64,000 nucleotides of DNA, taken from contig NZ_NXIF01000007.1 in assembly GCF_002837275.1 (NCBI RefSeq), positions 1-64,000 on the forward strand, written 5' to 3'. Below the pieces are notes generated by a model. The model had not been told where the DNA came from. It did not search any database and worked only from the letters and a program-made list of their open reading frames with translations. This stretch comes from Malaciobacter halophilus. Its GTDB lineage: Bacteria; Campylobacterota; Campylobacteria; Campylobacterales; Arcobacteraceae. This document shows, in pieces, positions 1-64,000 of this stretch; the stretch's first letter is position 1, and every line of letters begins with the position of its first letter. The position numbers and the translations under genes are program-made.

Positions 1-129
1 AGCTGGGCTTGTAAAGTTCTCACTTGCAATCATCTCTAAATGATTTGTTTGTCTTTTTAACTCTTCTTTTACATAAGAGTATATCTCTTTATCTGCTTCT
101 TCTAATCTCTCATTTGTTATATAACTCAT
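1..129 (-). CDS. glyA: serine hydroxymethyltransferase, N-terminal part (runs off the window)
   Basis: The reverse strand from the ATG at 129 encodes 43 residues, beginning [20 protein letters not shown] and reaching [13 protein letters not shown]. That last stretch is the conserved N-terminal signature of PLP-dependent serine hydroxymethyltransferase, which interconverts serine and glycine and loads one-carbon units onto tetrahydrofolate. The rest of the gene lies outside the window. It starts 20 bases after the lysS stop on the same strand, so the two are probably co-transcribed; lysS-glyA is a familiar order in Campylobacterota. Identity is firm despite the short fragment. Confidence 0.93.
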
Positions 130-149
130 TTTTACTCCCTAATGTTTTT

Positions 150-1664
150 CTACTCTTCGTCTGCGTGTAAATCTATCTCACTTTTTATAGGTTTCATTGC
201 TGGGAATAGGATTACATCTCTAATTGAGTGCTCATTTGTAAGCATCATAACAAGTCTATCAATACCTATTCCTTGACCTGCGCAAGGTGCCATTCCATAA
301 GATAAGGCATTAACAAAGTCTTGGTCCATTTCATGTGCTTCATCATCACCTTTATCTTTTGCAGCCATTTGTCCTTCAAATCTTTGAAGTTGGTCAATTG
401 GGTCATTTAATTCACTAAATGCATTTGCAATCTCTTTTCCTGCAATAAATAACTCAAATCTATCTGTTAAGTGAGGTTTCTCATCACTTCGTCTTGCAAG
501 TGGAGAGATTTCTACTGGATACTCTGTAATAAATGTAGGATTTATTAATTTTTCTTCAACAAAAGCATCAAATAACTCACCTTGTAGTTGTCCAAGATTT
601 AAATTTTCATCTGCTTCTAAATTGTGCTCTTTTAAATATGCTAATATTTTTTCTTTATCTTCTGTTACTTCTGCTGGTACATTACCAACTGTTGTTAAAG
701 ATTCAATTAGTGGAATTTCACTAAATTTCGTAAAATCAATTTTCGTATCACCATATGGTAAAGTCATTGGTAAATCAAGATGTTCAAATAGGTATTCAAA
801 ATACTCTTTTGTAATCTCAATTAAGTCTTTATATGTTTTATATGCCCAATAAAACTCAATAGAAGTAAATTCAGGATTATGAGTTGCATCCATACCTTCA
901 TTTCTAAAGTTTCTATTGATTTCAAATACAGCTTCAAAACCACCTACAATTAATCTTTTTAAGTATAACTCTGGAGCAATTCTTAAAAATCTATCAACAC
1001 CTAAAGCATTATGATGTGTAACAAATGGTTTTGCATTTGCTCCACCTGGAATTGGGTGCATCATAGGAGTTTCAACTTCTAAGAAACCTTTATCTTCAAA
1101 AAATCGTCTAGTAAGACTAATAACTCTACTTCTAATATGAAAAGTTTTTCTTACTTGAGAGTTCATAATCAAGTCTAAATATCTTTGTCTATATCTTAAC
1201 TCTTTATCTTGAATTCCATGGTACTTCTCTGGTAGTGGCGAAATTGATTTTGTTAAAATAATTAGTTCATGAACATGTAATGATAATTCACCTTTATTTG
1301 TAACAAAAGGGTATCCACTTACTTCTATAATATCACCTACTTCTACATTTTTTTTGAAAATATTATTGTAAAAACCTTCTGGTAAATTATCTCTTGCTAC
1401 ATAAATTTGTAATATTCCACTTTCGTCTTCTATTTTTAAAAAACTAGCTTTCCCCATAAGTCTAAAGAATTTAACTCTTCCTGCAACTGTATAATTTCTT
1501 TTTTCATCTCTTTTATCTTCTTTTTGGAAAATATCAGTATTTACATTTAGGTATTTACTTATAGTAGTATTTCTTTTACTTGCATTTGAATATGGATTTA
1601 CACCTAGTTCTTTTAAAGTATTTGCTTTTTCTATTCTTTGTTGTATATATTTATTTTCAAACAA
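150..1664 (-). CDS. lysS: lysyl-tRNA synthetase, class II
   Basis: At 504 aa this has the usual length of bacterial LysRS and charges tRNA-Lys with lysine in the cytoplasm. The N-terminal part (about 50-150) is the OB-fold anticodon-binding domain ([20 protein letters not shown]). The class II catalytic core follows: motif 2 around [20 protein letters not shown], then [17 protein letters not shown], and motif 3 [10 protein letters not shown] near the C-terminus. It lies between cvpA (18 bases upstream) and glyA (20 bases downstream), all on the minus strand, so a cvpA-lysS-glyA operon is likely. Nothing unusual was seen. Confidence 0.98.
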
Positions 1665-1682
1665 TCTATTTATCCTTTGCTA

Positions 1683-2390
1683 TTATTTTTTAGTCTCTTC
1701 TTGTGTATTACTATTTTCAACTTCGTTTGCTGTTTGTTCAACATTTTGTTCTATATTATTTTTGATTTGTGTTGCATTTTCTACTACATCTTTTGTAGCT
1801 TTTTCTACTTCTTGTGAAACTTTTTCTTCGATTGATTTATTGATAGTTTGTTTTGTTTTATTTACTACGCTATCAACACCTTCTTCGATATTTTTAGTAA
1901 CTTTTGTTGTGTCAAGTTTTATTATATATCCACCAACATCGATTAAGTAAGGGAAAGTAATAGAGTTTCCAACTTTATCATCTATTACTGATTTGAATGA
2001 TTGTACTTGATATAAAGCATAAGCAATTACAGAGAAGATTAAAAATATTTTAGCACTTCCAAATAAGAATCCAAGAACTCTATTTACTACACCTAAACCA
2101 CTTAAGTCAGTTATTTTACTTAAAACTAAAGCAATAAAATAAACAGCAACCCAAAATCCAATCAAAGCAGCTATAAATCCAATAAGTTTTATAGTAGCTT
2201 CATTTTCTAAAGCAAGTATTGGTGCAACTAAATTTCCAACTTCTAAAGAGAATCTTGAAGCTATGAAAATACCTCCAATAATTCCTACAATTCCTAGTAC
2301 TTCTTTGATAAAACCTCTAAATAGACCTTTTAAACCTAAAATTACGGTAATACCAGCAACAACCATATCAAAAATAGTAAACTCTTGCAA
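1683..2390 (-). CDS. cvpA: CvpA family inner-membrane protein
   Basis: A 235-aa protein whose first 140 residues form four hydrophobic helices with the CvpA-family layout (FDMVVAGITVILGLKGLFRG at the start, then IGGIFIASR and GFLFGSAKIFLIFSVIAYAL). The last 70-80 residues are hydrophilic, rich in T, E, N, K and Q, and look like a flexible or coiled tail. E. coli CvpA is needed for colicin V export and more generally affects the envelope; its biochemical activity is unsettled. The tail is longer than in E. coli CvpA (162 aa). The gene is the first of the cvpA-lysS-glyA set. Confidence 0.85.
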   Translation of the reverse strand: MQEFTIFDMVVAGITVILGLKGLFRGFIKEVLGIVGIIGGIFIASRFSLEVGNLVAPILALENEATIKLIGFIAALIGFWVAVYFIALVLSKITDLSGLGVVNRVLGFLFGSAKIFLIFSVIAYALYQVQSFKSVIDDKVGNSITFPYLIDVGGYIIKLDTTKVTKNIEEGVDSVVNKTKQTINKSIEEKVSQEVEKATKDVVENATQIKNNIEQNVEQTANEVENSNTQEETKK

Positions 2391-2445
2391 CTTAGTTCCT
2401 TTTATAAATATTGCGTATTATAACTAAGTTTTTCCAAATAGAAGT

Positions 2446-4671
2446 TTAATTAAAATCTATAATAATCTCAGCTCCAAAATACTCTTTATTTTCGTAACAA
2501 AAGCTACTATTTTTCACATCTATTTTGTAATTCATATGTTTTGTTAAAAGTTCTTGTACCATATAAAGTCCCATCCCAATTCCAAAAGCTTGATGTTTTG
2601 TTGTAAAGTATGGTTCTAATACTTTTTCTAAGTCCTCCTCATGGATACCTTTTCCTGAGTCTTTTATACTTAAGTAGTTGTTTTTTATTCGTATTATGAT
2701 GACTCTATTATTTTTATCTTGATTATTACTTATTGCAAAAATTGCATTATCAAAAATACTTACAAGGGATTGCTGAAACTCTTGTTTATAACCAAAAATT
2801 TCTACATCTTTATCCATTGAAAAATCTATTTTTATATTTTTCTCTTCAAAAGTAGAGTTTAAAAATTTTAAAGTTTGTTGTATTGATTCACTTAATGTAA
2901 ATTGACTTTTCTCTTTTTCTTGAGTAAAAAAGTTTGAAAAGTTATCAATTGTTTTAGATAGTTTTTTTGCATTACATAATATGATGTCACAAGAGTCATT
3001 AAAGCTTTTATCATCTAAAATATTCATCTCTTTTTGTATTTGCATTCCACTTGTTGCTGTACTAATTGTACTTAATGGTTGTCTCCATTGATGGGCAATA
3101 TTACTCAATGTTTCTGCAATTGCTGTAATTTTTGATTGCTGAAAAAGAAGTCTATCTTTTTCTTGACTTTTATAAATTTCTTCTTTTATTCTATCTTCTA
3201 AAGACTCATTTAGTTTTTTAAGTTCTAAAGTTTTTTCATTTACTAATTTCTCTAAATTATTATTTAGATATTTAAGTTGTTGTTTTTGCTCAATTTCAGA
3301 TGTAATATCTGTTAAGGTTACTATAATATAGTCATCTTCTTCACCTTTTGATACTTTAACTGAAAAGTGTCTTATATTTTGTAGATGGTTTAACATAGCA
3401 ACCTTATAGTTTTTGCTTGGTTTTGAAAGTATGTATTCAGCCCAATTTTTCCCATCATAATCTTTATCAACAATATAAGAGCTATCTTGCATTTGTAAAA
3501 AGGCTTTACATACACAAATATATTTTTGTTTAAACTCTTTTAAATTTTTTACATCCTTAAAAAATTTTAGAAGCTTTTTATTTGCATTTATAATATTTAC
3601 ACCATCTGTAATGACAATAATACTTGATTGAGAATCAAGAATTGATTGTTTTTTCTTCTCTTGTGTTTTTAACTGTTTTATATGTTTTTTAAGCCTATCA
3701 TTTAATCTATTTATATTTTTAGAATCAATATTATAAATATAAAAAGTAAATATAAAAGTGATAATAATTAGTGCAATTACTACTAACATTATCATTTGCT
3801 TTTTATAATCTTTTATAGCCTGAATATCAATTGCTTTAATATTTTCAAAAGTAACAATAGAGGCTAAATGCTTACCTTCTTTGTCATTTAAAGTATAAGA
3901 GTTAACTAAATATTTGTACTCTTTTATGTAATCTTTAATATTTAGATATTTTTTTATATCATCTTTTTTTACATACTCAATTAACTCTTTTGATGCATCT
4001 AAATTTGCAACATAATAATCATCAATAAAATTTTGTGTTAAAGAGTTTGTTAATCTATTTTTATATTTTTTATCAACTAAAATAAGAGTTGAAATATTAT
4101 TATTACTTAGTTTTTTACTTATTGAATTAAAGTGTGTAATTACTTCAAGAGCACCTAAAAAATTATTCTCTGTATCAAAAATAGGAGTTCTTGCTTTTAT
4201 ACTTAAATCATATTTTCCTACACTAATAGAAGTAGTAATATCTTGTTTTTCAAGCATTTGTCTTAAATCTTTTCTAAAAAGAAGATTGTCATTTTTTTTA
4301 GTTGTCCATGACCTGTAAATTGATTTTCCGTTTTTATTAATTAATTGAAACCATACATTTTTAAATTTTGTATGTTTTCTCATTTGTTCAGCTATTTTTT
4401 CATATTCAAAGTTTTTATAATCTTTGTTTTTCATATATGAATATAATCTATCATCTTTTGCTAATGAAATTGCAATAGTTAGTGTAGCGTTTTGTTTATT
4501 CTCGATCAAATTTTCAATTAGCTTATCAGTAGCAGTAGCTGCTTCTTTATATCGTGAATTTAATAAAGCTTTCTCTTTTGTATGAATATATAAAGAAGTG
4601 AAAATAATAATACTAAATGTTAAAATAATAAATAAAGCTAAAAATTTTAGCTTGTTTTGTCTATATAGCAT
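2446..4671 (-). CDS. membrane sensor histidine kinase with Cache-like periplasmic domain
   Basis: A 741-aa kinase. A transmembrane helix at about 10-28 and another at about 293-312 enclose a periplasmic sensor resembling Cache domains (VWFQLINKNGKSIYRSW around 106-122). A PAS-like region follows (about 345-460), then a coiled coil (460-510), then a HisKA region with phospho-acceptor H527 in IAHQWRQPLSTI and a HATPase domain with an N box (DNAIFAI), DSGKGI and GIGMGLYM. It should autophosphorylate on His and pass the phosphate to a response regulator, but none is encoded beside it. The neighbours are cvpA and, divergently, ispG. The ligand cannot be read from the sequence. Confidence 0.9.
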   Translation of the reverse strand: MLYRQNKLKFLALFIILTFSIIIFTSLYIHTKEKALLNSRYKEAATATDKLIENLIENKQNATLTIAISLAKDDRLYSYMKNKDYKNFEYEKIAEQMRKHTKFKNVWFQLINKNGKSIYRSWTTKKNDNLLFRKDLRQMLEKQDITTSISVGKYDLSIKARTPIFDTENNFLGALEVITHFNSISKKLSNNNISTLILVDKKYKNRLTNSLTQNFIDDYYVANLDASKELIEYVKKDDIKKYLNIKDYIKEYKYLVNSYTLNDKEGKHLASIVTFENIKAIDIQAIKDYKKQMIMLVVIALIIITFIFTFYIYNIDSKNINRLNDRLKKHIKQLKTQEKKKQSILDSQSSIIVITDGVNIINANKKLLKFFKDVKNLKEFKQKYICVCKAFLQMQDSSYIVDKDYDGKNWAEYILSKPSKNYKVAMLNHLQNIRHFSVKVSKGEEDDYIIVTLTDITSEIEQKQQLKYLNNNLEKLVNEKTLELKKLNESLEDRIKEEIYKSQEKDRLLFQQSKITAIAETLSNIAHQWRQPLSTISTATSGMQIQKEMNILDDKSFNDSCDIILCNAKKLSKTIDNFSNFFTQEKEKSQFTLSESIQQTLKFLNSTFEEKNIKIDFSMDKDVEIFGYKQEFQQSLVSIFDNAIFAISNNQDKNNRVIIIRIKNNYLSIKDSGKGIHEEDLEKVLEPYFTTKHQAFGIGMGLYMVQELLTKHMNYKIDVKNSSFCYENKEYFGAEIIIDFN

Positions 4672-4813
4672 TAAAAGTCTTTTAATTATAAATTTAGATA
4701 ATTTTATTATACATTTGTAAAACTTTCATTCAATTAAAATATGACAGAATTATTACATAAGATTAAGAAAAACATCAATTAAAAATATTCATCAAAGATT
4801 AATAATAATTAGA

Positions 4814-4825
4814 TAAAATTTTGCC
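4814..4825 (+). promoter_or_regulatory. putative -10 box abutting the ispG start (leaderless candidate)
   Basis: A TAAAAT hexamer at 4814-4819 is followed by only six bases (TTTGCC) before the ispG ATG, and no Shine-Dalgarno sequence is visible. The same spacing occurs upstream of thiL. If this is the real -10, transcription would begin at or next to the start codon. Inference from pattern only. Confidence 0.4.
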
Positions 4826-5884
4826 ATGATTAAAAGATACCCAACAAAAAAGATTTATGTAGGAGATGTTCCTATTGGTGGTGATGCACCAATTCCTGTA
4901 CAATCTATGACTTTTTCTAAAACATCAGATGTAAAAGCAACTGTTGAACAAATAAGAAGACTGCATTTTGCAGGGGCTGATATAGTAAGAGTAGCAGTAC
5001 CTGATAAAGCAGCCGCAAATGCTTTAAAGGAGATAAAACAGCAAGTTAGTTTACCAATAGTTGCAGATATTCACTTTAATTATAGGCTTGCATTGATTGC
5101 TGCTGAAGTAGTAGATTGTATTAGGATTAATCCTGGAAATATCGGGGATAAAAAAAGAGTACAAGAGGTTGTAAAAGCTTGTCAGCAAAGAAATCTTCCA
5201 ATTAGAATTGGCGTAAATTGTGGTTCTTTGGAAAAAGAGTTCGAAAATAAATATGGACAAACAGCACGAGGTATGATTGAAAGTGCTGATTATAATATAA
5301 AATATCTTGAAGATTTGGGCTTTACAGATATAAAAGTATCTTTAAAAGCTAGTGATGTTCAAAGAACAGTAGAAGCATACAGAGGTTTAAGACCTATGAA
5401 TAATTATGCTTTTCATCTAGGTGTGACAGAAGCTGGAACACAATTTCACTCAACAATTAAATCTTCAATTGCACTTGGAAGTTTACTTCTTGATGGAATA
5501 GGTGATACTTTAAGAGTTTCAATGACAGGTGAACTTGAAAAAGAGATTGAAGTAGGGCGAGCTATACTAAAAGATGCAGGTTTAGTAAAAGAGGGATTAA
5601 ATATTATCTCTTGTCCAACATGCGGAAGAATAGAAGCAGATTTAGTAAGTGCAGTAGCACAAGTTGAAGAAAAAACTAAACATATAAAAACACCTTTAAA
5701 TGTTTCAGTTATGGGATGTGTTGTGAATGCTCTTGGCGAAGCAAAAGCTGCTGATGTAGCTATTGCTTATGGAAAAGGAAGTGGGCTTATTATTAAAAAA
5801 GGTGAAACAGTAGCAAAACTTCCTACTGATAAACTATTAGATAGATTTTTACAAGAAGTAGAAGAAGAAGCAAAGAAGAAATAG
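4826..5884 (+). CDS. ispG: 4-hydroxy-3-methylbut-2-en-1-yl diphosphate synthase
   Basis: A 352-aa protein that carries out the penultimate step of the MEP isoprenoid pathway, the reductive conversion of MEcPP to HMBPP, using a [4Fe-4S] cluster. The N-terminal TIM-barrel signature is clear ([19 protein letters not shown], then [10 protein letters not shown] and [10 protein letters not shown]). The C-terminal cluster motif is [12 protein letters not shown] and [17 protein letters not shown], supplying three cysteines. The length matches bacterial GcpE. It is divergent from the histidine kinase and 69 bases upstream of dnaB, with a terminator-like hairpin at its stop. No Shine-Dalgarno sequence precedes the ATG. 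Confidence 0.97.
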
Positions 5885-5896
5885 TCTTTGCTTTTC
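5869..5896 (+). terminator. terminator-like hairpin overlapping the ispG stop
   Basis: AGCAAAGA (5869-5876) and TCTTTGCT (5885-5892) form an 8-bp stem with an 8-base loop that contains the ispG TAG. A T-rich stretch follows. This would separate ispG from dnaB, which has its own promoter candidate just downstream. Confidence 0.5.
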
Positions 5897-5897
5897 T

Positions 5898-5925
5898 TTG
5901 CTTGTTAGTTACTATTAGATATAAT
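5898..5925 (+). promoter_or_regulatory. putative sigma-70 promoter for dnaB
   Basis: TTGCTT at 5898-5903 and a perfect TATAAT at 5920-5925 are separated by 16 bases. The -10 ends 28 bases before the dnaB ATG, and GGAG lies just upstream of that start. Confidence 0.55.
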
Positions 5926-5953
5926 AAAATCTTTATATAAATATGGAGATTTT

Positions 5954-7393
5954 ATGGATAGTGTATATAGTATAAATATAGAAAGAGCAGTATTAAGCTC
6001 AATACTTTTTAACCCTGACGAAATTGAAGAGATTTTATCAATTTTAAAACCCAAAGATTTTTATTTACCAGCACATCAAAAAATATTTGAAGTTATGACG
6101 AATCTTTATCGTGATGATATGCCAGTAGATGAAGAGTTTATAAGAAAAAGAGTTAGTGCAAAAGATGTAGATGACTCTATACTAATTGAAATACTTTCAG
6201 CAAATCCAATTACAAATACACTTGCATATGTAAAAGAGATAAAAGATGGAAGTATTAAAAGAGAACTTGCCTCATTAGCTACGACAATTAAAAAAGTTTC
6301 AATTGAAGATGAAGTTCCTGCAAATGAGGCATTAGATACTATTCAAGGTGAACTATATAAAATCTCAACTGATAGTGCAACATCTGAATTAAAAGATATG
6401 CAAGAAATCACGGGTGATACTTTAAGCTATATCAAAAAAATGAAAGAGTTAGGAAACCAACACTTAATAGGTGAAACAACAGGTTTTCATGATTTAGATA
6501 AAAGAACAACAGGATTTAATGAAGGTGATTTAGTAATTATAGCAGCAAGACCAGCCATGGGAAAAACTGCACTTGTTTTAAATATGGCTTTAGCAAATGT
6601 TGAAGCAGGAAAAGGAGTGGTTTTTTTCTCACTAGAGATGCCTGCTGAACAGTTAATGTTAAGAATGCTTGCAGCAAAAACATCAATACCTTTGCAGAAT
6701 TTAAGAAAAGGTGATATGGATGATGACCAGTGGAGTAATTTATCAAGAGCTTTTGATGATTTAAATCAAAAAAAACTTTTTGTTGATGATGGTGGTAGTG
6801 TTAATATCAATCAATTAAGAGCAAGAGTTAGAAAACTTGCGCAAAATGAAGACAATAATATTTCAATGGTTATTATTGACTACTTGCAACTTATGCAAGG
6901 TACAGGAAATAAAGATAGACATCAAGAAGTATCTGATATTTCAAGGGGACTTAAGATGTTAGCAAGGGAAATGAAAATACCAATTATTGCACTTTCACAG
7001 TTAAATAGAGGACTTGAAAATAGACCAGATAAAAGACCAATGCTTTCTGATTTAAGGGAGTCTGGTGCAATTGAGCAAGATGCCGATATTATTATGTTTG
7101 TTTATAGAGATGATGTTTACAAAGAAAGAGATGAAGCAAGAAAAGAGAAAGAAGCAAAAGATAAAGGTGAAGAGTATAAATCTACTTTTGTAAACAAACC
7201 TGTTGAAGAAGCAGAAATTATTATAGGTAAACAAAGAAATGGACCAATAGGAACAGTTAAACTTGATTTCCAAAAACAGTACACGAGATTTGTAAATAAA
7301 CAAAGTAGCGCAGATGCTCCCATTGAAGTTGTATTTGAAAGTGTAGCAGATACAAATAAAGAGACAAATATAGATGTACCTCAAATTCTTTAA
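5954..7393 (+). CDS. dnaB: replicative DNA helicase
   Basis: A 479-aa DnaB. This hexameric helicase unwinds DNA ahead of the replisome and recruits primase. The N-terminal helical domain (NIERAVLSSILFNPDEIEEI) occupies about residues 1-130. The RecA-like motor follows, with Walker A ARPAMGKTALVLNMALANVE, Walker B MVIIDYLQLM, LSQLNRGLENRPDKRPMLSD and LRESGAIEQDADIIMFVYR. No intein is present. The gene has its own promoter candidate, and galU follows 51 bases later. Confidence 0.98.
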   Translation: MDSVYSINIERAVLSSILFNPDEIEEILSILKPKDFYLPAHQKIFEVMTNLYRDDMPVDEEFIRKRVSAKDVDDSILIEILSANPITNTLAYVKEIKDGSIKRELASLATTIKKVSIEDEVPANEALDTIQGELYKISTDSATSELKDMQEITGDTLSYIKKMKELGNQHLIGETTGFHDLDKRTTGFNEGDLVIIAARPAMGKTALVLNMALANVEAGKGVVFFSLEMPAEQLMLRMLAAKTSIPLQNLRKGDMDDDQWSNLSRAFDDLNQKKLFVDDGGSVNINQLRARVRKLAQNEDNNISMVIIDYLQLMQGTGNKDRHQEVSDISRGLKMLAREMKIPIIALSQLNRGLENRPDKRPMLSDLRESGAIEQDADIIMFVYRDDVYKERDEARKEKEAKDKGEEYKSTFVNKPVEEAEIIIGKQRNGPIGTVKLDFQKQYTRFVNKQSSADAPIEVVFESVADTNKETNIDVPQIL

Positions 7394-7404
7394 TGGATTT
7401 TAGG

Positions 7405-7410
7405 TATAAT
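7405..7410 (+). promoter_or_regulatory. putative -10 box for galU
   Basis: A perfect TATAAT at 7405-7410, just after the dnaB stop and 34 bases before the galU ATG. No convincing -35 was seen, as is common for AT-rich Campylobacterota promoters. Confidence 0.5.
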
Positions 7411-7444
7411 TTTTTATAAAAAAAGTGATTTTATAGGATTTTAG

Positions 7445-8260
7445 ATGATTAAAAAATGTTTATTTCCAGCAGCAGGTTATGGAACAAGATTTTTACCTGC
7501 AACAAAAGCAACACCAAAAGAGATGTTACCTGTACTTACAAAACCTCTTATTCAATATGGAGTTGAAGAAGCAATTGATGCAGGGTGTGAAACAATGGCA
7601 ATAGTAACAGGAAGAGGTAAAAGAGCAATTGAAGACCATTTTGATATCTCATATGAGTTAGAACACCAAATAAAAGGTACAAATAAAGAGCACTACTTAA
7701 CAGAAATAAGAGAAGTTATAGAAAATTGTACTTTTTCATATACAAGACAAACAAAAATGAAAGGTTTAGGTCATGCCATTTTAACTGGGCAGACACTAAT
7801 AGGAAATGAACCTTTTGCTGTTCTTTTGGCTGATGATTTATGCGATAGTAAAGCTCAAGGAGTTTTAAAACAAATGGTAAAACTATTTGAAAAATATCAG
7901 TGCTGTATTGTAGCTATTGAAGAGGTACCTAAAGAAGATACAAACAAATATGGAGTTATTGCTGGAAAACAGATTGAAGATGGTATTTATATGATTGATA
8001 ATATGGTTGAAAAACCAGAACCACAAGATGCACCTTCAAATCTTGCAATAATTGGAAGATATATTTTAACACCTGATATTTTTGAAATAATAGAAAATAC
8101 AAAACCTGGAAAAGGTGGAGAGATACAAATTACTGATGCTTTGATGACACAAGCAAAAAGAGGAATGGTTTTAGGGTTTAAATTTGATGGAGTTAGATTT
8201 GATTGCGGAAGTATTGATGGTTTTGTAAAAGCAACAAATCATTTTTATAAGAAAATTTAG
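7445..8260 (+). CDS. galU: UTP-glucose-1-phosphate uridylyltransferase
   Basis: A 271-aa GalU that makes UDP-glucose from glucose-1-phosphate and UTP. The nucleotide-binding signature FPAAGYGTRFLPATKATPKE starts at about residue 7, and GGEIQITDA and the C-terminal FDCGSIDGFVKATNHFY are typical of the family. UDP-glucose is the substrate of Ugd, encoded 12.6 kb downstream, so this gene feeds the polysaccharide island. It is followed by a REP-like palindrome and pgi. Confidence 0.95.
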   Translation: MIKKCLFPAAGYGTRFLPATKATPKEMLPVLTKPLIQYGVEEAIDAGCETMAIVTGRGKRAIEDHFDISYELEHQIKGTNKEHYLTEIREVIENCTFSYTRQTKMKGLGHAILTGQTLIGNEPFAVLLADDLCDSKAQGVLKQMVKLFEKYQCCIVAIEEVPKEDTNKYGVIAGKQIEDGIYMIDNMVEKPEPQDAPSNLAIIGRYILTPDIFEIIENTKPGKGGEIQITDALMTQAKRGMVLGFKFDGVRFDCGSIDGFVKATNHFYKKI

Positions 8261-8263
8261 AAA

Positions 8264-8281
8264 ACTCGAATTTATTCGAGT
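8264..8281. repeat. solitary REP-like palindrome (A type)
   Basis: The sequence ACTCGAATTTATTCGAGT is a perfect inverted repeat with 7-bp arms and a TTTA loop, between galU and pgi. It matches the A-type core found in the larger clusters (for example 11422 and 55042), but the usual GGAA head is AAAA here and no B-type partner follows. Confidence 0.75.
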
Positions 8282-8304
8282 AAAAAATACCAGTTTCAAA
8301 TTCA

Positions 8305-8310
8305 TATAAT
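8305..8310 (+). promoter_or_regulatory. putative -10 box for pgi
   Basis: A perfect TATAAT at 8305-8310. It ends 18 bases before the pgi ATG, with AAGG as a ribosome-binding site in between. Confidence 0.5.
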
Positions 8311-8328
8311 ACAAATAAAAGGTAATAG

Positions 8329-9537
8329 ATGCAATATAGCAAAAGTTTTTATCAAATAAAATCAAGTCAAACAATTTTTAATTATGTAAAAGATGAAATA
8401 GAACAAATAGGTTACTATTCTTTGCCCTTTCAAGATACTACAAAAATAAAAGAGTATGCGAAAAAAGTTTCAAAAAAACATATTGCAATAGTTGGAATTG
8501 GTGGAAGTACTTTAGGAACGTTTGCTATTTATCAGTTTTTAAAAAGAACAAGTGAATTTGATAAAAAGTTACACTTTTTTGAAACTACTGACCCTACGGA
8601 TATAAAGCAAAGATTAAAAAAACTAGATTTAGAAGATACTTTATTTTTAATTATTAGTAAATCTGGTACTACAATAGAAACAATATCAATTTTTAAATAC
8701 CTTTCATCTTTAATAAAAATGAGTAATGAAAACTGCACTATTATTAGTGAAAATGATAGTAAATTAACAGCTTTTGCAAATAAACACAAAATGACAACTT
8801 TTGATATTCCTAAAAATGTAGGTGGGCGTTTTTCTGTTTTTTCAACAGTAGGGCTTGTACCTTTAGCAATTTTGGGTGTGGATATTGATAATTTATTAAA
8901 AGGTGCTAAAGAGGTTCATAATAGTTTTTTTGAACAAAAAGAGTACTATGATATTATCATGGAAAAAGCAAGATTTATGGTTGAAAATAAAAATAGGTTT
9001 AACATAAATGTAGTTTTTTCTTATTCTGCAAGTTTAGAAGGGTTTAATAAGTGGTATATTCAACTTTGGGGTGAAAGTTTGGGAAAAATCAATATAAATG
9101 GTACAAAACAAGCATTAACTCCAATTGGCTTAATTGGACCAGTTGACCAACACTCTTTTTTACAATTAATAGCAGAAGGAAAACGAGATAAAACAGTTAC
9201 TTTTATTAAAGTAGCAGATTTCCAAGATGAAACAAAAATACCAGCTAATACTTTAGAAGGTTTTGATGATTTAGATTATGTAGATAATTTAACTTTTGCA
9301 AAACTAATTGATGAACAAGCAAATGCAACTATAAAATCTCTTAAAGAGCTAGGAGATATTCCACATGATGTGATTACAATAAATAGAGTTGATGAGTTTA
9401 ATATTGCAAAACTAATGTATAATTATCAATTATTAACTTCAGTTGTTGGTAAATTTGTACAAATAAATACATATAATCAACCAGGTGTTGAGTCTGGTAA
9501 AAAGATTTTAAAAGCTAAATTAAAAGATAAAGGGTAA
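8329..9537 (+). CDS. pgi: glucose-6-phosphate isomerase (short form)
   Basis: A 402-aa phosphoglucose isomerase that interconverts glucose-6-P and fructose-6-P. Signatures are IVGIGGSTLGTFAIY, LIISKSGTTIETISIFKY (sugar-phosphate site), VGGRFSVFSTVGLVPLA and the C-terminal VESGKKILKAKLK. It is about 150 residues shorter than E. coli Pgi (549 aa); the compact form is usual in Campylobacterota. The downstream gene begins two bases after the stop, so the two are co-transcribed. Confidence 0.95.
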   Translation: MQYSKSFYQIKSSQTIFNYVKDEIEQIGYYSLPFQDTTKIKEYAKKVSKKHIAIVGIGGSTLGTFAIYQFLKRTSEFDKKLHFFETTDPTDIKQRLKKLDLEDTLFLIISKSGTTIETISIFKYLSSLIKMSNENCTIISENDSKLTAFANKHKMTTFDIPKNVGGRFSVFSTVGLVPLAILGVDIDNLLKGAKEVHNSFFEQKEYYDIIMEKARFMVENKNRFNINVVFSYSASLEGFNKWYIQLWGESLGKININGTKQALTPIGLIGPVDQHSFLQLIAEGKRDKTVTFIKVADFQDETKIPANTLEGFDDLDYVDNLTFAKLIDEQANATIKSLKELGDIPHDVITINRVDEFNIAKLMYNYQLLTSVVGKFVQINTYNQPGVESGKKILKAKLKDKG

Positions 9538-9539
9538 GT

Positions 9540-10289
9540 ATGATTTATGAGAAGCATTGGCAAAAGTATGATGAGTTTATTCCTTATGAATTGCAAATGA
9601 GTTTTGATATTAGATTATGTAATGTAATAAATATTTTAAACTATTTTTTCCAAGATTTACTTGTAAGAAAGCCACACTTCTCAAAAGTCACTTTTTATTT
9701 AGCTGGTTCATGTATTAAAAAAGATACTTTTAGAGATATTGATATGATTTTTCCTTCAAAGCAAATGATGGAAGAGTTAAACCAATGTTTAGATCAAAGC
9801 TATTTTGAGTATGAGAATAACTCTTTAACATATAAGTTTCATGATGAGATATTTCAGTTTGTATTTAGACCAAAATTTGAAAACAAATCTTTAGAGTTTA
9901 CTGTTGATGGTTTTGATTTTGACTCTACAAAAATTGGTTTTGAGTGTGTTTTAGATTTAAATAGCAAAGAAGTAACAGTTGTTAAAAGTGATATAAGAGA
10001 AGAGTTTATCTCTTATATTCAAACAAAAGTAAATAATCTAAGTAAAATTAGTATTAATCCTTTTGTATCTTTACAAAGAGCAATACACTTTTTAAAAAGA
10101 GGAGATGAAGTACCATATAGCGTATTTTTAGATATTTGTTCTAGTATTGCTGATCTTAAGATAAATGAAAATGAAGATATAAACAAGCATTTTCAAAGAC
10201 TTCAAGGAAATCCAAAAAAATTAGAGAATATAAAAGAAGCAATTAGTGATTATATAGAAGAGAAAAAAGACGAAGCAGAAAATAACTAA
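9540..10289 (+). CDS. uncharacterised protein with a nucleotidyltransferase-like motif
   Basis: A 249-aa soluble protein of no family I can name. Residues 52-70 (FYLAGSCIKKDTFRDIDMI) match the spacing of the nucleotidyltransferase-fold signature: G56-S57, then D66-x-D68. The rest is mixed alpha/beta, and the final 50 residues are charged and helical. It starts two bases after pgi, so it is translated with that gene. A role in modifying a nucleotide, sugar or RNA 3' end would fit the motif but is not shown. The third catalytic acid of the fold was not located with confidence, so the protein may be inactive. Confidence 0.6.
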   Translation: MIYEKHWQKYDEFIPYELQMSFDIRLCNVINILNYFFQDLLVRKPHFSKVTFYLAGSCIKKDTFRDIDMIFPSKQMMEELNQCLDQSYFEYENNSLTYKFHDEIFQFVFRPKFENKSLEFTVDGFDFDSTKIGFECVLDLNSKEVTVVKSDIREEFISYIQTKVNNLSKISINPFVSLQRAIHFLKRGDEVPYSVFLDICSSIADLKINENEDINKHFQRLQGNPKKLENIKEAISDYIEEKKDEAENN

Positions 10290-10315
10290 TAATTTTATTT
10301 TTATTTAAAACTTTA

Positions 10316-10321
10316 TATAAT
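10316..10321 (+). promoter_or_regulatory. putative -10 box for the prepilin-like gene
   Basis: A perfect TATAAT at 10316-10321, 25 bases before the ATG at 10347, with AAAGG as a ribosome-binding site. The 57-base gap from the preceding gene is otherwise AT-rich spacer. Confidence 0.45.
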
Positions 10322-10346
10322 TTAAAAAATTATTTAAAGGTTTCTT

Positions 10347-10742
10347 ATGAAAAGCGCTTTTTCTTTACTTGAACTAATTTTTGTGTTGGTTTTATTAGCA
10401 CTAATTGGAAGCTATGCTATACCTAAATATATGAATACAAAACAAGCAGCTGTTGTTACTACTGTAAAAAGAGATATTGCTACAATAACAAGCTCTTTGC
10501 AATCATATTTTTTACTCCATGGAGAAATAGATGATATCAATGATGCTTTAACTTTAGGAAATAACAATTGGCAAATTGACAATAAAACAATTACATATAA
10601 GTCTTCAGGTCAAGATTGTATTACAATTAGAGTAAATGAGCAAGAACAAGAACTTGAATTGAATATTAATGAAACACTTGATACTATTTGTGAAAAGTTA
10701 AGTAATGCAGGAATAAAAGATACTAAAACTGCACTTTATTAG
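10347..10742 (+). CDS. type IV pilin / type II pseudopilin-like protein
   Basis: A 131-aa protein with a class III prepilin signal: a short basic leader MKSA, then FSLLELIFVLVLLALIGSYA with the conserved Glu at position +5 of the mature form. Cleavage and N-methylation by a prepilin peptidase would fall between A4 and F5. The hydrophobic helix is followed by a small globular domain with two cysteines (GQDCITI and DTICEKL) that could form a disulfide. No pilus assembly genes are adjacent, so pilin and pseudopilin (secretion or DNA-uptake) roles cannot be separated. gmhB starts 8 bases downstream. Confidence 0.85.
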   Translation: MKSAFSLLELIFVLVLLALIGSYAIPKYMNTKQAAVVTTVKRDIATITSSLQSYFLLHGEIDDINDALTLGNNNWQIDNKTITYKSSGQDCITIRVNEQEQELELNINETLDTICEKLSNAGIKDTKTALY

Positions 10743-10750
10743 GAAAGTAT

Positions 10751-11272
10751 ATGCAAAAAGCCTTTTTTTTAGATAGAGATGGTGTAATAAATATTGATAA
10801 AAGTTATGTGTATAAGATTGAAGATTTTGAGTTTATTCAAGGAGTGATTCCTACTTTAAAATATATACAAAAAAAAGGTTTTAAACTTTTTATTATCACT
10901 AATCAATCAGGTATAGGAAGAGGCTATTATACAATTGAACAGTTTTTAGAGTTAACTTCTTGGATGTTAAATAGACTTGAAAATGAAGGAATTTTTATTG
11001 AAGAAGTGAAATTTTGTCCACACTCTCCAGAACAAAAATGTAATTGTAGAAAACCAAATACTGGAATGATTGATGAAATCCTAAAAAGTTATGATATAGA
11101 CTTAGATAATTCATGGTTAATAGGAGATAAAAGTTCTGATATAAAATGTGCAATAAATGCAGGTATTAAATATAGTATTCAAGTAAAATCAGGACAAGAG
11201 TTTGACCAAACAAAATCTTTAGCAACATATGTACTTAATAGTATAAAAGATATAGAAAAAATAAAATTATAA
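10751..11272 (+). CDS. gmhB: D-glycero-D-manno-heptose 1,7-bisphosphate 7-phosphatase
   Basis: A 173-aa HAD phosphatase. Motif I is FLDRDGVINIDKSY, motif II is IITNQSGIGRG, and the C-terminal motif is LIGDKSSDIKCAINAGI. The zinc loop CPHSPEQKCNCRKP is diagnostic for GmhB, which removes the 7-phosphate in ADP-heptose synthesis for the LPS or LOS core. hldD and hldE, which act in the same pathway, lie 2 kb downstream but are separated from it by the minus-strand rayT-ligase insert. A REP-type hairpin with a T-run follows the gene. Confidence 0.93.
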   Translation: MQKAFFLDRDGVINIDKSYVYKIEDFEFIQGVIPTLKYIQKKGFKLFIITNQSGIGRGYYTIEQFLELTSWMLNRLENEGIFIEEVKFCPHSPEQKCNCRKPNTGMIDEILKSYDIDLDNSWLIGDKSSDIKCAINAGIKYSIQVKSGQEFDQTKSLATYVLNSIKDIEKIKL

Positions 11273-11286
11273 TATTATCACATTTT

Positions 11287-11445
11287 GGAACTGCGAATTC
11301 ATTCGAGGCATTCTTGTGCATTTTGGTTTTTTGCACGGATAAATTCGAGCCTCCAATTTCAATTGCGCATTTGGGGTTTTTTACACGGATAAATCCGTGC
11401 CTCCAACACATTCCTTTCTTTGGAAACTCGAATTCATTCGAGTCC
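11287..11445. repeat. REP-like cluster: A (11287), B (11333), B (11383), A (11422)
   Basis: Four imperfect palindromes lie in the 203-base gap between gmhB and rayT. A-type units read GGAA plus a palindrome centred on CGAATTCATTCG. B-type units, read on the minus strand, are GGAG plus a palindrome (on the plus strand GCACGGATAAATTCGAGC then CTCC). The unit at 11383 has ACGGATAAATCCGT, a nearly perfect stem. The last A unit (11422-11443) is followed by CCTTTTT. Tetranucleotide head plus imperfect palindrome is the known REP architecture. Confidence 0.85.
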
Positions 11446-11450
11446 TTTTT
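11425..11450 (+). terminator. REP-derived intrinsic terminator after gmhB
   Basis: ACTCGAATTCATTCGAGT at 11426-11443 can fold with a 7-bp stem and is followed by CC and five Ts. It is correctly oriented to end plus-strand transcription coming from gmhB. Confidence 0.5.
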
Positions 11451-11475
11451 AAAATAATTTATTTAAATCGAACCA

Positions 11476-11991
11476 CTACTCATATAAACTATAAACTCTT
11501 CTTTCCCAATCTTTTAATTTTGCTTTTATTGGATTATTGTATATGTAATTATAAACTCTTTCAAAATGTTTTTCATCTCTTATTACTTTATCATAATAAC
11601 CTTTTTGCCAAAAACTTCCTTTTTTATTTAACTTGGCATTTAATCTAAGGGCAGTTTTTGCTTTTATACATTTTATGATTTTATCAATATCATCAAACTG
11701 CTTTATTAAAATATGAATATGATTTGGCATGATACATAATATTATGACTTCATAAAGGTTACTTTGATTTTCCAATATAATATCTTTTACACTATCAATA
11801 AAATCACTATTTATATATGCACCCAAAGAAGAGTTATCTAAGTACTTATCAATTTTGTATTGTCTAATATGGTTACTTAATGATAAATCATTTTCAAGTT
11901 TTTTAAGATAAAAATCAATATTATCTTTTGTACGAAAAGTGATAAATTGATAATGCTCTTTTAAATTTATATGGGGGAGTTTTTTGTACAT
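11476..11991 (-). CDS. rayT: REP-associated tyrosine transposase (RAYT, Y1/HUH)
   Basis: From the ATG at 11991 this is 171 aa. IMPNHIHILI carries the HUH motif (H91-x-H93), and SFWQKGYYDKVIRDEKHFER followed by VYNYIYNNPIKAKL is the C-terminal signature of REP-associated Y1 transposases, with the nucleophile Tyr at 132 or 133. Such proteins cut and join single-stranded REP DNA and are usually single-copy and not self-mobile. An upstream in-frame start would add 26 residues, but these translate REP repeat DNA; the internal ATG follows AAAGG and starts at the conserved part. REP clusters flank both sides. It has no terminal inverted repeats like a classical insertion sequence. Confidence 0.93.
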   Translation of the reverse strand: MYKKLPHINLKEHYQFITFRTKDNIDFYLKKLENDLSLSNHIRQYKIDKYLDNSSLGAYINSDFIDSVKDIILENQSNLYEVIILCIMPNHIHILIKQFDDIDKIIKCIKAKTALRLNAKLNKKGSFWQKGYYDKVIRDEKHFERVYNYIYNNPIKAKLKDWERRVYSLYE

Positions 11992-12014
11992 AAATAAACC
12001 TTTTATTGTATATA

Positions 12015-12158
12015 GGAACCCCGAATTTATTCGAGCAATTTGGCACGAATAAATTCGAGCTTCCAACACACTGCACGAATAAATTCGAGCCTCCGGTGAA
12101 CTTTCGGAACCCCGAATTTATTCGGGGTTTTTTTTGCACGGATGAATCCGCGCTTCCT
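12015..12158. repeat. REP-like cluster: A-B (12015-12065), B (12073), A-B (12106-12158)
   Basis: This fills the 176-base gap between the rayT start and the ligase stop. The first unit is a composite: GGAA, a CCCCGAATTTATTCGAG hairpin, the linker CAATTTG, then GCACGAATAAATTCGAGC closing with TTCC. A lone B unit (12073-12095) follows. The third (12106-12158) has a perfect CCCCGAATTTATTCGGGG stem, eight Ts, and a B unit ending CGCGCTTCC. GGAA at one end and TTCC at the other make each composite an inverted REP pair of the REPIN/BIME kind. Confidence 0.85.
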
Positions 12159-12167
12159 GTGAACTTT

Positions 12168-12974
12168 TTACTCCTTTTTTCTTACTCTTAAAAATGAAGC
12201 AAATTTTGGTTTGTTATATTTAGTAAAACCATAATATTTAAAAGTTACAATTTCTCCTATTTTAGGTGGTTTATATCTTTGCTTATTTGAAAAACCTCCT
12301 CCTAGATTAAAAGTAATACCATTTGGAAGTTTTATTATTAGACTTTTCATTCTGTGTTTATTTTTTTTATCATAATTAATACCAATGATTTTTCCTTCCA
12401 TATCAAAAATTTTTTTTACTTTTAATATATCTTGACTTCTACCTTTAAAATATTTTTTATGGGGATTTTTTATTATTATTCCTTCTGCTTTATTTAATAC
12501 AAGTTTTTCTAAATATTCCTGCATATGATTTTTATTTTTACATCTTATTTGAGGAATAAATCTTATATATTTATTTGGGTTATTTTTAAACCATTTTTTT
12601 GCTTTATTTAATCTTTGTTTAAAATTGCCTTTTGCATTTGGTACTTCAAAAATATTATAAGTTATTTCACTCCATTTTTTTGAAGCTTTTTTATCTAGTA
12701 CTATGCTTTGTATGTTTTCAAAATCGTCTCTTTTAGTCCATAACTCTCCATCAAGCTCAAAATTTGGAAAATTTTTTGTAAACTCTTTTTTTGTAGTTAT
12801 TTTATTACCATTTTTTGTAAGAAGTTGCTTCCCATCCCAATAAGCTCTTATACCATCGAGTTTTTCACTCATATACCAGCCTTTGATGTTTTGATTGTCA
12901 TAAGTCATAGGTTTTTGAAGATTATTTGCATAAGACGATAGAAAAAAGAAAAATATAATAAGAAATTTCTTCAT
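12168..12974 (-). CDS. periplasmic ATP-dependent DNA ligase (LigE-type)
   Basis: A 268-aa minimal ATP-dependent DNA ligase. A Sec signal (MKKFLIIFFFFLSSYAN) is cleaved near residue 16, so the enzyme acts in the periplasm. The adenylation motif is EKLDGIRAYW with nucleophile K38. ELDGELWTK (motif III), EGIIIKNP (motif IV) and DILKVKK (motif V) follow, and a short OB-like C-terminal part ends the protein. LigE enzymes occur in naturally competent Proteobacteria and Campylobacter and are thought to act on imported or extracellular DNA. It shares strand and REP-filled surroundings with rayT and lies between gmhB and hldD, away from replication genes. Confidence 0.9.
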   Translation of the reverse strand: MKKFLIIFFFFLSSYANNLQKPMTYDNQNIKGWYMSEKLDGIRAYWDGKQLLTKNGNKITTKKEFTKNFPNFELDGELWTKRDDFENIQSIVLDKKASKKWSEITYNIFEVPNAKGNFKQRLNKAKKWFKNNPNKYIRFIPQIRCKNKNHMQEYLEKLVLNKAEGIIIKNPHKKYFKGRSQDILKVKKIFDMEGKIIGINYDKKNKHRMKSLIIKLPNGITFNLGGGFSNKQRYKPPKIGEIVTFKYYGFTKYNKPKFASFLRVRKKE

Positions 12975-13049
12975 GAAAACTCTTTAAAATAATTTGAAAA
13001 ATTATATTATTGTAAAGTTGAAAGATTGGTTAAGTGTTTTTTAGATCTT

Positions 13050-13170
13050 GGAACCCCGAATTTATTCGGGGCAATTTGGCACGGATGAATCCGCGCTTCC
13101 GATTTCACTTGCATTTTCGGAACCCCGAATTTATTCGGGGCAATTTAGCACGGATAAATTCGAGCCTCCG
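13050..13170. repeat. two tandem 52-bp REP composites (A-B, A-B)
   Basis: Units at 13050-13101 and 13119-13170 have the same structure: GGAA, the perfect hairpin CCCCGAATTTATTCGGGG, a 7-base linker (CAATTTG or CAATTTA), a GCACGGAT...GC hairpin and a closing TTCCG or CTCCG. The two copies differ at five positions, all but one in the B half. They occupy the 270-base gap between the divergent ligase and hldD genes; the rest of that gap is AT-rich DNA that must hold both promoters. Confidence 0.9.
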
Positions 13171-13244
13171 ATATTTGCTTGCAAAAAGCTAATTTAATTG
13201 AATTTTAGTTAAAATGTAAGACTTTATAAACATAAGTGAGAGAT

Positions 13245-14258
13245 ATGATGAAATATAATGATATAGATTTTAATAATAAAACAATTTTGATTACTGGGGC
13301 TGCTGGATTTATTGGTTCTAATTTGGCTTTTTATTTTCAAGAAAATTTTCCTGATGCAAATGTTATTGCTCTTGATTGCTTTAGGTCTGGGCAGACTTTC
13401 TCAAATGGAAATTTGAAAAGTTTTGGGCATTTTAAAAACCTTATTGGATTTAAAGGAACTGTAATAAGTGGCGATATAAATGATACTGATCTTTTAAAAA
13501 GATTGGCTATACAGTATAGCTTTGATTATATCTTCCATCAAGCAGCTATTTCTGATACAACAGTTAATGAGCAAGATTTGATGATAAAAACAAATGTAAA
13601 TGCATATGAAGAGCTTTTAAAAATTGCTATTAATCATAATGCAAATATGGTTTATGCTAGTTCTGGTGCTACTTATGGAGATGCTTCAAGCCCTCAAACA
13701 GTAGGGAATGAAGCACCAAGTAATGTTTATGGATTTAGCAAATTAATGATGGATAATATCTCTTATTCTTATATAAACAAAAATCCAAATATATCAATTG
13801 TTGGACTTAGATATTTTAATGTTTATGGTCCAAGAGAGTTTTATAAAAATAAAACAGCTTCAACTGTTGTTCAGTTTGGGCATCAAATATTAAAAGGAAA
13901 TGCTCCTAAATTATTTGAAGGAAGTGATAAGATACTTAGAGATTTTATTTATATTGAAGATGTTATTCAAGCAAATATAAAAGCTTGTGCTCCTAAAAAA
14001 AGTGGAGTGTATAATGTAGGAACAGGAAAAGCAAGATCTTTTCAAGCAATAGCTGATACATTACAAAAAGAGCTTGGTACAAATTTTCAAACAGAATATA
14101 TACCAAATCCATATATTGGTCAATATCAATTTCATACAGAAGCAAATATGAAAGAGACAAAGAAAAATTTAGATTTTGAGGCAAGATTTGAGTTAGAAGA
14201 TGGAATAAAAGCATATATTCCTGAGATAAAAAGACTTTTTAATGATGAGGTAAAATAA
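13245..14258 (+). CDS. hldD: ADP-L-glycero-D-manno-heptose 6-epimerase
   Basis: A 337-aa short-chain dehydrogenase-type epimerase (HldD/WaaD) that inverts C6 of ADP-heptose for the LPS or LOS inner core. The NAD(P) Rossmann motif is LITGAAGFIGSNLAFYFQ. Catalytic residues lie in YASSGATYGDAS and VYGFSKLMMDN (YxxxK-like). GLRYFNVYGPREFYK is typical of HldD. A GTG nine bases further upstream is possible, but the ATG at 13245 (or 13248) follows GTGAGAGAT and yields the expected N-terminus. hldE starts one base after the stop. Confidence 0.93.
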   Translation: MMKYNDIDFNNKTILITGAAGFIGSNLAFYFQENFPDANVIALDCFRSGQTFSNGNLKSFGHFKNLIGFKGTVISGDINDTDLLKRLAIQYSFDYIFHQAAISDTTVNEQDLMIKTNVNAYEELLKIAINHNANMVYASSGATYGDASSPQTVGNEAPSNVYGFSKLMMDNISYSYINKNPNISIVGLRYFNVYGPREFYKNKTASTVVQFGHQILKGNAPKLFEGSDKILRDFIYIEDVIQANIKACAPKKSGVYNVGTGKARSFQAIADTLQKELGTNFQTEYIPNPYIGQYQFHTEANMKETKKNLDFEARFELEDGIKAYIPEIKRLFNDEVK

Positions 14259-14259
14259 G

Positions 14260-15687
14260 ATGATTAAATATGATAAAAAGCCAAATATTTTAGTTATTGG
14301 TGATCTTATGATAGATCATTATTTATGGGGAAAGTGTGATAGAATTTCACCTGAAGCACCTGTACAAGTTATTGATATAAAAAAAGAGACAACTGTTTTA
14401 GGTGGAGCAGGAAATGTTATTAACAATCTTTTATCTCTTGGCTCTGATGTAAGTGTTATCTCTGTTGTAGGAGATGATGATACTGCAAAAGAGTTAAAAT
14501 CTATGCTAGATAAAGAGGGAGCAAAATCTTTTTTAATAGAGCAAAAGGGAAGAAAAACTTCTAAAAAATCAAGAATAATGGCTTCTCACTCACAAGTAGT
14601 AAGATATGACCACGAAAGTAAAAACTCTATCTCTTTTGATAGTGAAAAAAGAATTTTTGAGAAATTTCAAGAGATAATAAATAGATACGATATTATCCTT
14701 TTTTCAGATTATGGAAAGGGTGTAATTACTAAAGAATTATCAAAAAAAATCATAGATTATGCTAAAAAATATGAAAAAAGAGTAATAGTTGATCCAAAAG
14801 GAGAAGACTACTCAAAATATGAAGGTGCATACTTTTTAACACCTAATAAAAAAGAGGCACAAGAGGCTTCTAAAATAGAGATTGAAAATGATGATACTTT
14901 AAAAGAGGCTTTAAAAAAATTAAAAGAACAAGCAGATTTATACTACTCAATTATCACTTTAAGTGACCAAGGAATAGCTCTTTTAAAAGATGATGAAGTG
15001 ATTATTAGACCAACAGTAGCAAGAGAAGTTTTTGATGTTACTGGTGCTGGTGATACTGTTCTTGCTGCACTTGGATTTGCACTTAGTTTAAATAATAGTA
15101 TTGAAGATGCTTTAGAGTTTGCTAATTTAGCAGCTGGAGTTGTAGTTGGTAAGCTTGGAAGTGCAACTGTTAGTCTTGATGAAATTGAAGAGTATAAATC
15201 AAGTTTAAATAAAAGTTCAATTGAATTACATATAAAAACAGTTCAAGACATTGAAAAAATCTCTGAAAGATTAAAAAAACAAAACAAAAAGATAGTATTT
15301 ACAAATGGATGCTTTGATATTTTACACAAAGGTCATGTAAGTTACTTAGATGTTGCCAAATCATTTGGTGATGTTTTGATTTTGGGATTAAACTCAGATG
15401 ATAGTGTAAAAAGATTAAAAGGTGAAAACAGACCAATAAACACACAAGATGATAGAGCTTATATAGTTTCTGCTTTAGAGTGTGTGGATTATGTAGTAAT
15501 CTTTGATGAAGATACACCTTATGAGCTTATTTCAAAAGTTCAACCAGATGTTTTAGTAAAAGGTGCTGATTATGAGGGTAAAGAAGTTGTAGGAAGTGAC
15601 ATAGCCCTTGAAACAAAACTAGTTGAGTTTGTAGATGGAAAAAGCACAACAAAAACAATAGAAAAAATCAAAAAAGTGATAAAGTAA
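14260..15687 (+). CDS. hldE: bifunctional heptose-7-phosphate kinase / heptose-1-phosphate adenylyltransferase
   Basis: A 475-aa two-domain enzyme. Residues 1-320 are a PfkB/ribokinase-type kinase ([35 protein letters not shown], and [16 protein letters not shown] with the catalytic Asp). Residues 340-475 are a cytidylyltransferase-like adenylyltransferase ([17 protein letters not shown] with the HxGH motif, [13 protein letters not shown]). It phosphorylates heptose-7-P at C1 and later forms ADP-heptose. With gmhB and hldD it gives all nucleotide-heptose steps except GmhA. The stop overlaps the apt start. Confidence 0.95.
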
Positions 15688-16235
15688 TGACTGAATTAAC
15701 ACAAGAAGAGAAACAAATACTATTAAATGCCATAAGAGATGTACAAGATTTTCCAAAAGAGGGTATAGTATTTAAAGATATAACAACACTTCTAAATGAT
15801 AAAAATGCTTTTAGTCTTTTGATGAATCACCTTGAAAAAAGATATAAAGAGTATAATTTAGATTATGTTGCAGGTATTGATAGTAGAGGATTTATCTTTG
15901 GTGCAGCACTTGCTGATAGATTAAATATAGGTTTTGTTCCAGTTAGAAAAAAAGGAAAATTACCAAGTACAACTGTATGTGAAAAGTATGAGTTAGAGTA
16001 TGGTTTTGATGAAGTTGAGATACATCTTGATGCTTTTCATGGAAAAACAGATGCAAAAGTTCTTTTGATTGATGATTTGCTTGCTACTGGTGGTACAGCA
16101 AATGCATCTGCAAAACTAATAAAAAATGTAAAAGCAAATTTAGTTGAAGCTTGTTTTTTATTAAACCTTACTTTTTTAAATGGAAAACAAAGAGTAGAGC
16201 AACACACACCTGTATATACAATACTTGATGTATAA
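15687..16235 (+). CDS. apt: adenine phosphoribosyltransferase
   Basis: A 182-aa purine salvage enzyme that forms AMP from adenine and PRPP. The PRPP-binding loop is [20 protein letters not shown]. The N-terminal [20 protein letters not shown] and [20 protein letters not shown] are standard Apt signatures. The start overlaps the hldE stop by one base, and wzz begins 21 bases later, so it sits inside a glycan-biosynthesis transcription unit without an obvious link to it. In C. jejuni, as I recall, apt also lies just upstream of dedA and pepA. Confidence 0.96.
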
Positions 16236-16256
16236 AACAAATCTGGGGAGAAAAAG

Positions 16257-17372
16257 TTGGAAAAAGAGATAAGAACTATACAAGAAGATGAGATTGATTT
16301 AAAAGAGTTATTTAAAACACTATGGCAAAAAAGAGTTTTTATAGTAGTTTTTACTTTAATAATAACAGTTTTAGGAGCTGTTTATGCTTTTACAAGAACA
16401 CCTATTTATGAAATTGATTCAACTTATAGAATAGGATTTATTGGAGATAAACTTATAGAAAAACCAAATGTTTTAGAACAAAAGTTAAGACTTATTTTTA
16501 ATGTAGATAATCCAGATAAAAAGATAGAAAAAAACAATCCAAAAATCACTGAGATAAAAATAGTCAAAGGTGTTGAAAATTTCTTAAAGATAAAAATACA
16601 AGGTCTTTCAAATAAAGAACTTTTAAGTAAAAATAAAGAAGTTTTAGATTTTATAAATAACGATTATAAGTACAAATATGAAGAGTTTTTGATAAATACA
16701 AAAAATAAAATCAAAGATTTACAGTATAATTTAAACTATGCAGAAAAAGTAGAAAAAAGAAAAATAGAAAAAGAAATAGAAAAAATAGAAAAAGAGTTAA
16801 CTTTAAAAATAGAAAATAAAATAAATTTTCTCAAAAAAGTAAAACTTAATACAATAAGTAATAAAATTGAATTTTATGAAAAGAAATTAAAAGAGTATGA
16901 AAAAAATATAATAAAAATAAATAAAAATAAAACTGCAAATAAAAGCGAAGGTATTTTAGTAGCTACACAACTTCAAACTATTCAGACACTTGTTATGTCT
17001 GCAAAAGACAAACTTGAAGATTTAAAGCAATTAAAACAAAATATTTTAATACTACAAATAGAAGAGTTAGAGTTTGAAAAAAATAATCTAATAAATGAAG
17101 ATTTAAAAAAGTTGCAAGTTAACTTAAATATAGAACTTCCAAAAAAGATTTATGATTTAAATCAAAAGTTATTAAAAGAAAAAAGAAAACTAAAAACAAA
17201 TTATTTTAAAAATACTTATGCAGAAGGAGAGATTCTTAAGCATAAAAATCCTATCAAACCAAAGAAAAAACTAATAGTAGTAGTATCTTTTGTGACTGGA
17301 TTTATTTTATCTATTTTCTTAGTATTTTTCATACAGTTTATAAAAAGTTTTAAAGAGGATGAAAATGAGTGA
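16257..17372 (+). CDS. Wzz/GNVR-type polysaccharide chain-length determinant
   Basis: A 371-aa inner-membrane protein with the Wzz topology: a cytoplasmic N-terminus ([17 protein letters not shown]), a transmembrane helix at about 27-46 ([19 protein letters not shown]), a long periplasmic domain rich in Lys/Glu coiled coil (about 150-320), and a second helix at about 340-361 preceded by the family's proline-rich segment ([18 protein letters not shown]). No tyrosine-kinase domain is attached. It would set the polymer length made by Wzy of the island, 20 kb downstream. The start is TTG after GGGGAGAAAAAG. Confidence 0.85.
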
Positions 17373-18573
17373 TTATATCCCAAAAAAGAGTAAATTTGAC
17401 CCTGATGAAAATGGGCATTTTGGAAAATTTGGTGGAAGATATGTTCCTGAAACATTGATGCCAATACTTGAAGAGTTAGAAAAAGAGTACAAAAAATATA
17501 GATTTGACAAGGATTTTTGGAAAGAGGTAAATGAACTTTTAGAAGATTATGTAGGAAGAGAAAATCCTTTATATTTTGCAAAATCAATTAGTAAAGAGAT
17601 TCAAGCCAAAGTATATTTAAAAAGAGAAGATTTAAATCATACAGGTGCTCATAAAATAAACAATGTAATAGCCCAAGGTTTGCTTGCAAAAAAATTGGGG
17701 AAAACAAAAGTGATAGCAGAAACTGGTGCAGGGCAACATGGAGTTGCGACAGCTACAATCGCAGCACTTTTAGGTTTAGAGTGTACTGTCTTTATGGGTG
17801 CAAAAGATGTACAAAGACAAGAGTTAAATGTATTTAGAATGAAGCTTTTAGGTGCTAAAGTTGTTGCTGTACAAAGTGGTAGCAAAACTTTAAAAGATGC
17901 AATGAATGATGCTATTAGGTATTGGGTTACAAATGCAAGAGATACTTTTTATATAATTGGAACTGTTGCAGGTCCACATCCTTATCCTATGATGGTTAGA
18001 GATTTTCAAGCTATTATTGGCTATGAAGCAAGAAAACAGATACTTAAAAAAGAGAATCGACTACCTGATTATGTTGTTGCATGTATTGGTGGTGGCTCAA
18101 ATGCAATAGGAATGTTTTCTCATTTTTTAGAAGATAAAGAAGTTACTTGTATTGGAATTGAGGCTGGTGGCTTAGGACTTGATACAAATAAACACGGATG
18201 TAGCTTAGAAAAAGGAACACCTGGGATTGTTCATGGACAATGTTCATATTTACTACAAGATGAAGATGGGCAAGTTACAGAAGCACACTCATTTAGTGCA
18301 GGACTTGATTATCCAGGAATTGGGCCTGAGCACTCTTTTCATAAAGATAATAAAACAGTTGAGTATGACTCGATTACAGATAAAGAAGCCTTAGATGCAT
18401 TTGTATGGCTTAGTCAAAAAGAGGGAATAATCCCTGCTTTTGAAAGTGCACATGCAATTGCATATTTGAAAAAAGCTAAAGAAAAGTTTAAAGACAAAAT
18501 TATAATAGTTAGTTTATCTGGACGTGGTGATAAAGATATGATTCAAGCAAAAAGCTTACTTAGTTTTGAATAA
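17365..18573 (+). CDS. trpB: tryptophan synthase beta chain
   Basis: A 402-aa PLP enzyme that condenses indole with serine. The PLP lysine lies in [15 protein letters not shown], the phosphate loop is [12 protein letters not shown], and [15 protein letters not shown] is the N-terminal signature of the TrpB1 type that partners TrpA. No trpA or other trp gene is in the window. I chose the ATG at 17365, six bases after GAGG, over the ATG at 17359, which abuts it. The gene overlaps the wzz end by eight bases. Confidence 0.96.
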
Positions 18574-18582
18574 AGTATTGTT

Positions 18583-19278
18583 ATGGAAAAATTTTTTAAA
18601 AAAGTCCAACCTCATTCAGGAAAGATATTAGCAACTGTTGTAATCGTTTTTTTCTCATATTTAGCTTATAATTTATATCATGCTCCTGTTAGCGGTTTTG
18701 AGAATAAATTTGTTTATTTATTAAAACAGTATGGATATATAATACTTTTTGCATGGGGAATGTTAGAAGGTGAAGCAGGCTTAGTAATGGCAGGGCTTTT
18801 GTCTCATACAGGAGATATGAGTTTATATATAGCTATATTTGTAGCTGGACTTGGTGGTTTTGCAGGTGATCAAGTATATTTTTATATTGGAAGATTTAAT
18901 AAAAGCTATGTTCATAGAAAATTTAAAGGACAAAGAAGAAAATTTGCATTAGCTCATGTTCTTCTAAAAAAACATGGATGGCCTATAATATTTATTCAAA
19001 GATATATGTATGGAATGAGAACAATAATACCTATATCAATTGGACTTACTAGATATAGTGCAAAAATGTTTGCTTTTATCAATTTGATTTCTGCATGGCT
19101 TTGGGCTGCTATTACCATAGTTCCTGTTTGGTATTTTGGTGAAGAGATTTTAAAAGTATTACATTTTTTAAAAGAACATTGGTATTTTGCATTGCCATTT
19201 GCAATAGTATTTGGTGGAAGCATAATATACTATTTTAATAAAGCTACTCAAAAAAAGGATAAAAACTATGAAGATTAA
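18583..19278 (+). CDS. DedA family membrane protein
   Basis: A 231-aa integral membrane protein of the DedA/VTT family (QYGYIILFAWGMLEGEAGLV near 48-67, GGFAGDQVYFYIGRF, and FIQRYMYGMRTIIPISIGLT with the conserved arginines). Family members act in lipid scrambling and undecaprenyl-phosphate or phosphatidylethanolamine recycling. An undecaprenyl-phosphate flippase role would suit a genome that makes lipid-linked glycans, but the exact substrate is not visible. It lies 9 bases after trpB, and its end overlaps pepA by 11 bases. Confidence 0.88.
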   Translation: MEKFFKKVQPHSGKILATVVIVFFSYLAYNLYHAPVSGFENKFVYLLKQYGYIILFAWGMLEGEAGLVMAGLLSHTGDMSLYIAIFVAGLGGFAGDQVYFYIGRFNKSYVHRKFKGQRRKFALAHVLLKKHGWPIIFIQRYMYGMRTIIPISIGLTRYSAKMFAFINLISAWLWAAITIVPVWYFGEEILKVLHFLKEHWYFALPFAIVFGGSIIYYFNKATQKKDKNYED

Positions 19279-20674
19279 TTTAGTAGATAAAGATAAGAAG
19301 TTAAAATCAGGTTTAGAGATTATTATTTTAAATGATTTAGATACTGCAAAAGATAAAAAAGTATTAAAAGCATTAAATTTTGAACCAAAAGATGAATCTT
19401 GTGTTCTTTTAATACAAAGTGCAAAAATATATGTAGGATGTGAATCAAATGATTATGATAGTATAGCAATTGCAATTGCTGAAGCTATAAAAAAATTTAA
19501 TTCAACTACAATAAAAAGTGCAAAAGTAGTTTTAAAAGATACAACAAATTTAAAAGCAGTAGTTGAGGGTGCACTTTTGGCTGATTATAAGTTTACAAAC
19601 TATAAATCAGAACAAAAAAAGAGTAAAAAGCAAGAACTTAATATAGTAGTTGAGTCTGTTGATAAAAAATTAGAAGCAGTTGTAAATGAATCAATTGTTA
19701 TTTGTGAATCTGTGAATAAAGTAAGAGATATGGTAAATACAGCTCCGGCTGATTTCTATCCAGAAGTAATGTCTCAAATTGCTAAAGAGATTGCAGTAGA
19801 AAATGAACTTGAATACAAAATCCATGGGGAAAAGTATTTAGAAAAAAATGGAATGAATGCAATGCTAAGTGTGGGAAGAGCTTCTATTCATGAATCAAAA
19901 TTAATTCATTTAAGTTTTAAACCTAAAGATGCAAAAAGAAAAGTTGTACTTGTAGGTAAAGGGCTTACTTATGATTCGGGAGGATTATCTTTAAAGCCAG
20001 CTGATTTTATGACTACAATGAAATCAGATAAATCTGGTGGTTGTGCAGTACTTGGAATCATAGATGCAGTTGCTAAGTTAAATTTACCAATTGAAGTTCA
20101 TGCTATTGTGGGTGCAGTTGAAAATATGATTGGTGGAAATGCATATAAACCAGATGATGTATTATGTGCAAAAAATGGTAAAACAATAGAAGTTAAAAAT
20201 ACAGATGCAGAAGGAAGATTAGTACTTGCTGATTGCTTATGTTATGCACAAGATGAGATAGAAAATATTGATTATATTTTTGATTATGCAACACTTACAG
20301 GTGCTTGTGTAGTAGGAGTTGGTGAATACACAACTGGAATCATGGGAAATAGTAATGAACTTAAAAAAGAGGCAGTGAAGTATGCATTGGCTTCAGGAGA
20401 GTATGCAACAGCTCTTGATTTTAATAGATTTTTAAGAAAAACAATAAAATCAGAAGTTGCAGATATAAATAATATAGCAAGTACAAGATATGGTGGAGCA
20501 ATAACAGCTGGACTTTTCCTTGATAACTTTATAGAAGATGAAAACAAAAATAAATGGATACATTTTGATATAGCAGGACCTGCATATGTTGAAAAAGCAT
20601 GGGGATATAACCCTTTTGGAGCAAGTGGAGCAGGTGTAAGAATGACACTAGAGTTTTTCAAAAATCTAAAATAA
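19268..20674 (+). CDS. pepA: leucyl aminopeptidase (M17)
   Basis: A 468-aa cytosolic aminopeptidase with two divalent metals. The C-terminal catalytic domain has LVGKGLTYDSGGLSLKPADF, MKSDKSGGCAVLG and the M17 signature NTDAEGRLVLADCLCYA. The N-terminal 150 residues are the variable regulatory domain. It is the last gene of the hldD-to-pepA run, ending two bases before a REP cluster. In C. jejuni pepA is followed directly by ychF (my recall); here the 27-kb polysaccharide island lies between them. Confidence 0.96.
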   Translation: MKINLVDKDKKLKSGLEIIILNDLDTAKDKKVLKALNFEPKDESCVLLIQSAKIYVGCESNDYDSIAIAIAEAIKKFNSTTIKSAKVVLKDTTNLKAVVEGALLADYKFTNYKSEQKKSKKQELNIVVESVDKKLEAVVNESIVICESVNKVRDMVNTAPADFYPEVMSQIAKEIAVENELEYKIHGEKYLEKNGMNAMLSVGRASIHESKLIHLSFKPKDAKRKVVLVGKGLTYDSGGLSLKPADFMTTMKSDKSGGCAVLGIIDAVAKLNLPIEVHAIVGAVENMIGGNAYKPDDVLCAKNGKTIEVKNTDAEGRLVLADCLCYAQDEIENIDYIFDYATLTGACVVGVGEYTTGIMGNSNELKKEAVKYALASGEYATALDFNRFLRKTIKSEVADINNIASTRYGGAITAGLFLDNFIEDENKNKWIHFDIAGPAYVEKAWGYNPFGASGAGVRMTLEFFKNLK

Positions 20675-20675
20675 A

Positions 20676-20784
20676 GGAACCCCGAATTCATTCGGGGCAT
20701 TGCACGGATAAATCCGCGCCTCCATCACACTGCACGAATAAATTCGAGTCTTTAATCTTGGAATCTCGAATTCATTCAAGGCAC
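20676..20784. repeat. REP-like cluster: A-B (20676-20724), B (20732), A (20760)
   Basis: The first composite has GGAA plus CCCCGAATTCATTCGGGG, a short CATT linker, and GCACGGATAAATCCGCGC closing with CTCC. A second B unit (20732-20753, decayed tail TCTTTA) and a decayed A unit (20760-20784, GGAATCTCGAATTCATTCAAG) follow. The cluster starts two bases after the pepA stop and precedes ugd. Mutations in one arm of the later units suggest older copies. Confidence 0.85.
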
Positions 20785-20827
20785 TATTTATATTATTTAC
20801 CTAACCAACTATTAACTACTTTTTTTA

Positions 20828-20833
20828 TACAAT
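20828..20833 (+). promoter_or_regulatory. putative -10 box for ugd
   Basis: TACAAT at 20828-20833 follows a T-run, with AAGG about 20 bases further on as a ribosome-binding site. It is placed suitably for a short leader before the ATG at 20862. Confidence 0.4.
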
Positions 20834-20861
20834 AAAATCAAAAAATAAGGTATAAATTATC

Positions 20862-22070
20862 ATGCAAAATAAAAATTATAAAATAGCAATAGCAGGTACT
20901 GGATATGTAGGACTATCAAATGGAGTTTTACTTTCTCAACACAATGAAGTAGTTGCCCTTGATATTATCCCTGAAAAAGTAGAATTATTAAACAATAAAA
21001 AGTCACCAATAGAAGACAAAGAGATTGAAGAGTATTTACAAACAAAAGATTTAAATTTTAAAGCAACTTTAGATAAAAATGAAGCTTATAAAGATGCAGA
21101 TTTTGTAATTATTGCAACACCTACAGACTATGATACTCAAACAAACTATTTTAATACAAAAAGTGTTGAGGCAGTAGTAAAAGATGTATTAAGTATAAAT
21201 AAAGATGCAGTGATGATTATTAAGTCAACTATTCCAGTTGGATATACAAAATCTTTAAAAGAGAAATTTGGATGTGAAAATATTATTTTTAGTCCTGAGT
21301 TTTTAAGAGAAGGCTTAGCTTTATATGACAACTTATATCCAAGTAGAATAATAGTAGGTGAACAAAGTAAAAGAGCCGAAATTTTTGCGACACTTCTAAA
21401 ACAAGCAGCTATTAAAGAAGAGATAAACATACTATTTACAGACTCAACAGAAGCAGAAGCAATTAAACTTTTTTCAAATACATATCTTGCTATGAGAGTA
21501 GCATTTTTCAATGAACTTGATTCTTATGCACAAACTCATAATCTTAGTACAAAACAGATAATTGAGGGTGTAGGATTAGATCCAAGAATTGGAAATCACT
21601 ATAACAACCCAAGTTTTGGATATGGAGGATATTGTCTTCCAAAAGATACTAAACAATTAAGAGCAAACTATGAAGATGTACCAAATAATTTAATAAGTGC
21701 AATAGTAGATGCCAATAGCACAAGAAAAGATTTTATTTCTGATAGTATTATTAAAAAAGCAAAAGAATTATCAAACGATACAAAAGATATAAAAGTAGGT
21801 ATATATAGACTTGTGATGAAATCAGGAAGTGATAATTTTAGAGCAAGTGCTATTCAAGGAATCATGAAAAGAATTAAAGCAAAAGGTATTGAAGTTGTAG
21901 TATATGAACCAGTACTAGAAGAAGAAGACTTTTTTAATTCAAAAGTTATAAAAGACTTAGAAGAGTTTAAAAAAATAAGTGATGTAATTGTAGCAAACAG
22001 AATCTCAGAAGATATAAAGGATGTAGAAGAAAAAATTTATACAAGAGATATCTTCAATAGCGATAGCTAA
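20862..22070 (+). CDS. ugd: UDP-glucose 6-dehydrogenase
   Basis: A 402-aa nucleotide-sugar dehydrogenase of the short E. coli Ugd type. It oxidises UDP-glucose twice to UDP-glucuronate with 2 NAD+. The Rossmann motif is [24 protein letters not shown] and FSPEFLREG follow, and the catalytic Cys is C258 in [15 protein letters not shown]. It stands alone between two REP clusters and has its own promoter candidate. The product is the substrate expected for the next gene, a UDP-glucuronate 4-epimerase. Confidence 0.93.
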
Positions 22071-22071
22071 A

Positions 22072-22174
22072 GGAAACCCGAATTCATTCGGGTCTTTCTT
22101 TCTTTGCACACTTTTTGTACGGATAAATTCGCGCTTCCAAAATAGCTAAATAAAACCTTGAATTCATTCGAGCC
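22072..22174. repeat. REP-like cluster: A (22072), B (22117), decayed A (22155)
   Basis: The A unit is GGAA plus ACCCGAATTCATTCGGGT. The B unit (22117-22139) is GTACGGATAAATTCGCGC closing with TTCC. The third element, CCTTGAATTCATTCGAG, has lost its head and some pairing. The cluster separates ugd from the 25-gene operon and is the last REP seen before 47969. Confidence 0.8.
22076..22105 (+). terminator. REP-derived terminator after ugd
   Basis: ACCCGAATTCATTCGGGT forms a 7-bp stem and is followed by the T-rich stretch CTTTCTTTCTTT. It begins a few bases after the ugd stop and is oriented to end ugd transcription. Confidence 0.55.
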
Positions 22175-22243
22175 ACTATAAAAAATCACAAAAAAGTTTA
22201 AAATATGTCATTTGATTTAACCAAAATTAAAACATAGTTTAAA

Positions 22244-22249
22244 TACAAT
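22244..22249 (+). promoter_or_regulatory. putative -10 box for the polysaccharide operon
   Basis: TACAAT at 22244-22249 lies in a strongly AT-rich stretch after the REP cluster, 30 bases before the TTG start at 22280, with AAAGGCAA in between. A weaker alternative is TTGATT (22212) with TAGTTT (22235) at 17-base spacing. It is the only clear promoter-sized gap before 47960. Confidence 0.4.
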
Positions 22250-22279
22250 ATTGCCACTAAAATAAAAGGCAATAAAGAT

Positions 22280-23365
22280 TTGAAAATACTCGTAACAGGA
22301 ACAGCAGGCTTTATAGGTTATCATCTTGCCAAAAAACTTTTGCAAAGAGGTGATGAGGTAGTAGGCTTTGATAATATCAATGACTATTATGATCAAAACT
22401 TAAAATATGCAAGATTAAATGAATTAGGAATAAGCAAAGAAGATTTAAAAGACAATGTGATTGTATATTCAAAAACTTATCCAAACCATAAATTCATCAA
22501 AGCAAATCTAGAAGATACTCAAACGATAAACTATCTTTTTGAAACTGAAAAGTTTGATGCCGTATGTAACCTTGCAGCGCAAGCGGGAGTTAGATACTCA
22601 CTTGAAAATCCCCATGCTTATGTTCAAAGTAATGTAGTGGGATTTTTAAATATTCTTGAAGCTTGTAGAAATTACAATGTTAAAAATTTATCTTTTGCAA
22701 GTAGTTCATCTGTGTATGGATTAAATAAATCACAACCTTTTAAAACTACAGACCATACTGCTCATCCTGTATCTCTTTATGCTGCTACAAAAAAATCAAA
22801 TGAAATGATGGCACATTCTTATGCACATCTTTATGGTATATGTACTACAGGTCTTCGTTTTTTTACTGTTTATGGTCCATATGGAAGACCAGATATGGCA
22901 CCTATGCTTTTTGCAAATGCAATATTAAATGATAAAGAAATAAAAGTTTTTAATCATGGTGATATGAGTAGAGACTTTACTTATATAGATGATATAGTAA
23001 ATGGAGTTATAAAAGTAATAGATAATCCAGCTAAGCCAATAGAAACTTCAAATTCATTGGAGGTTGATTTTGAGAAAAATCTTCCATTGGATAAGTCAAC
23101 AGCTTCTTATAGAATATATAATATAGGAAATAATGCTCCTGTAAAACTAATGGACTTTATAAATACTTTAGAAAAAGCAATAGGCAAAGAAGCTAAAAAG
23201 AACTTTTTACCAATGCAAGATGGAGATGTACAAAGTACTTATGCAGATGTAAGTGATTTGATAAATGATTTTGAGTATAAACCAAATACAATACTTGAAA
23301 ATGGTATTAAAAAGTTTGTAAAATGGTATAAAGAATTTTATGAAATTAAAGGTAAATATAAATGA
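22280..23365 (+). CDS. UDP-glucuronate 4-epimerase-like NAD-dependent epimerase
   Basis: A 361-aa extended short-chain dehydrogenase. The Rossmann motif is VTGTAGFIGYHLAKKL, followed by FDNINDYYDQNLKYARL, a stretch typical of UDP-GlcA 4-epimerases (GAE, LpsL, Cap1J types). The active site has SSSSVYG and Y167-x3-K171 in SLYAATKK. FFTVYGPYGRPDMAPMLF is also characteristic. It should form UDP-galacturonate from the Ugd product, although it could act on the diacetamido-uronate made by the next genes. The start is TTG. Its stop overlaps the next gene by four bases (ATGA). Confidence 0.85.
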   Translation: MKILVTGTAGFIGYHLAKKLLQRGDEVVGFDNINDYYDQNLKYARLNELGISKEDLKDNVIVYSKTYPNHKFIKANLEDTQTINYLFETEKFDAVCNLAAQAGVRYSLENPHAYVQSNVVGFLNILEACRNYNVKNLSFASSSSVYGLNKSQPFKTTDHTAHPVSLYAATKKSNEMMAHSYAHLYGICTTGLRFFTVYGPYGRPDMAPMLFANAILNDKEIKVFNHGDMSRDFTYIDDIVNGVIKVIDNPAKPIETSNSLEVDFEKNLPLDKSTASYRIYNIGNNAPVKLMDFINTLEKAIGKEAKKNFLPMQDGDVQSTYADVSDLINDFEYKPNTILENGIKKFVKWYKEFYEIKGKYK

Positions 23366-24630
23366 ATAATAAAATATGTATAATTGGACTTGGCTATGTG
23401 GGACTTCCATTGGCACATGCGTTCTCTTCAAAATATGAAGTAGTTGGTTATGATATAAATGAGGCAAGAATAAATGAACTGAAAAATGGTTTTGATAGAA
23501 CTCAAGAACTAAATGAAATACAAGTAAATGAGTGTATTAAAAATAATATGAAGTTTACACTTGATACAAAAGATATAGAAAATTGCAATATTTATATAGT
23601 AACAGTACCTACTCCAATTAATAGTGATAATGAGCCAAATCTTAGTCCTATTATTAGTTCGACAAAAACAGTTGGTAATATACTTAAAAAAGATGATATA
23701 GTAATTTATGAATCTACTGTTTATCCAGGTGTCACAGAAGAAGTTTGTGTACCAATTCTTGAAGAAGAATCAGATTTGGTTTTTAATAAAGATTTTTATT
23801 GTGGGTATTCTCCAGAAAGAATAAATCCAGGTGATAAAGAGCATACTGTAACTAAAATTCTTAAAATAACATCAGGTAGTACTCCTGAAGTTGCAAAAAA
23901 AGTTGATAAATTATATAAGTCAATTATTAAAGCTGGTACACATCTAGCTCCTACTATAAAAGTAGCAGAAGCTGCAAAAGTTATAGAGAATACTCAAAGA
24001 GATGTAAATATAGCACTCATAAATGAACTTGCTATGATATTTGATAGAATGAATATAAATACAAAAGATGTAATAGAAGCAGCTGCAACAAAATGGAATT
24101 TTATTAAACTTTTCCCTGGATTAGTTGGTGGTCATTGCATAGGAGTTGATCCTTATTACTTGACTTATAAAGCACAAAGTTTAGGATATATGCCAAACTT
24201 AATTCTTGGAGCAAGACAAATAAATAATAGTATGAGTAAACTAATCGCAGATAAAGCTGTTAAATACATGGTAAAAAATGATAAAAAATTAAATGGCGCA
24301 AATGTATTGATTTTAGGTGTAACTTTTAAGGAAAATTGTCCAGATATGAGAAACTCAAAAGTACTTGATATTATAGATGAAATTAAAGAGTTTGAGTGCA
24401 ATATAGAAGTATTTGATCCTTGGGTAGACAAAAGTGATAGAGAAACTAAACATTTAAATTTTTTAGATTCATTACCTTTAAATAGTAATAAATATGACTC
24501 TATAATTGTTGCAGTAGGGCATGAACAATTTAAAACTATATCAACAGAAGATTATAGCTCTATGTCAAATAAAGAAGCTATAGTTATTGATGTAAAAGGT
24601 ATAGTAGAAAAACCAACATGGAGACTATAA
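23362..24630 (+). CDS. UDP-N-acetylhexosamine 6-dehydrogenase (WbpA/TviB/WbpO type)
   Basis: A 422-aa nucleotide-sugar dehydrogenase distinct from Ugd. The Rossmann motif is IGLGYVGLPLAHAF, TVPTPI and YESTVYPGVTEE follow, FYCGYSPERINPGD is the signature of the UDP-HexNAc branch, and the catalytic Cys is C259 in VGGHCIGVDPYYL. It is followed directly by wbpB-, wbpD- and wbpE-like genes. This is the WbpA context, in which UDP-GlcNAc is oxidised to UDP-GlcNAc uronate as the first step to 2,3-diacetamido-2,3-dideoxyuronic acid. A UDP-GalNAc substrate cannot be excluded. Confidence 0.88.
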   Translation: MNNKICIIGLGYVGLPLAHAFSSKYEVVGYDINEARINELKNGFDRTQELNEIQVNECIKNNMKFTLDTKDIENCNIYIVTVPTPINSDNEPNLSPIISSTKTVGNILKKDDIVIYESTVYPGVTEEVCVPILEEESDLVFNKDFYCGYSPERINPGDKEHTVTKILKITSGSTPEVAKKVDKLYKSIIKAGTHLAPTIKVAEAAKVIENTQRDVNIALINELAMIFDRMNINTKDVIEAAATKWNFIKLFPGLVGGHCIGVDPYYLTYKAQSLGYMPNLILGARQINNSMSKLIADKAVKYMVKNDKKLNGANVLILGVTFKENCPDMRNSKVLDIIDEIKEFECNIEVFDPWVDKSDRETKHLNFLDSLPLNSNKYDSIIVAVGHEQFKTISTEDYSSMSNKEAIVIDVKGIVEKPTWRL

Positions 24631-25593
24631 ATGAATAAAAAGAATTTTGCACTTATCGGTGCATCAGGTTATATCGCACCGAGACATATGAAAGCTATTA
24701 CTGAAACAGGAAATGAACTAGTAGCAGCACTAGATCCTTATGATGGAATAGGAATTATGGATTCTCATTTTCCACAAGCTTCTTTTTTTACAGAATTTGA
24801 AAGATTTGATAGATTTATTGATAAATACCATAGGGAAAATGAAAAGAGAATAGAATACATTGGAATTACAACACCAAATTATTTACATGATGCACATATT
24901 AGATTCGCACTTAGAAGTGGGGCACATGCTATTTGTGAAAAACCACTGGTATTAAATCCACATAATATTGATCAACTAAAAATAATAGAACAAGAAACAG
25001 GTAAAAAAGTAAATAATATCTTGCAACTTAGACTTCATCCTTCAATTATAGCTTTAAAAGAAAGAGTTCAAAAAGAGTTAGAACAAAAACCAAATAAGAT
25101 ATATGATATTGACTTGACATATCTTACAAGTAGAGGTAAATGGTACTTTGTATCATGGAAAGGCGATGAGAATAAATCAGGTGGAATTGCTTCGAATATT
25201 GGAGTACATTTCTATGATATGCTTTCATGGATTTTTGGTGAAGTAAAAGAGAATATTGTTCACTTAAAACAGCCAGATGCAAACGCAGGATTATTAAGAC
25301 TTAAAAATGCAAATGTAAGATGGTTTTTATCTGTAAATTACGATTATATTCCAGAAGAAGTAAAAGCTCAAGGGCAAACTACATTTAGATCAATCACTGT
25401 TGAAGGTGAAGAAATAGAGTTTTCTGGCGGTTTCAAAGACTTGCATACTAGATCTTATGAAGAGATATTAGCAGGGAATGGCTTTGGATTAGAAGAAGCC
25501 TATGGGTCAATAGAAATAGTGTCTCAAATAAGAAAAATGACACCTATTGGATTAAAAGATGATTATCATCCATTTTGTAAAAAGATTATATAA
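24631..25593 (+). CDS. wbpB: UDP-HexNAc-uronate 3-dehydrogenase (WbpB type, Gfo/Idh/MocA)
   Basis: A 320-aa Gfo/Idh/MocA oxidoreductase. The N-terminal ALIGASGYIAPRHMKAI and LDPYDGIGIMDSHFPQASFF closely recall WbpB/WlbA. YIGITTPNYLHDAHIRFAL and the signature ICEKPLVLNP (EKP) follow, and the C-terminal half is the family's alpha/beta domain. In Pseudomonas and Bordetella this enzyme oxidises C3 of UDP-GlcNAcA with bound NAD, giving the keto sugar for transamination by WbpE. The gene starts directly after the wbpA-like stop and shares one base with wbpD. Confidence 0.9.
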   Translation: MNKKNFALIGASGYIAPRHMKAITETGNELVAALDPYDGIGIMDSHFPQASFFTEFERFDRFIDKYHRENEKRIEYIGITTPNYLHDAHIRFALRSGAHAICEKPLVLNPHNIDQLKIIEQETGKKVNNILQLRLHPSIIALKERVQKELEQKPNKIYDIDLTYLTSRGKWYFVSWKGDENKSGGIASNIGVHFYDMLSWIFGEVKENIVHLKQPDANAGLLRLKNANVRWFLSVNYDYIPEEVKAQGQTTFRSITVEGEEIEFSGGFKDLHTRSYEEILAGNGFGLEEAYGSIEIVSQIRKMTPIGLKDDYHPFCKKII

Positions 25594-26171
25594 TGGTTAA
25601 GTATTTTGCACACGAATCATCGTATATTGATGAAAATGTAAATATAGGAGATGGTACAAAAATTTGGCATTTTTCACATGTATTATCAGGGACTACAATA
25701 GGAGAAAATTGTAGTTTCGGTCAAAACTGTGTTGTTGGACCAAAAGTAAATATTGGAAATGGTGTCAAAGTTCAGAATAATATCTCTATTTATGAAGGTG
25801 TTGAAGTAGAAGATGATGTTTTTTTAGGACCTTCTATGGTATTTACAAATGTTACAAATCCAAGAGCATTTATAGTTAGACGTGAAGAATTTAAAATAAC
25901 ACTTCTTAAAAAAGGTTGCTCTATTGGTGCAAATGCAACAGTAGTATGTGGTAATACAATTGGTAGATATGCTTTAGTAGGAGCAGGTTCTGTAATAAAT
26001 AAAGATGTAAAAGATTTTGCTTTAATGGTAGGAGTACCTGCAAGGCAAATTGGATGGGTATCAGTTGCAGGAAATAGATTGGAATTTGATGAAAATAACA
26101 TCGCTATAGATTCATTTGATAATACAAAATATAAACTTCAAAATGATGAAGTAGTTTTAATTGAAGAATAA
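25593..26171 (+). CDS. wbpD: UDP-2-acetamido-3-amino-uronate N-acetyltransferase (WbpD type)
   Basis: A 192-aa left-handed beta-helix acetyltransferase with hexapeptide repeats throughout (IGDGTKIWHFSHVLSGTTIG, FGQNCVVGPKVNIGNG and onward to GAGSVINKDVKDFALMVG). KIWHFSHV and NPRAFIVRR are typical of WbpD/WlbB. It acetylates the 3-amino group produced by WbpE, giving UDP-2,3-diacetamido-2,3-dideoxyglucuronate. The gene order A-B-D-E equals that of the Pseudomonas aeruginosa wbp set. Confidence 0.9.
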   Translation: MVKYFAHESSYIDENVNIGDGTKIWHFSHVLSGTTIGENCSFGQNCVVGPKVNIGNGVKVQNNISIYEGVEVEDDVFLGPSMVFTNVTNPRAFIVRREEFKITLLKKGCSIGANATVVCGNTIGRYALVGAGSVINKDVKDFALMVGVPARQIGWVSVAGNRLEFDENNIAIDSFDNTKYKLQNDEVVLIEE

Positions 26172-26180
26172 GGAAAAATA

Positions 26181-27266
26181 GTGAAAATAGATTTCGCAAA
26201 ACTACAAGACCAGTATCAATTATACAAAACAGAAATAGATGAAGCAATTCATGTTGTTTTAGATAAGTCTAATTATATAATGGGAGAAGAAGTTAGTCAA
26301 TTGGAAGAGTCACTTCAAGAGTTTACCGGTGCTAAACATGCAATCACATGTAGTTCTGGTACAGATGCTTTACTCCTTGCTATGATGGCTCTTGATATTA
26401 AACCAGGTGATGAAGTAATTACTACTCCATTTACATTCATTGCAACAGCTGAGACAATTGCATTTCTAGGTGCAACTCCTGTTTTTGTAGATATCGATGA
26501 AAAGACTTATAATATAAATCCAGATTTAATAGAAGCTAAAATTACTTCTAAAACAAAAGCAATTATTCCAGTATCTCTTTATGGACAACCAGCAGATATG
26601 CAAAAAATTCAAGATATTGCAAATAAACATAATCTAAAAGTGATAATTGATGGAGCACAAAGTTTTGGTTCTACTTTTAATAATATGACAGATTCTGTAT
26701 GGGGTGATATTTCAACTACGTCTTTTTTCCCTGCTAAACCACTTGGATGTTTTGGTGATGGAGGAGCAGTATTTACTGATAATGAAGAAATAGCAGAAAA
26801 AATAAAATCATTAAGAGTTCATGGACAAAGCAAAAGGTATCATCATAAGTATATAGGTATGGGTGGAAGACTTGATACCATTCAAGCTACAATTCTAAAT
26901 GTAAAATTAAAATATTATAAAAAAGATTTAGCTTTAAGACAAGAAGTTGCAAGTAAATATACAAAAGCTTTATCTGGAAAAGATTTGATTTTGCCTTTTG
27001 TTGCTAAAAATGTAACTTCTGCTTGGGCACAATACTCAGTTAGAGTAAAAAATAGAGATAATATACAATCCTCTTTAAAAGAGAATGGCATACCGACAGC
27101 AGTGCATTATCCTATGCCTTTACATCTTCAGGAATGTTTTGAATACCTAGGATATAAAAAAGGTGATTTTCCTATTTCTGAAATAGTTTCAGAAGAGATT
27201 ATGAGTTTACCTATGAACCCTTATTTAACAGATGAGGAAATTAAGTACATATCTAATAGATTATAA
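26181..27266 (+). CDS. wbpE: UDP-2-acetamido-3-keto-uronate aminotransferase (WbpE type)
   Basis: A 361-aa DegT/DnrJ/EryC1/StrS PLP aminotransferase that installs the 3-amino group using glutamate. ITCSSGTDALLLAMMALDIK binds the PLP phosphate, VIIDGAQSFGSTF holds the PLP Asp, and the Schiff-base lysine is K186 in SFFPAKPLGCFGDGGA. HYPMPLHLQECF is typical near the C-terminus. The start is GTG, preceded by AAGGAAA. No WbpI-type 2-epimerase follows; the next genes are sulfate-activation genes. Confidence 0.9.
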   Translation: MKIDFAKLQDQYQLYKTEIDEAIHVVLDKSNYIMGEEVSQLEESLQEFTGAKHAITCSSGTDALLLAMMALDIKPGDEVITTPFTFIATAETIAFLGATPVFVDIDEKTYNINPDLIEAKITSKTKAIIPVSLYGQPADMQKIQDIANKHNLKVIIDGAQSFGSTFNNMTDSVWGDISTTSFFPAKPLGCFGDGGAVFTDNEEIAEKIKSLRVHGQSKRYHHKYIGMGGRLDTIQATILNVKLKYYKKDLALRQEVASKYTKALSGKDLILPFVAKNVTSAWAQYSVRVKNRDNIQSSLKENGIPTAVHYPMPLHLQECFEYLGYKKGDFPISEIVSEEIMSLPMNPYLTDEEIKYISNRL

Positions 27267-27298
27267 AATAAAATTCAATTATATAAAAGGAAAATAAA

Positions 27299-28213
27299 TT
27301 GCAAATTACAGAAGAAAGACTTACACATTTAAAACAATTAGAAGCTGAATCAATGCATATTATGAGAGAAGTAATAGCTGAGTTTTCAAACCCAGCAATG
27401 CTTTACTCAGTAGGAAAAGACTCTTCTGTAATGCTACATATTTTACAAAAGGCTTTTTACCCTGCACCTCCGCCACTTCCTTTAGTACATGTAGATACTA
27501 AATGGAAATTTAAAGAGATGATTGAGTTTAGAGATAGAAGAGCTAAAGAAGTAGGAATGGAATTAATCGTTTACTCTAATCCAAAAGGTATTGAGATGGA
27601 TATCTCTCCATTTAAACACGGTTCTGCTTTACATACAGATATTATGAAAACTCAAGGTCTAAAACAAATGCTAGATATTCAAAAGTTTGATGCAGTATTT
27701 GGTGGGGCAAGAAGAGATGAAGAAAAATCTAGAGCAAAAGAAAGAATTTACTCATTTAGAGATGAAAACCATAGATGGGATCCAAAAAATCAAAGACCAG
27801 AGTTATGGAATATCTATAACGGAAGACACACAAAAGGTGAGTCTATTAGAGTATTCCCATTATCAAACTGGACTGAGCTTGATATTTGGCAATATATCTA
27901 TTTAGAACAAATACCTATTCCTGATTTATACTTCTCAAAAGAAAGAGAAGTAGTTGAATACATGGGTACAAAAATCATGGTAGATGATGAAAGAATGCCA
28001 GAAGAGTTAAGAAAGACTGCTAAAAAAGAGAAAGTGAGATTTAGAACACTTGGATGTTATCCACTAACAGGAGCAGTTGAAAGTGAAGCAACTACTTTAC
28101 CTGAGATTATTCAAGAGATGTTAGTTTGTACAACAAGCGAGCGACAAGGTAGATTAATTGATAGTGATGGTGACGCATCAATGGAGAAGAAAAAACAAGA
28201 GGGGTATTTTTAA
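27299..28213 (+). CDS. cysD: sulfate adenylyltransferase subunit 2
   Basis: A 304-aa PP-loop ATP pyrophosphatase. The loop is [14 protein letters not shown], with [16 protein letters not shown] and [20 protein letters not shown] as further CysD hallmarks. With CysN it forms APS from sulfate and ATP. The start is TTG after AAGGAAA, 32 bases beyond wbpE and inside the polysaccharide operon. No sulfite-forming or sulfite-reducing genes are nearby, so PAPS here most likely serves sulfotransfer rather than cysteine synthesis. Confidence 0.96.
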
Positions 28214-29670
28214 TGGCACACCAATCAGATTTAATTGCTGAAAATATTGAACAATATTTAAAAGAGCATGAACACAAAGAGATTCTTAGATTTATCACTT
28301 GTGGTTCAGTTGATGATGGTAAAAGTACTCTAATTGGAAGACTTCTTTATGATTCAAAAATGATTTTTGAAGACCAATTAGCATCTATTGAAAAAGACTC
28401 TAAAAAAAGTGGTACAACAGGGGATAAAATTGACCTTGCACTTTTAGTTGATGGACTAGCAAGTGAGCGAGAACAGGGTATTACTATTGATGTTGCTTAT
28501 AGATTCTTTTCAACTGATAAAAGAAAGTTTATTATTGCAGACACACCAGGTCACGAGCAATATACAAGAAACATGGCTACAGGGGCTAGTACAGCCGATT
28601 TAGCGATTATTCTTATTGATGCTAGACAAGGTGTTTTAACTCAAACTAAAAGACACTCTTATATCGCTTCATTATTAGGAATTAAAAACCTAATTGTTGC
28701 TATTAATAAAATGGACTTAGTTGACTTTAGCCAAGAAAGATTTAAAGAGATTAAAAAAGATTATGAAGAGATTATTCCAAATCTTCCTGGAAATGCGGAT
28801 ATTAACTTTAACTATATTCCAATCTCTGCATTAGATGGAGATAATATTGTTTCAAACTCTGCTAAATGTTCTTGGTATGAAGGTCTTCCATTAATGAGGT
28901 TACTTGATAGTGTAGAGATTCACCATGATGAGAATGATGACTTTAGATTACCAGTTCAATATGTCTCACGTCCTCACTTAAACTTTAGAGGTTTTTCTGG
29001 AACTATTGCAAGTGGTAAAATATCTGTTGGTGATGAAATTACAGTTTTACCATCAAGAAAAATATCAGTTGTTAAATCAATTGTTTCAAATGATGTTAAA
29101 GACTTAAGACCAATTGGAAAAGATGAAACTGTTGAGACTATTGAAACAGCATATGCACCAATGGCAACAACAATTACACTAAAAGATGAAATTGATATTT
29201 CAAGAGGAGATATGATTGTTAAATCAAACTCTATTCCTCAAGTTTCAAACAAACTAAATGTAATGGTAGTTTGGATGGATGAAAAACCAATGGAGTTAAA
29301 TAATAGCTATATTATTAAAAGAGCTACTTCTGTTATAAATGGTTCATTTAAAGCAATTGAATTCAAAAAAGATATCAATAGCTTTAAAGAAATTTTTACA
29401 GATAGCCTTGAATTAAATGATATTGCAAAATGTTCATTATCTGTAGATAGACAAATTGCTGTTGATTCATACTATGAAAATAGACATACTGGAAGTTTTA
29501 TTATCATTGATAGATATACAAACTCAACAGTTGGTGCTGGTATGATTGTAGATGCAGTAGAAACTCAAGGTAAAGATGAAGAGTTAAGAGAGTATACAAA
29601 AGCTGAAATAGCTTTAAACCAATATATTAGAGATAACTTCCCTGAGTGGGGATGTAAAGAGATTTTATAA
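28213..29670 (+). CDS. cysN: sulfate adenylyltransferase subunit 1 (GTPase)
   Basis: A 485-aa EF-Tu-like GTPase: G1 GSVDDGKSTLIGRLLYD, G3 DTPGHEQYTRNM, G4 NKMDLV, then two beta-barrel domains. GTP hydrolysis drives APS formation by CysD. It ends at GCKEIL without the fused APS-kinase domain found in many CysNC proteins; kinase activity is instead supplied by the two following genes. It shares one base with the cysD stop, and the next gene starts immediately after it. Confidence 0.96.
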   Translation: MAHQSDLIAENIEQYLKEHEHKEILRFITCGSVDDGKSTLIGRLLYDSKMIFEDQLASIEKDSKKSGTTGDKIDLALLVDGLASEREQGITIDVAYRFFSTDKRKFIIADTPGHEQYTRNMATGASTADLAIILIDARQGVLTQTKRHSYIASLLGIKNLIVAINKMDLVDFSQERFKEIKKDYEEIIPNLPGNADINFNYIPISALDGDNIVSNSAKCSWYEGLPLMRLLDSVEIHHDENDDFRLPVQYVSRPHLNFRGFSGTIASGKISVGDEITVLPSRKISVVKSIVSNDVKDLRPIGKDETVETIETAYAPMATTITLKDEIDISRGDMIVKSNSIPQVSNKLNVMVVWMDEKPMELNNSYIIKRATSVINGSFKAIEFKKDINSFKEIFTDSLELNDIAKCSLSVDRQIAVDSYYENRHTGSFIIIDRYTNSTVGAGMIVDAVETQGKDEELREYTKAEIALNQYIRDNFPEWGCKEIL

Positions 29671-30396
29671 ATGTACAAAGACACAAATAAAAGATCCCTA
29701 GTAAAAGGTTTTTCATGGAGAGTAGTTGCAACAACAACTACTATTATCATAGTATATGTATTTTTTGGAAGACTTGATTTGGCTATTGCAGCAGGTGCTT
29801 TAGAGTGGGTAGCAAAAATAGCACTTTATTGGGCACATGAAAGAGCTTGGTTTAAAATAAAATGGGGAAGAAAAAAAATAGAACCTTTTAATCTATGGTT
29901 TACAGGACTTCCCCTTTCAGGTAAAACAACAATTGCAAATAGAGTTTATGAAGAGTTAGAAAAACTAGATATTCCAATTGAAAGATTAGATTCAAAAGAT
30001 ATAAGAGATGTAATACCAGATATTGGATATACTAGAGAAGATAGAAATAGACATATGCATCGTATAGGTCATCTTATAAAAACATTACAAAAAAACTCAG
30101 TGTCAACTGTAGCATCTTTTGTAAGTCCATATAAAGAATCACGAAAAGCTATACGTGAAATGGTTCAGAATAATATAGTTGTTTATGTAAAAGCTGATAT
30201 TGAAACTTGTAAAAAAAGAGATTATAAAGGTGTATATGAAAAGGCACTAAAAGGAGAATTAGAAAATTTTACAGGGGTAAATGATGTATATGAAGAACCA
30301 CAACATGCAGAAATAATGATAGATACAGATAAACTATCTGTTGAAGAAGCCGTAAAAACAATAGTAAAGTTTGTAAAAAAGAAGTATGTGAAATGA
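29671..30396 (+). CDS. DUF2061 membrane domain fused to a divergent APS-kinase-like domain
   Basis: A 241-aa fusion. Residues 5-65 resemble DUF2061: [20 protein letters not shown], a helix to about 33, and a second hydrophobic stretch 36-53 ending in [11 protein letters not shown]. Residues 73-240 are APS-kinase-like, with P-loop GLPLSGKTT (79-87), [10 protein letters not shown] and [12 protein letters not shown]. The APS-binding stretch differs from its neighbour Cys[16 protein letters not shown] instead of [16 protein letters not shown], and RHMHRIG instead of ENIRRIG. It could be a membrane-tethered PAPS producer or a kinase for another nucleotide. It overlaps cysC by four bases. Confidence 0.8.
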
Positions 30397-31034
30397 TAGA
30401 AAAAAAACACGAAACAAATGAAAATATAATATGGCACAAGCAACATGTAGAAAAAGAAGATAGAGTAAGAGTTCTTTCTCAAAAACCTTGTATTCTTTGG
30501 TTTACAGGACTTTCAGGTTCAGGAAAATCTACTATTGCAAATGCAGTTGAATTAGAACTTTTTAAAAGAGGAAGAAAAACATACCTTCTTGATGGTGATA
30601 ATGTAAGACATGGATTAAATAAAGACTTAGGTTTTTCTGAAATAGATAGAATAGAAAATATTAGAAGAATAGGAGAAGTAAGTAAACTATTTGTAGATAG
30701 TGGGCTTATAGTTTTAACCGCTTTTATATCTCCTTTTAGGTCAGATAGACAAATTGCTAAATCCCTTGTAAAATATGATGAATTTATAGAGATATTTGTA
30801 GATACACCTCTTGAAATATGCGAAAGCAGAGATCCTAAAGGATTGTATAAAAAGGCAAGAGAAGGTGCTATAAAAAATTTTACTGGTATCTCTTCTCCTT
30901 ATGAAGAACCAGAAGAACCACATATTCATATAAATACAGAAAAACATACTGTTCAAGAGTGTACTGATATAGTAATAAACCATTTAATAAAACATGGTTA
31001 TATTCAAGGAGATGAAAACGATTATGCAATATAA
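30393..31034 (+). CDS. cysC: adenylylsulfate kinase
   Basis: A 213-aa APS kinase with canonical motifs: P-loop [15 protein letters not shown] (39-47), [41 protein letters not shown] (serine region) and [17 protein letters not shown]. It phosphorylates the 3'-OH of APS to give PAPS, the sulfate donor for the two sulfotransferases 2-3 kb downstream. It overlaps the divergent paralogue upstream and cysQ downstream, so these are translated together. Confidence 0.95.
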
Positions 31035-31779
31035 TGGTGTAAAAATAGAAGACTTAAAACAAATAGCATTAGACGCTGGAAAACTTATTATGGAAATTTA
31101 TAATAAAGATTTTCAAATAGATTATAAAGATGATAAATCACCTTTAACAGAAGCAGATACAAAATCAAATGAACTTATTTGTAAGTCTTTAAAAAAACTA
31201 TATCCAAATATTCCAATAATGAGTGAAGAGAACAAACAAACATCTTATAAGATAAGAAAAAATTGGGAATACTACTTTTGTGTAGATCCAATAGATGGAA
31301 CAAAAGAGTTTATTAAGAAAAATGGAGAGTTTACAGTAAATATTGCACTAATACATAAAAATACTCCTATTTTGGGTGTTGTATATGCTCCTGCACTAAA
31401 TGATATGTATTATAGTGATGGAACAAACTCTTTTAAAAATGAAGAGAAGCTTCCTTTAAAAACTAATAACACTCCAAAAGAAAAATTATTTGTAGTTGCA
31501 TCAAAGTCGCACCTATCTTCTGAAACACAAGAATTTATAGATAACTTAGATACAAAAGAAGTAGAACAAGTGTCAAAAGGTTCTAGCCTTAAACTATGTA
31601 TGGTAGCAGAGGGAATTGCTGATATATATCCAAGACTAGCTCCAACAATGGAGTGGGATACAGCTGCAGCTGATGCGGTGGTAAGAAATGCTGGAAAAAT
31701 GACCTATCAATATGAGTCAAATACTCAAGTTGTTTATAATAAAGAAGATTTATTAAACCCTTGTTTTGTGGTGAAGTAA
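31024..31779 (+). CDS. cysQ: 3'(2'),5'-bisphosphate nucleotidase
   Basis: An inositol-monophosphatase-fold enzyme of 251 aa from this start, which removes the 3'-phosphate of PAP (the by-product of sulfotransfer) and PAPS. Metal-site motifs are [34 protein letters not shown] and the C-terminal [17 protein letters not shown]. Upstream in-frame ATGs at 30994 and 31012 exist, but AAGGAG (31006-31011) abuts the second; the ATG at 31024 gives the usual N-terminus, though its 12-base spacing is long. Its presence completes a PAPS production and recycling set. Confidence 0.92.
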
Positions 31780-33051
31780 TTGATACAAAAACTAAAACCT
31801 AAATCAGAATTCAGCCGTAATGTCCTCACTCTAATGACAGGGACTACAATAGCACAAGCTATACCTATAGCTATAAGCCCTATATTAACTCGTATATATA
31901 CACCTGAAGATTTTGGAGTACTTTCTTTATTTGTAGCTATTACAGCTATATTTGGTAGTATTGCAAATGGTAGATATGAACTTGCTATAATGCTTCCAAA
32001 AAAAGATGAAGATGCTATAAATATCTTTGCCTTAGGGTTTATTATAACAGTTGTTATTTCATTAATATTACTTATTATTATCACACTTTTTAATGATTAC
32101 TTTACTAAATTGCTAGATAATGAAGACATAAGTTTTTGGCTTTATTTTATTCCTCTAACTGTATTTTTTGTTGGATTGTGGAACATTTTAAATTATTTTA
32201 ATAATCGTAAAAAAAATTATAAAGATATTGCAAACGCTACTATTATCAAGTCTATAATACAGGCAATAATACAGTTAAGTTTAGGGTTTCTTAAAAATGG
32301 TGCAGTAGGATTAATCAGTGGAAATATACTCTCACAGTTTTTTGCAAATACTAAATTATTGGTTAACATCATAAAAGATAAAGTACTCATATCAAATATA
32401 TCGAAAGTTAAAATAATTGCGCTTGCCAAAAAATATAAAGACTTTCCTAAGTTCACACTATGGGCAGGTTTGGCAAATACTTCATCTAAAAATATTACAA
32501 ATATTTTTATTTCAACTTTTTACGGGATTGTTACTTTAGGATATTATTCTTTAGTTCAAAGAGTGCTTGAGATGCCAGCATCTTTAGTTGGAGGGTCTAT
32601 TGGACAAGTATTTTTTCAAGAAGCAGTTGAAGAAAAAAAGAGAACAGGAACTTCTATCGTTTCTTTCAAAAAAACATTTAAAAGATTACTTATATTATCT
32701 ATTGCAATATTTCCTTTAATTTATTTTTTTATTGAAGATATATTTATTATTGTATTTGGAGAAGCTTGGAAAGAGGCAGGAGAATATGCAAGAATAATTC
32801 TTTTCCTAGTTATAGTACAATTTATAGTTTCACCACTAACTGCAATCAATCAAGTTTATATGAAAAATAAAAATGTTATGTATTGGCAACTTGGTTTATT
32901 AACTTTGCATATAGTTATACTTTATAGTTCTTATTACTTAAAGATAGCATTTATAGATTATTTACGTTATATGGTTGTATATATCTCTCTGTATTATATT
33001 TTCCATTTATATTTATTGCAAACATACATCATGAAGGATAAAAATGAATAG
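31780..33051 (+). CDS. Wzx-type polysaccharide flippase
   Basis: A 423-aa membrane protein with about a dozen hydrophobic helices and the polysaccharide-synthesis MOP/Wzx signature near its N-terminus (TIAQAIPIAISPILTRIYTP then EDFGVLSLFVAI). It should flip the undecaprenyl-diphosphate-linked repeat unit to the periplasmic face. The start is TTG directly after the cysQ stop, and it overlaps the first sulfotransferase by eight bases. With the Wzy candidate at 37166 and wzz at 16257 it forms a Wzx/Wzy-dependent pathway. Confidence 0.85.
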   Translation: MIQKLKPKSEFSRNVLTLMTGTTIAQAIPIAISPILTRIYTPEDFGVLSLFVAITAIFGSIANGRYELAIMLPKKDEDAINIFALGFIITVVISLILLIIITLFNDYFTKLLDNEDISFWLYFIPLTVFFVGLWNILNYFNNRKKNYKDIANATIIKSIIQAIIQLSLGFLKNGAVGLISGNILSQFFANTKLLVNIIKDKVLISNISKVKIIALAKKYKDFPKFTLWAGLANTSSKNITNIFISTFYGIVTLGYYSLVQRVLEMPASLVGGSIGQVFFQEAVEEKKRTGTSIVSFKKTFKRLLILSIAIFPLIYFFIEDIFIIVFGEAWKEAGEYARIILFLVIVQFIVSPLTAINQVYMKNKNVMYWQLGLLTLHIVILYSSYYLKIAFIDYLRYMVVYISLYYIFHLYLLQTYIMKDKNE

Positions 33052-33946
33052 TATTATTCCAAATTTATTTATTATCGGAGCACCAAAAGCAGGAACAACT
33101 GCATTGGCAAATAATTTAGCACAACACAAAAAAATATATATATCTGAATTGAAAGAACCTAGATATTTTGATGCACATACTTTTTATGATAATAAAAGTG
33201 ATTATTTGATAAAAAATATTGAAGAATATTTAGAATTATTTAATAACTTAGAAGCAAAAAAATCTAAATATAGATTAGATGCAAGTGTATTTAATATGTA
33301 TAGTGAAATGTCCATAAAGAATATTTTACAACTATCTCCAGATGCTAAATTTATTATTATTTTAAGAGAACCAGTGTCAGCATCAGTTTCTATGCATAGT
33401 CAAAGATTGGCATACAGTGATCCAAAAATGAGAGAATTGTCTGAAGATTTTAAAGAATGTTGGAAAATGCTTAAAGGAAGAAAGCAAGGGTTGTACTATC
33501 CAAAAGCTTGTCAAAATAAAATATTATTTAGGTATGATTTATTATATTCATATGAATTATATATTCCTCAGATTCAAAACTTAATAGAAAGTAAGAATTT
33601 ATTTATAGGTTTTTATGAGGACTTTAAAAATTCACCAGATAAATTTTATTATGATATTTTTAATTTTTTAAATATTGAGCATATAAAATTACAAAATAGA
33701 AAGCATAATAAAAGTTTAATTTTAAAAAAATCAATTTTTTTAGAAGTACTTGAGATTATTTCATTAAAAAGTTTTAAAATTAGAGAAAAAATTGGCTTGA
33801 CAGGTGGATTGTTATATCAATTTAAACAGTGGTTTATTAATAGAAAAAAGATTGCTCCTAAAGTTTTGGACAATAGTGATTTGAATGAAGTAGAGGAGTT
33901 CTTTGAAAAAACTAATACTTATTTAAGAGAACTAAAAGAAAACTAA
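33044..33946 (+). CDS. PAPS-dependent sulfotransferase 1
   Basis: A 300-aa sulfotransferase-fold protein. The 5'-phosphosulfate loop is LFIIGAPKAGTTALANNL (from residue 8), and the 3'-phosphate motif is KFIIILREPVSASVSMHSQR (about 102-121), with the conserved Ser. No signal peptide is seen, so it acts in the cytoplasm on a nucleotide- or lipid-linked sugar. It lies just after the PAPS genes and flippase and is probably used to sulfate the repeat unit. The acceptor is unknown. A 55-base gap, the widest inside the operon, follows. Confidence 0.85.
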   Translation: MNSIIPNLFIIGAPKAGTTALANNLAQHKKIYISELKEPRYFDAHTFYDNKSDYLIKNIEEYLELFNNLEAKKSKYRLDASVFNMYSEMSIKNILQLSPDAKFIIILREPVSASVSMHSQRLAYSDPKMRELSEDFKECWKMLKGRKQGLYYPKACQNKILFRYDLLYSYELYIPQIQNLIESKNLFIGFYEDFKNSPDKFYYDIFNFLNIEHIKLQNRKHNKSLILKKSIFLEVLEIISLKSFKIREKIGLTGGLLYQFKQWFINRKKIAPKVLDNSDLNEVEEFFEKTNTYLRELKEN

Positions 33947-34001
33947 TAATTGATTAACAATGATGTGAAAGTTAGCATATTGATAAATAAAAGGAAATGA
34001 T

Positions 34002-34982
34002 TTGATACACAAATATTTAAATTTAAAAAAGTATTTATCTTTTATAATGAGACAATTTGTAAATTTTTTATCACCATTTATTAAGAAATGGGAAGATAGG
34101 TTTATCAAAAAATACTTATTAAAACCACTAAAATATCAACCTGTCTTTATTATTGGAGCTCCAAGAACTGGCAGTACAATTCTGTACCAAGTAATTACAA
34201 ACCAACTAGATATACTGTATGTGAATAATTTAGTATGTAAATTTTATAAAAATTTATTTTTTGGTTTTTGGTTAAGTGATAAATTGTTTAAACAAAAAGC
34301 ACATGATTGTTTTAAGTCGGATCATGGAGATACTTCTACTTGTGGATTAAACTCTCCTAGTGAGTGTGGAGGGTTTTGGTACAAGTGGCTTCGTGATGAT
34401 AAACACTTTATAGATTATGATGAGATAACCGATGAAATTGTACATCAGATAAGAGATGAATTAACAGCGGTTATAAACTACTTTGATAAGCCTTTAATTT
34501 TTAAAAATCTAAATGCGGGACAGAGAATGAGATTGTTACACAAATGTTTTCCAGAGGCAAAATTTATATTTATAAAAAGAGAGCCACTCTTTACTGCACA
34601 GTCTATCTTAAAAGCAAAAAGAAAAGAAGGCTTGAATGATAATGATTTTTGGTCAATAATGCCATATAATGTAGAAGAGCTGAAAAAACTAAGCACTTAT
34701 GAACAGATAGTTAAGCAAATATATTTTTTAGAAAAACAGATATTGGAAGATAGTAAATTATTTGATAAAAAAAGCTTACTATCGATAGATTATAAAGAGC
34801 TTGGAGATGATTTTGAAAACACAGTAAAAAAGTGTCAAAAGTTTATAAGTACCGATGAAAAAACAGAGTTTAAAAAAGCAGAAATAAAATTAAGAGAAAA
34901 AGTATCATTAAAGGAAGATGAAATAAAATCGTTTAGTCAAGAAATAGAAAAGTTAGATTGGGAGAACTACAGTGACAAATAA
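34002..34982 (+). CDS. PAPS-dependent sulfotransferase 2
   Basis: A 326-aa protein unlike the first sulfotransferase except at the cofactor motifs. The PAPS loop is VFIIGAPRTGSTILYQVI (about 48-65), and the 3'-phosphate motif is KFIFIKREPLFTAQSILKAK (about 187-206). The first 45 residues are basic and amphipathic and could touch the membrane. Insertions with four cysteines (KAHDCF, TSTCGL, SECGGF and others) lie between the motifs. The start is TTG after AAAGGAAATGA. Two different sulfotransferases suggest two sulfation sites, or one enzyme inactive or of other specificity. Confidence 0.82.
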   Translation: MIHKYLNLKKYLSFIMRQFVNFLSPFIKKWEDRFIKKYLLKPLKYQPVFIIGAPRTGSTILYQVITNQLDILYVNNLVCKFYKNLFFGFWLSDKLFKQKAHDCFKSDHGDTSTCGLNSPSECGGFWYKWLRDDKHFIDYDEITDEIVHQIRDELTAVINYFDKPLIFKNLNAGQRMRLLHKCFPEAKFIFIKREPLFTAQSILKAKRKEGLNDNDFWSIMPYNVEELKKLSTYEQIVKQIYFLEKQILEDSKLFDKKSLLSIDYKELGDDFENTVKKCQKFISTDEKTEFKKAEIKLREKVSLKEDEIKSFSQEIEKLDWENYSDK

Positions 34983-35922
34983 AGAAAAGTACAGAAAGTT
35001 TTGTGAAAAAGAAAAAGATATTCCTATTTTTAGTAAAGATTGGTGGTTAGATAGTATTTGTGGTGAAAATGCGTGGGATGTTTTGCTCGTAGAAAAAGGG
35101 GGAGAAATATTTGCATCATTACCTATTTATAGGAAAAGTGAAATTATATTTGAGATACTAACAATGCCACAACTTACACAAACTATGGGAATATATATCA
35201 ATTATCCATCCAAACAAAAATATTATAAAAGACTTTCTTGGGAAAAGGACATGATGACTGCACTTATTCAAAAAATACCGAAGTTTGACTACTTTACACA
35301 AAATTTTGATAAAAAAGTTACAAATTGGTTAGCTTTTTATTGGGAAGGATTTGAACAAACTACATTTTATACTTATGTTATAGAAAATATTACGCTAGAA
35401 GATTTAGAAAAAAATCTTGAAACTGATATAAGAAGAAGAAGAAGAAAAGCTAATGAAGTTGGTGTAGAAGTAGTAGAAGGTGATGATGTAGAAAAATTTT
35501 ATGAACTAAACATGATGACATTTAAAAGACAAGGAAGAAACATACCTTATAGTTTAGATTTTGTCAAAAATCTGTATAAGGCTTGTAGAGAAAATAATGC
35601 AGTAAAAATGTATTTTGCCAAATATGAAGACAATGTTATATCAGCAAATTTTTTAGTATATGATGACAATACTGTTTATTATCTTATGGGTGGTATTCAT
35701 CCTGATTTTAAAGACTTAGGGGGAATGGATGTTGTATTATACGAAAGTATAAAGTTTGCTCTTGAAAACAATAAGACTTTTGATTTTGAAGGTAGTATGA
35801 TAGAGAGTATTGAAAAGTATTTCAGAAGTTTTGGAGCGATTCAGAAGCCATATTTTAACATAACAAAGACTAATTCTAAGTTACTTAAAATAAGAAATTT
35901 TATTAGTGATTTGAAAAAATGA
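34972..35922 (+). CDS. GNAT/FemAB-like acyltransferase
   Basis: A 316-aa soluble protein resembling the BioF2/FemAB-type GNAT domain (Acetyltransf_6). The N-terminal segment SKDWWLDSICGENAWDVLLV and LPIYRK are typical. The core has DIRRRRRKANEVGVEVVEGD, FYELNMMTFKRQGRNIPYSL and an acceptor region AKYEDNVISANFLVYDDNTV then YYLMGG. Such proteins acylate or aminoacylate sugars or peptidoglycan. Here an N- or O-acylation of the glycan is likely. The start is GTG, overlapping the sulfotransferase by 11 bases, and the end overlaps the next gene by four. Confidence 0.72.
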   Translation: MTNKEKYRKFCEKEKDIPIFSKDWWLDSICGENAWDVLLVEKGGEIFASLPIYRKSEIIFEILTMPQLTQTMGIYINYPSKQKYYKRLSWEKDMMTALIQKIPKFDYFTQNFDKKVTNWLAFYWEGFEQTTFYTYVIENITLEDLEKNLETDIRRRRRKANEVGVEVVEGDDVEKFYELNMMTFKRQGRNIPYSLDFVKNLYKACRENNAVKMYFAKYEDNVISANFLVYDDNTVYYLMGGIHPDFKDLGGMDVVLYESIKFALENNKTFDFEGSMIESIEKYFRSFGAIQKPYFNITKTNSKLLKIRNFISDLKK

Positions 35923-37172
35923 TAAAAATAACTATACCAAACAATAACATTTGTGAGCGAAAATATATACTAGATATCATATTTGATGAGTTTTTAGGAT
36001 TAGATTTTAAAGTAATACAGAATGATGATTGCAAAAATTGGATAATAGAGTTACCAAATAAACAAGTCTTGACTATCAAAGATACTTTTTTTAATAAATA
36101 CCCAAAAGATTTAGACTATCTAAAACTAGAAAATATACCTCAAAAAATAGAAGAGCTAGATATCTTTGCAGCTAGTTTTTTTATGCTCACAAGGTGGGAA
36201 GAATATGTAAATAAAGCTAGAGACTCTCACAACAGATTTCCTGCAACTGAAAGCTTGGCTTACAAACAAGGTTTTTTAGATAGACCTATAGTTAATGAAT
36301 ATTTGGAAGAGTTTAAAAAAAATCTTTTAGAACTTGATAGTAATTTACAATTCAAATCAAGATGTTATCAAACATTTTTGACTCATGATATTGATTATAT
36401 TCAAAAATATTCAAATGTAAACAACTGTGTTAGAGAAATAGCTGGTGATATAATAAAACGAAAAAGCTTACTATTGGCAGTAAAAAATCTTATACGACAA
36501 GTGAAAGTATTTTTAGGTGTGGCTAAAGATCCTTTTGATACATTTGATTACCTGATGGATGTAAGTGAAAAGGTTGGTATAAAAACGCATTTTTTCTTTA
36601 TGGGAAAAGGAGAAACGGAGTATGACAATCATTATGACTCATCTAGTATCAAAATCAAAAGTACTATTTCAAATATAAAAAATAGAGGTCATAATATAGG
36701 CATTCATCCTACATACAATGCTTACAATGATTCTATGCAATTAAAGAATGAAAAAAATGAATTGGAAAATAATCTAAATACAAAAATCGTTTTTGGTAGA
36801 GAACATTATTTGAGATTTGAAGTGCCAACTACTTGGCAAATTTGGGAAGATAACCTAATGCAATGGGATAGCACATGCGGATATGCTGATAAAGAGGGCT
36901 TTAGATGTGGTGTGTGTTATGAATATAGTGTTTTCAATATACTAACAAGAGAAAAACTAAAATTAAAAGAAAAGCCACTAATAGTAATGGAATGTACAAT
37001 AATAGATAAGTCTAAAATGAAAGGTGATTACAAAGCAGAAGTTCTAAATAGAATGAATGACTTAAAAGAAAAATGTAAACAATATAATGGTGACTTTGTA
37101 CTGCTTTGGCATAATTGTCACTTAGAGGATAAAGAAGATAGAATAGTTTTTGAGGAAGTTACCTCTTGTTAG
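35919..37172 (+). CDS. polysaccharide deacetylase-like protein
   Basis: A 417-aa protein. The N-terminal 140 residues resemble the domain often found ahead of NodB-like modules (DUF7033: ELDIFAASFFMLTRWEEY, then ESLAYKQGFLDRPIVNEYL). The C-terminal half has metal-site motifs of carbohydrate esterase family 4: FLTHDIDYIQKY (Asp) and RGHNIGIHPTYNAY (His), plus REHYLRFEVPTTW. No signal peptide is apparent, so it would act in the cytoplasm. It may remove an N-acetyl group from a lipid-linked sugar, possibly for re-acylation by the overlapping GNAT gene upstream. That pairing is inference. Confidence 0.75.
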   Translation: MIKITIPNNNICERKYILDIIFDEFLGLDFKVIQNDDCKNWIIELPNKQVLTIKDTFFNKYPKDLDYLKLENIPQKIEELDIFAASFFMLTRWEEYVNKARDSHNRFPATESLAYKQGFLDRPIVNEYLEEFKKNLLELDSNLQFKSRCYQTFLTHDIDYIQKYSNVNNCVREIAGDIIKRKSLLLAVKNLIRQVKVFLGVAKDPFDTFDYLMDVSEKVGIKTHFFFMGKGETEYDNHYDSSSIKIKSTISNIKNRGHNIGIHPTYNAYNDSMQLKNEKNELENNLNTKIVFGREHYLRFEVPTTWQIWEDNLMQWDSTCGYADKEGFRCGVCYEYSVFNILTREKLKLKEKPLIVMECTIIDKSKMKGDYKAEVLNRMNDLKEKCKQYNGDFVLLWHNCHLEDKEDRIVFEEVTSC

Positions 37173-38509
37173 TTTTGGCTAGATTTATGCTTTTTTTTAT
37201 AATGCTTGGTGTGACTTTAATATATTTATTTACAAATATAAAATTTATTTTTGATGGTTCTTCAGCGTTAATTCTTTTAATGTTCTCAATATTTATTGGT
37301 ACTATTTTATTGATTTTAGATATGCTGGTAAAGAAAAGAATATATATGAAAAAATCTTTCTTCTTTTTAACTTTGTTTTTAACATATTTCATTTGTAGCT
37401 TAGTTCTTAGTCGTCCAGAAGATATTAAAAGTTATACAATAGCAACTACAGGAGGAATAATATTATTTTACTTACTTGGAGTACTAATATCATTAAATTT
37501 AGAATATATAAAAGAAAAAGTATTAAGCTCAAATCAGTTTTTAAAATTTTTTAATTCTTTTTATTTTATTTTTGTTGTATCTTTTATTGTTTTACTTATT
37601 GATACAAGTGTAGAATTAGCATCGAATATAAGAGGAGATTTATTTTTGATAGTAGATCCTGATGGAATGTACCAAAGAGCAGGAAATTTTTTAATCATAT
37701 CGTCTCTTATATTTTCATTTATAACAATGTTTTTTCTCATTGTTAACAAATACATAAGAAGAAAGACTTTTGTAAAACTTATTAGCTTTAGTATTTACTT
37801 GCTAAGTAGCGTTGTTTTGTTTGGAATAATGTTGTTATCCCAATTGATAGGATCAAATAATACTTTAGTAAATATTACTGGGTTATTACTTAGTATTACG
37901 GTGTTTTATGTATTATTGAATTTTGTTAATTCAAAAAAATTACTAAATAGTGTAAAATTTAATATAAAAAAAATATTTTTTAGTAGATTTGCTAATAAAC
38001 TTTTAAAATCTATATTTTTGTCAATTTTTATATTTATATTTATTTTGATATTCATGCTAAATATTGTAGAAATTGACTTAGATAAGTTAAGAATATTTGG
38101 CTTTGGTTCAGGTGAAATAAGTTCCATTAATAGTAGATTGGCTTTATGGGGTGATTTTACATCACATTTTAACTATAATCCTATTTTTGGAAATATGGCG
38201 GTAGATAAGTTAACTACTGGAGAAGGAAAATATGTCCATAGTTTTATTGGTTCACTATTTACTCATCTAGGAATAATTGGTTTTATACTTTTTTTTATAT
38301 ATTTATTTAATGCTATTAAAGAGAAGTTAAACTATAATAATAATTTATATTTTAATAACGTATATACTCTTTACAGTCTTCTTGTATTAACAGGAATATT
38401 AGGTATAGCATCATTTGGAACTTTTTTTACTTGGATACCAATATGGTTTTTGATGGGACTAATTTTTCCACCAATAGAGTTTAAAGATAGAAAGGAAATT
38501 TTTAAATAA
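37166..38509 (+). CDS. Wzy-type O-antigen/polysaccharide polymerase candidate
   Basis: A 447-aa protein with about ten or more transmembrane helices and a larger loop in the second half (residues about 305-370, containing GSGEISSINSRLALWGDFTS and NPIFGNMAVDK, with HSFIGSLFTHLGIIG after it). SRLALW...NPIFG...H resembles the O-antigen ligase/polymerase (Wzy_C) pattern. Sequence conservation in this class is very low, so the call relies on topology and on the Wzx/GT context. The likely start is a TTG overlapping the previous gene by seven bases; an ATG at 37187 is an alternative. Confidence 0.75.
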   Translation: MLVLARFMLFFIMLGVTLIYLFTNIKFIFDGSSALILLMFSIFIGTILLILDMLVKKRIYMKKSFFFLTLFLTYFICSLVLSRPEDIKSYTIATTGGIILFYLLGVLISLNLEYIKEKVLSSNQFLKFFNSFYFIFVVSFIVLLIDTSVELASNIRGDLFLIVDPDGMYQRAGNFLIISSLIFSFITMFFLIVNKYIRRKTFVKLISFSIYLLSSVVLFGIMLLSQLIGSNNTLVNITGLLLSITVFYVLLNFVNSKKLLNSVKFNIKKIFFSRFANKLLKSIFLSIFIFIFILIFMLNIVEIDLDKLRIFGFGSGEISSINSRLALWGDFTSHFNYNPIFGNMAVDKLTTGEGKYVHSFIGSLFTHLGIIGFILFFIYLFNAIKEKLNYNNNLYFNNVYTLYSLLVLTGILGIASFGTFFTWIPIWFLMGLIFPPIEFKDRKEIFK

Positions 38510-39669
38510 TGAATATAATACATTTAACACATACAGATATAAATACTGATTCAAGGATTTTAAAAGAGCTGAATTGTATTGCAAATGAATTTAAAACTCA
38601 TAATATTAGTGGTATAGGTGTTTTTGATAAAGAAAAATCAAATAATACAAAAATATCTGATAGGATCAAAATCCATACTATTATATTAAGAACAAGAGAA
38701 TGGAGGTTTTTACCAAATGTCATAAGACACACTCTGTCATTAATAGAGCTAACATCAAAGATGTTGTTTAAAGCATTGAGACAAAAACCAAAAGTTATTC
38801 ATTGTCATGATACATTGGTTTTGCCACTTGGTGTTATAGTGAAGTTATTTACTGGATCAAAACTTGTATATGATGCACATGAACTAGAATCTGATAGGAA
38901 TGCCTTAAGTAAAACTCTAGGTAAGATGACTTTATTTGTTGAAAAAAGGTTATGGAGGTTTGTAGATAAACTAATTGTTGTAAGTCCCTCTATCGCAAAA
39001 TGGTATGAAGAAAATATTGGATTAAAAAAGACAGAAGTTATTTTAAACTCTCCTGATATTTTAGATAGTCAAGAGAATTATGACAAAAACTACCTTCGTG
39101 AAAAATTTCTTCTACCTAAAACATCAAAAATATTTTTATATATAGGTATTTTAGGTGTTGGAAGAGGTATAGACTTGATTACTGAAGCTTTTACAAATAA
39201 GGATATATCTTCTCATGTAGTTTTCTTAGGGCATGGACCACTTAAAGATAAGTTAGTAGAATTGTCATATCAATATGAAAATATTCATGTGCACAACTCA
39301 GTTCCACATAAAGAAGTGGTACCTATCGCAAAAAGTGCAGATGTAGGGCTTTGTTTTATTCAAAATGTTTCTTTAAGTGATTATTACTGTTTGCCAAACA
39401 AACTTTTTGAGTATGCATTTTCTAAAATACCTGTTTTAGCATCTGATTTTCCAGATATATCAATGGTTGTTGAAAAGTATAACTTAGGTAAATGTAGTGA
39501 CTTAGATTCAGAAAGTATTTATAATGCAATCTTAGAATTTGAAGAAATGGAAGAATTACCAAAGATTAATAAAAATAATTTATATGATTTAAGTTGGAGT
39601 GCTCAAGAAGAGAAGTTAATTAGTCTGTATAAAAATTTAATAGAAAATATAAGTAAGGAAAAAAAATAG
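38509..39669 (+). CDS. glycosyltransferase family 4
   Basis: A 386-aa GT-B glycosyltransferase. The N-terminal acceptor half begins IIHLTHTDINTDSRILKEL and includes VIHCHDTLVLPLGVIVKLF and KLVYDAHELESDRNALSKTL. The C-terminal GT4 half has YIGILGVGRGIDLITEAF, VFLGHGPLKDKL and CLPNKLFEYAFSKIPVLASD with the donor-binding Glu. It would add one sugar to the lipid-linked intermediate on the cytoplasmic face. The start shares one base with the preceding stop, and the amidotransferase gene begins one base after its end. Confidence 0.88.
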   Translation: MNIIHLTHTDINTDSRILKELNCIANEFKTHNISGIGVFDKEKSNNTKISDRIKIHTIILRTREWRFLPNVIRHTLSLIELTSKMLFKALRQKPKVIHCHDTLVLPLGVIVKLFTGSKLVYDAHELESDRNALSKTLGKMTLFVEKRLWRFVDKLIVVSPSIAKWYEENIGLKKTEVILNSPDILDSQENYDKNYLREKFLLPKTSKIFLYIGILGVGRGIDLITEAFTNKDISSHVVFLGHGPLKDKLVELSYQYENIHVHNSVPHKEVVPIAKSADVGLCFIQNVSLSDYYCLPNKLFEYAFSKIPVLASDFPDISMVVEKYNLGKCSDLDSESIYNAILEFEEMEELPKINKNNLYDLSWSAQEEKLISLYKNLIENISKEKK

Positions 39670-39670
39670 A

Positions 39671-41509
39671 ATGTGTGGTATATTTGGTCAGATTTCAAAA
39701 ATAAAAGTAAATAAAGAAAATTTAAATAGTTTAGTAAAGCATTCAGAACAAAGAGGTATTGACTCGAGTGGATTGATATATTATGAAGATAGCGTTTATA
39801 AAATAGGAAGAGCTGATTATAATATTGAAAAACTGTTAAAAAAAGAAAAACTTTTTAATTCTAAAATAGTATTAGGGCATAGTAGACTTATAACTAATGG
39901 ATTAGGAGATAATCAGCCAGTAGTAAGAAATAATATCTGTGCAATACATAATGGAATAATTGTGAATGAAAAAGATATTTGGGAAAAATTGAGCGTTGAA
40001 CGAAAGTATCAAATTGATTCTGAAGTTATAGTTGCGATTTCAGAAGAACATCTCCTTCAAAATCACGAAGTTTCTGAGCTTCCAAATAAAATCCTTTCTC
40101 TTTGTAGAGGGGTGGTTGCTTGTGCATTAGTTTTACCAGAGTATGGAAAGCTATTACTTTTTTCTAATAATGGAAGTTTATATGTTGGATATATAGGAGA
40201 TGATATATATTTTGCTTCAGAAAGATATGCTTTAGATCAGATACAATGTATAGATGTGCATCAAATAAAAGAAGAAAGTTTAATTATTGATATTCCTAAA
40301 GCAGAAAAAAAGTTACATATAACAGATGAAAAAATAAGAAATGAAAATCTTATTCCAGAATTTCAATTTAATAAAAATGAAGAAAAATTATTAGAATTTA
40401 AAAGTTTTAAAGAAGTTAACTTAAAAAGATGTACTAAATGTATTTTACCTGAAACAATGCCTTTTATTAAATTTGATAATGAAGGTGTATGTAATTATTG
40501 TCACAATTATAAAAAAAGAAATAAACCAAAACCTAAAGAAGAGTTATTCAAACTTGTAGAGCCTTATAGAAAGCCAGGTAAAGAACTTGATTGTATTGTT
40601 CCTTTTTCAGGAGGTAGAGATAGTTGTTATGGATTACATTTGATAGTGAAAGAATTAGAAATGAAACCAGTAACTTATACTTATGACTGGGGAATGGTAA
40701 CTGATCTTGGAAGAAGAAATATCTCTCAAATGTGTGGAGATATGGGAGTTGAAAATATCATAGTTGCAGCAGATATCTCTCAAAAAAGAAAAAATATTAA
40801 GATGAACTTGGAAGCTTGGCTTAAATCTCCTCACTTAGGTATGATGGCAATGCTTACGGCTGGAGATAAGCATTTTTTCAGGTATGTAGAAGAGATAAAA
40901 AAACAAACTGGAATAAATCTTAATCTTTGGGGAGTTAATCCTTTGGAGCAAACACACTTCAAAACAGGCTTCTTAGGTATAAAACCAGACTTTGAAGAAG
41001 ATAAGGTTTATACTAATGGCGTAATGAAACAACTCAGATATCACTCTAAAAGATTTAAGGCTATGCTTGAAAGCCCAGGATATTTTAATAGTTCTTTATG
41101 GGATACTCTTTCTGGGGAGTATTATAGAAGTTTTATGCAAAAAGAAGATTATTATCACATTTTTGATTATTGGACATGGGAAGAAAATCTTTTAAATAAT
41201 ACATTAATAAATCAATATGATTGGGAGACAGCAATAGATACCAGTACTACTTGGAGAATAGGCGATGGTACAGCAGGTTTTTATAACTATGTTTATTATA
41301 CAGTCGCAGGGTTTACTGAACATGATACATTTAGATCTAATCAAATAAGAGAAGGACAACTTACAAGAGAAAAAGCTCTTGAACTTGTAGAAGATGAAAA
41401 TCAACCAAGATATCAAAATATAAGATGGTATTTAGATACACTGGGAATGGATTTTGAAGAGGTTATTAAAATTGTAAATTCTATACCAAAACTTTATAAT
41501 GAAAACTAG
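39671..41509 (+). CDS. class-II glutaminase fused to a WbpG/PseA-type sugar amidotransferase
   Basis: A 612-aa two-domain protein. Residues 2-210 are an Ntn-type glutamine amidohydrolase: MCGIFGQISK with nucleophile C2, HSEQRGIDSSGLIYY, LGHSRLITNG and IHNGIIVNE, as in GlmS and asparagine synthase. Residues 250-600 match N-acetyl sugar amidotransferases: two CxxC pairs (C254/C257, C274/C277), probably zinc-binding, a PP-loop SGGRDS (313-318), and NLWGVNPLEQTHFKTGF. In P. aeruginosa WbpG needs separate HisH/HisF-like partners. Here ammonia would come from the attached glutaminase. The likely product is an acetamidino or uronamide group on the diacetamido sugar. Confidence 0.85.
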   Translation: MCGIFGQISKIKVNKENLNSLVKHSEQRGIDSSGLIYYEDSVYKIGRADYNIEKLLKKEKLFNSKIVLGHSRLITNGLGDNQPVVRNNICAIHNGIIVNEKDIWEKLSVERKYQIDSEVIVAISEEHLLQNHEVSELPNKILSLCRGVVACALVLPEYGKLLLFSNNGSLYVGYIGDDIYFASERYALDQIQCIDVHQIKEESLIIDIPKAEKKLHITDEKIRNENLIPEFQFNKNEEKLLEFKSFKEVNLKRCTKCILPETMPFIKFDNEGVCNYCHNYKKRNKPKPKEELFKLVEPYRKPGKELDCIVPFSGGRDSCYGLHLIVKELEMKPVTYTYDWGMVTDLGRRNISQMCGDMGVENIIVAADISQKRKNIKMNLEAWLKSPHLGMMAMLTAGDKHFFRYVEEIKKQTGINLNLWGVNPLEQTHFKTGFLGIKPDFEEDKVYTNGVMKQLRYHSKRFKAMLESPGYFNSSLWDTLSGEYYRSFMQKEDYYHIFDYWTWEENLLNNTLINQYDWETAIDTSTTWRIGDGTAGFYNYVYYTVAGFTEHDTFRSNQIREGQLTREKALELVEDENQPRYQNIRWYLDTLGMDFEEVIKIVNSIPKLYNEN

Positions 41510-41512
41510 AAT

Positions 41513-42742
41513 ATGAATATACTTTGTATCTCAAAATATGCTAGTCCTCCAAATTATAGTAAAATGCCTGCAAGGCTTTTTGTATTAGCAAAAGAATTTA
41601 TAAAATTAGGTTATAAGACCACTTTAATTACATCTGATTCAAATCATTTCTCAACTTATCCAGATACAGATGAAATTTATAATTTTGAAACAGTTGAAAA
41701 TGTTCCTTTATGTTGGGTTAAAACTAAAAAATATATAAAAACTGCTTCAATTGATAGAGTACTGAGTTGGTTTGACTTTGAACGAAAACTTTTTAAAATG
41801 GATTTAAATAAGATTGATAAACCTGATGTAGTTTTAGTTTCTTCTTTATCCATATTTTCTATAATTTATGGATATTATCTGAAAAGAAAGTTTAACTCTT
41901 TTTTAGTTTTTGAGATACGAGATATATGGCCACTTACAATGACGGAAGAGGGTGGTTTTTCAAAGTGGCATCCATTAGTTTTATTGATTGGCTTTATTGA
42001 AAAATTTGGATACAAAAAAGCTGATTTAGTAGTAGGTACAATGCCTAGACTTGATTTACATGTAAAAAATATAATAGGATATGAAAAACCTTTTCATTGT
42101 TCTCCTTTAGGTTTTGATCCAGTTAATTATAAAGAAGAAAAAATTGATAATAATCCTTTTGATAGGGTGTTCCCCAAAAATAAAGTTATAGTAGGTTATG
42201 CTGGAAGTATGGGGATAACAAATGCATTAGAGCCATTTATAAAAACAATAAAGCTTTTAAAGGATAATGAGAATGTTCATTTTATGTTAGTTGGAAGTGG
42301 TGATTTAAAAGTTAACTTTGAAGAGCAACTAAAAGATTGTACAAATGTAACTTTTTTACCTCGTATTGGACAAAATGAAGTGAAGTATTTTTTACAGAAA
42401 TGTGATATTTTATATCTATCTACAAAAGATTCTAAAGTTTGGGAGTATGGTCAATCTATGAATAAAGTTGTTGAATATATGTTAGCATCAAAGCCAATTA
42501 TTGCATCATATACAGGCTATCCATCTATGATAAATGAAGCTAATTGTGGTTACTTTGAAAATACATCAAATGCTAATGATTTAAAAGAAAAGATTTTAAG
42601 TATAGTTAATTTGGATGAAGAAGAAAGAAAAAAATTTGGAGAAAATGGTAAAAAGTGGATTTATGAAAACAGGCAATATTCACAATTATCAAAAGAATAC
42701 ATAGATAAAATAAATGAATTAAGGTTTACTGAAAATGCTTAA
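41513..42742 (+). CDS. glycosyltransferase family 4 (WbuB-like)
   Basis: A 409-aa GT-B enzyme starting [20 protein letters not shown], with [58 protein letters not shown] and [20 protein letters not shown], as in WbuB-like enzymes that act next to WbpG/FnlC-type modification genes. It would transfer a modified amino or uronic sugar to the growing unit. It starts three bases after the amidotransferase stop and overlaps pglC by eight bases. Confidence 0.85.
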
Positions 42743-43328
42743 ATCACTATTTGACAAAATCCTAGCTCTATTTTTAATAATTATTTTTTCACCTATTTAT
42801 ATAGTGGTGAGTTTACTTATACTTTGGAAGATGGGAAGTCCTATACTTTTTAGACAAAAGCGACCAGGATATAAAGAAAAGATATTTGGTATATATAAAT
42901 TTAGAACTATGACAAATGAAAAAGATAAAGAGGGGAATTTGCTTCCAGATGAGCAAAGACTAGTAGGAGTTGGAAAGTTTATTAGAAGTACAAGTTTAGA
43001 TGAACTTCCTCAGTTGTTTAATGTACTTAAGGGAGAGATGAGCTTTGTTGGTCCTAGACCATTACTTATTGAATATCTAAAACTTTACACTGATAAACAA
43101 AAAAGAAGGCACGATGTAAAGCCAGGTATCACAGGATGGGCTCAAGTAAATGGAAGAAATGCTATTTCTTGGGAACAAAAATTTGATTATGATGTTTGGT
43201 ATGTTGATAATCAATCTTTTCTATTAGATATGAAAATACTTTGGTTAACTTTTTTAAAAGTTGTAAAAAGAAGTGATATTAGTTCTTCTAGCAGTGCTAC
43301 AATGGAAAAATTTACTGGGACAAAGTAA
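42735..43328 (+). CDS. pglC: initiating phosphoglycosyltransferase (PglC-like)
   Basis: A 197-aa monotopic phosphoglycosyltransferase. The reentrant N-terminal helix is [20 protein letters not shown], followed by [40 protein letters not shown] (catalytic Asp-Glu), PRPLL and [15 protein letters not shown]. It transfers a sugar-1-phosphate to undecaprenyl phosphate and so starts the unit. The small size and the adjoining PglD/E/F-like genes point to a UDP-diacylated bacillosamine substrate, as for C. jejuni PglC (200 aa). Confidence 0.92.
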
Positions 43329-43329
43329 G

Positions 43330-43983
43330 ATGAAAGAGTTATATATTTATGGAGCAAGTGGCCATGGTCTTGTAGTTGCAGATATTGCAAGAGATAATGG
43401 TTACGAAAATATTATATTCATTGATGATGGAAAAAACAAATATCCAACTTTTGAAGATATTAAAAAAACTAATAATATTCCTATTGCTTTTGGAATAGGT
43501 AGTAATGCTATAAGAGCAAAACTTTTTGAAAAAGTTCATAATAGTGGATTTAAGATAATAAGTTTAATTCATCCAAGTAGCATAATATCTTCAAGTGCAA
43601 CTATAGGTAAAGGAACAGTTATCATGCCAAATGTAGTAGTAAATGCAAAAGCCACTATAGGTGAAGGCGCAATATTAAATACTTCTTGTGTTATTGAGCA
43701 TGAGTGTGTGATAGATGATTTTGTACATATTTCACCAAATGTAGCACTTGCAGGAGATGTAAGAGTGGATAAATATACCCATATTGGAATAGGGTCTAAT
43801 GTGATACAAGGTATAATAATAGGAAAAAATGTGATAGTAGGAGGTGGAAGTATGGTTATACGAAATATTGATGATAATCAAAAAGTTGTAGGTGTACCAG
43901 TACGGCTGATATCTTCAACTTCAAATAAAAAAGGGGGGGTAAATAATAGTATTTATTTCCCATCTGTTAGGAGAGCTTCATGA
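43330..43983 (+). CDS. pglD: PglD/NeuD-family sugar N-acyltransferase 1
   Basis: A 217-aa left-handed beta-helix acyltransferase. An N-terminal UDP-sugar-binding Rossmann domain (LYIYGASGHGLVVADIARDN) is followed by hexapeptide repeats (SATIGKGTVIMPNVVVNAKA, IGEGAILNTSCVIEHECVID with the catalytic His, HIGIGSNVIQGIIIGKN). PglD acetylates the C4 amine of UDP-4-amino-4,6-dideoxy-GlcNAc. I start it at the ATG at 43330; an upstream in-frame start would lie within pglC. The last 20 residues are an unusual tail encoded across a G7 tract (43933-43939). Confidence 0.87.
   Translation: MKELYIYGASGHGLVVADIARDNGYENIIFIDDGKNKYPTFEDIKKTNNIPIAFGIGSNAIRAKLFEKVHNSGFKIISLIHPSSIISSSATIGKGTVIMPNVVVNAKATIGEGAILNTSCVIEHECVIDDFVHISPNVALAGDVRVDKYTHIGIGSNVIQGIIIGKNVIVGGGSMVIRNIDDNQKVVGVPVRLISSTSNKKGGVNNSIYFPSVRRAS
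43933..43939 (+). repeat. homopolymeric G7 tract in the 3' end of the pglD-like gene
   Basis: Seven consecutive Gs, preceded by a run of As, in very AT-rich coding DNA. A one-base gain or loss brings in a TAA within a few codons, removing about 13 residues and ending translation about 40 bases before the next gene, whose ATG overlaps the present stop. Poly-G tracts are the classical phase-variation sites of Campylobacter. Confidence 0.6.
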
Positions 43984-44639
43984 GTACAATTTATGGTATT
44001 TATGGGGCGAGTGGATTTGGAAAAGAAGTTTTGCCATTAGTCAAAGAGCAGTTTGGAAATAAATCTAAGATTGTTTTTGTAGATGATGGAGATGTTCCAA
44101 ATGAACTTTTTGGATGTGATATTTTTAATTTTGAGCAATTTGTAAATCTTGAAGGTCAAAAAAAAGTTACGATAGCTATATCAAATAGTAAAATAAGAGA
44201 AAAACTTACTTTGAAGTGTCTTGAGAAAAGTATTGAAGTTTTTGATGTAAAAGCTTCAAACAGTGTTGTGCTAGAAGATGTAAAAATGGGTGGAGGCTCG
44301 ATTCTTTGTCCTTTTGTTACACTCACTTCTGATATAACTATTGGTAAGAGTTTTCAAGTAAATATCTATAGCTATGTAGCTCATGATTGTGTTATAGGTG
44401 ACTATGTTACATTTGCACCAGCTGTAAAGTGTAATGGTAATGTTTATATAGGTGACCATGCTTACATAGGTACTGGAGCTATTATCCACCAAGGAAAACC
44501 TAATCGACCTTTGAAAATTGGTAAAGGTGCAGTAATAGCAGCAGGTGCGGTTGTGACTAAAAGTGTACCAGATGGTATGACTGTATTTGGTAGTCCAGCT
44601 ATTGAATTTACCAAAGAAAACATAAAGAGGAGATCATAA
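43980..44639 (+). CDS. NeuD-family sugar N-acyltransferase 2
   Basis: A 219-aa second acyltransferase of the same fold but clearly different sequence. IYGIYGASGFGKEVLPLVKE is the Rossmann start. DVKMGGGSILCPFVTLTSDI, YSYVAHDCVIGDYVTFAPAV (catalytic His) and HAYIGTGAIIHQGKPNRPLK form the helix. It overlaps pglD by four bases and the MaoC gene by one. Two such enzymes in a row suggest that two amines, or two alternative acyl groups, are used. The MaoC neighbour hints that this one may use a hydroxyacyl-CoA. Confidence 0.82.
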   Translation: MSTIYGIYGASGFGKEVLPLVKEQFGNKSKIVFVDDGDVPNELFGCDIFNFEQFVNLEGQKKVTIAISNSKIREKLTLKCLEKSIEVFDVKASNSVVLEDVKMGGGSILCPFVTLTSDITIGKSFQVNIYSYVAHDCVIGDYVTFAPAVKCNGNVYIGDHAYIGTGAIIHQGKPNRPLKIGKGAVIAAGAVVTKSVPDGMTVFGSPAIEFTKENIKRRS

Positions 44640-45076
44640 TGTCTAACTCTTTAGTTTTTAATCAAGTACCAATAGAAGAGATACAAGAAGAGATGGAAGT
44701 AAGTTATAGTCAAACTATAACAGATGCAGATGTCAAAGCATTTGCAGGAATATCTGGAGATAGAAACCCTGTACATATGGATGATGAGTATGCCCAGAAT
44801 TCAAGATTTAAAAAACGAATAGCTCATGGTATGATGTCAGCATCATACTTTTCAGCACTTTTTGGTACAAAAATACCAGGTGAGGGGTGTGTATATGTTG
44901 CTCAAAGTTTGCAGTTTAAAAGACCTGTGTATCTTGGAGATACAGTTGTAGCAACTGTAACAGTTACAAAAGTAGATTTAGATAAAAGAAGAGTATTTTT
45001 TAGAACAACTTGTAAAGTAAAAAATAAAATAGTAATAGATGGAGAAGCGGAGCTTTATGTTCCAAAAGATAAATAA
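44639..45076 (+). CDS. MaoC-family (R)-enoyl-CoA hydratase-like protein
   Basis: A 145-aa single hot-dog domain. The hydratase-2 motif is complete: AFAGISGDRNPVHMDDEYA (catalytic Asp and His), then FKKRIAHGMMSASYFSALFG. Family members hydrate trans-2-enoyl-CoA to (R)-3-hydroxyacyl-CoA. Its position between two sugar acyltransferases and the 4-aminotransferase suggests that it supplies a hydroxyacyl, perhaps 3-hydroxybutyryl, group for N-acylation. Such groups are known on bacterial 4-amino sugars. The supply role is inference. Confidence 0.85.
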   Translation: MSNSLVFNQVPIEEIQEEMEVSYSQTITDADVKAFAGISGDRNPVHMDDEYAQNSRFKKRIAHGMMSASYFSALFGTKIPGEGCVYVAQSLQFKRPVYLGDTVVATVTVTKVDLDKRRVFFRTTCKVKNKIVIDGEAELYVPKDK

Positions 45077-45097
45077 AGTAGATAGGATAAAAGTCAA

Positions 45098-46204
45098 GTG
45101 AATAAACGAATTTTTTTAAGTGCTCCACATATGAGTGGAAATGAATTAAAGTATATTGAAAAAGTATTTGAAAGCAATTATATAGCACCACTTGGTGAAT
45201 ATGTAAATAAATTTGAGGACAGTATAAAGAATTATACAGGTACAAAAAATGCTCTTGCAGTGACTTCTGGGACAGCTGCTATTCATTTAGCTCTTAGAGT
45301 TTTAGGAATTGATAAGGGAGATGATGTATTAGCTTCTACTTTTACTTTTATAGGTTCAGTAAATGCTATACTTTATCAAGGTGCAAATCCAGTTTTTATA
45401 GATAGTGATAAAGAGAGTTGGAATTTATCACCAAAACTTCTAAATAAATACTTATGCGAATGTGATAAAAAACCAAAAGCTTTAATAGTAACTCATCTAT
45501 ATGGGCAGTGTGCTGACATAGAAAAAATAGCTAATATTTGTAATCTTCATGGAGTATATCTAATTGAAGATGCAGCTGAAAGTTTAGGTGCTACTTATAA
45601 TGGTCGTCATACAGGAACATTTGGAGATTTTGGAATATATAGTTTCAATGGAAATAAAATACTTACTACAAGTGGTGGGGGAATGTTAGTATCTCCAAAT
45701 AAAGATTGGATTGACAAAGCGAAGTTTTACTCTACACAGGCAAAAGAACCATTTATACATTACGAGCACGAAGAGTATGGATATAATTATCGTATGTCAA
45801 ATGTTTTAGCAGCTATTGGTGTAGGACAAATGGAAGTTATAGAAGAGCGTGTACAGAAAAAAAGAGAAATATTTAAGTGGTACAAAGAGTTTTTAAAAAA
45901 TTGTGATGAAGTTGAGTTTATGCCAGAACTTGACAATAGTAGAGGGAACAGGTGGCTTACCGCTATGATATTTAAAAAATCAGATTACAATGAAATTATG
46001 AAGGCTTTAGAACAAGTAAATGTAGAATCTAGACCTTTATGGAAACCTATGCATATGCAAAAATTATTTAAAAACAATAAGGCTATAGTTGATGGTACAA
46101 GTGAAGAGTTATTTAAAAAAGGGCTTTGTGTAGCAAGTAGTACAACAATGAATAAAGGTGATGTACAGATGATTTGTGATGTAATCAAAGATAATTTAAT
46201 TTGA
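45098..46204 (+). CDS. pglE: UDP-4-keto-6-deoxy-HexNAc aminotransferase (PglE-like)
   Basis: A 368-aa DegT/DnrJ/EryC1/StrS aminotransferase. FLSAPHMSGNELKYIEKVFE, ESNYIAPLGEYVNKFE and ALAVTSGTAAIHLALRVLGI are typical of the PglE group. LIEDAAESLGATYNGRHTGT holds the PLP Asp, and K187 in IYSFNGNKILTTSGGG is the Schiff-base lysine. It should aminate the 4-keto sugar made by PglF. The start is GTG after AGGATAAAAGTCAA. It is about the length of C. jejuni PglE and distinct from the WbpE-type enzyme at 26181. Confidence 0.88.
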   Translation: MNKRIFLSAPHMSGNELKYIEKVFESNYIAPLGEYVNKFEDSIKNYTGTKNALAVTSGTAAIHLALRVLGIDKGDDVLASTFTFIGSVNAILYQGANPVFIDSDKESWNLSPKLLNKYLCECDKKPKALIVTHLYGQCADIEKIANICNLHGVYLIEDAAESLGATYNGRHTGTFGDFGIYSFNGNKILTTSGGGMLVSPNKDWIDKAKFYSTQAKEPFIHYEHEEYGYNYRMSNVLAAIGVGQMEVIEERVQKKREIFKWYKEFLKNCDEVEFMPELDNSRGNRWLTAMIFKKSDYNEIMKALEQVNVESRPLWKPMHMQKLFKNNKAIVDGTSEELFKKGLCVASSTTMNKGDVQMICDVIKDNLI

Positions 46205-46229
46205 TATTAAATAAATATTAGGAAAATAT

Positions 46230-47960
46230 ATGCTAGGTCTTGATAAACGAATACTTAATTTTGTAGTGATTATTTGTCTTACAATTATCACTTTTTGGTG
46301 GACTTTTTTCATCTTTCATATGGAGTTTGAAATAAGATTTGTAATAGGCGTAATAGCTATAAGAATGCTAGCTTCTCTTTTGATTTTCAAAGATTTTAGT
46401 TTGAGTTGGTCAAAAGCTACTCAAAAAACTTTTATTATGAAAAGTATTGTTTATATTGTGGCTTTTTGTATCTACATGCCTTTTTATTATGGAGAGCTTA
46501 GATTTGCTTTTATGGCTTCTGAGCTTGCTTTTTATTTGTTTGTTATAAACTTTTCTATGTATTCTTATCATTATTTGATAAATAGAAGTAAGGTTGCAAA
46601 GACTAAAGAGTTGGTTATTTATGGTGCTGGAAAAGCAGGGATGAAGCTAGAAGAAGAGTTTAGAGAGAGTAAATATAAAGTAAAGTATTTTGTAGATGAT
46701 GATAAGATTTTACAAAAAAGATCAATCGATGCTATTCATATTTTATCTCAAGAAAAGCTAAAAGAAAGATTAGGTGATACTAAGTTAGATCTTTTAGTTA
46801 TTGCAATGCCTAGTGTTTCTAAAAAAAGAATTAAACAAATATATGATGAGGTTGGATACTACTTTAAACAAATAAGAATTCTTCCTGCACTAGAAGATAT
46901 TTTAGCTGAAAAAAACTTCTCAAAACAACTTAAAAATATATCTGTAGAAGATTTGCTTGCAAGGCATCCTCAAGATTTAGACAAAGAGAAAATAGAAAAC
47001 TTTATAAAAGGTAAAGTTGTATTAATTACTGGAGCTGGAGGTAGTATAGGAAGTGAGATAAGCAGGCAGTGTAAGAAGTTTAAAGCAAAACAGCTTATTT
47101 TACTTGATCATAGTGAATTTAATCTTTATAAAATAACAGAAGAGTTAAATGGCTCTGAGATTATACCAGTGATGCAAAATGTAAGAAATTATGATTTTAT
47201 AGAAAAAACTTTTAAGAAATATAAACCTCAAATAGTAATACATGCAGCTGCTTATAAGCATGTACCTTTAGTAGAAGATAATGTTTTAGAAGGTATTTCA
47301 AATAACATACTTGGAACAAAAAATTGTATAGATTTATCTATAAAATATAAAGTTGAAAAGTTTGTATTGATTTCAACAGATAAAGCTGTAAGACCTACAA
47401 ATGTTATGGGTACAACAAAACGAATTTGTGAACTATACGCACAAAATGCAAACACTGAACAAAACACAGAAATTGTTGCAGTTAGATTTGGAAATGTTCT
47501 TGGAAGTAGTGGAAGTGTAATACCAAAGTTTAAATCACAAATTGAAGCAGGAGGACCTATTACTGTAACACATCCAGATATTACAAGATATTTTATGCTT
47601 ATTCCTGAAGCTTGTGAGCTTGTACTTCAAGCTGCAAGTATTGGAAAGGGTGGAGAGATATTTATACTTGATATGGGAGAACCTGTAAAGATTGTAGATT
47701 TAGCTAAAAAGATGTGTGAATTAAGTGGACAAGAAGATATAAAAATAGAGTTTTGTGGATTAAGACCAGGTGAGAAACTTTATGAAGAGTTACTTATAAA
47801 TGATAGTGATAAAAAAACAGATTATGACTCAATTATGGTAGCAAAACCTACAAAATATGATATACATAAACTAAATAATGATATACAAGAACTTTTAGTT
47901 TGTGAAGATAAAATCAAGAAGTTAAAAGAGATAGTTCCAGAGTTTGAACACAATAAGTAA
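46230..47960 (+). CDS. pglF: membrane UDP-GlcNAc 4,6-dehydratase (PglF/WbpM type)
   Basis: A 576-aa enzyme. Four hydrophobic helices occupy about residues 9-112, a first Rossmann-like domain starts at LVIYGAGKAGMKLEEEFRES (about 130), and the catalytic short-chain dehydrogenase domain starts at VVLITGAGGSIGSEISRQ (about 265). It contains HAAAYKHVPLVEDN, the catalytic STDKAVRPTNVMGTTKR that replaces the usual YxxxK, and PGEKLYEELL. It makes the 4-keto-6-deoxy sugar that feeds PglE and PglD. It is the final gene of the operon and is followed by a six-element REP cluster. Confidence 0.93.
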   Translation: MLGLDKRILNFVVIICLTIITFWWTFFIFHMEFEIRFVIGVIAIRMLASLLIFKDFSLSWSKATQKTFIMKSIVYIVAFCIYMPFYYGELRFAFMASELAFYLFVINFSMYSYHYLINRSKVAKTKELVIYGAGKAGMKLEEEFRESKYKVKYFVDDDKILQKRSIDAIHILSQEKLKERLGDTKLDLLVIAMPSVSKKRIKQIYDEVGYYFKQIRILPALEDILAEKNFSKQLKNISVEDLLARHPQDLDKEKIENFIKGKVVLITGAGGSIGSEISRQCKKFKAKQLILLDHSEFNLYKITEELNGSEIIPVMQNVRNYDFIEKTFKKYKPQIVIHAAAYKHVPLVEDNVLEGISNNILGTKNCIDLSIKYKVEKFVLISTDKAVRPTNVMGTTKRICELYAQNANTEQNTEIVAVRFGNVLGSSGSVIPKFKSQIEAGGPITVTHPDITRYFMLIPEACELVLQAASIGKGGEIFILDMGEPVKIVDLAKKMCELSGQEDIKIEFCGLRPGEKLYEELLINDSDKKTDYDSIMVAKPTKYDIHKLNNDIQELLVCEDKIKKLKEIVPEFEHNK

Positions 47961-47968
47961 AATGGATG

Positions 47969-48190
47969 GCACGAATGAATTCGCGCTTCCGTGGAGGCAG
48001 TTCGGAGACTCGAATTTATTCGAGTAGGGTGGAACTTGCTTGAAAATGGCACGAATGAATTCGCGCTTCCGAATGTGGTGGATGAATTTTGATTTCTTTT
48101 GGAAACTCGAATTTATTTGAGTCTTTTGTAAGTTTGGATTTTGGCACGAATGAATTCGCGCTTCCTTGGAGACTCGAATTTATTCGTGTA
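47969..48190. repeat. REP-like cluster, six alternating units B-A-B-A-B-A
   Basis: This fills most of the 332-base gap between pglF and ychF. B units (47969, 48049, 48144) read GCACGAATGAATTCGCGC followed by TTCC. A units (48004, 48101, 48168) read GGAG or GGAA plus ACTCGAATTTATTCGAGT or a close variant. Spacings vary from 2 to about 30 bases. The three B units are identical in core, which suggests recent amplification or gene conversion. The rest of the gap is the AT-rich ychF promoter region; no gene was seen. Confidence 0.88.
48104..48127 (+). terminator. REP-derived terminator-like hairpin after pglF
   Basis: AACTCGAATTTATTTGAGTC can fold with a 6-7-bp stem and is followed by TTTT. It is the only one of the six units here with a T-run on the plus strand, so it may end the long operon. 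Confidence 0.4.
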
Positions 48191-48292
48191 TGGTGAGAAT
48201 GCTTGAATTTTGTGGCTTTTGCTGGTATTTCAGGCTTGAAAAAGTGATTTTTGGATAAAATTGGCTATATTTATATAAAACAAAGGAAACTA

Positions 48293-49396
48293 ATGGGTTT
48301 AGGTGTAGGTATCGTAGGACTTCCAAATGTAGGTAAAAGTACAACATTTAACGCTTTGACAAAGGCACAAAATGCAGAGGCGCAAAACTATCCTTTTTGT
48401 ACTATTGAGCCAAATAAAGCGATTGTTCCAGTACCAGATAAGAGATTAGATGAATTAGCAAAGATTGTTATTCCAGATAAAATTCAACATTCAACTATTG
48501 ATTTTGTTGATATTGCTGGGCTTGTTAGAGGTGCTAGTAAGGGTGAGGGTCTTGGTAATCAGTTTTTATCAAATATTAGAGAAGTTGAAGTAATCTTACA
48601 TATGGTTAGATGTTTTGATGATGGCAATATCACTCATGTTGAGGGTGATGTAAATCCTTTAAGAGATATTGAGATTATTGAAACAGAATTAATTTATGCA
48701 GATATTACTCAAGTTGAAAAGAAAATTGATAGACTTAAAAAACAATCAAAAGGTTCAAAAGATGCTGCAGCTCAACTTGTAGTTGCACAAGCTTTACTTG
48801 ATCACTTGGCTGAGTTAGAGCCTGTAAAAACTTTTGAAGATAGTGAAAATGAACTTTTTATTGCCCTTGATAAAGAGCTTAGATTTTTATCAAATAAAGA
48901 TGTGATTTATGGTGCAAATGTTGATGAAGATTCACTAGCAGATGGTGGGAATAAATACGTAGAAGAGTTAAAAGAACATGCACAAGAAGTAAATGCAGAT
49001 GTAATTATGCTTTGTGCAAAGATTGAAGAAGAGCTTGTTGGTTTAGAAGATGATGAAGCTAAAGAGTTTTTAACTGATTTAGGAGTTAAAGAGTCTGGCT
49101 TAGAGCAGATTATTCATACTTCATTTGACAAACTTGGGCTTCAGTCATATTTTACTGCTGGTAAGGTTGAAGTTAGAGCTTGGACAATTAAGAAAAATAC
49201 AAAAGCTCCGCAAGCAGCAGCAGTAATTCATAATGATTTTGAAAAAGGTTTTATCAAAGCTGAAGTTATTTCTTATGAAGATTTTGTTAGTCTTGGTGGA
49301 GAAGCTAAATGTAAAGAAGCAGGTAAACTAAGACTTGAAGGTAAAGATTATGTTGTTCAAGATGGTGATGTTATGCACTTTAGGTTCAACGTTTAA
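48293..49396 (+). CDS. ychF: redox-regulated ribosome-binding ATPase YchF (OLA1 family)
   Basis: A 367-aa Obg-related P-loop protein. MGLGVGIVGLPNVGKSTTFN is the N-terminal hallmark, followed by NYPFCTIEPNKAIVPVPD, DIAGLVRGASKGEGLGN and the C-terminal TGS-like FTAGKVEVRAWTI, LRLEGKDYVVQDGDVMHFRF. YchF prefers ATP and binds ribosomes. I start it at the ATG at 48293, which follows AAAGGAAACT; an upstream TTG would add 14 residues lacking in the family. It marks the far border of the polysaccharide island. Confidence 0.96.
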   Translation: MGLGVGIVGLPNVGKSTTFNALTKAQNAEAQNYPFCTIEPNKAIVPVPDKRLDELAKIVIPDKIQHSTIDFVDIAGLVRGASKGEGLGNQFLSNIREVEVILHMVRCFDDGNITHVEGDVNPLRDIEIIETELIYADITQVEKKIDRLKKQSKGSKDAAAQLVVAQALLDHLAELEPVKTFEDSENELFIALDKELRFLSNKDVIYGANVDEDSLADGGNKYVEELKEHAQEVNADVIMLCAKIEEELVGLEDDEAKEFLTDLGVKESGLEQIIHTSFDKLGLQSYFTAGKVEVRAWTIKKNTKAPQAAAVIHNDFEKGFIKAEVISYEDFVSLGGEAKCKEAGKLRLEGKDYVVQDGDVMHFRFNV

Positions 49397-49419
49397 TTTT
49401 ATGTAGATGAAAGATTAGT

Positions 49420-49425
49420 TATAAT
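49420..49425 (+). promoter_or_regulatory. putative -10 box for the HDOD gene
   Basis: A perfect TATAAT at 49420-49425 in the 62-base gap after ychF. AGGAG is present before the GTG start at 49459. Confidence 0.45.
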
Positions 49426-49458
49426 CTAGCTAATTTAAACTTAATTTAGGAGTTTTAA

Positions 49459-50283
49459 GTGCCAGAAAATATTTTAGAAAAAATTGAGTCATTACCTCCT
49501 CTTCCTAAAACAATTGCAGAGATTGAAGAGTATAGACAAAAAAGAGATAAAGAAGCTTTTGAATTACTAAAGATAATTGAAAAAGATGCCTTGATAATTT
49601 CCACATTATTAAAGGTTTCAAATTCAGCGATGTTTGGATTTAGAAGCAAGGTTGAAACTCCAAGTAGAGCTATTAATTTATTAGGGATTAACTTCACAAT
49701 TTCTATTGCAATTGGCGGTACTGTACAAAACTTGCTAAAGGCAAATTTATCTGCTTATGGAATTAATAGTGATGATTTTATGAGAGTTTCAAATATGGCA
49801 ACTACCTTAACTAATCTTTGGTTATCAAAAGTCTCTTTTGACTTAAAAGAAGAGCTTATCTTACCCTCTTTACTTCAAGAAGCAGGAAAGTTTATTATTG
49901 CTGATATTTTAGAGCTTGAGGGTAAAACAAATGAATTCAAAGATTTATTAAGACAAGGTAAGTCAACAGCACAAGCAGAAAAAGAGATTTTAGGATTAAG
50001 TACTTCTGAGATTACTGCAAGGATTTTCAGGCACTGGAAACTAAGTGATACTTTGATTGATTCAATAGAGTTTGTAGATGATATAAGCAAAGTTGATGAA
50101 GCTTATAAGCAAAGAGCACAAATCCTTGATGTTGTAAAAACAGCTTGTGAAGTAACAGCTCCTTTAAGTGATGATAATGTAGATAAAGCTATACAAAAAG
50201 CAAAAGCTTACAACCTTGATGTAAAATCACTAGAAAACGCTATTGAAAAACTAGAAGACAGACTTTTAGATGAACAAGTATAA
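49459..50283 (+). CDS. HDOD domain protein
   Basis: A 274-aa protein that is almost entirely an HDOD domain (ILEKIESLPPLPKTIAEIEE, DALIISTLLKVSNSAMFGFR, TPSRAINLLGINFTISIAIG, SLLQEAGKFIIADILEL). The HD metal residues are not conserved, as is normal for HDOD. Such domains occur in signalling and c-di-GMP or stress networks and usually act by protein interaction. The start is GTG. It is convergent with the degenerate-GGDEF gene, from which it is separated by a short hairpin. Confidence 0.9.
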   Translation: MPENILEKIESLPPLPKTIAEIEEYRQKRDKEAFELLKIIEKDALIISTLLKVSNSAMFGFRSKVETPSRAINLLGINFTISIAIGGTVQNLLKANLSAYGINSDDFMRVSNMATTLTNLWLSKVSFDLKEELILPSLLQEAGKFIIADILELEGKTNEFKDLLRQGKSTAQAEKEILGLSTSEITARIFRHWKLSDTLIDSIEFVDDISKVDEAYKQRAQILDVVKTACEVTAPLSDDNVDKAIQKAKAYNLDVKSLENAIEKLEDRLLDEQV

Positions 50284-50284
50284 T

Positions 50285-50303
50285 TAAGGCTAAAAAAGCC
50301 TTA
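50285..50303. terminator. short bidirectional hairpin between convergent genes
   Basis: TAAGGCT (50285-50291) and AGCCTTA (50297-50303) form a 7-bp stem around AAAAA. It fills the 21-base gap between two convergent stop codons. The flanking T-tracts are weak on both sides. Confidence 0.5.
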
Positions 50304-50304
50304 G

Positions 50305-52698
50305 TTATTTAAATTCATAATATTTTTCTTTTGACTTTCTTGCCAAAGTGATGCAGTGTGCTGATTTTTCTAGTATATTCTCACTATTTCCCCATGATAC
50401 TGCAAATGTTAAATCAAAATTTATTTGATTTTCTTGATAAATAATTTTTGTTTTTTTTATCTTTTGTATATAACTATCCATATTTGAATTTAGTGGTAAT
50501 ATTGCTCCAAATTTTGGTCCTGATAGTCTGTAAATATTTAAAAAACTTTCAAGCTCTTTGGCGTAATTTTTTAGTATGATATCTGTTTTTGCATAACTTA
50601 GTTTTTCATTATATTCATCTATATTATTTATATAAAACTCTATAAAAATAAATTCATTTTTGATATCATTTAAATCTTTTTGAAGTCTATTTACATTTCT
50701 AAGACCTGTGATTTTATCAAAAAACATTGGAATTGTTTTTTGGTAGCTTATGATTATATTTGATACATTTTTTTTCATATACTCTTTTGTATTTATAAAT
50801 AGATGTTGAAATACTTCTTTATATACTGTTGAGTAAATTATTTTTAATTCAAAGTTTGAAAATAAAGGTATTTTTACTGTTTCATATCCCAAATCAAGTA
50901 TCGTACAATCTTTTTGACAAAGTCCATCTACAACTGCAAAAGCTAGTCCATAAAATACTTCTTTTGAGATAAACTCTTCTATGTATTTGTTTACTTTTTC
51001 ATCATCAAGATTTTTTTCATTTAAGATATTTGTTATCACATCAGATAGCTTTTGATTCATATAGTATGTTTTATTTATTTTATTTTGATTTATATGTTTA
51101 AGTACGCTTTTTCTACCAAGTTCATAATACTTTTCATCTTCTATATATTCATAATCTAAATCAAGCTCTTTTATAAGTCTTTTTCCATAATTGATAAATA
51201 TTTTATCATTTATAGTTTTGTATTCATTTTCAAGTAAAGTGTTTCCATTTATATTTTTGTATATTGCAAAGTAGTTTTTTGATAGTTCTATGACTTTTGT
51301 TTCATAGCTATATGAATAGTATAAGCTAAGTGATAAAAATATTTTTGTATATACACTTATTAGATGTGAAGCAACGCTATTTTTATTTACATAATCAACT
51401 ATAATTCTAGCTAATTCATCATCAATTATGAAGCTATTTTGTCTAATAAATCTATGTATGATAACATCACAAATATTTATTTTATAAAACTCTAAATAGT
51501 CATTGTCAAACTTCTCCATTGCAAGAAATTTTTTGATTATATCTATTAAGATGTCATTTTTTATTTGTGTTGAATATAGTGTGATTGCATATATGATTTG
51601 AATTGTTGAGTTATCAAAATTTTTATTTTTAAAGAAATCATCAATTATTAAAAATATATCATCTTCACAATTGCTACTATATATGAAAATATAGTTATTT
51701 ATAAGGTGATTTTTAAACTCGCTTATTGTTTTAAATTTTGGAATATATGTATGAATGATAGTCTCTTCATACAAATCTAAGATATTTTTAAAATTGATAA
51801 GATCTTTGTATTCATTATAATCATACTCTGTTTCAAGTTTATATATCATATTTGAAAGTAGGGTTGTTATGGTATTTAGATATATTTTGTATTCATTTAA
51901 TTCATTTGAGTTACCAAAATGTGTACTTTTTGAAAGTTCATAACCATCATTTGATTTTTCAAAGTTAAAGTAAAACTCAGCTATTAATTCAGTCACACTT
52001 TTATTTTTAATATCTATATATGGTATATGTGCATAATAAAATAGAAGTTTTCCTAAAATATTATTTAAAATATTTACTTTTTCTTCTTCTAGTTTTACTT
52101 TAAATTTTAAAATATTTATTGTTTCTGTCAAAATTTCTAATATTGGATTAATACTTCTTTTTCTTTGTACATCATTTGAGTTTACTTTACACAATACATT
52201 TACCGTTTCAATAAGTAAAGTATAGTGTGAAAATAGAAGTTCAAAATGAGTTGTTTTATCTTGAAACTCTTCTAGCTTTGTTTCATAATCTCTAAATAGT
52301 GAGGATAGGTTTTCTGTATTATAACTTATATAATTCTCAAATATTTTGTAATTTTCTCCAAAAGATAGTAGATTAATTATTGTAACTATCTCTTTAAAAA
52401 CTACTGTTTTTTTATCAAAAAATATATTATCAAGCTTTTGTTTAAGTGCTTTAATTAAGAATTTTCTAAAATTTATATTATAGTTTAGTTGTTCATATAT
52501 ATCAGCAGGAAGTTTCTCATCTTTTATATAAAGTTCACAAATATAATTCATAAGAAGCTTATAATCATCATCAATATTAAATAAAAAAGAGTTATTCTCT
52601 TGATTTGAAAGCTTATACTTATTAAGTATATTTGTAACTGCTATGTCTTCATCCTCTAAATCTAAGTATGAAGTTGCATTACTATGTTTATCTAGCAT
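50305..52698 (-). CDS. large uncharacterised protein with a degenerate C-terminal GGDEF-like domain
   Basis: A 797-aa soluble protein. The first 620 residues are helical, rich in I, L, N, K and Y, without signal peptide or transmembrane segment, and I do not recognise a family. The last 140 residues have the GGDEF fold pattern: FFDKITGLRNVNRLQKDL (cf. DxLTGLxNR), FIFIEFYINNIDEYNEKLSY, then IYRLSGPKFGAILP where GGDEF should stand, and FAVSWG. The active-site residues are gone, so it cannot make c-di-GMP by the usual mechanism. It may bind a nucleotide or serve as a scaffold. recO lies 43 bases upstream on the same strand. Confidence 0.75.
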   Translation of the reverse strand: MLDKHSNATSYLDLEDEDIAVTNILNKYKLSNQENNSFLFNIDDDYKLLMNYICELYIKDEKLPADIYEQLNYNINFRKFLIKALKQKLDNIFFDKKTVVFKEIVTIINLLSFGENYKIFENYISYNTENLSSLFRDYETKLEEFQDKTTHFELLFSHYTLLIETVNVLCKVNSNDVQRKRSINPILEILTETINILKFKVKLEEEKVNILNNILGKLLFYYAHIPYIDIKNKSVTELIAEFYFNFEKSNDGYELSKSTHFGNSNELNEYKIYLNTITTLLSNMIYKLETEYDYNEYKDLINFKNILDLYEETIIHTYIPKFKTISEFKNHLINNYIFIYSSNCEDDIFLIIDDFFKNKNFDNSTIQIIYAITLYSTQIKNDILIDIIKKFLAMEKFDNDYLEFYKINICDVIIHRFIRQNSFIIDDELARIIVDYVNKNSVASHLISVYTKIFLSLSLYYSYSYETKVIELSKNYFAIYKNINGNTLLENEYKTINDKIFINYGKRLIKELDLDYEYIEDEKYYELGRKSVLKHINQNKINKTYYMNQKLSDVITNILNEKNLDDEKVNKYIEEFISKEVFYGLAFAVVDGLCQKDCTILDLGYETVKIPLFSNFELKIIYSTVYKEVFQHLFINTKEYMKKNVSNIIISYQKTIPMFFDKITGLRNVNRLQKDLNDIKNEFIFIEFYINNIDEYNEKLSYAKTDIILKNYAKELESFLNIYRLSGPKFGAILPLNSNMDSYIQKIKKTKIIYQENQINFDLTFAVSWGNSENILEKSAHCITLARKSKEKYYEFK

Positions 52699-52741
52699 CT
52701 AATTCTCCTGCAATAGTTAGGATATTATATAATTTTTTTAC

Positions 52742-53359
52742 TTATAGTCCTTGAAGTAAAATATGCCAAAGATAATCAATCTCTTCATCATTAAAACTAA
52801 TAAGTGAATTTTGTTCAAACATCTCTTTTATTTTATCAAGTTTAAACTTTCTTGCAAATGTACATTGAGGATGAGCAGGAACAAAACTTCTTACTAAAGA
52901 TATATCTGTTTGAATCTGTATATCACATAAGAAACAAGTATAATCAACATGAAGTCGTCCTTCATGCTCAAGAAGTTTTAAGTAAGCTTGTATGATAGCT
53001 CTTTTTTCATTTTGTTTTATCATCAAGTGTGATAAGGCATTTAATAAATCAAAATAAAATTCATCTAATTCTTCTATATCTTTAAAGTGATAATAAAATA
53101 GTTTTATAAATCTTTGCCAAGCATACATCTTTTTTGCATCCAATATCCACTCATAATTTAGCTGCATAACATCTCTTAATCTTCCAATATCACTTCTTAG
53201 ATTATGCTCAATCTCAAAATCTATTTTATATCCTACATTTATATTTGAGTGTCTTGCTCCATAAAATCTATATGTTGTATAAACTCTTGTAGGCGTAAGT
53301 ATTGTAACTATTAGATCATCATCTTTTACAGGTTTTACGTCTAAAATGTATCCTTGCAT
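52742..53359 (-). CDS. recO: recombination mediator RecO (small Campylobacterota form)
   Basis: A 205-aa protein with an N-terminal OB-fold (MQGYILDVKPVKDDDLIVTI, LTPTRVYTTYRFYGARHSNI) and a helical C-terminal part. RecO loads RecA onto SSB-coated single strands in the RecFOR/RecOR pathway. CFLCDIQIQ retains one CxxC pair, whereas E. coli-type RecO zinc sites vary. It is about 35 residues shorter than E. coli RecO, as is usual in this phylum. Confidence 0.85.
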   Translation of the reverse strand: MQGYILDVKPVKDDDLIVTILTPTRVYTTYRFYGARHSNINVGYKIDFEIEHNLRSDIGRLRDVMQLNYEWILDAKKMYAWQRFIKLFYYHFKDIEELDEFYFDLLNALSHLMIKQNEKRAIIQAYLKLLEHEGRLHVDYTCFLCDIQIQTDISLVRSFVPAHPQCTFARKFKLDKIKEMFEQNSLISFNDEEIDYLWHILLQGL

Positions 53360-53489
53360 ATATAAAAACTCTTTTTTTGTGTTTATTTGTAATACTTTTT
53401 TATTAAAAAAATTATAACAAAACTAAAATAGATATATGCTTCAAATAAATTTATGGTATCATATATATAAAACAAGAAAGGATAAATTA

Positions 53490-53801
53490 ATGGCAGAATT
53501 CGAAAATGTAAATATAGCAAAAGCTGCAAATGTATTTTTTGATGGAAATATAACAAGTAGATCTATTGAGTTCAAAGATGGTACAAGGAAAACTTTAGGA
53601 ATTATGCTACCTGGTGAGTATGAATTAAATACTGTAAATAAAGAGATTATGGATATTCAAACTGGTGAACTAGAAGTTATGCTACCAGCTGAAGATTGGA
53701 TGGAAGTAAAAGCTCCTGGAAGTTTTGAAATACCTGCAAACTCAAAATTTAAATTAAGAGTAAAAAGTTTAGTTGATTATTGTTGTTCGTTTATTAAATA
53801 G
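53490..53801 (+). CDS. ppnP: pyrimidine/purine nucleoside phosphorylase PpnP (DUF1255)
   Basis: A 103-aa single cupin-like domain. ANVFFDGNITSRSIEFKDGT, KTLGIMLPGEYELNTVNKEI, MDIQTGELEVMLP and PGSFEIPANSKFKLRV match the PpnP/YaiE family, which phosphorolyses a broad set of nucleosides. I start it at the ATG at 53490, after AAAGGATAAATTA; an upstream in-frame start adds 18 residues not found in the family. It is transcribed alone and divergently from recO. Confidence 0.92.
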   Translation: MAEFENVNIAKAANVFFDGNITSRSIEFKDGTRKTLGIMLPGEYELNTVNKEIMDIQTGELEVMLPAEDWMEVKAPGSFEIPANSKFKLRVKSLVDYCCSFIK

Positions 53802-53811
53802 TTGTCATTAA

Positions 53812-53848
53812 ACAATGCGATATAATCGCATTGTAAAATGGCTTTTTT
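53812..53848. terminator. terminator hairpin between convergent ppnP and the NosL gene
   Basis: ACAATGCGA (53812-53820) and TCGCATTGT (53826-53834) form a perfect 9-bp stem with a TATAA loop. A T6 run follows about eight bases downstream on the plus strand. It is the strongest stem in this intergenic region. Confidence 0.6.
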
Positions 53849-54947
53849 AGTATAACATACTCTCTTTTACCTCTTCAAATTTCAATATTTTTTTACCATA
53901 GTGACTATTTTTAAATGCATTTGCTGATTTTTCATCTTTAAATGGAATTAACTCTTCTCCCATTGGACCATATACATTTGAACCTACTACATAAAAAGCA
54001 CTTTTACCATCAATAGCTTCAAGAGTATAATAATCAGTAACAGTTATATTTTTCATCTGCTGTTTTGTGTGGTTGTGTGAAAACTTTTTTGGATTAAAAT
54101 AGAATTTAAACATATCCTTTGTTCCATCAAAGTAGTGTGTGTGAGTTTTATCTACTTCAATTTTGGCTGCCCATTTTGGATATTTTGCTACATACATTCC
54201 ACAAACTGGACATTTGGCATCTTTAGGTACATGAACTCTTTTATTTTCATTTGTAGCTAATGAAGGGTCATATTTATAAATAGCTACAGCTTGTAGCATT
54301 TTTGGTTTTAAGTTTTTACAAATATTATTATCAATTAAATACTTTTTTGCTTCACCAATTGAGTTAAAATCAGGAGTTTGAATATCTTTATTACACATGG
54401 CATTATAGATTTTTTTACCTTTTTTTGCCATTTTTGCTCTTTTTTTATCTATTCTTATATTGTCATTTTTCAAATCATTTGTAGCAATCTTTAAAGCCTC
54501 ATCAAAAGTTTTAATATCTCCACCATACTCTTTTTGAAACTCTAAAGCATCTTTTTTTGTCAAAAAAGCATATTTGCTTGTCATACTCATAGTACCTTTT
54601 ACAGAACTGCCTACTACATAAAAAGCTTTTTTAGCATCAATTAATTCTAATGTTTTAGTATTTACTACTTTAACATTTTTTATTAGATTGTTAAATTTTT
54701 CATTAACCTTTGCAAAACAATGAAGAGAACAGTACTGCTCTTTATGGCCATTTTTAAACTCAACTGCATGTGATGTTTTATAAAACTTTACTAGATGCAT
54801 TCCACATACATTACAAAACTGTTTACTACTATCAGTTTTAACTAGTGTAGCTTGGTTTTTATTTACTGTTTGAAACATCTTATTTGAACTTGCAAATAGA
54901 TTTATACTAATAAGTAAGAAAACAAGAGGTAATAATCTTTTTAGCAT
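53847..54947 (-). CDS. tandem NosL-type copper-chaperone-like lipoprotein/periplasmic protein
   Basis: A 366-aa protein with a Sec signal (MLKRLLPLVFLLISINLFAS) and two NosL-like domains. The first has QFCNVCGMHLVKFYKTSHAV (about 41-60), a second cysteine pair in EQYCSLHCFA, and FYVVGSSVKGTMS. The second has AKCPVCGMYVAKYPKWAAKI (about 240-259) and FYVVGSNVYGPMGEELIPF. NosL binds Cu(I) via CxxCGM-like motifs and helps to load nitrous-oxide reductase. No nos genes are in the window. The linker carries a third CNKDIQTPDFNS segment. A general copper or heme-copper-oxidase assembly role is possible. Confidence 0.82.
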   Translation of the reverse strand: MLKRLLPLVFLLISINLFASSNKMFQTVNKNQATLVKTDSSKQFCNVCGMHLVKFYKTSHAVEFKNGHKEQYCSLHCFAKVNEKFNNLIKNVKVVNTKTLELIDAKKAFYVVGSSVKGTMSMTSKYAFLTKKDALEFQKEYGGDIKTFDEALKIATNDLKNDNIRIDKKRAKMAKKGKKIYNAMCNKDIQTPDFNSIGEAKKYLIDNNICKNLKPKMLQAVAIYKYDPSLATNENKRVHVPKDAKCPVCGMYVAKYPKWAAKIEVDKTHTHYFDGTKDMFKFYFNPKKFSHNHTKQQMKNITVTDYYTLEAIDGKSAFYVVGSNVYGPMGEELIPFKDEKSANAFKNSHYGKKILKFEEVKESMLY

Positions 54948-55014
54948 TTAACTCTCCTAATATTTTTTTTGATTTTATATTAAAAGAGTTAATTATGTGT
55001 TAAATTAATAAGAG

Positions 55015-55064
55015 GCACGAATAAATTCGCGCGTCCGGTTTGGAAACTCGAATTTATTCGAGTC
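55015..55064. repeat. REP-like pair B (55015) - A (55042)
   Basis: GCACGAATAAATTCGCGC closing with GTCC, then GGAA plus ACTCGAATTTATTCGAGT, four bases apart. It lies in the 127-base gap between the DUF364 gene end and the NosL start. The same B-A order is found at 58730, at the other end of the ABC operon. Confidence 0.85.
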
Positions 55065-55074
55065 TATTCTTATA

Positions 55075-55824
55075 CTATATTTTTTGTAAATAACAGCTAT
55101 TCTCAAAAATATCTTCAAAAGGATTTTTCTCAATTTTATCTTTTGAACAATCTTTTAAATATAAGCTTGCAATATGAGTTACATTACTATTTTTTAACCA
55201 AACAGGATTTAATCCAGCAGAAAAACCTGATACCATGATAATTTTTGCATTTGTTGCAAACTTTAATATTGCATCAAATGTTGAGCCAATAAGTGCAGCG
55301 CCAGTTATTACTACAATATCAGCTTTACTTACAGCTTCATACTCAAAAATATCATTATAAACTTCACTATTTAACTCTTTTTTTCTTCTACAAAAAACTG
55401 CTACATCTCTTGAGTTTTCTTTTAGCTTTTTTATTACTGGTTTTAAATTTCCAATAAAAACTATCTTGTCTTTTTTAGTACTATTTTCAAGTAAAAATTC
55501 ACAGCTTGCAACTCTTAGATTCTTTTTCAACGAAGGTGGATTTTCTTGTAATTCATACTGTCCAATTGCATTTATTGTTGCAAGTATTATTGCTCTTGAA
55601 GCTAAATTAAAACTATCATCTTCTAATATATCTTCAATATTTTTAAAGTTGATATTTTCTAAATCTCCTTCATCACTTGGACTTAAAGCTACTCCAATAG
55701 AAGATTTAGTTTTATTTGTAACTTCAACATAAGTAAATGGCTCACAAATTTTAAAACTTTTTAAGATTAAAGAGTTTTTTTTTGCACTTTGTAGTGCTTG
55801 TTGTTTTAATTTATCAAGTATCAT
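55075..55824 (-). CDS. DUF364/DUF4213 Rossmann-like protein, last gene of the metal-uptake operon
   Basis: A 249-aa cytoplasmic protein. The N-terminal part (FTYVEVTNKTKSSIGVALSP) matches DUF4213. The C-terminal part (VVITGAALIGSTFDAILKFA, then IIMVSGFSAGLNPVWLKN) matches DUF364, a Rossmann-like fold described as a putative heavy-metal chelation domain. Its start overlaps the ABC ATPase end by 11 bases. It may handle the imported metal or chelate on the cytoplasmic side. No catalytic function is established for the family. Confidence 0.78.
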   Translation of the reverse strand: MILDKLKQQALQSAKKNSLILKSFKICEPFTYVEVTNKTKSSIGVALSPSDEGDLENINFKNIEDILEDDSFNLASRAIILATINAIGQYELQENPPSLKKNLRVASCEFLLENSTKKDKIVFIGNLKPVIKKLKENSRDVAVFCRRKKELNSEVYNDIFEYEAVSKADIVVITGAALIGSTFDAILKFATNAKIIMVSGFSAGLNPVWLKNSNVTHIASLYLKDCSKDKIEKNPFEDIFENSCYLQKI

Positions 55825-56620
55825 GATTTTCCTTTTTATGTGAATGATTGTGTATATTGTTATTGTGAGAATGCCCTAAAAACAAAAAAGGGTGTCCCTC
55901 TTGCCAAAATAGTTTGCAAGTTGTATCAAAAAGTTTAGAAATCATCTTTTCTGTAATATTTAAACTATTTTCAAAATATAAAATCTCTTTATTTTTAAGC
56001 ATTACTATCTTATCAGCATAGTGTAGAGCATTTTGTAAATCATGTAGTACGGTTATTGTAATAAAGTTATTCTCTTTTGTTTTTTTTCTTATTAGTTCAA
56101 GCATCTCTATTTGATTTTTAGGATCAAGATGAGATATTGGTTCATCTAAAAGTAAGATTTTAGGTTCTTGTAAAATAGCAGCAGCTAAAAAAATCTTTTG
56201 TCTTTCTCCTCCACTTAATGTATCGATATTTCTATTTAAAAAATTTTGTAGATTAAACTCCTTTATAGTATTTTTAATCATATCATGGTCATACTCTTTT
56301 AAAGAAAATCCACTATATTTTCTTCTTGAAATTTGTAAAACATCAACAGTAGTAAGATTTGAGTTTTGATTAAATTGTGCCATATAAGCAATATACTTTG
56401 AGATGCTATTTATTGAAGCAGTTGTAAAGTCTATTTCTTTAAAACTTATTTCTCCTTTATATATTTGTATTATTTTAGCTATGGCTTTTAGTAAAGTACT
56501 TTTTCCTGCACCATTTGGTCCTATAATTACATTTAAATCTTTTGGCTTTAGTTCTAAATTTATATTTTCAAGTAATATTTTTTTATTTATTTTTACATGT
56601 AGGTTTGTAATTTTTAACAT
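55814..56620 (-). CDS. FecE/BtuD-type ABC transporter ATP-binding protein with His-rich tail
   Basis: A 268-aa ATPase. Walker A is IGPNGAGKSTLLKAI, the signature is LSGGERQKIFLAAAIL, Walker B is ILLLDEPISHLD and the switch is TVLHDLQNAL. The last 25 residues contain seven histidines (GHSHNNNIHNHSHKKENHD), not part of the ATPase fold and likely to bind a transition metal such as nickel, cobalt or zinc. It overlaps the permease gene by seven bases and the DUF364 gene by 11, so the set is one translation-coupled operon. Confidence 0.92.
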   Translation of the reverse strand: MLKITNLHVKINKKILLENINLELKPKDLNVIIGPNGAGKSTLLKAIAKIIQIYKGEISFKEIDFTTASINSISKYIAYMAQFNQNSNLTTVDVLQISRRKYSGFSLKEYDHDMIKNTIKEFNLQNFLNRNIDTLSGGERQKIFLAAAILQEPKILLLDEPISHLDPKNQIEMLELIRKKTKENNFITITVLHDLQNALHYADKIVMLKNKEILYFENSLNITEKMISKLFDTTCKLFWQEGHPFLFLGHSHNNNIHNHSHKKENHDT

Positions 56621-57636
56621 TTTGAACTTCTTTTATATAAAAAATATAAAAATAGTGGAGCTCCAAGCATTGAAGTTATAATGCCCACAGGAATAGTAAT
56701 AGGAAGTAAGATTGTTCTTGAAACAATATCAGCAAGTAAAAGAAGTATTGCACCACTTATTGCAGATAAAGGCAAGACATATTTGTGTGAACTTCCTATA
56801 AAAAGTCTTACAATATGTGGTGCAATAAGTCCAACAAAACCTATAATTCCAAAAAAGCAAACACTAATTGCACTTAAAAAAGAGGCTACAATCATAGAGC
56901 CTAATCTAAGATTTTGTGTATTTATCCCTAAAGATTTTGCACTATCTTCACCTAACATCAGTGCATCAAATTTCCAAAATATTTTAAAATAGAAAAATAA
57001 GCATATTAATAAAACTAAGCCAATTGATAAAATAGTATTCATACTAGCTTTAGATAAATCACCAAAAGTCCAAAATAGTGTAGCTGCTGCATCAATATCA
57101 TCTGCAAAGTATTGAAGTAGCATAGTAAATGCAGAAAAAAATGCACCTAAAGCTACTCCAAATAGTATAAGTGATTCAGGTGACATATTTGCTCTTTTAC
57201 CTAAAGAGACTATCAAAAAAGTGTTTATCATACTTGAAGCAAAAGCAAAAAGTGCAGTTATAAAACTTGCTTCATATGAAGAAGCACTTGAATATGACTG
57301 AAATACTATTATGGCAAAACTTGCTCCAAAAGCACTTGCTTGAGAAATTCCTAAAGTAAAAGGAGAAGCCAAAGGATTTTTTAATACAGCTTGCATCATA
57401 GCTCCTGATAGTCCAAGAGAAGCTCCTACCACAAACGCTGCTAAAGTTCTAGGTACTCTTATTTCAAAAACTATTATTGAAAAACTACCATTTGCTTCTA
57501 AAAGTTTAAATGTATCTGAAAAGACTACTCCATTATTACCACTTATTAAAGAGAGCCATATTAAGCTTATTGTTATAAAAAGTAAAAAAATTGCAATTAA
57601 CAATCTTTTTTTTGAGTAGAGTTGTTTAGTGTACAT
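56614..57636 (-). CDS. FecCD/BtuC-family ABC transporter permease
   Basis: A 340-aa integral membrane protein with about ten helices. VFEIRVPRTLAAFVVGASLG, LSGAMMQAVLKNPLASPFTL and GISQASAFGAS are the strongest FecCD signatures, and FFGIIGFVGLIAPHIVRLFI is the coupling region that meets the ATPase. The family imports iron-siderophores, heme, cobalamin and related metal chelates. Substrate cannot be assigned from the permease. It overlaps both neighbours. Confidence 0.93.
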   Translation of the reverse strand: MYTKQLYSKKRLLIAIFLLFITISLIWLSLISGNNGVVFSDTFKLLEANGSFSIIVFEIRVPRTLAAFVVGASLGLSGAMMQAVLKNPLASPFTLGISQASAFGASFAIIVFQSYSSASSYEASFITALFAFASSMINTFLIVSLGKRANMSPESLILFGVALGAFFSAFTMLLQYFADDIDAAATLFWTFGDLSKASMNTILSIGLVLLICLFFYFKIFWKFDALMLGEDSAKSLGINTQNLRLGSMIVASFLSAISVCFFGIIGFVGLIAPHIVRLFIGSSHKYVLPLSAISGAILLLLADIVSRTILLPITIPVGIITSMLGAPLFLYFLYKRSSKC

Positions 57637-58639
57637 TGGTTTTAATATCTTCTCCTAAAAACTTCTCATAGACTCTTTTTTTTACTTTTTTAATATCTAT
57701 ATTTTTCCCAAAGTATGAAGCAATCAACCAACTGTTTATATAAATATTTTCTATATTTGTATTGTAAAAATTACTTGGATATAACCAGTAGATATTATTG
57801 TTTTTAAAAGCCTTAATATGTTTATAAATTGCTTTGTCTTTTTCTATCTCTTCTAAAATTATTTTTTTGCTAACTGAGTCTAAAAAAATAACTTCAGGAT
57901 TAAAACTTAAAAGAGTCTCTTTATTTACAAAAGCATGACCTATATGATTTTGTAAGATTGGATTTTTTATATTTAAAAGTTTAAATGCAGGATAATCACT
58001 TTCAGTACTTGTGATACCATGAACCCCTTTATATGCAACTCCACCTACATATACAGCTTTATCATCAATCTTTACTTTTTTTAAAGCCTCTTTTTGTTTA
58101 TTCATAAAAGAGATTAATTCATTAGCTCTATTTTGTTTGTCCATGATTTTTGATATTAGTAACAGTGATTTTTTTACAGCTTCAATTTTATCTTCTTTAT
58201 TATTTTTCCCACTATAATTTGAACCATAACTTAGTGCAATAACTGGTGTTTTAGTCTTTTCTTGAATTAAAGCTACTTGTTTAGGTGAAAGTATAGATGT
58301 AAAAATAATATCAGGTTTTAGATTTATTAATGTTTCTAAGTTTGGCATTTTCCCAGGTCCACCTTGACCTACAATAGGAAGCGATTTGATAAACTTTTTA
58401 TCAAGCACTAAACTATAAGCTGAATTAGGGCTAAATCTTAACTCTTTTTTTTCAATACCTACAAGTTTTTTTTCAAGTTGCATATAAGTAATAAGTCTTA
58501 ATGTTCCAGGGCCTAAGCACACTATTTTATTATTGTTTGTAACTTCTACTTCTCTATTATACATATCAATAAATGTTTTTGCATTAAGTGTAAAGTTTAG
58601 AAGTATTATAAGAAAAAGTAATCTCATTTTAGTCTCCAA
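57626..58639 (-). CDS. periplasmic substrate-binding protein of the FecBCD-type transporter
   Basis: A 337-aa protein with a signal peptide (METKMRLLFLIILLNFTLNA). TFIDMYNREVEVTNNNKIVC is the usual beginning of the PBP2/FecB (cluster A-II, TroA-like) fold, and LETLINLKPDIIFTSILSPK is typical of the first lobe. VYVGGVAYKGVHGITSTESD resembles binding proteins for metal or molybdate-type chelates seen near DUF364 genes. It is the first gene of the operon; a REP pair lies about 90 bases upstream. Confidence 0.88.
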   Translation of the reverse strand: METKMRLLFLIILLNFTLNAKTFIDMYNREVEVTNNNKIVCLGPGTLRLITYMQLEKKLVGIEKKELRFSPNSAYSLVLDKKFIKSLPIVGQGGPGKMPNLETLINLKPDIIFTSILSPKQVALIQEKTKTPVIALSYGSNYSGKNNKEDKIEAVKKSLLLISKIMDKQNRANELISFMNKQKEALKKVKIDDKAVYVGGVAYKGVHGITSTESDYPAFKLLNIKNPILQNHIGHAFVNKETLLSFNPEVIFLDSVSKKIILEEIEKDKAIYKHIKAFKNNNIYWLYPSNFYNTNIENIYINSWLIASYFGKNIDIKKVKKRVYEKFLGEDIKTNVH

Positions 58640-58729
58640 AATTTATTAAGAGTCTAATTTAATATATATAAATAAGTAATAAAAAAGCAAACTGCTTGTG
58701 TATTTTTGGAACTAAAATTAGTGAAAGAG

Positions 58730-58778
58730 GCACGAATAAATTCGCGCTTCCGTTTGGAAACTCAAATTTATTCAAATA
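58730..58778. repeat. REP-like pair B (58730) - A (58756), A unit decayed
   Basis: GCACGAATAAATTCGCGC followed by TTCC, then GGAA plus ACTCAAATTTATTCAAAT, where compensating changes (G to A on both sides) weaken the stem. It lies between the ABC operon start and the superoxide reductase stop, in the same order as the 55015 pair. Confidence 0.82.
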
Positions 58779-58792
58779 GTATTAATAAGTTT

Positions 58793-59179
58793 TTATTCTT
58801 CAACTTCTACAATTACAGGCGTTGATTCCCAAATTCCGTGTTTTGTACAGTATCCGTGTGCAACTAAGTTTAATTTTTTAGTTGTTGGAATAATAGTAAA
58901 TGTAGTTGTATTATGAGCTTTTACATTTCCTAATGTTCCTGGAACATATGTAGCTTTTGCTAATAATGTTTCTTTGTTGTATAAAGCAACAGACTCAATG
59001 TAGTGGTCAAAATCATCTGGATGTGTATATTCATTTCCCATTTTTACAGTAACTTCAAATGGTTCTCCTGCTTTTGCAGTCTCTTTACAGTGAATAAATG
59101 GTGAGTGTCTATCAATTAAGTCTTTTTTAGCTTCTCTTTCTACTGTGTCAATATCTACGTATTTGTTAATCTTTGGCAT
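58793..59179 (-). CDS. superoxide reductase (1Fe, neelaredoxin/desulfoferrodoxin C-domain type)
   Basis: A 128-aa protein that reduces superoxide to peroxide without producing oxygen. Iron-site ligands are visible: H25 (DRHSPFI), the two histidines in GNEYTHPDDFDHYIESVALY, and Cys plus His in HGYCTKHGIWES. It lacks the N-terminal rubredoxin-like domain. The usual Glu-Lys-His triad at residues 23-25 reads Asp-Arg-His, so the lysine that steers superoxide is replaced by arginine. AAGGAG lies five bases before the ATG. Confidence 0.9.
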   Translation of the reverse strand: MPKINKYVDIDTVEREAKKDLIDRHSPFIHCKETAKAGEPFEVTVKMGNEYTHPDDFDHYIESVALYNKETLLAKATYVPGTLGNVKAHNTTTFTIIPTTKKLNLVAHGYCTKHGIWESTPVIVEVEE

Positions 59180-59204
59180 TATTACTCCTTGTTAAAATTG
59201 CACT

Positions 59205-59210
59205 ATTATA
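59205..59210 (-). promoter_or_regulatory. putative -10 box for the superoxide reductase gene
   Basis: On the minus strand the sequence reads TATAAT, 25 bases upstream of the ATG at 59179, with AAGGAG (59185-59190) in between. Confidence 0.5.
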
Positions 59211-59295
59211 TAAGAAAATTTATTAATTAATAAGAATAATATTTTACCTAGAAAATAATTTAAGAAAAAAATTAGATTTTAGAGAATTATTTTGA

Positions 59296-59307
59296 TATAA
59301 TTGCGCC
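59296..59307 (+). promoter_or_regulatory. putative -10 box abutting the thiL start (leaderless candidate)
   Basis: A perfect TATAAT at 59296-59301, then six bases (TGCGCC) and the thiL ATG. There is no Shine-Dalgarno sequence. Spacing and spacer resemble those at ispG (4814-4825). Confidence 0.5.
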
Positions 59308-60132
59308 ATGAATAAAGAAGACTATTTTATACAACAATTTACAAATCAAACAAAACTTATAGGTGATGATGCAGCAGTAGTTGGCAATATGGTTTACTCT
59401 CAAGATGCTTTTTTTGAAAATGTACATTTTAAAAGAGAGTGGATGAGTTTAAAGCAGATTGCTTCTAAAGCGATGTTAGTGAATATTTCAGATGCTATTG
59501 CTATGAATGCAAAACCACTTTATGCTCTTTTAACAGTTGCTATTCCTAAAGATTTTTCAACAAGTGACTTAAGAAAACTTGCAAATGGTTTTAAAAAAGT
59601 TGCAAATGATTATGGGATTAAGATTATTGGTGGAGATACAATAAGTAATGAAAAGCTTGATATTTCTATAACAATTATTTCCCAAACTTCAAATCCTAAA
59701 TATAGAGCTGATGCAAAAATAGGGGACTTAGTATGTTATACAGGAACTTTGGGTAGTTGTAAAAAGGATTTAAAAAAGCTTTTAAAAGGTAAAAAAGTAC
59801 CTTCAAAAGCTAAATTTATAAAACCTAAATTAAAAGGTGATTTTTTTTATGATATTTCAAAGTATGTAAATGCTTCACTTGATATTTCTGATGGATTATT
59901 CTTTGAATTACAAAGAGTTTCAAAAGCAAGTAAGGTTGGTTTTGAATTTTTTGATGAAATTTCTCCTGAAGTAGGAACTTCAGGAGAAGAGTATGAAATG
60001 TTATTTACTTTTCCAAAAAAACATTTAGAAAAAGTAATGTTAAGTGCTAAGAATCACAAAGTACCATTAAATATATTTGCAAAAGTAATAAAAGGCAGTT
60101 ATAAAACAACTGCAAAAAATCATCATTTTTAA
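59308..60132 (+). CDS. thiL: thiamine-monophosphate kinase
   Basis: A 274-aa ATP-dependent kinase of the PurM fold that makes thiamine diphosphate. Signatures are LIGDDAAVVGNMVYSQDAFF, SKAMLVNISDAIAMNAKPLY, IIGGDTISNEKLDISITI and NASLDISDGLFFELQRVSKA. It is shorter than E. coli ThiL (325 aa), with a shortened region around 130-170, as is usual in Campylobacterota. truD follows 28 bases later on the same strand. Confidence 0.93.
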   Translation: MNKEDYFIQQFTNQTKLIGDDAAVVGNMVYSQDAFFENVHFKREWMSLKQIASKAMLVNISDAIAMNAKPLYALLTVAIPKDFSTSDLRKLANGFKKVANDYGIKIIGGDTISNEKLDISITIISQTSNPKYRADAKIGDLVCYTGTLGSCKKDLKKLLKGKKVPSKAKFIKPKLKGDFFYDISKYVNASLDISDGLFFELQRVSKASKVGFEFFDEISPEVGTSGEEYEMLFTFPKKHLEKVMLSAKNHKVPLNIFAKVIKGSYKTTAKNHHF

Positions 60133-60160
60133 TATAAATAATTACACGAGGAATAATAAT

Positions 60161-61225
60161 TTGAATAATTTACAAAGATATCTAAATCATGCAAAAATAG
60201 ATGTAGTATTTAAACAAAGTAAAGATGACTTTGTCGTTACAGAAGAGCCTTTATATGAGTTTTCCAATGAAGGTGAACACTTAATAATTAAGTTTAGAAA
60301 GAAGGATTTAACAACATGGGATGCTGTTTCTATTTTTGCAAATCATTTTGGATGTAAACATAGAGATATTGGTTATGCAGGACTAAAAGATAAAAATGCA
60401 ATGACAATACAATCTATATCTATTAATAGAAAATTTGAAGATAAGTTAAGTAGTTTTAATCATGAAAAAATAAAAATTTTAGAAACAACATATCATAAAA
60501 ACAAGATAAAAATTGGACACTTAAAAGGTAATAAATTTTTTATTAGATTAAAAAGAGTATCTTCAGTTGATGCAAAAATTATTGAACAAGTTTTAACTCA
60601 ACTTGCAGTATTTGGTATGCCAAACTATTTTGGATTTCAGCGGTTTGGAATAGAAGGGGATAATTATAAAAAAGGTGAAGCAATAATAAATGGAACTTTA
60701 AAAGAAAAAGATAGAAAATTAAAGCAAATGTATATTAATTCATATCAAAGTTATCTTTTTAATAATTGGCTTTCAAAAAGAATAGAGATTTCAAAACTAG
60801 TTGAAGCTTTTGAGCCAAAAGAGATATATAATAAACTAAATCTTCCTTTAGAATTAGTAAAAAATATGAAAAAACAAAAACATCCATTCAAGATAATAAG
60901 TGGCGATTTGATGTCTCATTATCCCTTTGGAAAAATATTTTATGCAGAAGATTTAGAAAGTGAAGCTTTAAAGTTTTATGAAAAAGATAGAGTTCCAACT
61001 GGACTTTTATGTGGAAGAAGAGTAAAACAAGCTCAAAATGAAGCATTAGAGTTTGAAAAACAGTTCACTCAAACTCTAAAAGAAGATGGGGCAAGAAGGT
61101 TTGCTTGGATTTTTCCAAGTGATATACAAAGTAACTATAAAGAAGAAAAAAACTGGATGGAGTTATCTTTTTATCTTCCAAAAGGTTCATATGCAACAGA
61201 GTTTATTGCTGAATTAATTCATTAA
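60161..61225 (+). CDS. truD: tRNA pseudouridine(13) synthase TruD
   Basis: A 354-aa TruD, which converts U13 of tRNA-Glu and some other RNAs to pseudouridine. The catalytic Asp is in DIGYAGLKDKNAMTIQSISI. LKGNKFFIRLKRV and PNYFGFQRFGIEGDNYKKGE are family signatures, and the TRUD insertion occupies the middle. The start is TTG after GAGGAATAATAA. The thiL-truD arrangement is also found in other Campylobacterota, as I recall. Confidence 0.95.
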   Translation: MNNLQRYLNHAKIDVVFKQSKDDFVVTEEPLYEFSNEGEHLIIKFRKKDLTTWDAVSIFANHFGCKHRDIGYAGLKDKNAMTIQSISINRKFEDKLSSFNHEKIKILETTYHKNKIKIGHLKGNKFFIRLKRVSSVDAKIIEQVLTQLAVFGMPNYFGFQRFGIEGDNYKKGEAIINGTLKEKDRKLKQMYINSYQSYLFNNWLSKRIEISKLVEAFEPKEIYNKLNLPLELVKNMKKQKHPFKIISGDLMSHYPFGKIFYAEDLESEALKFYEKDRVPTGLLCGRRVKQAQNEALEFEKQFTQTLKEDGARRFAWIFPSDIQSNYKEEKNWMELSFYLPKGSYATEFIAELIH

Positions 61226-61320
61226 CTTATAAAATATGTATATATTTTTGACTCTTTTGTTTATATAGTTAAGTTAAAAAAAGATAGACTTATATAAAAC
61301 TTATTTTTTAAAGGTCATAT

Positions 61321-61674
61321 ATGAAATATGAAGAGTTAATTAAAGAGTTATGTGACGTAATTAAAGAGTCAGAAACTAATGCAAGTAAGATATATGAAGA
61401 CTTTGAATATCTTCAAGAAAGTATTGAAAGTATGAGTATTTCTTTAAGAGAAAAAGAGAAGTTAACTGACAAAATTTCTAATTCACTTGGGCTTTTACAA
61501 CATCAAGATTTACATAGACAAAAAATAGAAAGAGTCGTAAATTTTGTTTGTGAGAAGAATCATATTGATAAATCACAGTACAATTTAGCAAGTTCTGCTA
61601 AGAATATTGATAACACAGAAGATAATATGTCAGAAGAAGAATTAGAAGCGTTAATTAAGCAAATGCAAGGTTGA
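61321..61674 (+). CDS. small CheZ-like chemotaxis protein
   Basis: A 117-aa, almost entirely helical protein. LLQHQDLHRQKIERVV aligns with the CheZ active-site segment (E. coli FQDLTGQVIKRM): the catalytic Asp (D63) and Gln (Q67) keep their spacing. The C-terminal end MSEEELEALIKQMQ resembles the short CheY-binding helices of CheZ and FliM. At 117 aa it is about half the length of E. coli CheZ (214 aa), so it would be a minimal or divergent CheY-P phosphatase. It is convergent with a chemoreceptor gene. The assignment rests on motif spacing. Confidence 0.6.
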   Translation: MKYEELIKELCDVIKESETNASKIYEDFEYLQESIESMSISLREKEKLTDKISNSLGLLQHQDLHRQKIERVVNFVCEKNHIDKSQYNLASSAKNIDNTEDNMSEEELEALIKQMQG

Positions 61675-61699
61675 TAAAAGAAGATTTTCTTCTTTTATC
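61673..61699. terminator. 12-bp bidirectional terminator hairpin
   Basis: GATAAAAGAAGA (61673-61684) and TCTTCTTTTATC (61688-61699) form a perfect 12-bp stem with a TTT loop between the convergent CheZ-like and chemoreceptor genes. It overlaps the plus-strand stop codon and ends five bases before the minus-strand stop. Confidence 0.7.
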
Positions 61700-61703
61700 T
61701 ACT

Positions 61704-63899
61704 CTATTTTTTCATATTCTTACACGCTTCTTTTTTAAGTGCGTTTAATTCACCAAAAATTCTAAGAGCTTCTATTTCAACCTCTTTTGCTTTTTCATTT
61801 AGTGAACTATTGTCTTCTTTATTAGCATTTGCTTGAACTAATATTTGAAGTTTAGTATTTAAATTTTTATTTAGTTTTCTTAATCTTTCTATGGCATCTA
61901 CATTTACATTTGTTGTTGATTCTTCATATTTATTTATCCATTCATCCATAGAGTTGCCTTGCTTAACACTCCAGTTTTTATACTCTCCTAGTTGTGAATA
62001 AACTCCATCTTTAAGTTTTAATACATCAACTTTAAGTTTAGCAGTATCATAAACTAAATCAACATTTGCTACACCTTCTCTTGCTTCTTCTAAGAAGTTT
62101 GCTCTTGAAGCTGCTGTTACAAGTGAGTCTGACATAAATGCAATTTGTGCAGACATTTTTGAAATATCATCAGCTACAGTTGCATTTTTTTGTGTTGATT
62201 GGTCAAGATTACTAACCGCATCATTTATTTGAATAATACCTTTTTCTTGCTCTTTAGATGCAGTAGCAACACTATCAATCATATCAATAGTATCTGAAAT
62301 ATGACTATTAAGCTCTTTATATCCTTCTATCATATTTGTTGAGATACCTTTACCTTCCGTTGCCTTTACACTTGCGTCTTCAACTAAGTCTTTAATCTCT
62401 CTTGCTGCTTCAGCACTTCTATTTGCAAGATTTCTAACCTCTTGAGCAACAACAGCAAAACCTTTTCCAGCTTCACCAGCAGTTGCTGCTTCAACAGCTG
62501 CATTTAAAGAAAGTATATTTGTTTGGAAAGCTATTTGATCAATTACTTCAATTGCTTCATTAATTGCAGTAACCTTATCATTTATCTCTTCCATAGAAAC
62601 AGCAGTTGTATTTGCTAAATCCATACCTTTTTTAGCTGAGCCAGTTACATCTTGAGCTAAACTTGCCATTTTTACGGTAGTTTCAGTATTACCTTTTATA
62701 TTTGCAGTTATTTGCTCTAATGCAGCAGCAGTCTCTTCTAAGCTACTTGCTTGTTCATTTGATGAAGTAGATAGATTCTCAGATGCTTTAGATAGTAAGT
62801 GTGTATTTTTACTAAGTTCATCACCTGTATTCATAATCATAGCTAAAATCTCTGATGTATTATTTCCTACTAATTTAATTCCAGCAGCAAGAGAACCTAA
62901 ATCTCCATAAATACCTTTATCATCTATTTTATAATCAAATTTTGATTCTGAATAGTTTTTTAAAGTCTCATTAATTTTATCAAGTGTTTGTTTTGTACTT
63001 AAAATCATTGTATTAAGTTTATTTTTTAGGTCTTCTACATATGGATTTGCAGCAGTTGATTGTACACTATAAACAAAGAACCCATTTCCAGTTTTTTCTA
63101 ATATATCATTTGCTTCTTCAATTACTTTTTCATCTTGTTTAAGACCTTGTCTTACTTTATCCATGTAAGCATTAAATAAAACAGCAACTTCTCCAATTTC
63201 ATCTTTTGATTGAATCTCTAATTTTATACTTGTGTCATTTGATTTTAATAAATTTTCAAAACCTTCTTTTAGTTTACCAATTGGATTTGTAGCTCTTTTA
63301 ACTAAAACCAAAACAAGTCCAATAGTTATCCATCCTAAGATAGTAGCAATAATAAGTATTTCAACAACTAAAGCATAAATTCTATCATCAGCTTCATCAA
63401 GAGAGAAAGTTAAATCCATTACCCCAATTACATCACCTTCTTGTTGATTAGCATGACATAGTAAACACTCTTGTGTTGCAATCATTGGCTTTATCATCCT
63501 TAATTCATGGCCTTTTTCATCATTTACTTCTAGTATTTTTGATTTTTTAGTTTTAAAAGACTCTAAAATCTCTCTATCTTTTGTATATGGTGCTCCTGGG
63601 TCATACATATCTATTAAAGGTTGACTTTTTGCAACTACTAACTCTTTTACTCCTTTTATCCCTCTTGCTTCTTCCTCTGCTTTAGCAATTTGTGCAGGAT
63701 CTCCTGTGTTCATAGCATGTCTTAAACTTTGAAACATTGCACTATTTAGCATAGATAAGTTCTCTTTTGTTACGGCAATAGAGTCCTCTTTTACGCTTTT
63801 TGTTGTGAAATATACTATAGTTAAACTGCTAATGGTCATCAATATCAATAAAGAAAATATGATTTTATTACTTATCTTTTTTGTAACGATATCGAGCAT
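61704..63899 (-). CDS. methyl-accepting chemotaxis protein with periplasmic c-type heme motif
   Basis: A 731-aa chemoreceptor. Helices at about 13-31 and 177-200 enclose a periplasmic domain similar to the Tll0287/DUF3365 type. It contains QECLLCHANQ, a CXXCH site (C145, C148, H149) for covalent heme. A HAMP domain follows (about 201-255), then a long linker and the MCP signalling hairpin with tip DQIAFQTNILSLNAAVEAAT, GEAGKGFAVVAQEVRNLANR. A helical tail of about 110 residues ends the protein, without the His/Cys pattern of a CZB zinc domain. It probably senses redox, oxygen, NO or a similar heme ligand. Confidence 0.92.
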   Translation of the reverse strand: MLDIVTKKISNKIIFSLLILMTISSLTIVYFTTKSVKEDSIAVTKENLSMLNSAMFQSLRHAMNTGDPAQIAKAEEEARGIKGVKELVVAKSQPLIDMYDPGAPYTKDREILESFKTKKSKILEVNDEKGHELRMIKPMIATQECLLCHANQQEGDVIGVMDLTFSLDEADDRIYALVVEILIIATILGWITIGLVLVLVKRATNPIGKLKEGFENLLKSNDTSIKLEIQSKDEIGEVAVLFNAYMDKVRQGLKQDEKVIEEANDILEKTGNGFFVYSVQSTAANPYVEDLKNKLNTMILSTKQTLDKINETLKNYSESKFDYKIDDKGIYGDLGSLAAGIKLVGNNTSEILAMIMNTGDELSKNTHLLSKASENLSTSSNEQASSLEETAAALEQITANIKGNTETTVKMASLAQDVTGSAKKGMDLANTTAVSMEEINDKVTAINEAIEVIDQIAFQTNILSLNAAVEAATAGEAGKGFAVVAQEVRNLANRSAEAAREIKDLVEDASVKATEGKGISTNMIEGYKELNSHISDTIDMIDSVATASKEQEKGIIQINDAVSNLDQSTQKNATVADDISKMSAQIAFMSDSLVTAASRANFLEEAREGVANVDLVYDTAKLKVDVLKLKDGVYSQLGEYKNWSVKQGNSMDEWINKYEESTTNVNVDAIERLRKLNKNLNTKLQILVQANANKEDNSSLNEKAKEVEIEALRIFGELNALKKEACKNMKK

Positions 63900-63928
63900 C
63901 CCAACGCCCCTTTTTTTTAAGTTTACTT

Positions 63929-63934
63929 ATTATA
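63929..63934 (-). promoter_or_regulatory. putative -10 box for the chemoreceptor gene
   Basis: On the minus strand the sequence reads TATAAT, 29 bases before the ATG at 63899, with AAGGGG as a likely ribosome-binding site. The remaining bases to 64000 are AT-rich without further recognisable features. Confidence 0.4.
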
Positions 63935-64000
63935 TAATGAATTTAATTTAGATATGGTTATCTAAGTATAAAAAAGTGGAATTTTAGAAAAAAAGTAACA

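Follow-up and report, generated by a model that had tools for sequence, protein, structure and literature searches.

FUS, the product of one open reading frame of Malaciobacter halophilus, joins a class II Ntn glutaminase to a synthetase of the N-acetyl-sugar amidotransferase (NASAT) type, NCBIfam family TIGR03573 (WbuX/NASAT). It is most likely a single-chain glutamine-dependent nucleotide-sugar amidotransferase converting UDP-GlcNAcA to UDP-GlcNAmA, a reading to which we assign a probability of about one half. The gene lies in the window, the whole stretch of 64,000 nucleotides that was analysed, and is laid out as follows.

39671..41509, forward strand: the fused glutaminase-synthetase gene FUS, 612 aa, starting MCGIFGQ (open reading frame, profile matches and homologues)
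39671..40300, forward strand: class II Ntn glutaminase domain, residues 1 to about 210, with the Cys2 nucleophile, HSR at 70-72, HNG at 93-95 and D116
40412..41506, forward strand: NASAT-type synthetase domain, residues 248-612, by the TIGR03573 match and the LpNASAT (8WEX) fold match
40430..40501, forward strand: zinc tetracysteine motif C254-x2-C257 ... G272-x-C274-x2-C277, invariant in 64 homologues
40607..40624, forward strand: PP-loop SGGRDS, residues 313-318 (ATP to AMP + PPi chemistry), invariant in 64 homologues

The MCGIFGQ start, the two CxxC pairs (254/257 and 274/277) and the SGGRDS loop, which an earlier note had read in this frame, are all present, and the joining of a class II glutaminase to a NASAT-type synthetase that it described is borne out by Pfam, NCBIfam and the fold of an AlphaFold model. 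Pfam places GATase_6/GATase_7 over cut-off at residues 61-189, the GlmS/PurF/AsnB-type glutaminase models of NCBIfam cover residues 1 to about 250, and the residues expected of a class II glutaminase (C2, R72, N94, G95 and D116) are invariant in all 64 sequences. In the second half C254, C257, G272, C274 and C277 follow CXXCXn[GN]XCXXC, the motif that defines the NASAT tetracysteine (PMC10607449), and SGGRDS conforms to the NASAT PP-loop SGGXDS. TIGR03573 matches residues 252-602 (E 5.7e-42) at 144.4 bits, below its curated cut-off of 203.2 bits, which was reached by no fusion in the 15 genomes searched.

The AlphaFold model, made from an alignment of 64 relatives (mean pLDDT 86, pTM 0.88), agrees with this division, though the underlying alignment is not very diverse and the placement of the domains relative to each other should not be over-read. 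A search of solved structures returned GlmS for the first half and the Legionella NASAT 8WEX for the second: the glutaminase has the Ntn fold of GlmS and PurF (Z 23.6), and residues 248-612 match 8WEX with Z 22.4 and rmsd 4.5 over 319 aligned residues, the next synthetase-only folds reaching only about 11 in Z. The likeness to GlmS is confined to the N-terminal glutaminase, as the GlmS model TIGR01135 stops at residue 249 and the C-terminal half is NASAT-type, not an isomerase. With WbpG, WbuX and LpNASAT FUS shares the zinc tetracysteine motif, the SGGxDS PP-loop and the overall synthetase fold, but it differs from them in carrying its own class II glutaminase and in falling below the family cut-off, and from WbpG-HisH2-HisF2 in that there the ammonia comes from HisF2 and the class I HisH2, which are subunits of their own. 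Identity between its C-terminal domain and the HisH/HisF-fed NASATs is no more than about 22%, and the domain branches separately from them, so that the description of it as the same synthetase as WbpG is not supported; we treat FUS as a sister branch to WbuX and not as WbuX itself. This low identity and the score below the TIGR03573 cut-off mean that a changed acceptor group is possible.

The same pair of domains, sought elsewhere as the earlier note had proposed, was found by a species-genome scan in 164 relatives across many phyla. The best 80 of these, which were fetched, come from Campylobacterota, Bacteroidota, several proteobacterial classes, Leptospiraceae, Planctomycetes and others, and the 64 that were aligned are 62-85% identical to FUS with every catalytic and motif position of both domains invariant. 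The count of 76 fusions is slightly low, as the greedy open reading frame picker did not recover the fusion at five loci (L033, L037, L048, L061 and L066), possibly owing to overlapping antisense frames. Because none of the motif residues varies among the 64 homologues, which span many phyla, and because the large majority of fetched loci have the gene at full length, the fusion is confirmed as genuine, the product of neither chance nor sequencing error. The invariance of every glutaminase catalytic residue also argues against a vestigial glutaminase uncoupled from the synthetase, which, together with action on another N-acetyl sugar or at a lipid-linked stage, we regard as very unlikely.

The fusion is abundant in genomes as a whole yet scarce close to the window: it occurs in 3 of 298 genomes in the Campylobacterota sample and, at full length, in one of six genomes searched in the genus of M. 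halophilus, the window's own. Since copies from Chryseobacterium are nevertheless 78% identical to FUS, frequent horizontal transfer is inferred. A more distant full-length relative (40% identity) lies on a Solidesulfovibrio plasmid (L099:9001-10965). Two of the 5,426 E. coli genomes have the fusion; they are from chicken isolates, and in them it is placed between galF and gnd (L084:17254-19083) and followed by the same family of glycosyltransferase as in the window. We found no O-antigen structure for either isolate that could give a clue to the product, and none that matched was found in papers on E. albertii O-antigens and on newly described E. coli serogroups. The E. coli relative is labelled ‘glucosamine 6-phosphate synthetase’ and the Solidesulfovibrio relative ‘7-cyano-7-deazaguanine synthase’, both probable misannotations and instances of the mislabelling under which the family is found.

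The genes of 80 loci and of the window were clustered, and 56 loci with good flanks were used for context counts. One glycosyltransferase family is present in 49 of the 56 and, counting all loci, directly follows the fusion in 46; a PglC-like sugar transferase accompanies the fusion in 40/56 and a PglF-like dehydratase in 27/56. No PglC-type transferase was seen in the E. coli fusion cluster, yet the partner glycosyltransferase family follows the fusion there too. This locus context, including the galF-gnd placement, identifies the fusion as an O-antigen or capsule enzyme. In the window the following genes of the surrounding cluster bear on its role.

41513..42742, forward strand: the gene immediately after FUS, a family 4 glycosyltransferase that constantly accompanies the fusion and is the candidate transferase of the FUS product
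23362..24630, forward strand: UDP-GlcNAc 6-dehydrogenase, TviB/WbpA-like (NF011729, 516 bits, cut-off 592), which probably supplies the uronic acid substrate
24631..27266, forward strand: WbpB-, WbpD- and WbpE-like genes by family matches (3-amino branch to 2,3-diacetamido uronic acid), probably serving a different sugar of the repeat from FUS
34972..37172, forward strand: FemAB/GNAT-like and VimE-like (DUF7033) genes (NF053580, 192 bits, below the cut-off of 440), with a possible role in N-acyl exchange on the diacetamido sugar
42735..47960, forward strand: PglC-like sugar transferase, two NeuD acetyltransferases, aminotransferase and PglF-like dehydratase by family matches, a block that recurs in many fusion loci and probably makes the initiating sugar QuiNAc4NAc

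From its residues and fold, the N-terminal domain would use Cys2 to hydrolyse glutamine and free ammonia, which would pass within the one chain to the synthetase site. There, by analogy with the NASAT and PP-loop families, the C-terminal zinc/PP-loop domain is expected to adenylate the acetamido oxygen of the sugar, and ammonia to displace the AMP; the most likely reaction would convert UDP-GlcNAcA to UDP-GlcNAmA, its 2-acetamido group becoming acetamidino. Amidation would precede glycosyl transfer, the neighbouring glycosyltransferase then attaching the modified sugar to the first, lipid-linked residue of the O-antigen or capsule repeat. The predicted product is thus probably a nitrogen-modified uronic acid. 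An amidine is favoured because the catalytic positions are invariant, the fold is that of a NASAT and the AsnB profile is confined to the glutaminase, and also because of a minimal case in Taylorella asinigenitalis and the gene content of the window genome. Counting against it, the available part of PMC10607449 gives no assayed activity for LpNASAT, and the glycosyltransferase of T. asinigenitalis is only about 32% identical to that of E. coli.

In T. asinigenitalis ATCC 700933 the fusion is the sole TIGR03573 match in the genome. A TviB equivalog (UDP-GlcNAc 6-dehydrogenase) is found there over cut-off, and searches of the genome gave no WbpB homologue, no AsnB match over cut-off and no HisF2. 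The small cluster holds one glycosyltransferase and QuiNAc4N-type genes, from which a disaccharide is expected. The O-polysaccharide of this species reportedly contains QuiNAc4NAc and 2-acetamidino-2-deoxy-glucuronic acid (GlcNAmA), which, if correct, points to conversion of UDP-GlcNAcA to UDP-GlcNAmA. A further genome from the same genus set, 1.7 Mb in size, carries WbpB with a single stop within the matched frame, and lacks the fusion. Both Taylorella O-antigen structures have been analysed, and they differ (PMC3250509); that of T. asinigenitalis is already published (ref. 24 of PMC3250509).

These genomes bear directly on the substrate proposed in the earlier note, which had the enzyme make an amidine or amide on a 2,3-diacetamido uronic acid (GlcNAc3NAcA/ManNAc3NAcA) in place of WbpG-HisH2-HisF2. 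WbpA/B/D/E-like genes do occur in the window cluster and in many other fusion loci, including the E. coli cluster, where they are joined by a WecB-type epimerase; but T. asinigenitalis has the fusion without WbpB, so a diacetamido substrate is not required, and we consider this reading improbable. The HisF-fed NASATs found near the fusion speak against it as well. A standalone NASAT and HisF2 lie near the fusion in 15 of the 56 loci, nearly all also with HisH, which rules out the fusion as an invariable replacement of the HisH/HisF system. Among 14 other genomes checked, six contain a standalone NASAT over cut-off beside the fusion, and this coexistence indicates that the two are not plain alternatives. 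The expected loss of hisH/hisF-like partners is not general. In the window genome no other TIGR03573 match rises beyond trace scores and no HisF2 (NF038364) exceeds cut-off, the scores being those of an ordinary HisF, and FUS is on this account self-contained there.

The main rival to an amidine product is a uronamide, which would arise if a GlcNAcA-type nucleotide sugar had its carboxylate at C6 turned into a carboxamide; amide and amidine would show one and the same mass shift (-0.98 Da). In AsnB-type enzymes one chain holds a PP-loop synthetase together with a class II glutaminase, and it is because one of them, WbpS, already acts in this way that the alternative must be weighed. WbpS makes the uronamide in the Wbp/Vim pathway of P. 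gingivalis, and WbpS, WbqG and PGN_1234 are amidotransferases related to AsnB that modify a uronic acid sugar in O-antigen and A-LPS pathways (PMC7468200). A one-polypeptide sugar amidotransferase, as put forward for this gene, is not new as a design, since WbpS and WbqG already achieve it with a synthetase of the AsnB type (PMC7468200). In favour of a uronamide, the WbpA/B/D/E-like, VimE-like and FemAB-like genes make the window cluster look like the Wbp/Vim pathway, no AsnB-type gene was found among the genes read around FUS, loci with both a HisH/HisF-fed NASAT and the fusion are most easily explained if the two modify different groups, and a UDP-GlcNAcA uronamide would also fit the genetics of T. 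asinigenitalis. Against this, the FUS synthetase is NASAT-like by both profile and fold, whereas TIGR01536 (AsnB) extends over residues 2-224 only, with a score of 45 bits (cut-off 267), and so ends at the glutaminase; AsnB-type genes are present in 17/56 fusion loci, where the uronamide task may often be filled already; and the structure reported for T. asinigenitalis contains an amidine. We judge a uronamide unlikely on balance. Membership of FUS in the WbpS group, suggested by its Wbp/Vim-like neighbours, is ruled out by the same limit of the AsnB profile. VimE-type genes occur in 14 of the 56 fusion loci and never together with a standalone NASAT (0/16 versus 14/40; Fisher p 0.0054, uncorrected, with 15 pairs tested).

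Both domains were known already, as were NASATs with separate HisH and HisF and one-chain class II sugar amidotransferases with an AsnB synthetase; of the glutaminase-NASAT fusion we found no description in the open full-text literature searched. The interpretation in the earlier note is in sum partly supported. We tentatively suggest an undescribed, phylum-crossing family of one-chain 2-acetamidino-glucuronic acid synthetases that work without HisH/HisF, travel with a dedicated glycosyltransferase and make this sugar much commoner on bacterial surfaces than is known. If true, this would give NASATs a second way to be fed ammonia, an Ntn glutaminase built into the synthetase polypeptide replacing the HisH/HisF complex, and would offer one protein in which to assay sugar amidine chemistry without a three-protein assembly. 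It would also correct the two annotations noted above and predict a sugar in the surface polysaccharides of strains without known structures.

Other genes of the window cluster may be noted. The two adjacent NeuD/PglD-type sugar acetyltransferases (43273-44639) both exceed the TIGR03570 cut-off, and a 145-residue frame within the sugar cluster (44639-45076) resembles, by reading, a MaoC-type dehydratase. Further upstream in the polysaccharide cluster (27299-34982) lie CysD, CysN, two adjacent CysC-type APS kinases and, again by reading, a CysQ-like phosphatase, with a Sulfotransfer_3 protein at 34002-34982 and a second sulfotransferase, by reading, at 33044-33946; the presence of these genes suggests that the glycan is sulfated.
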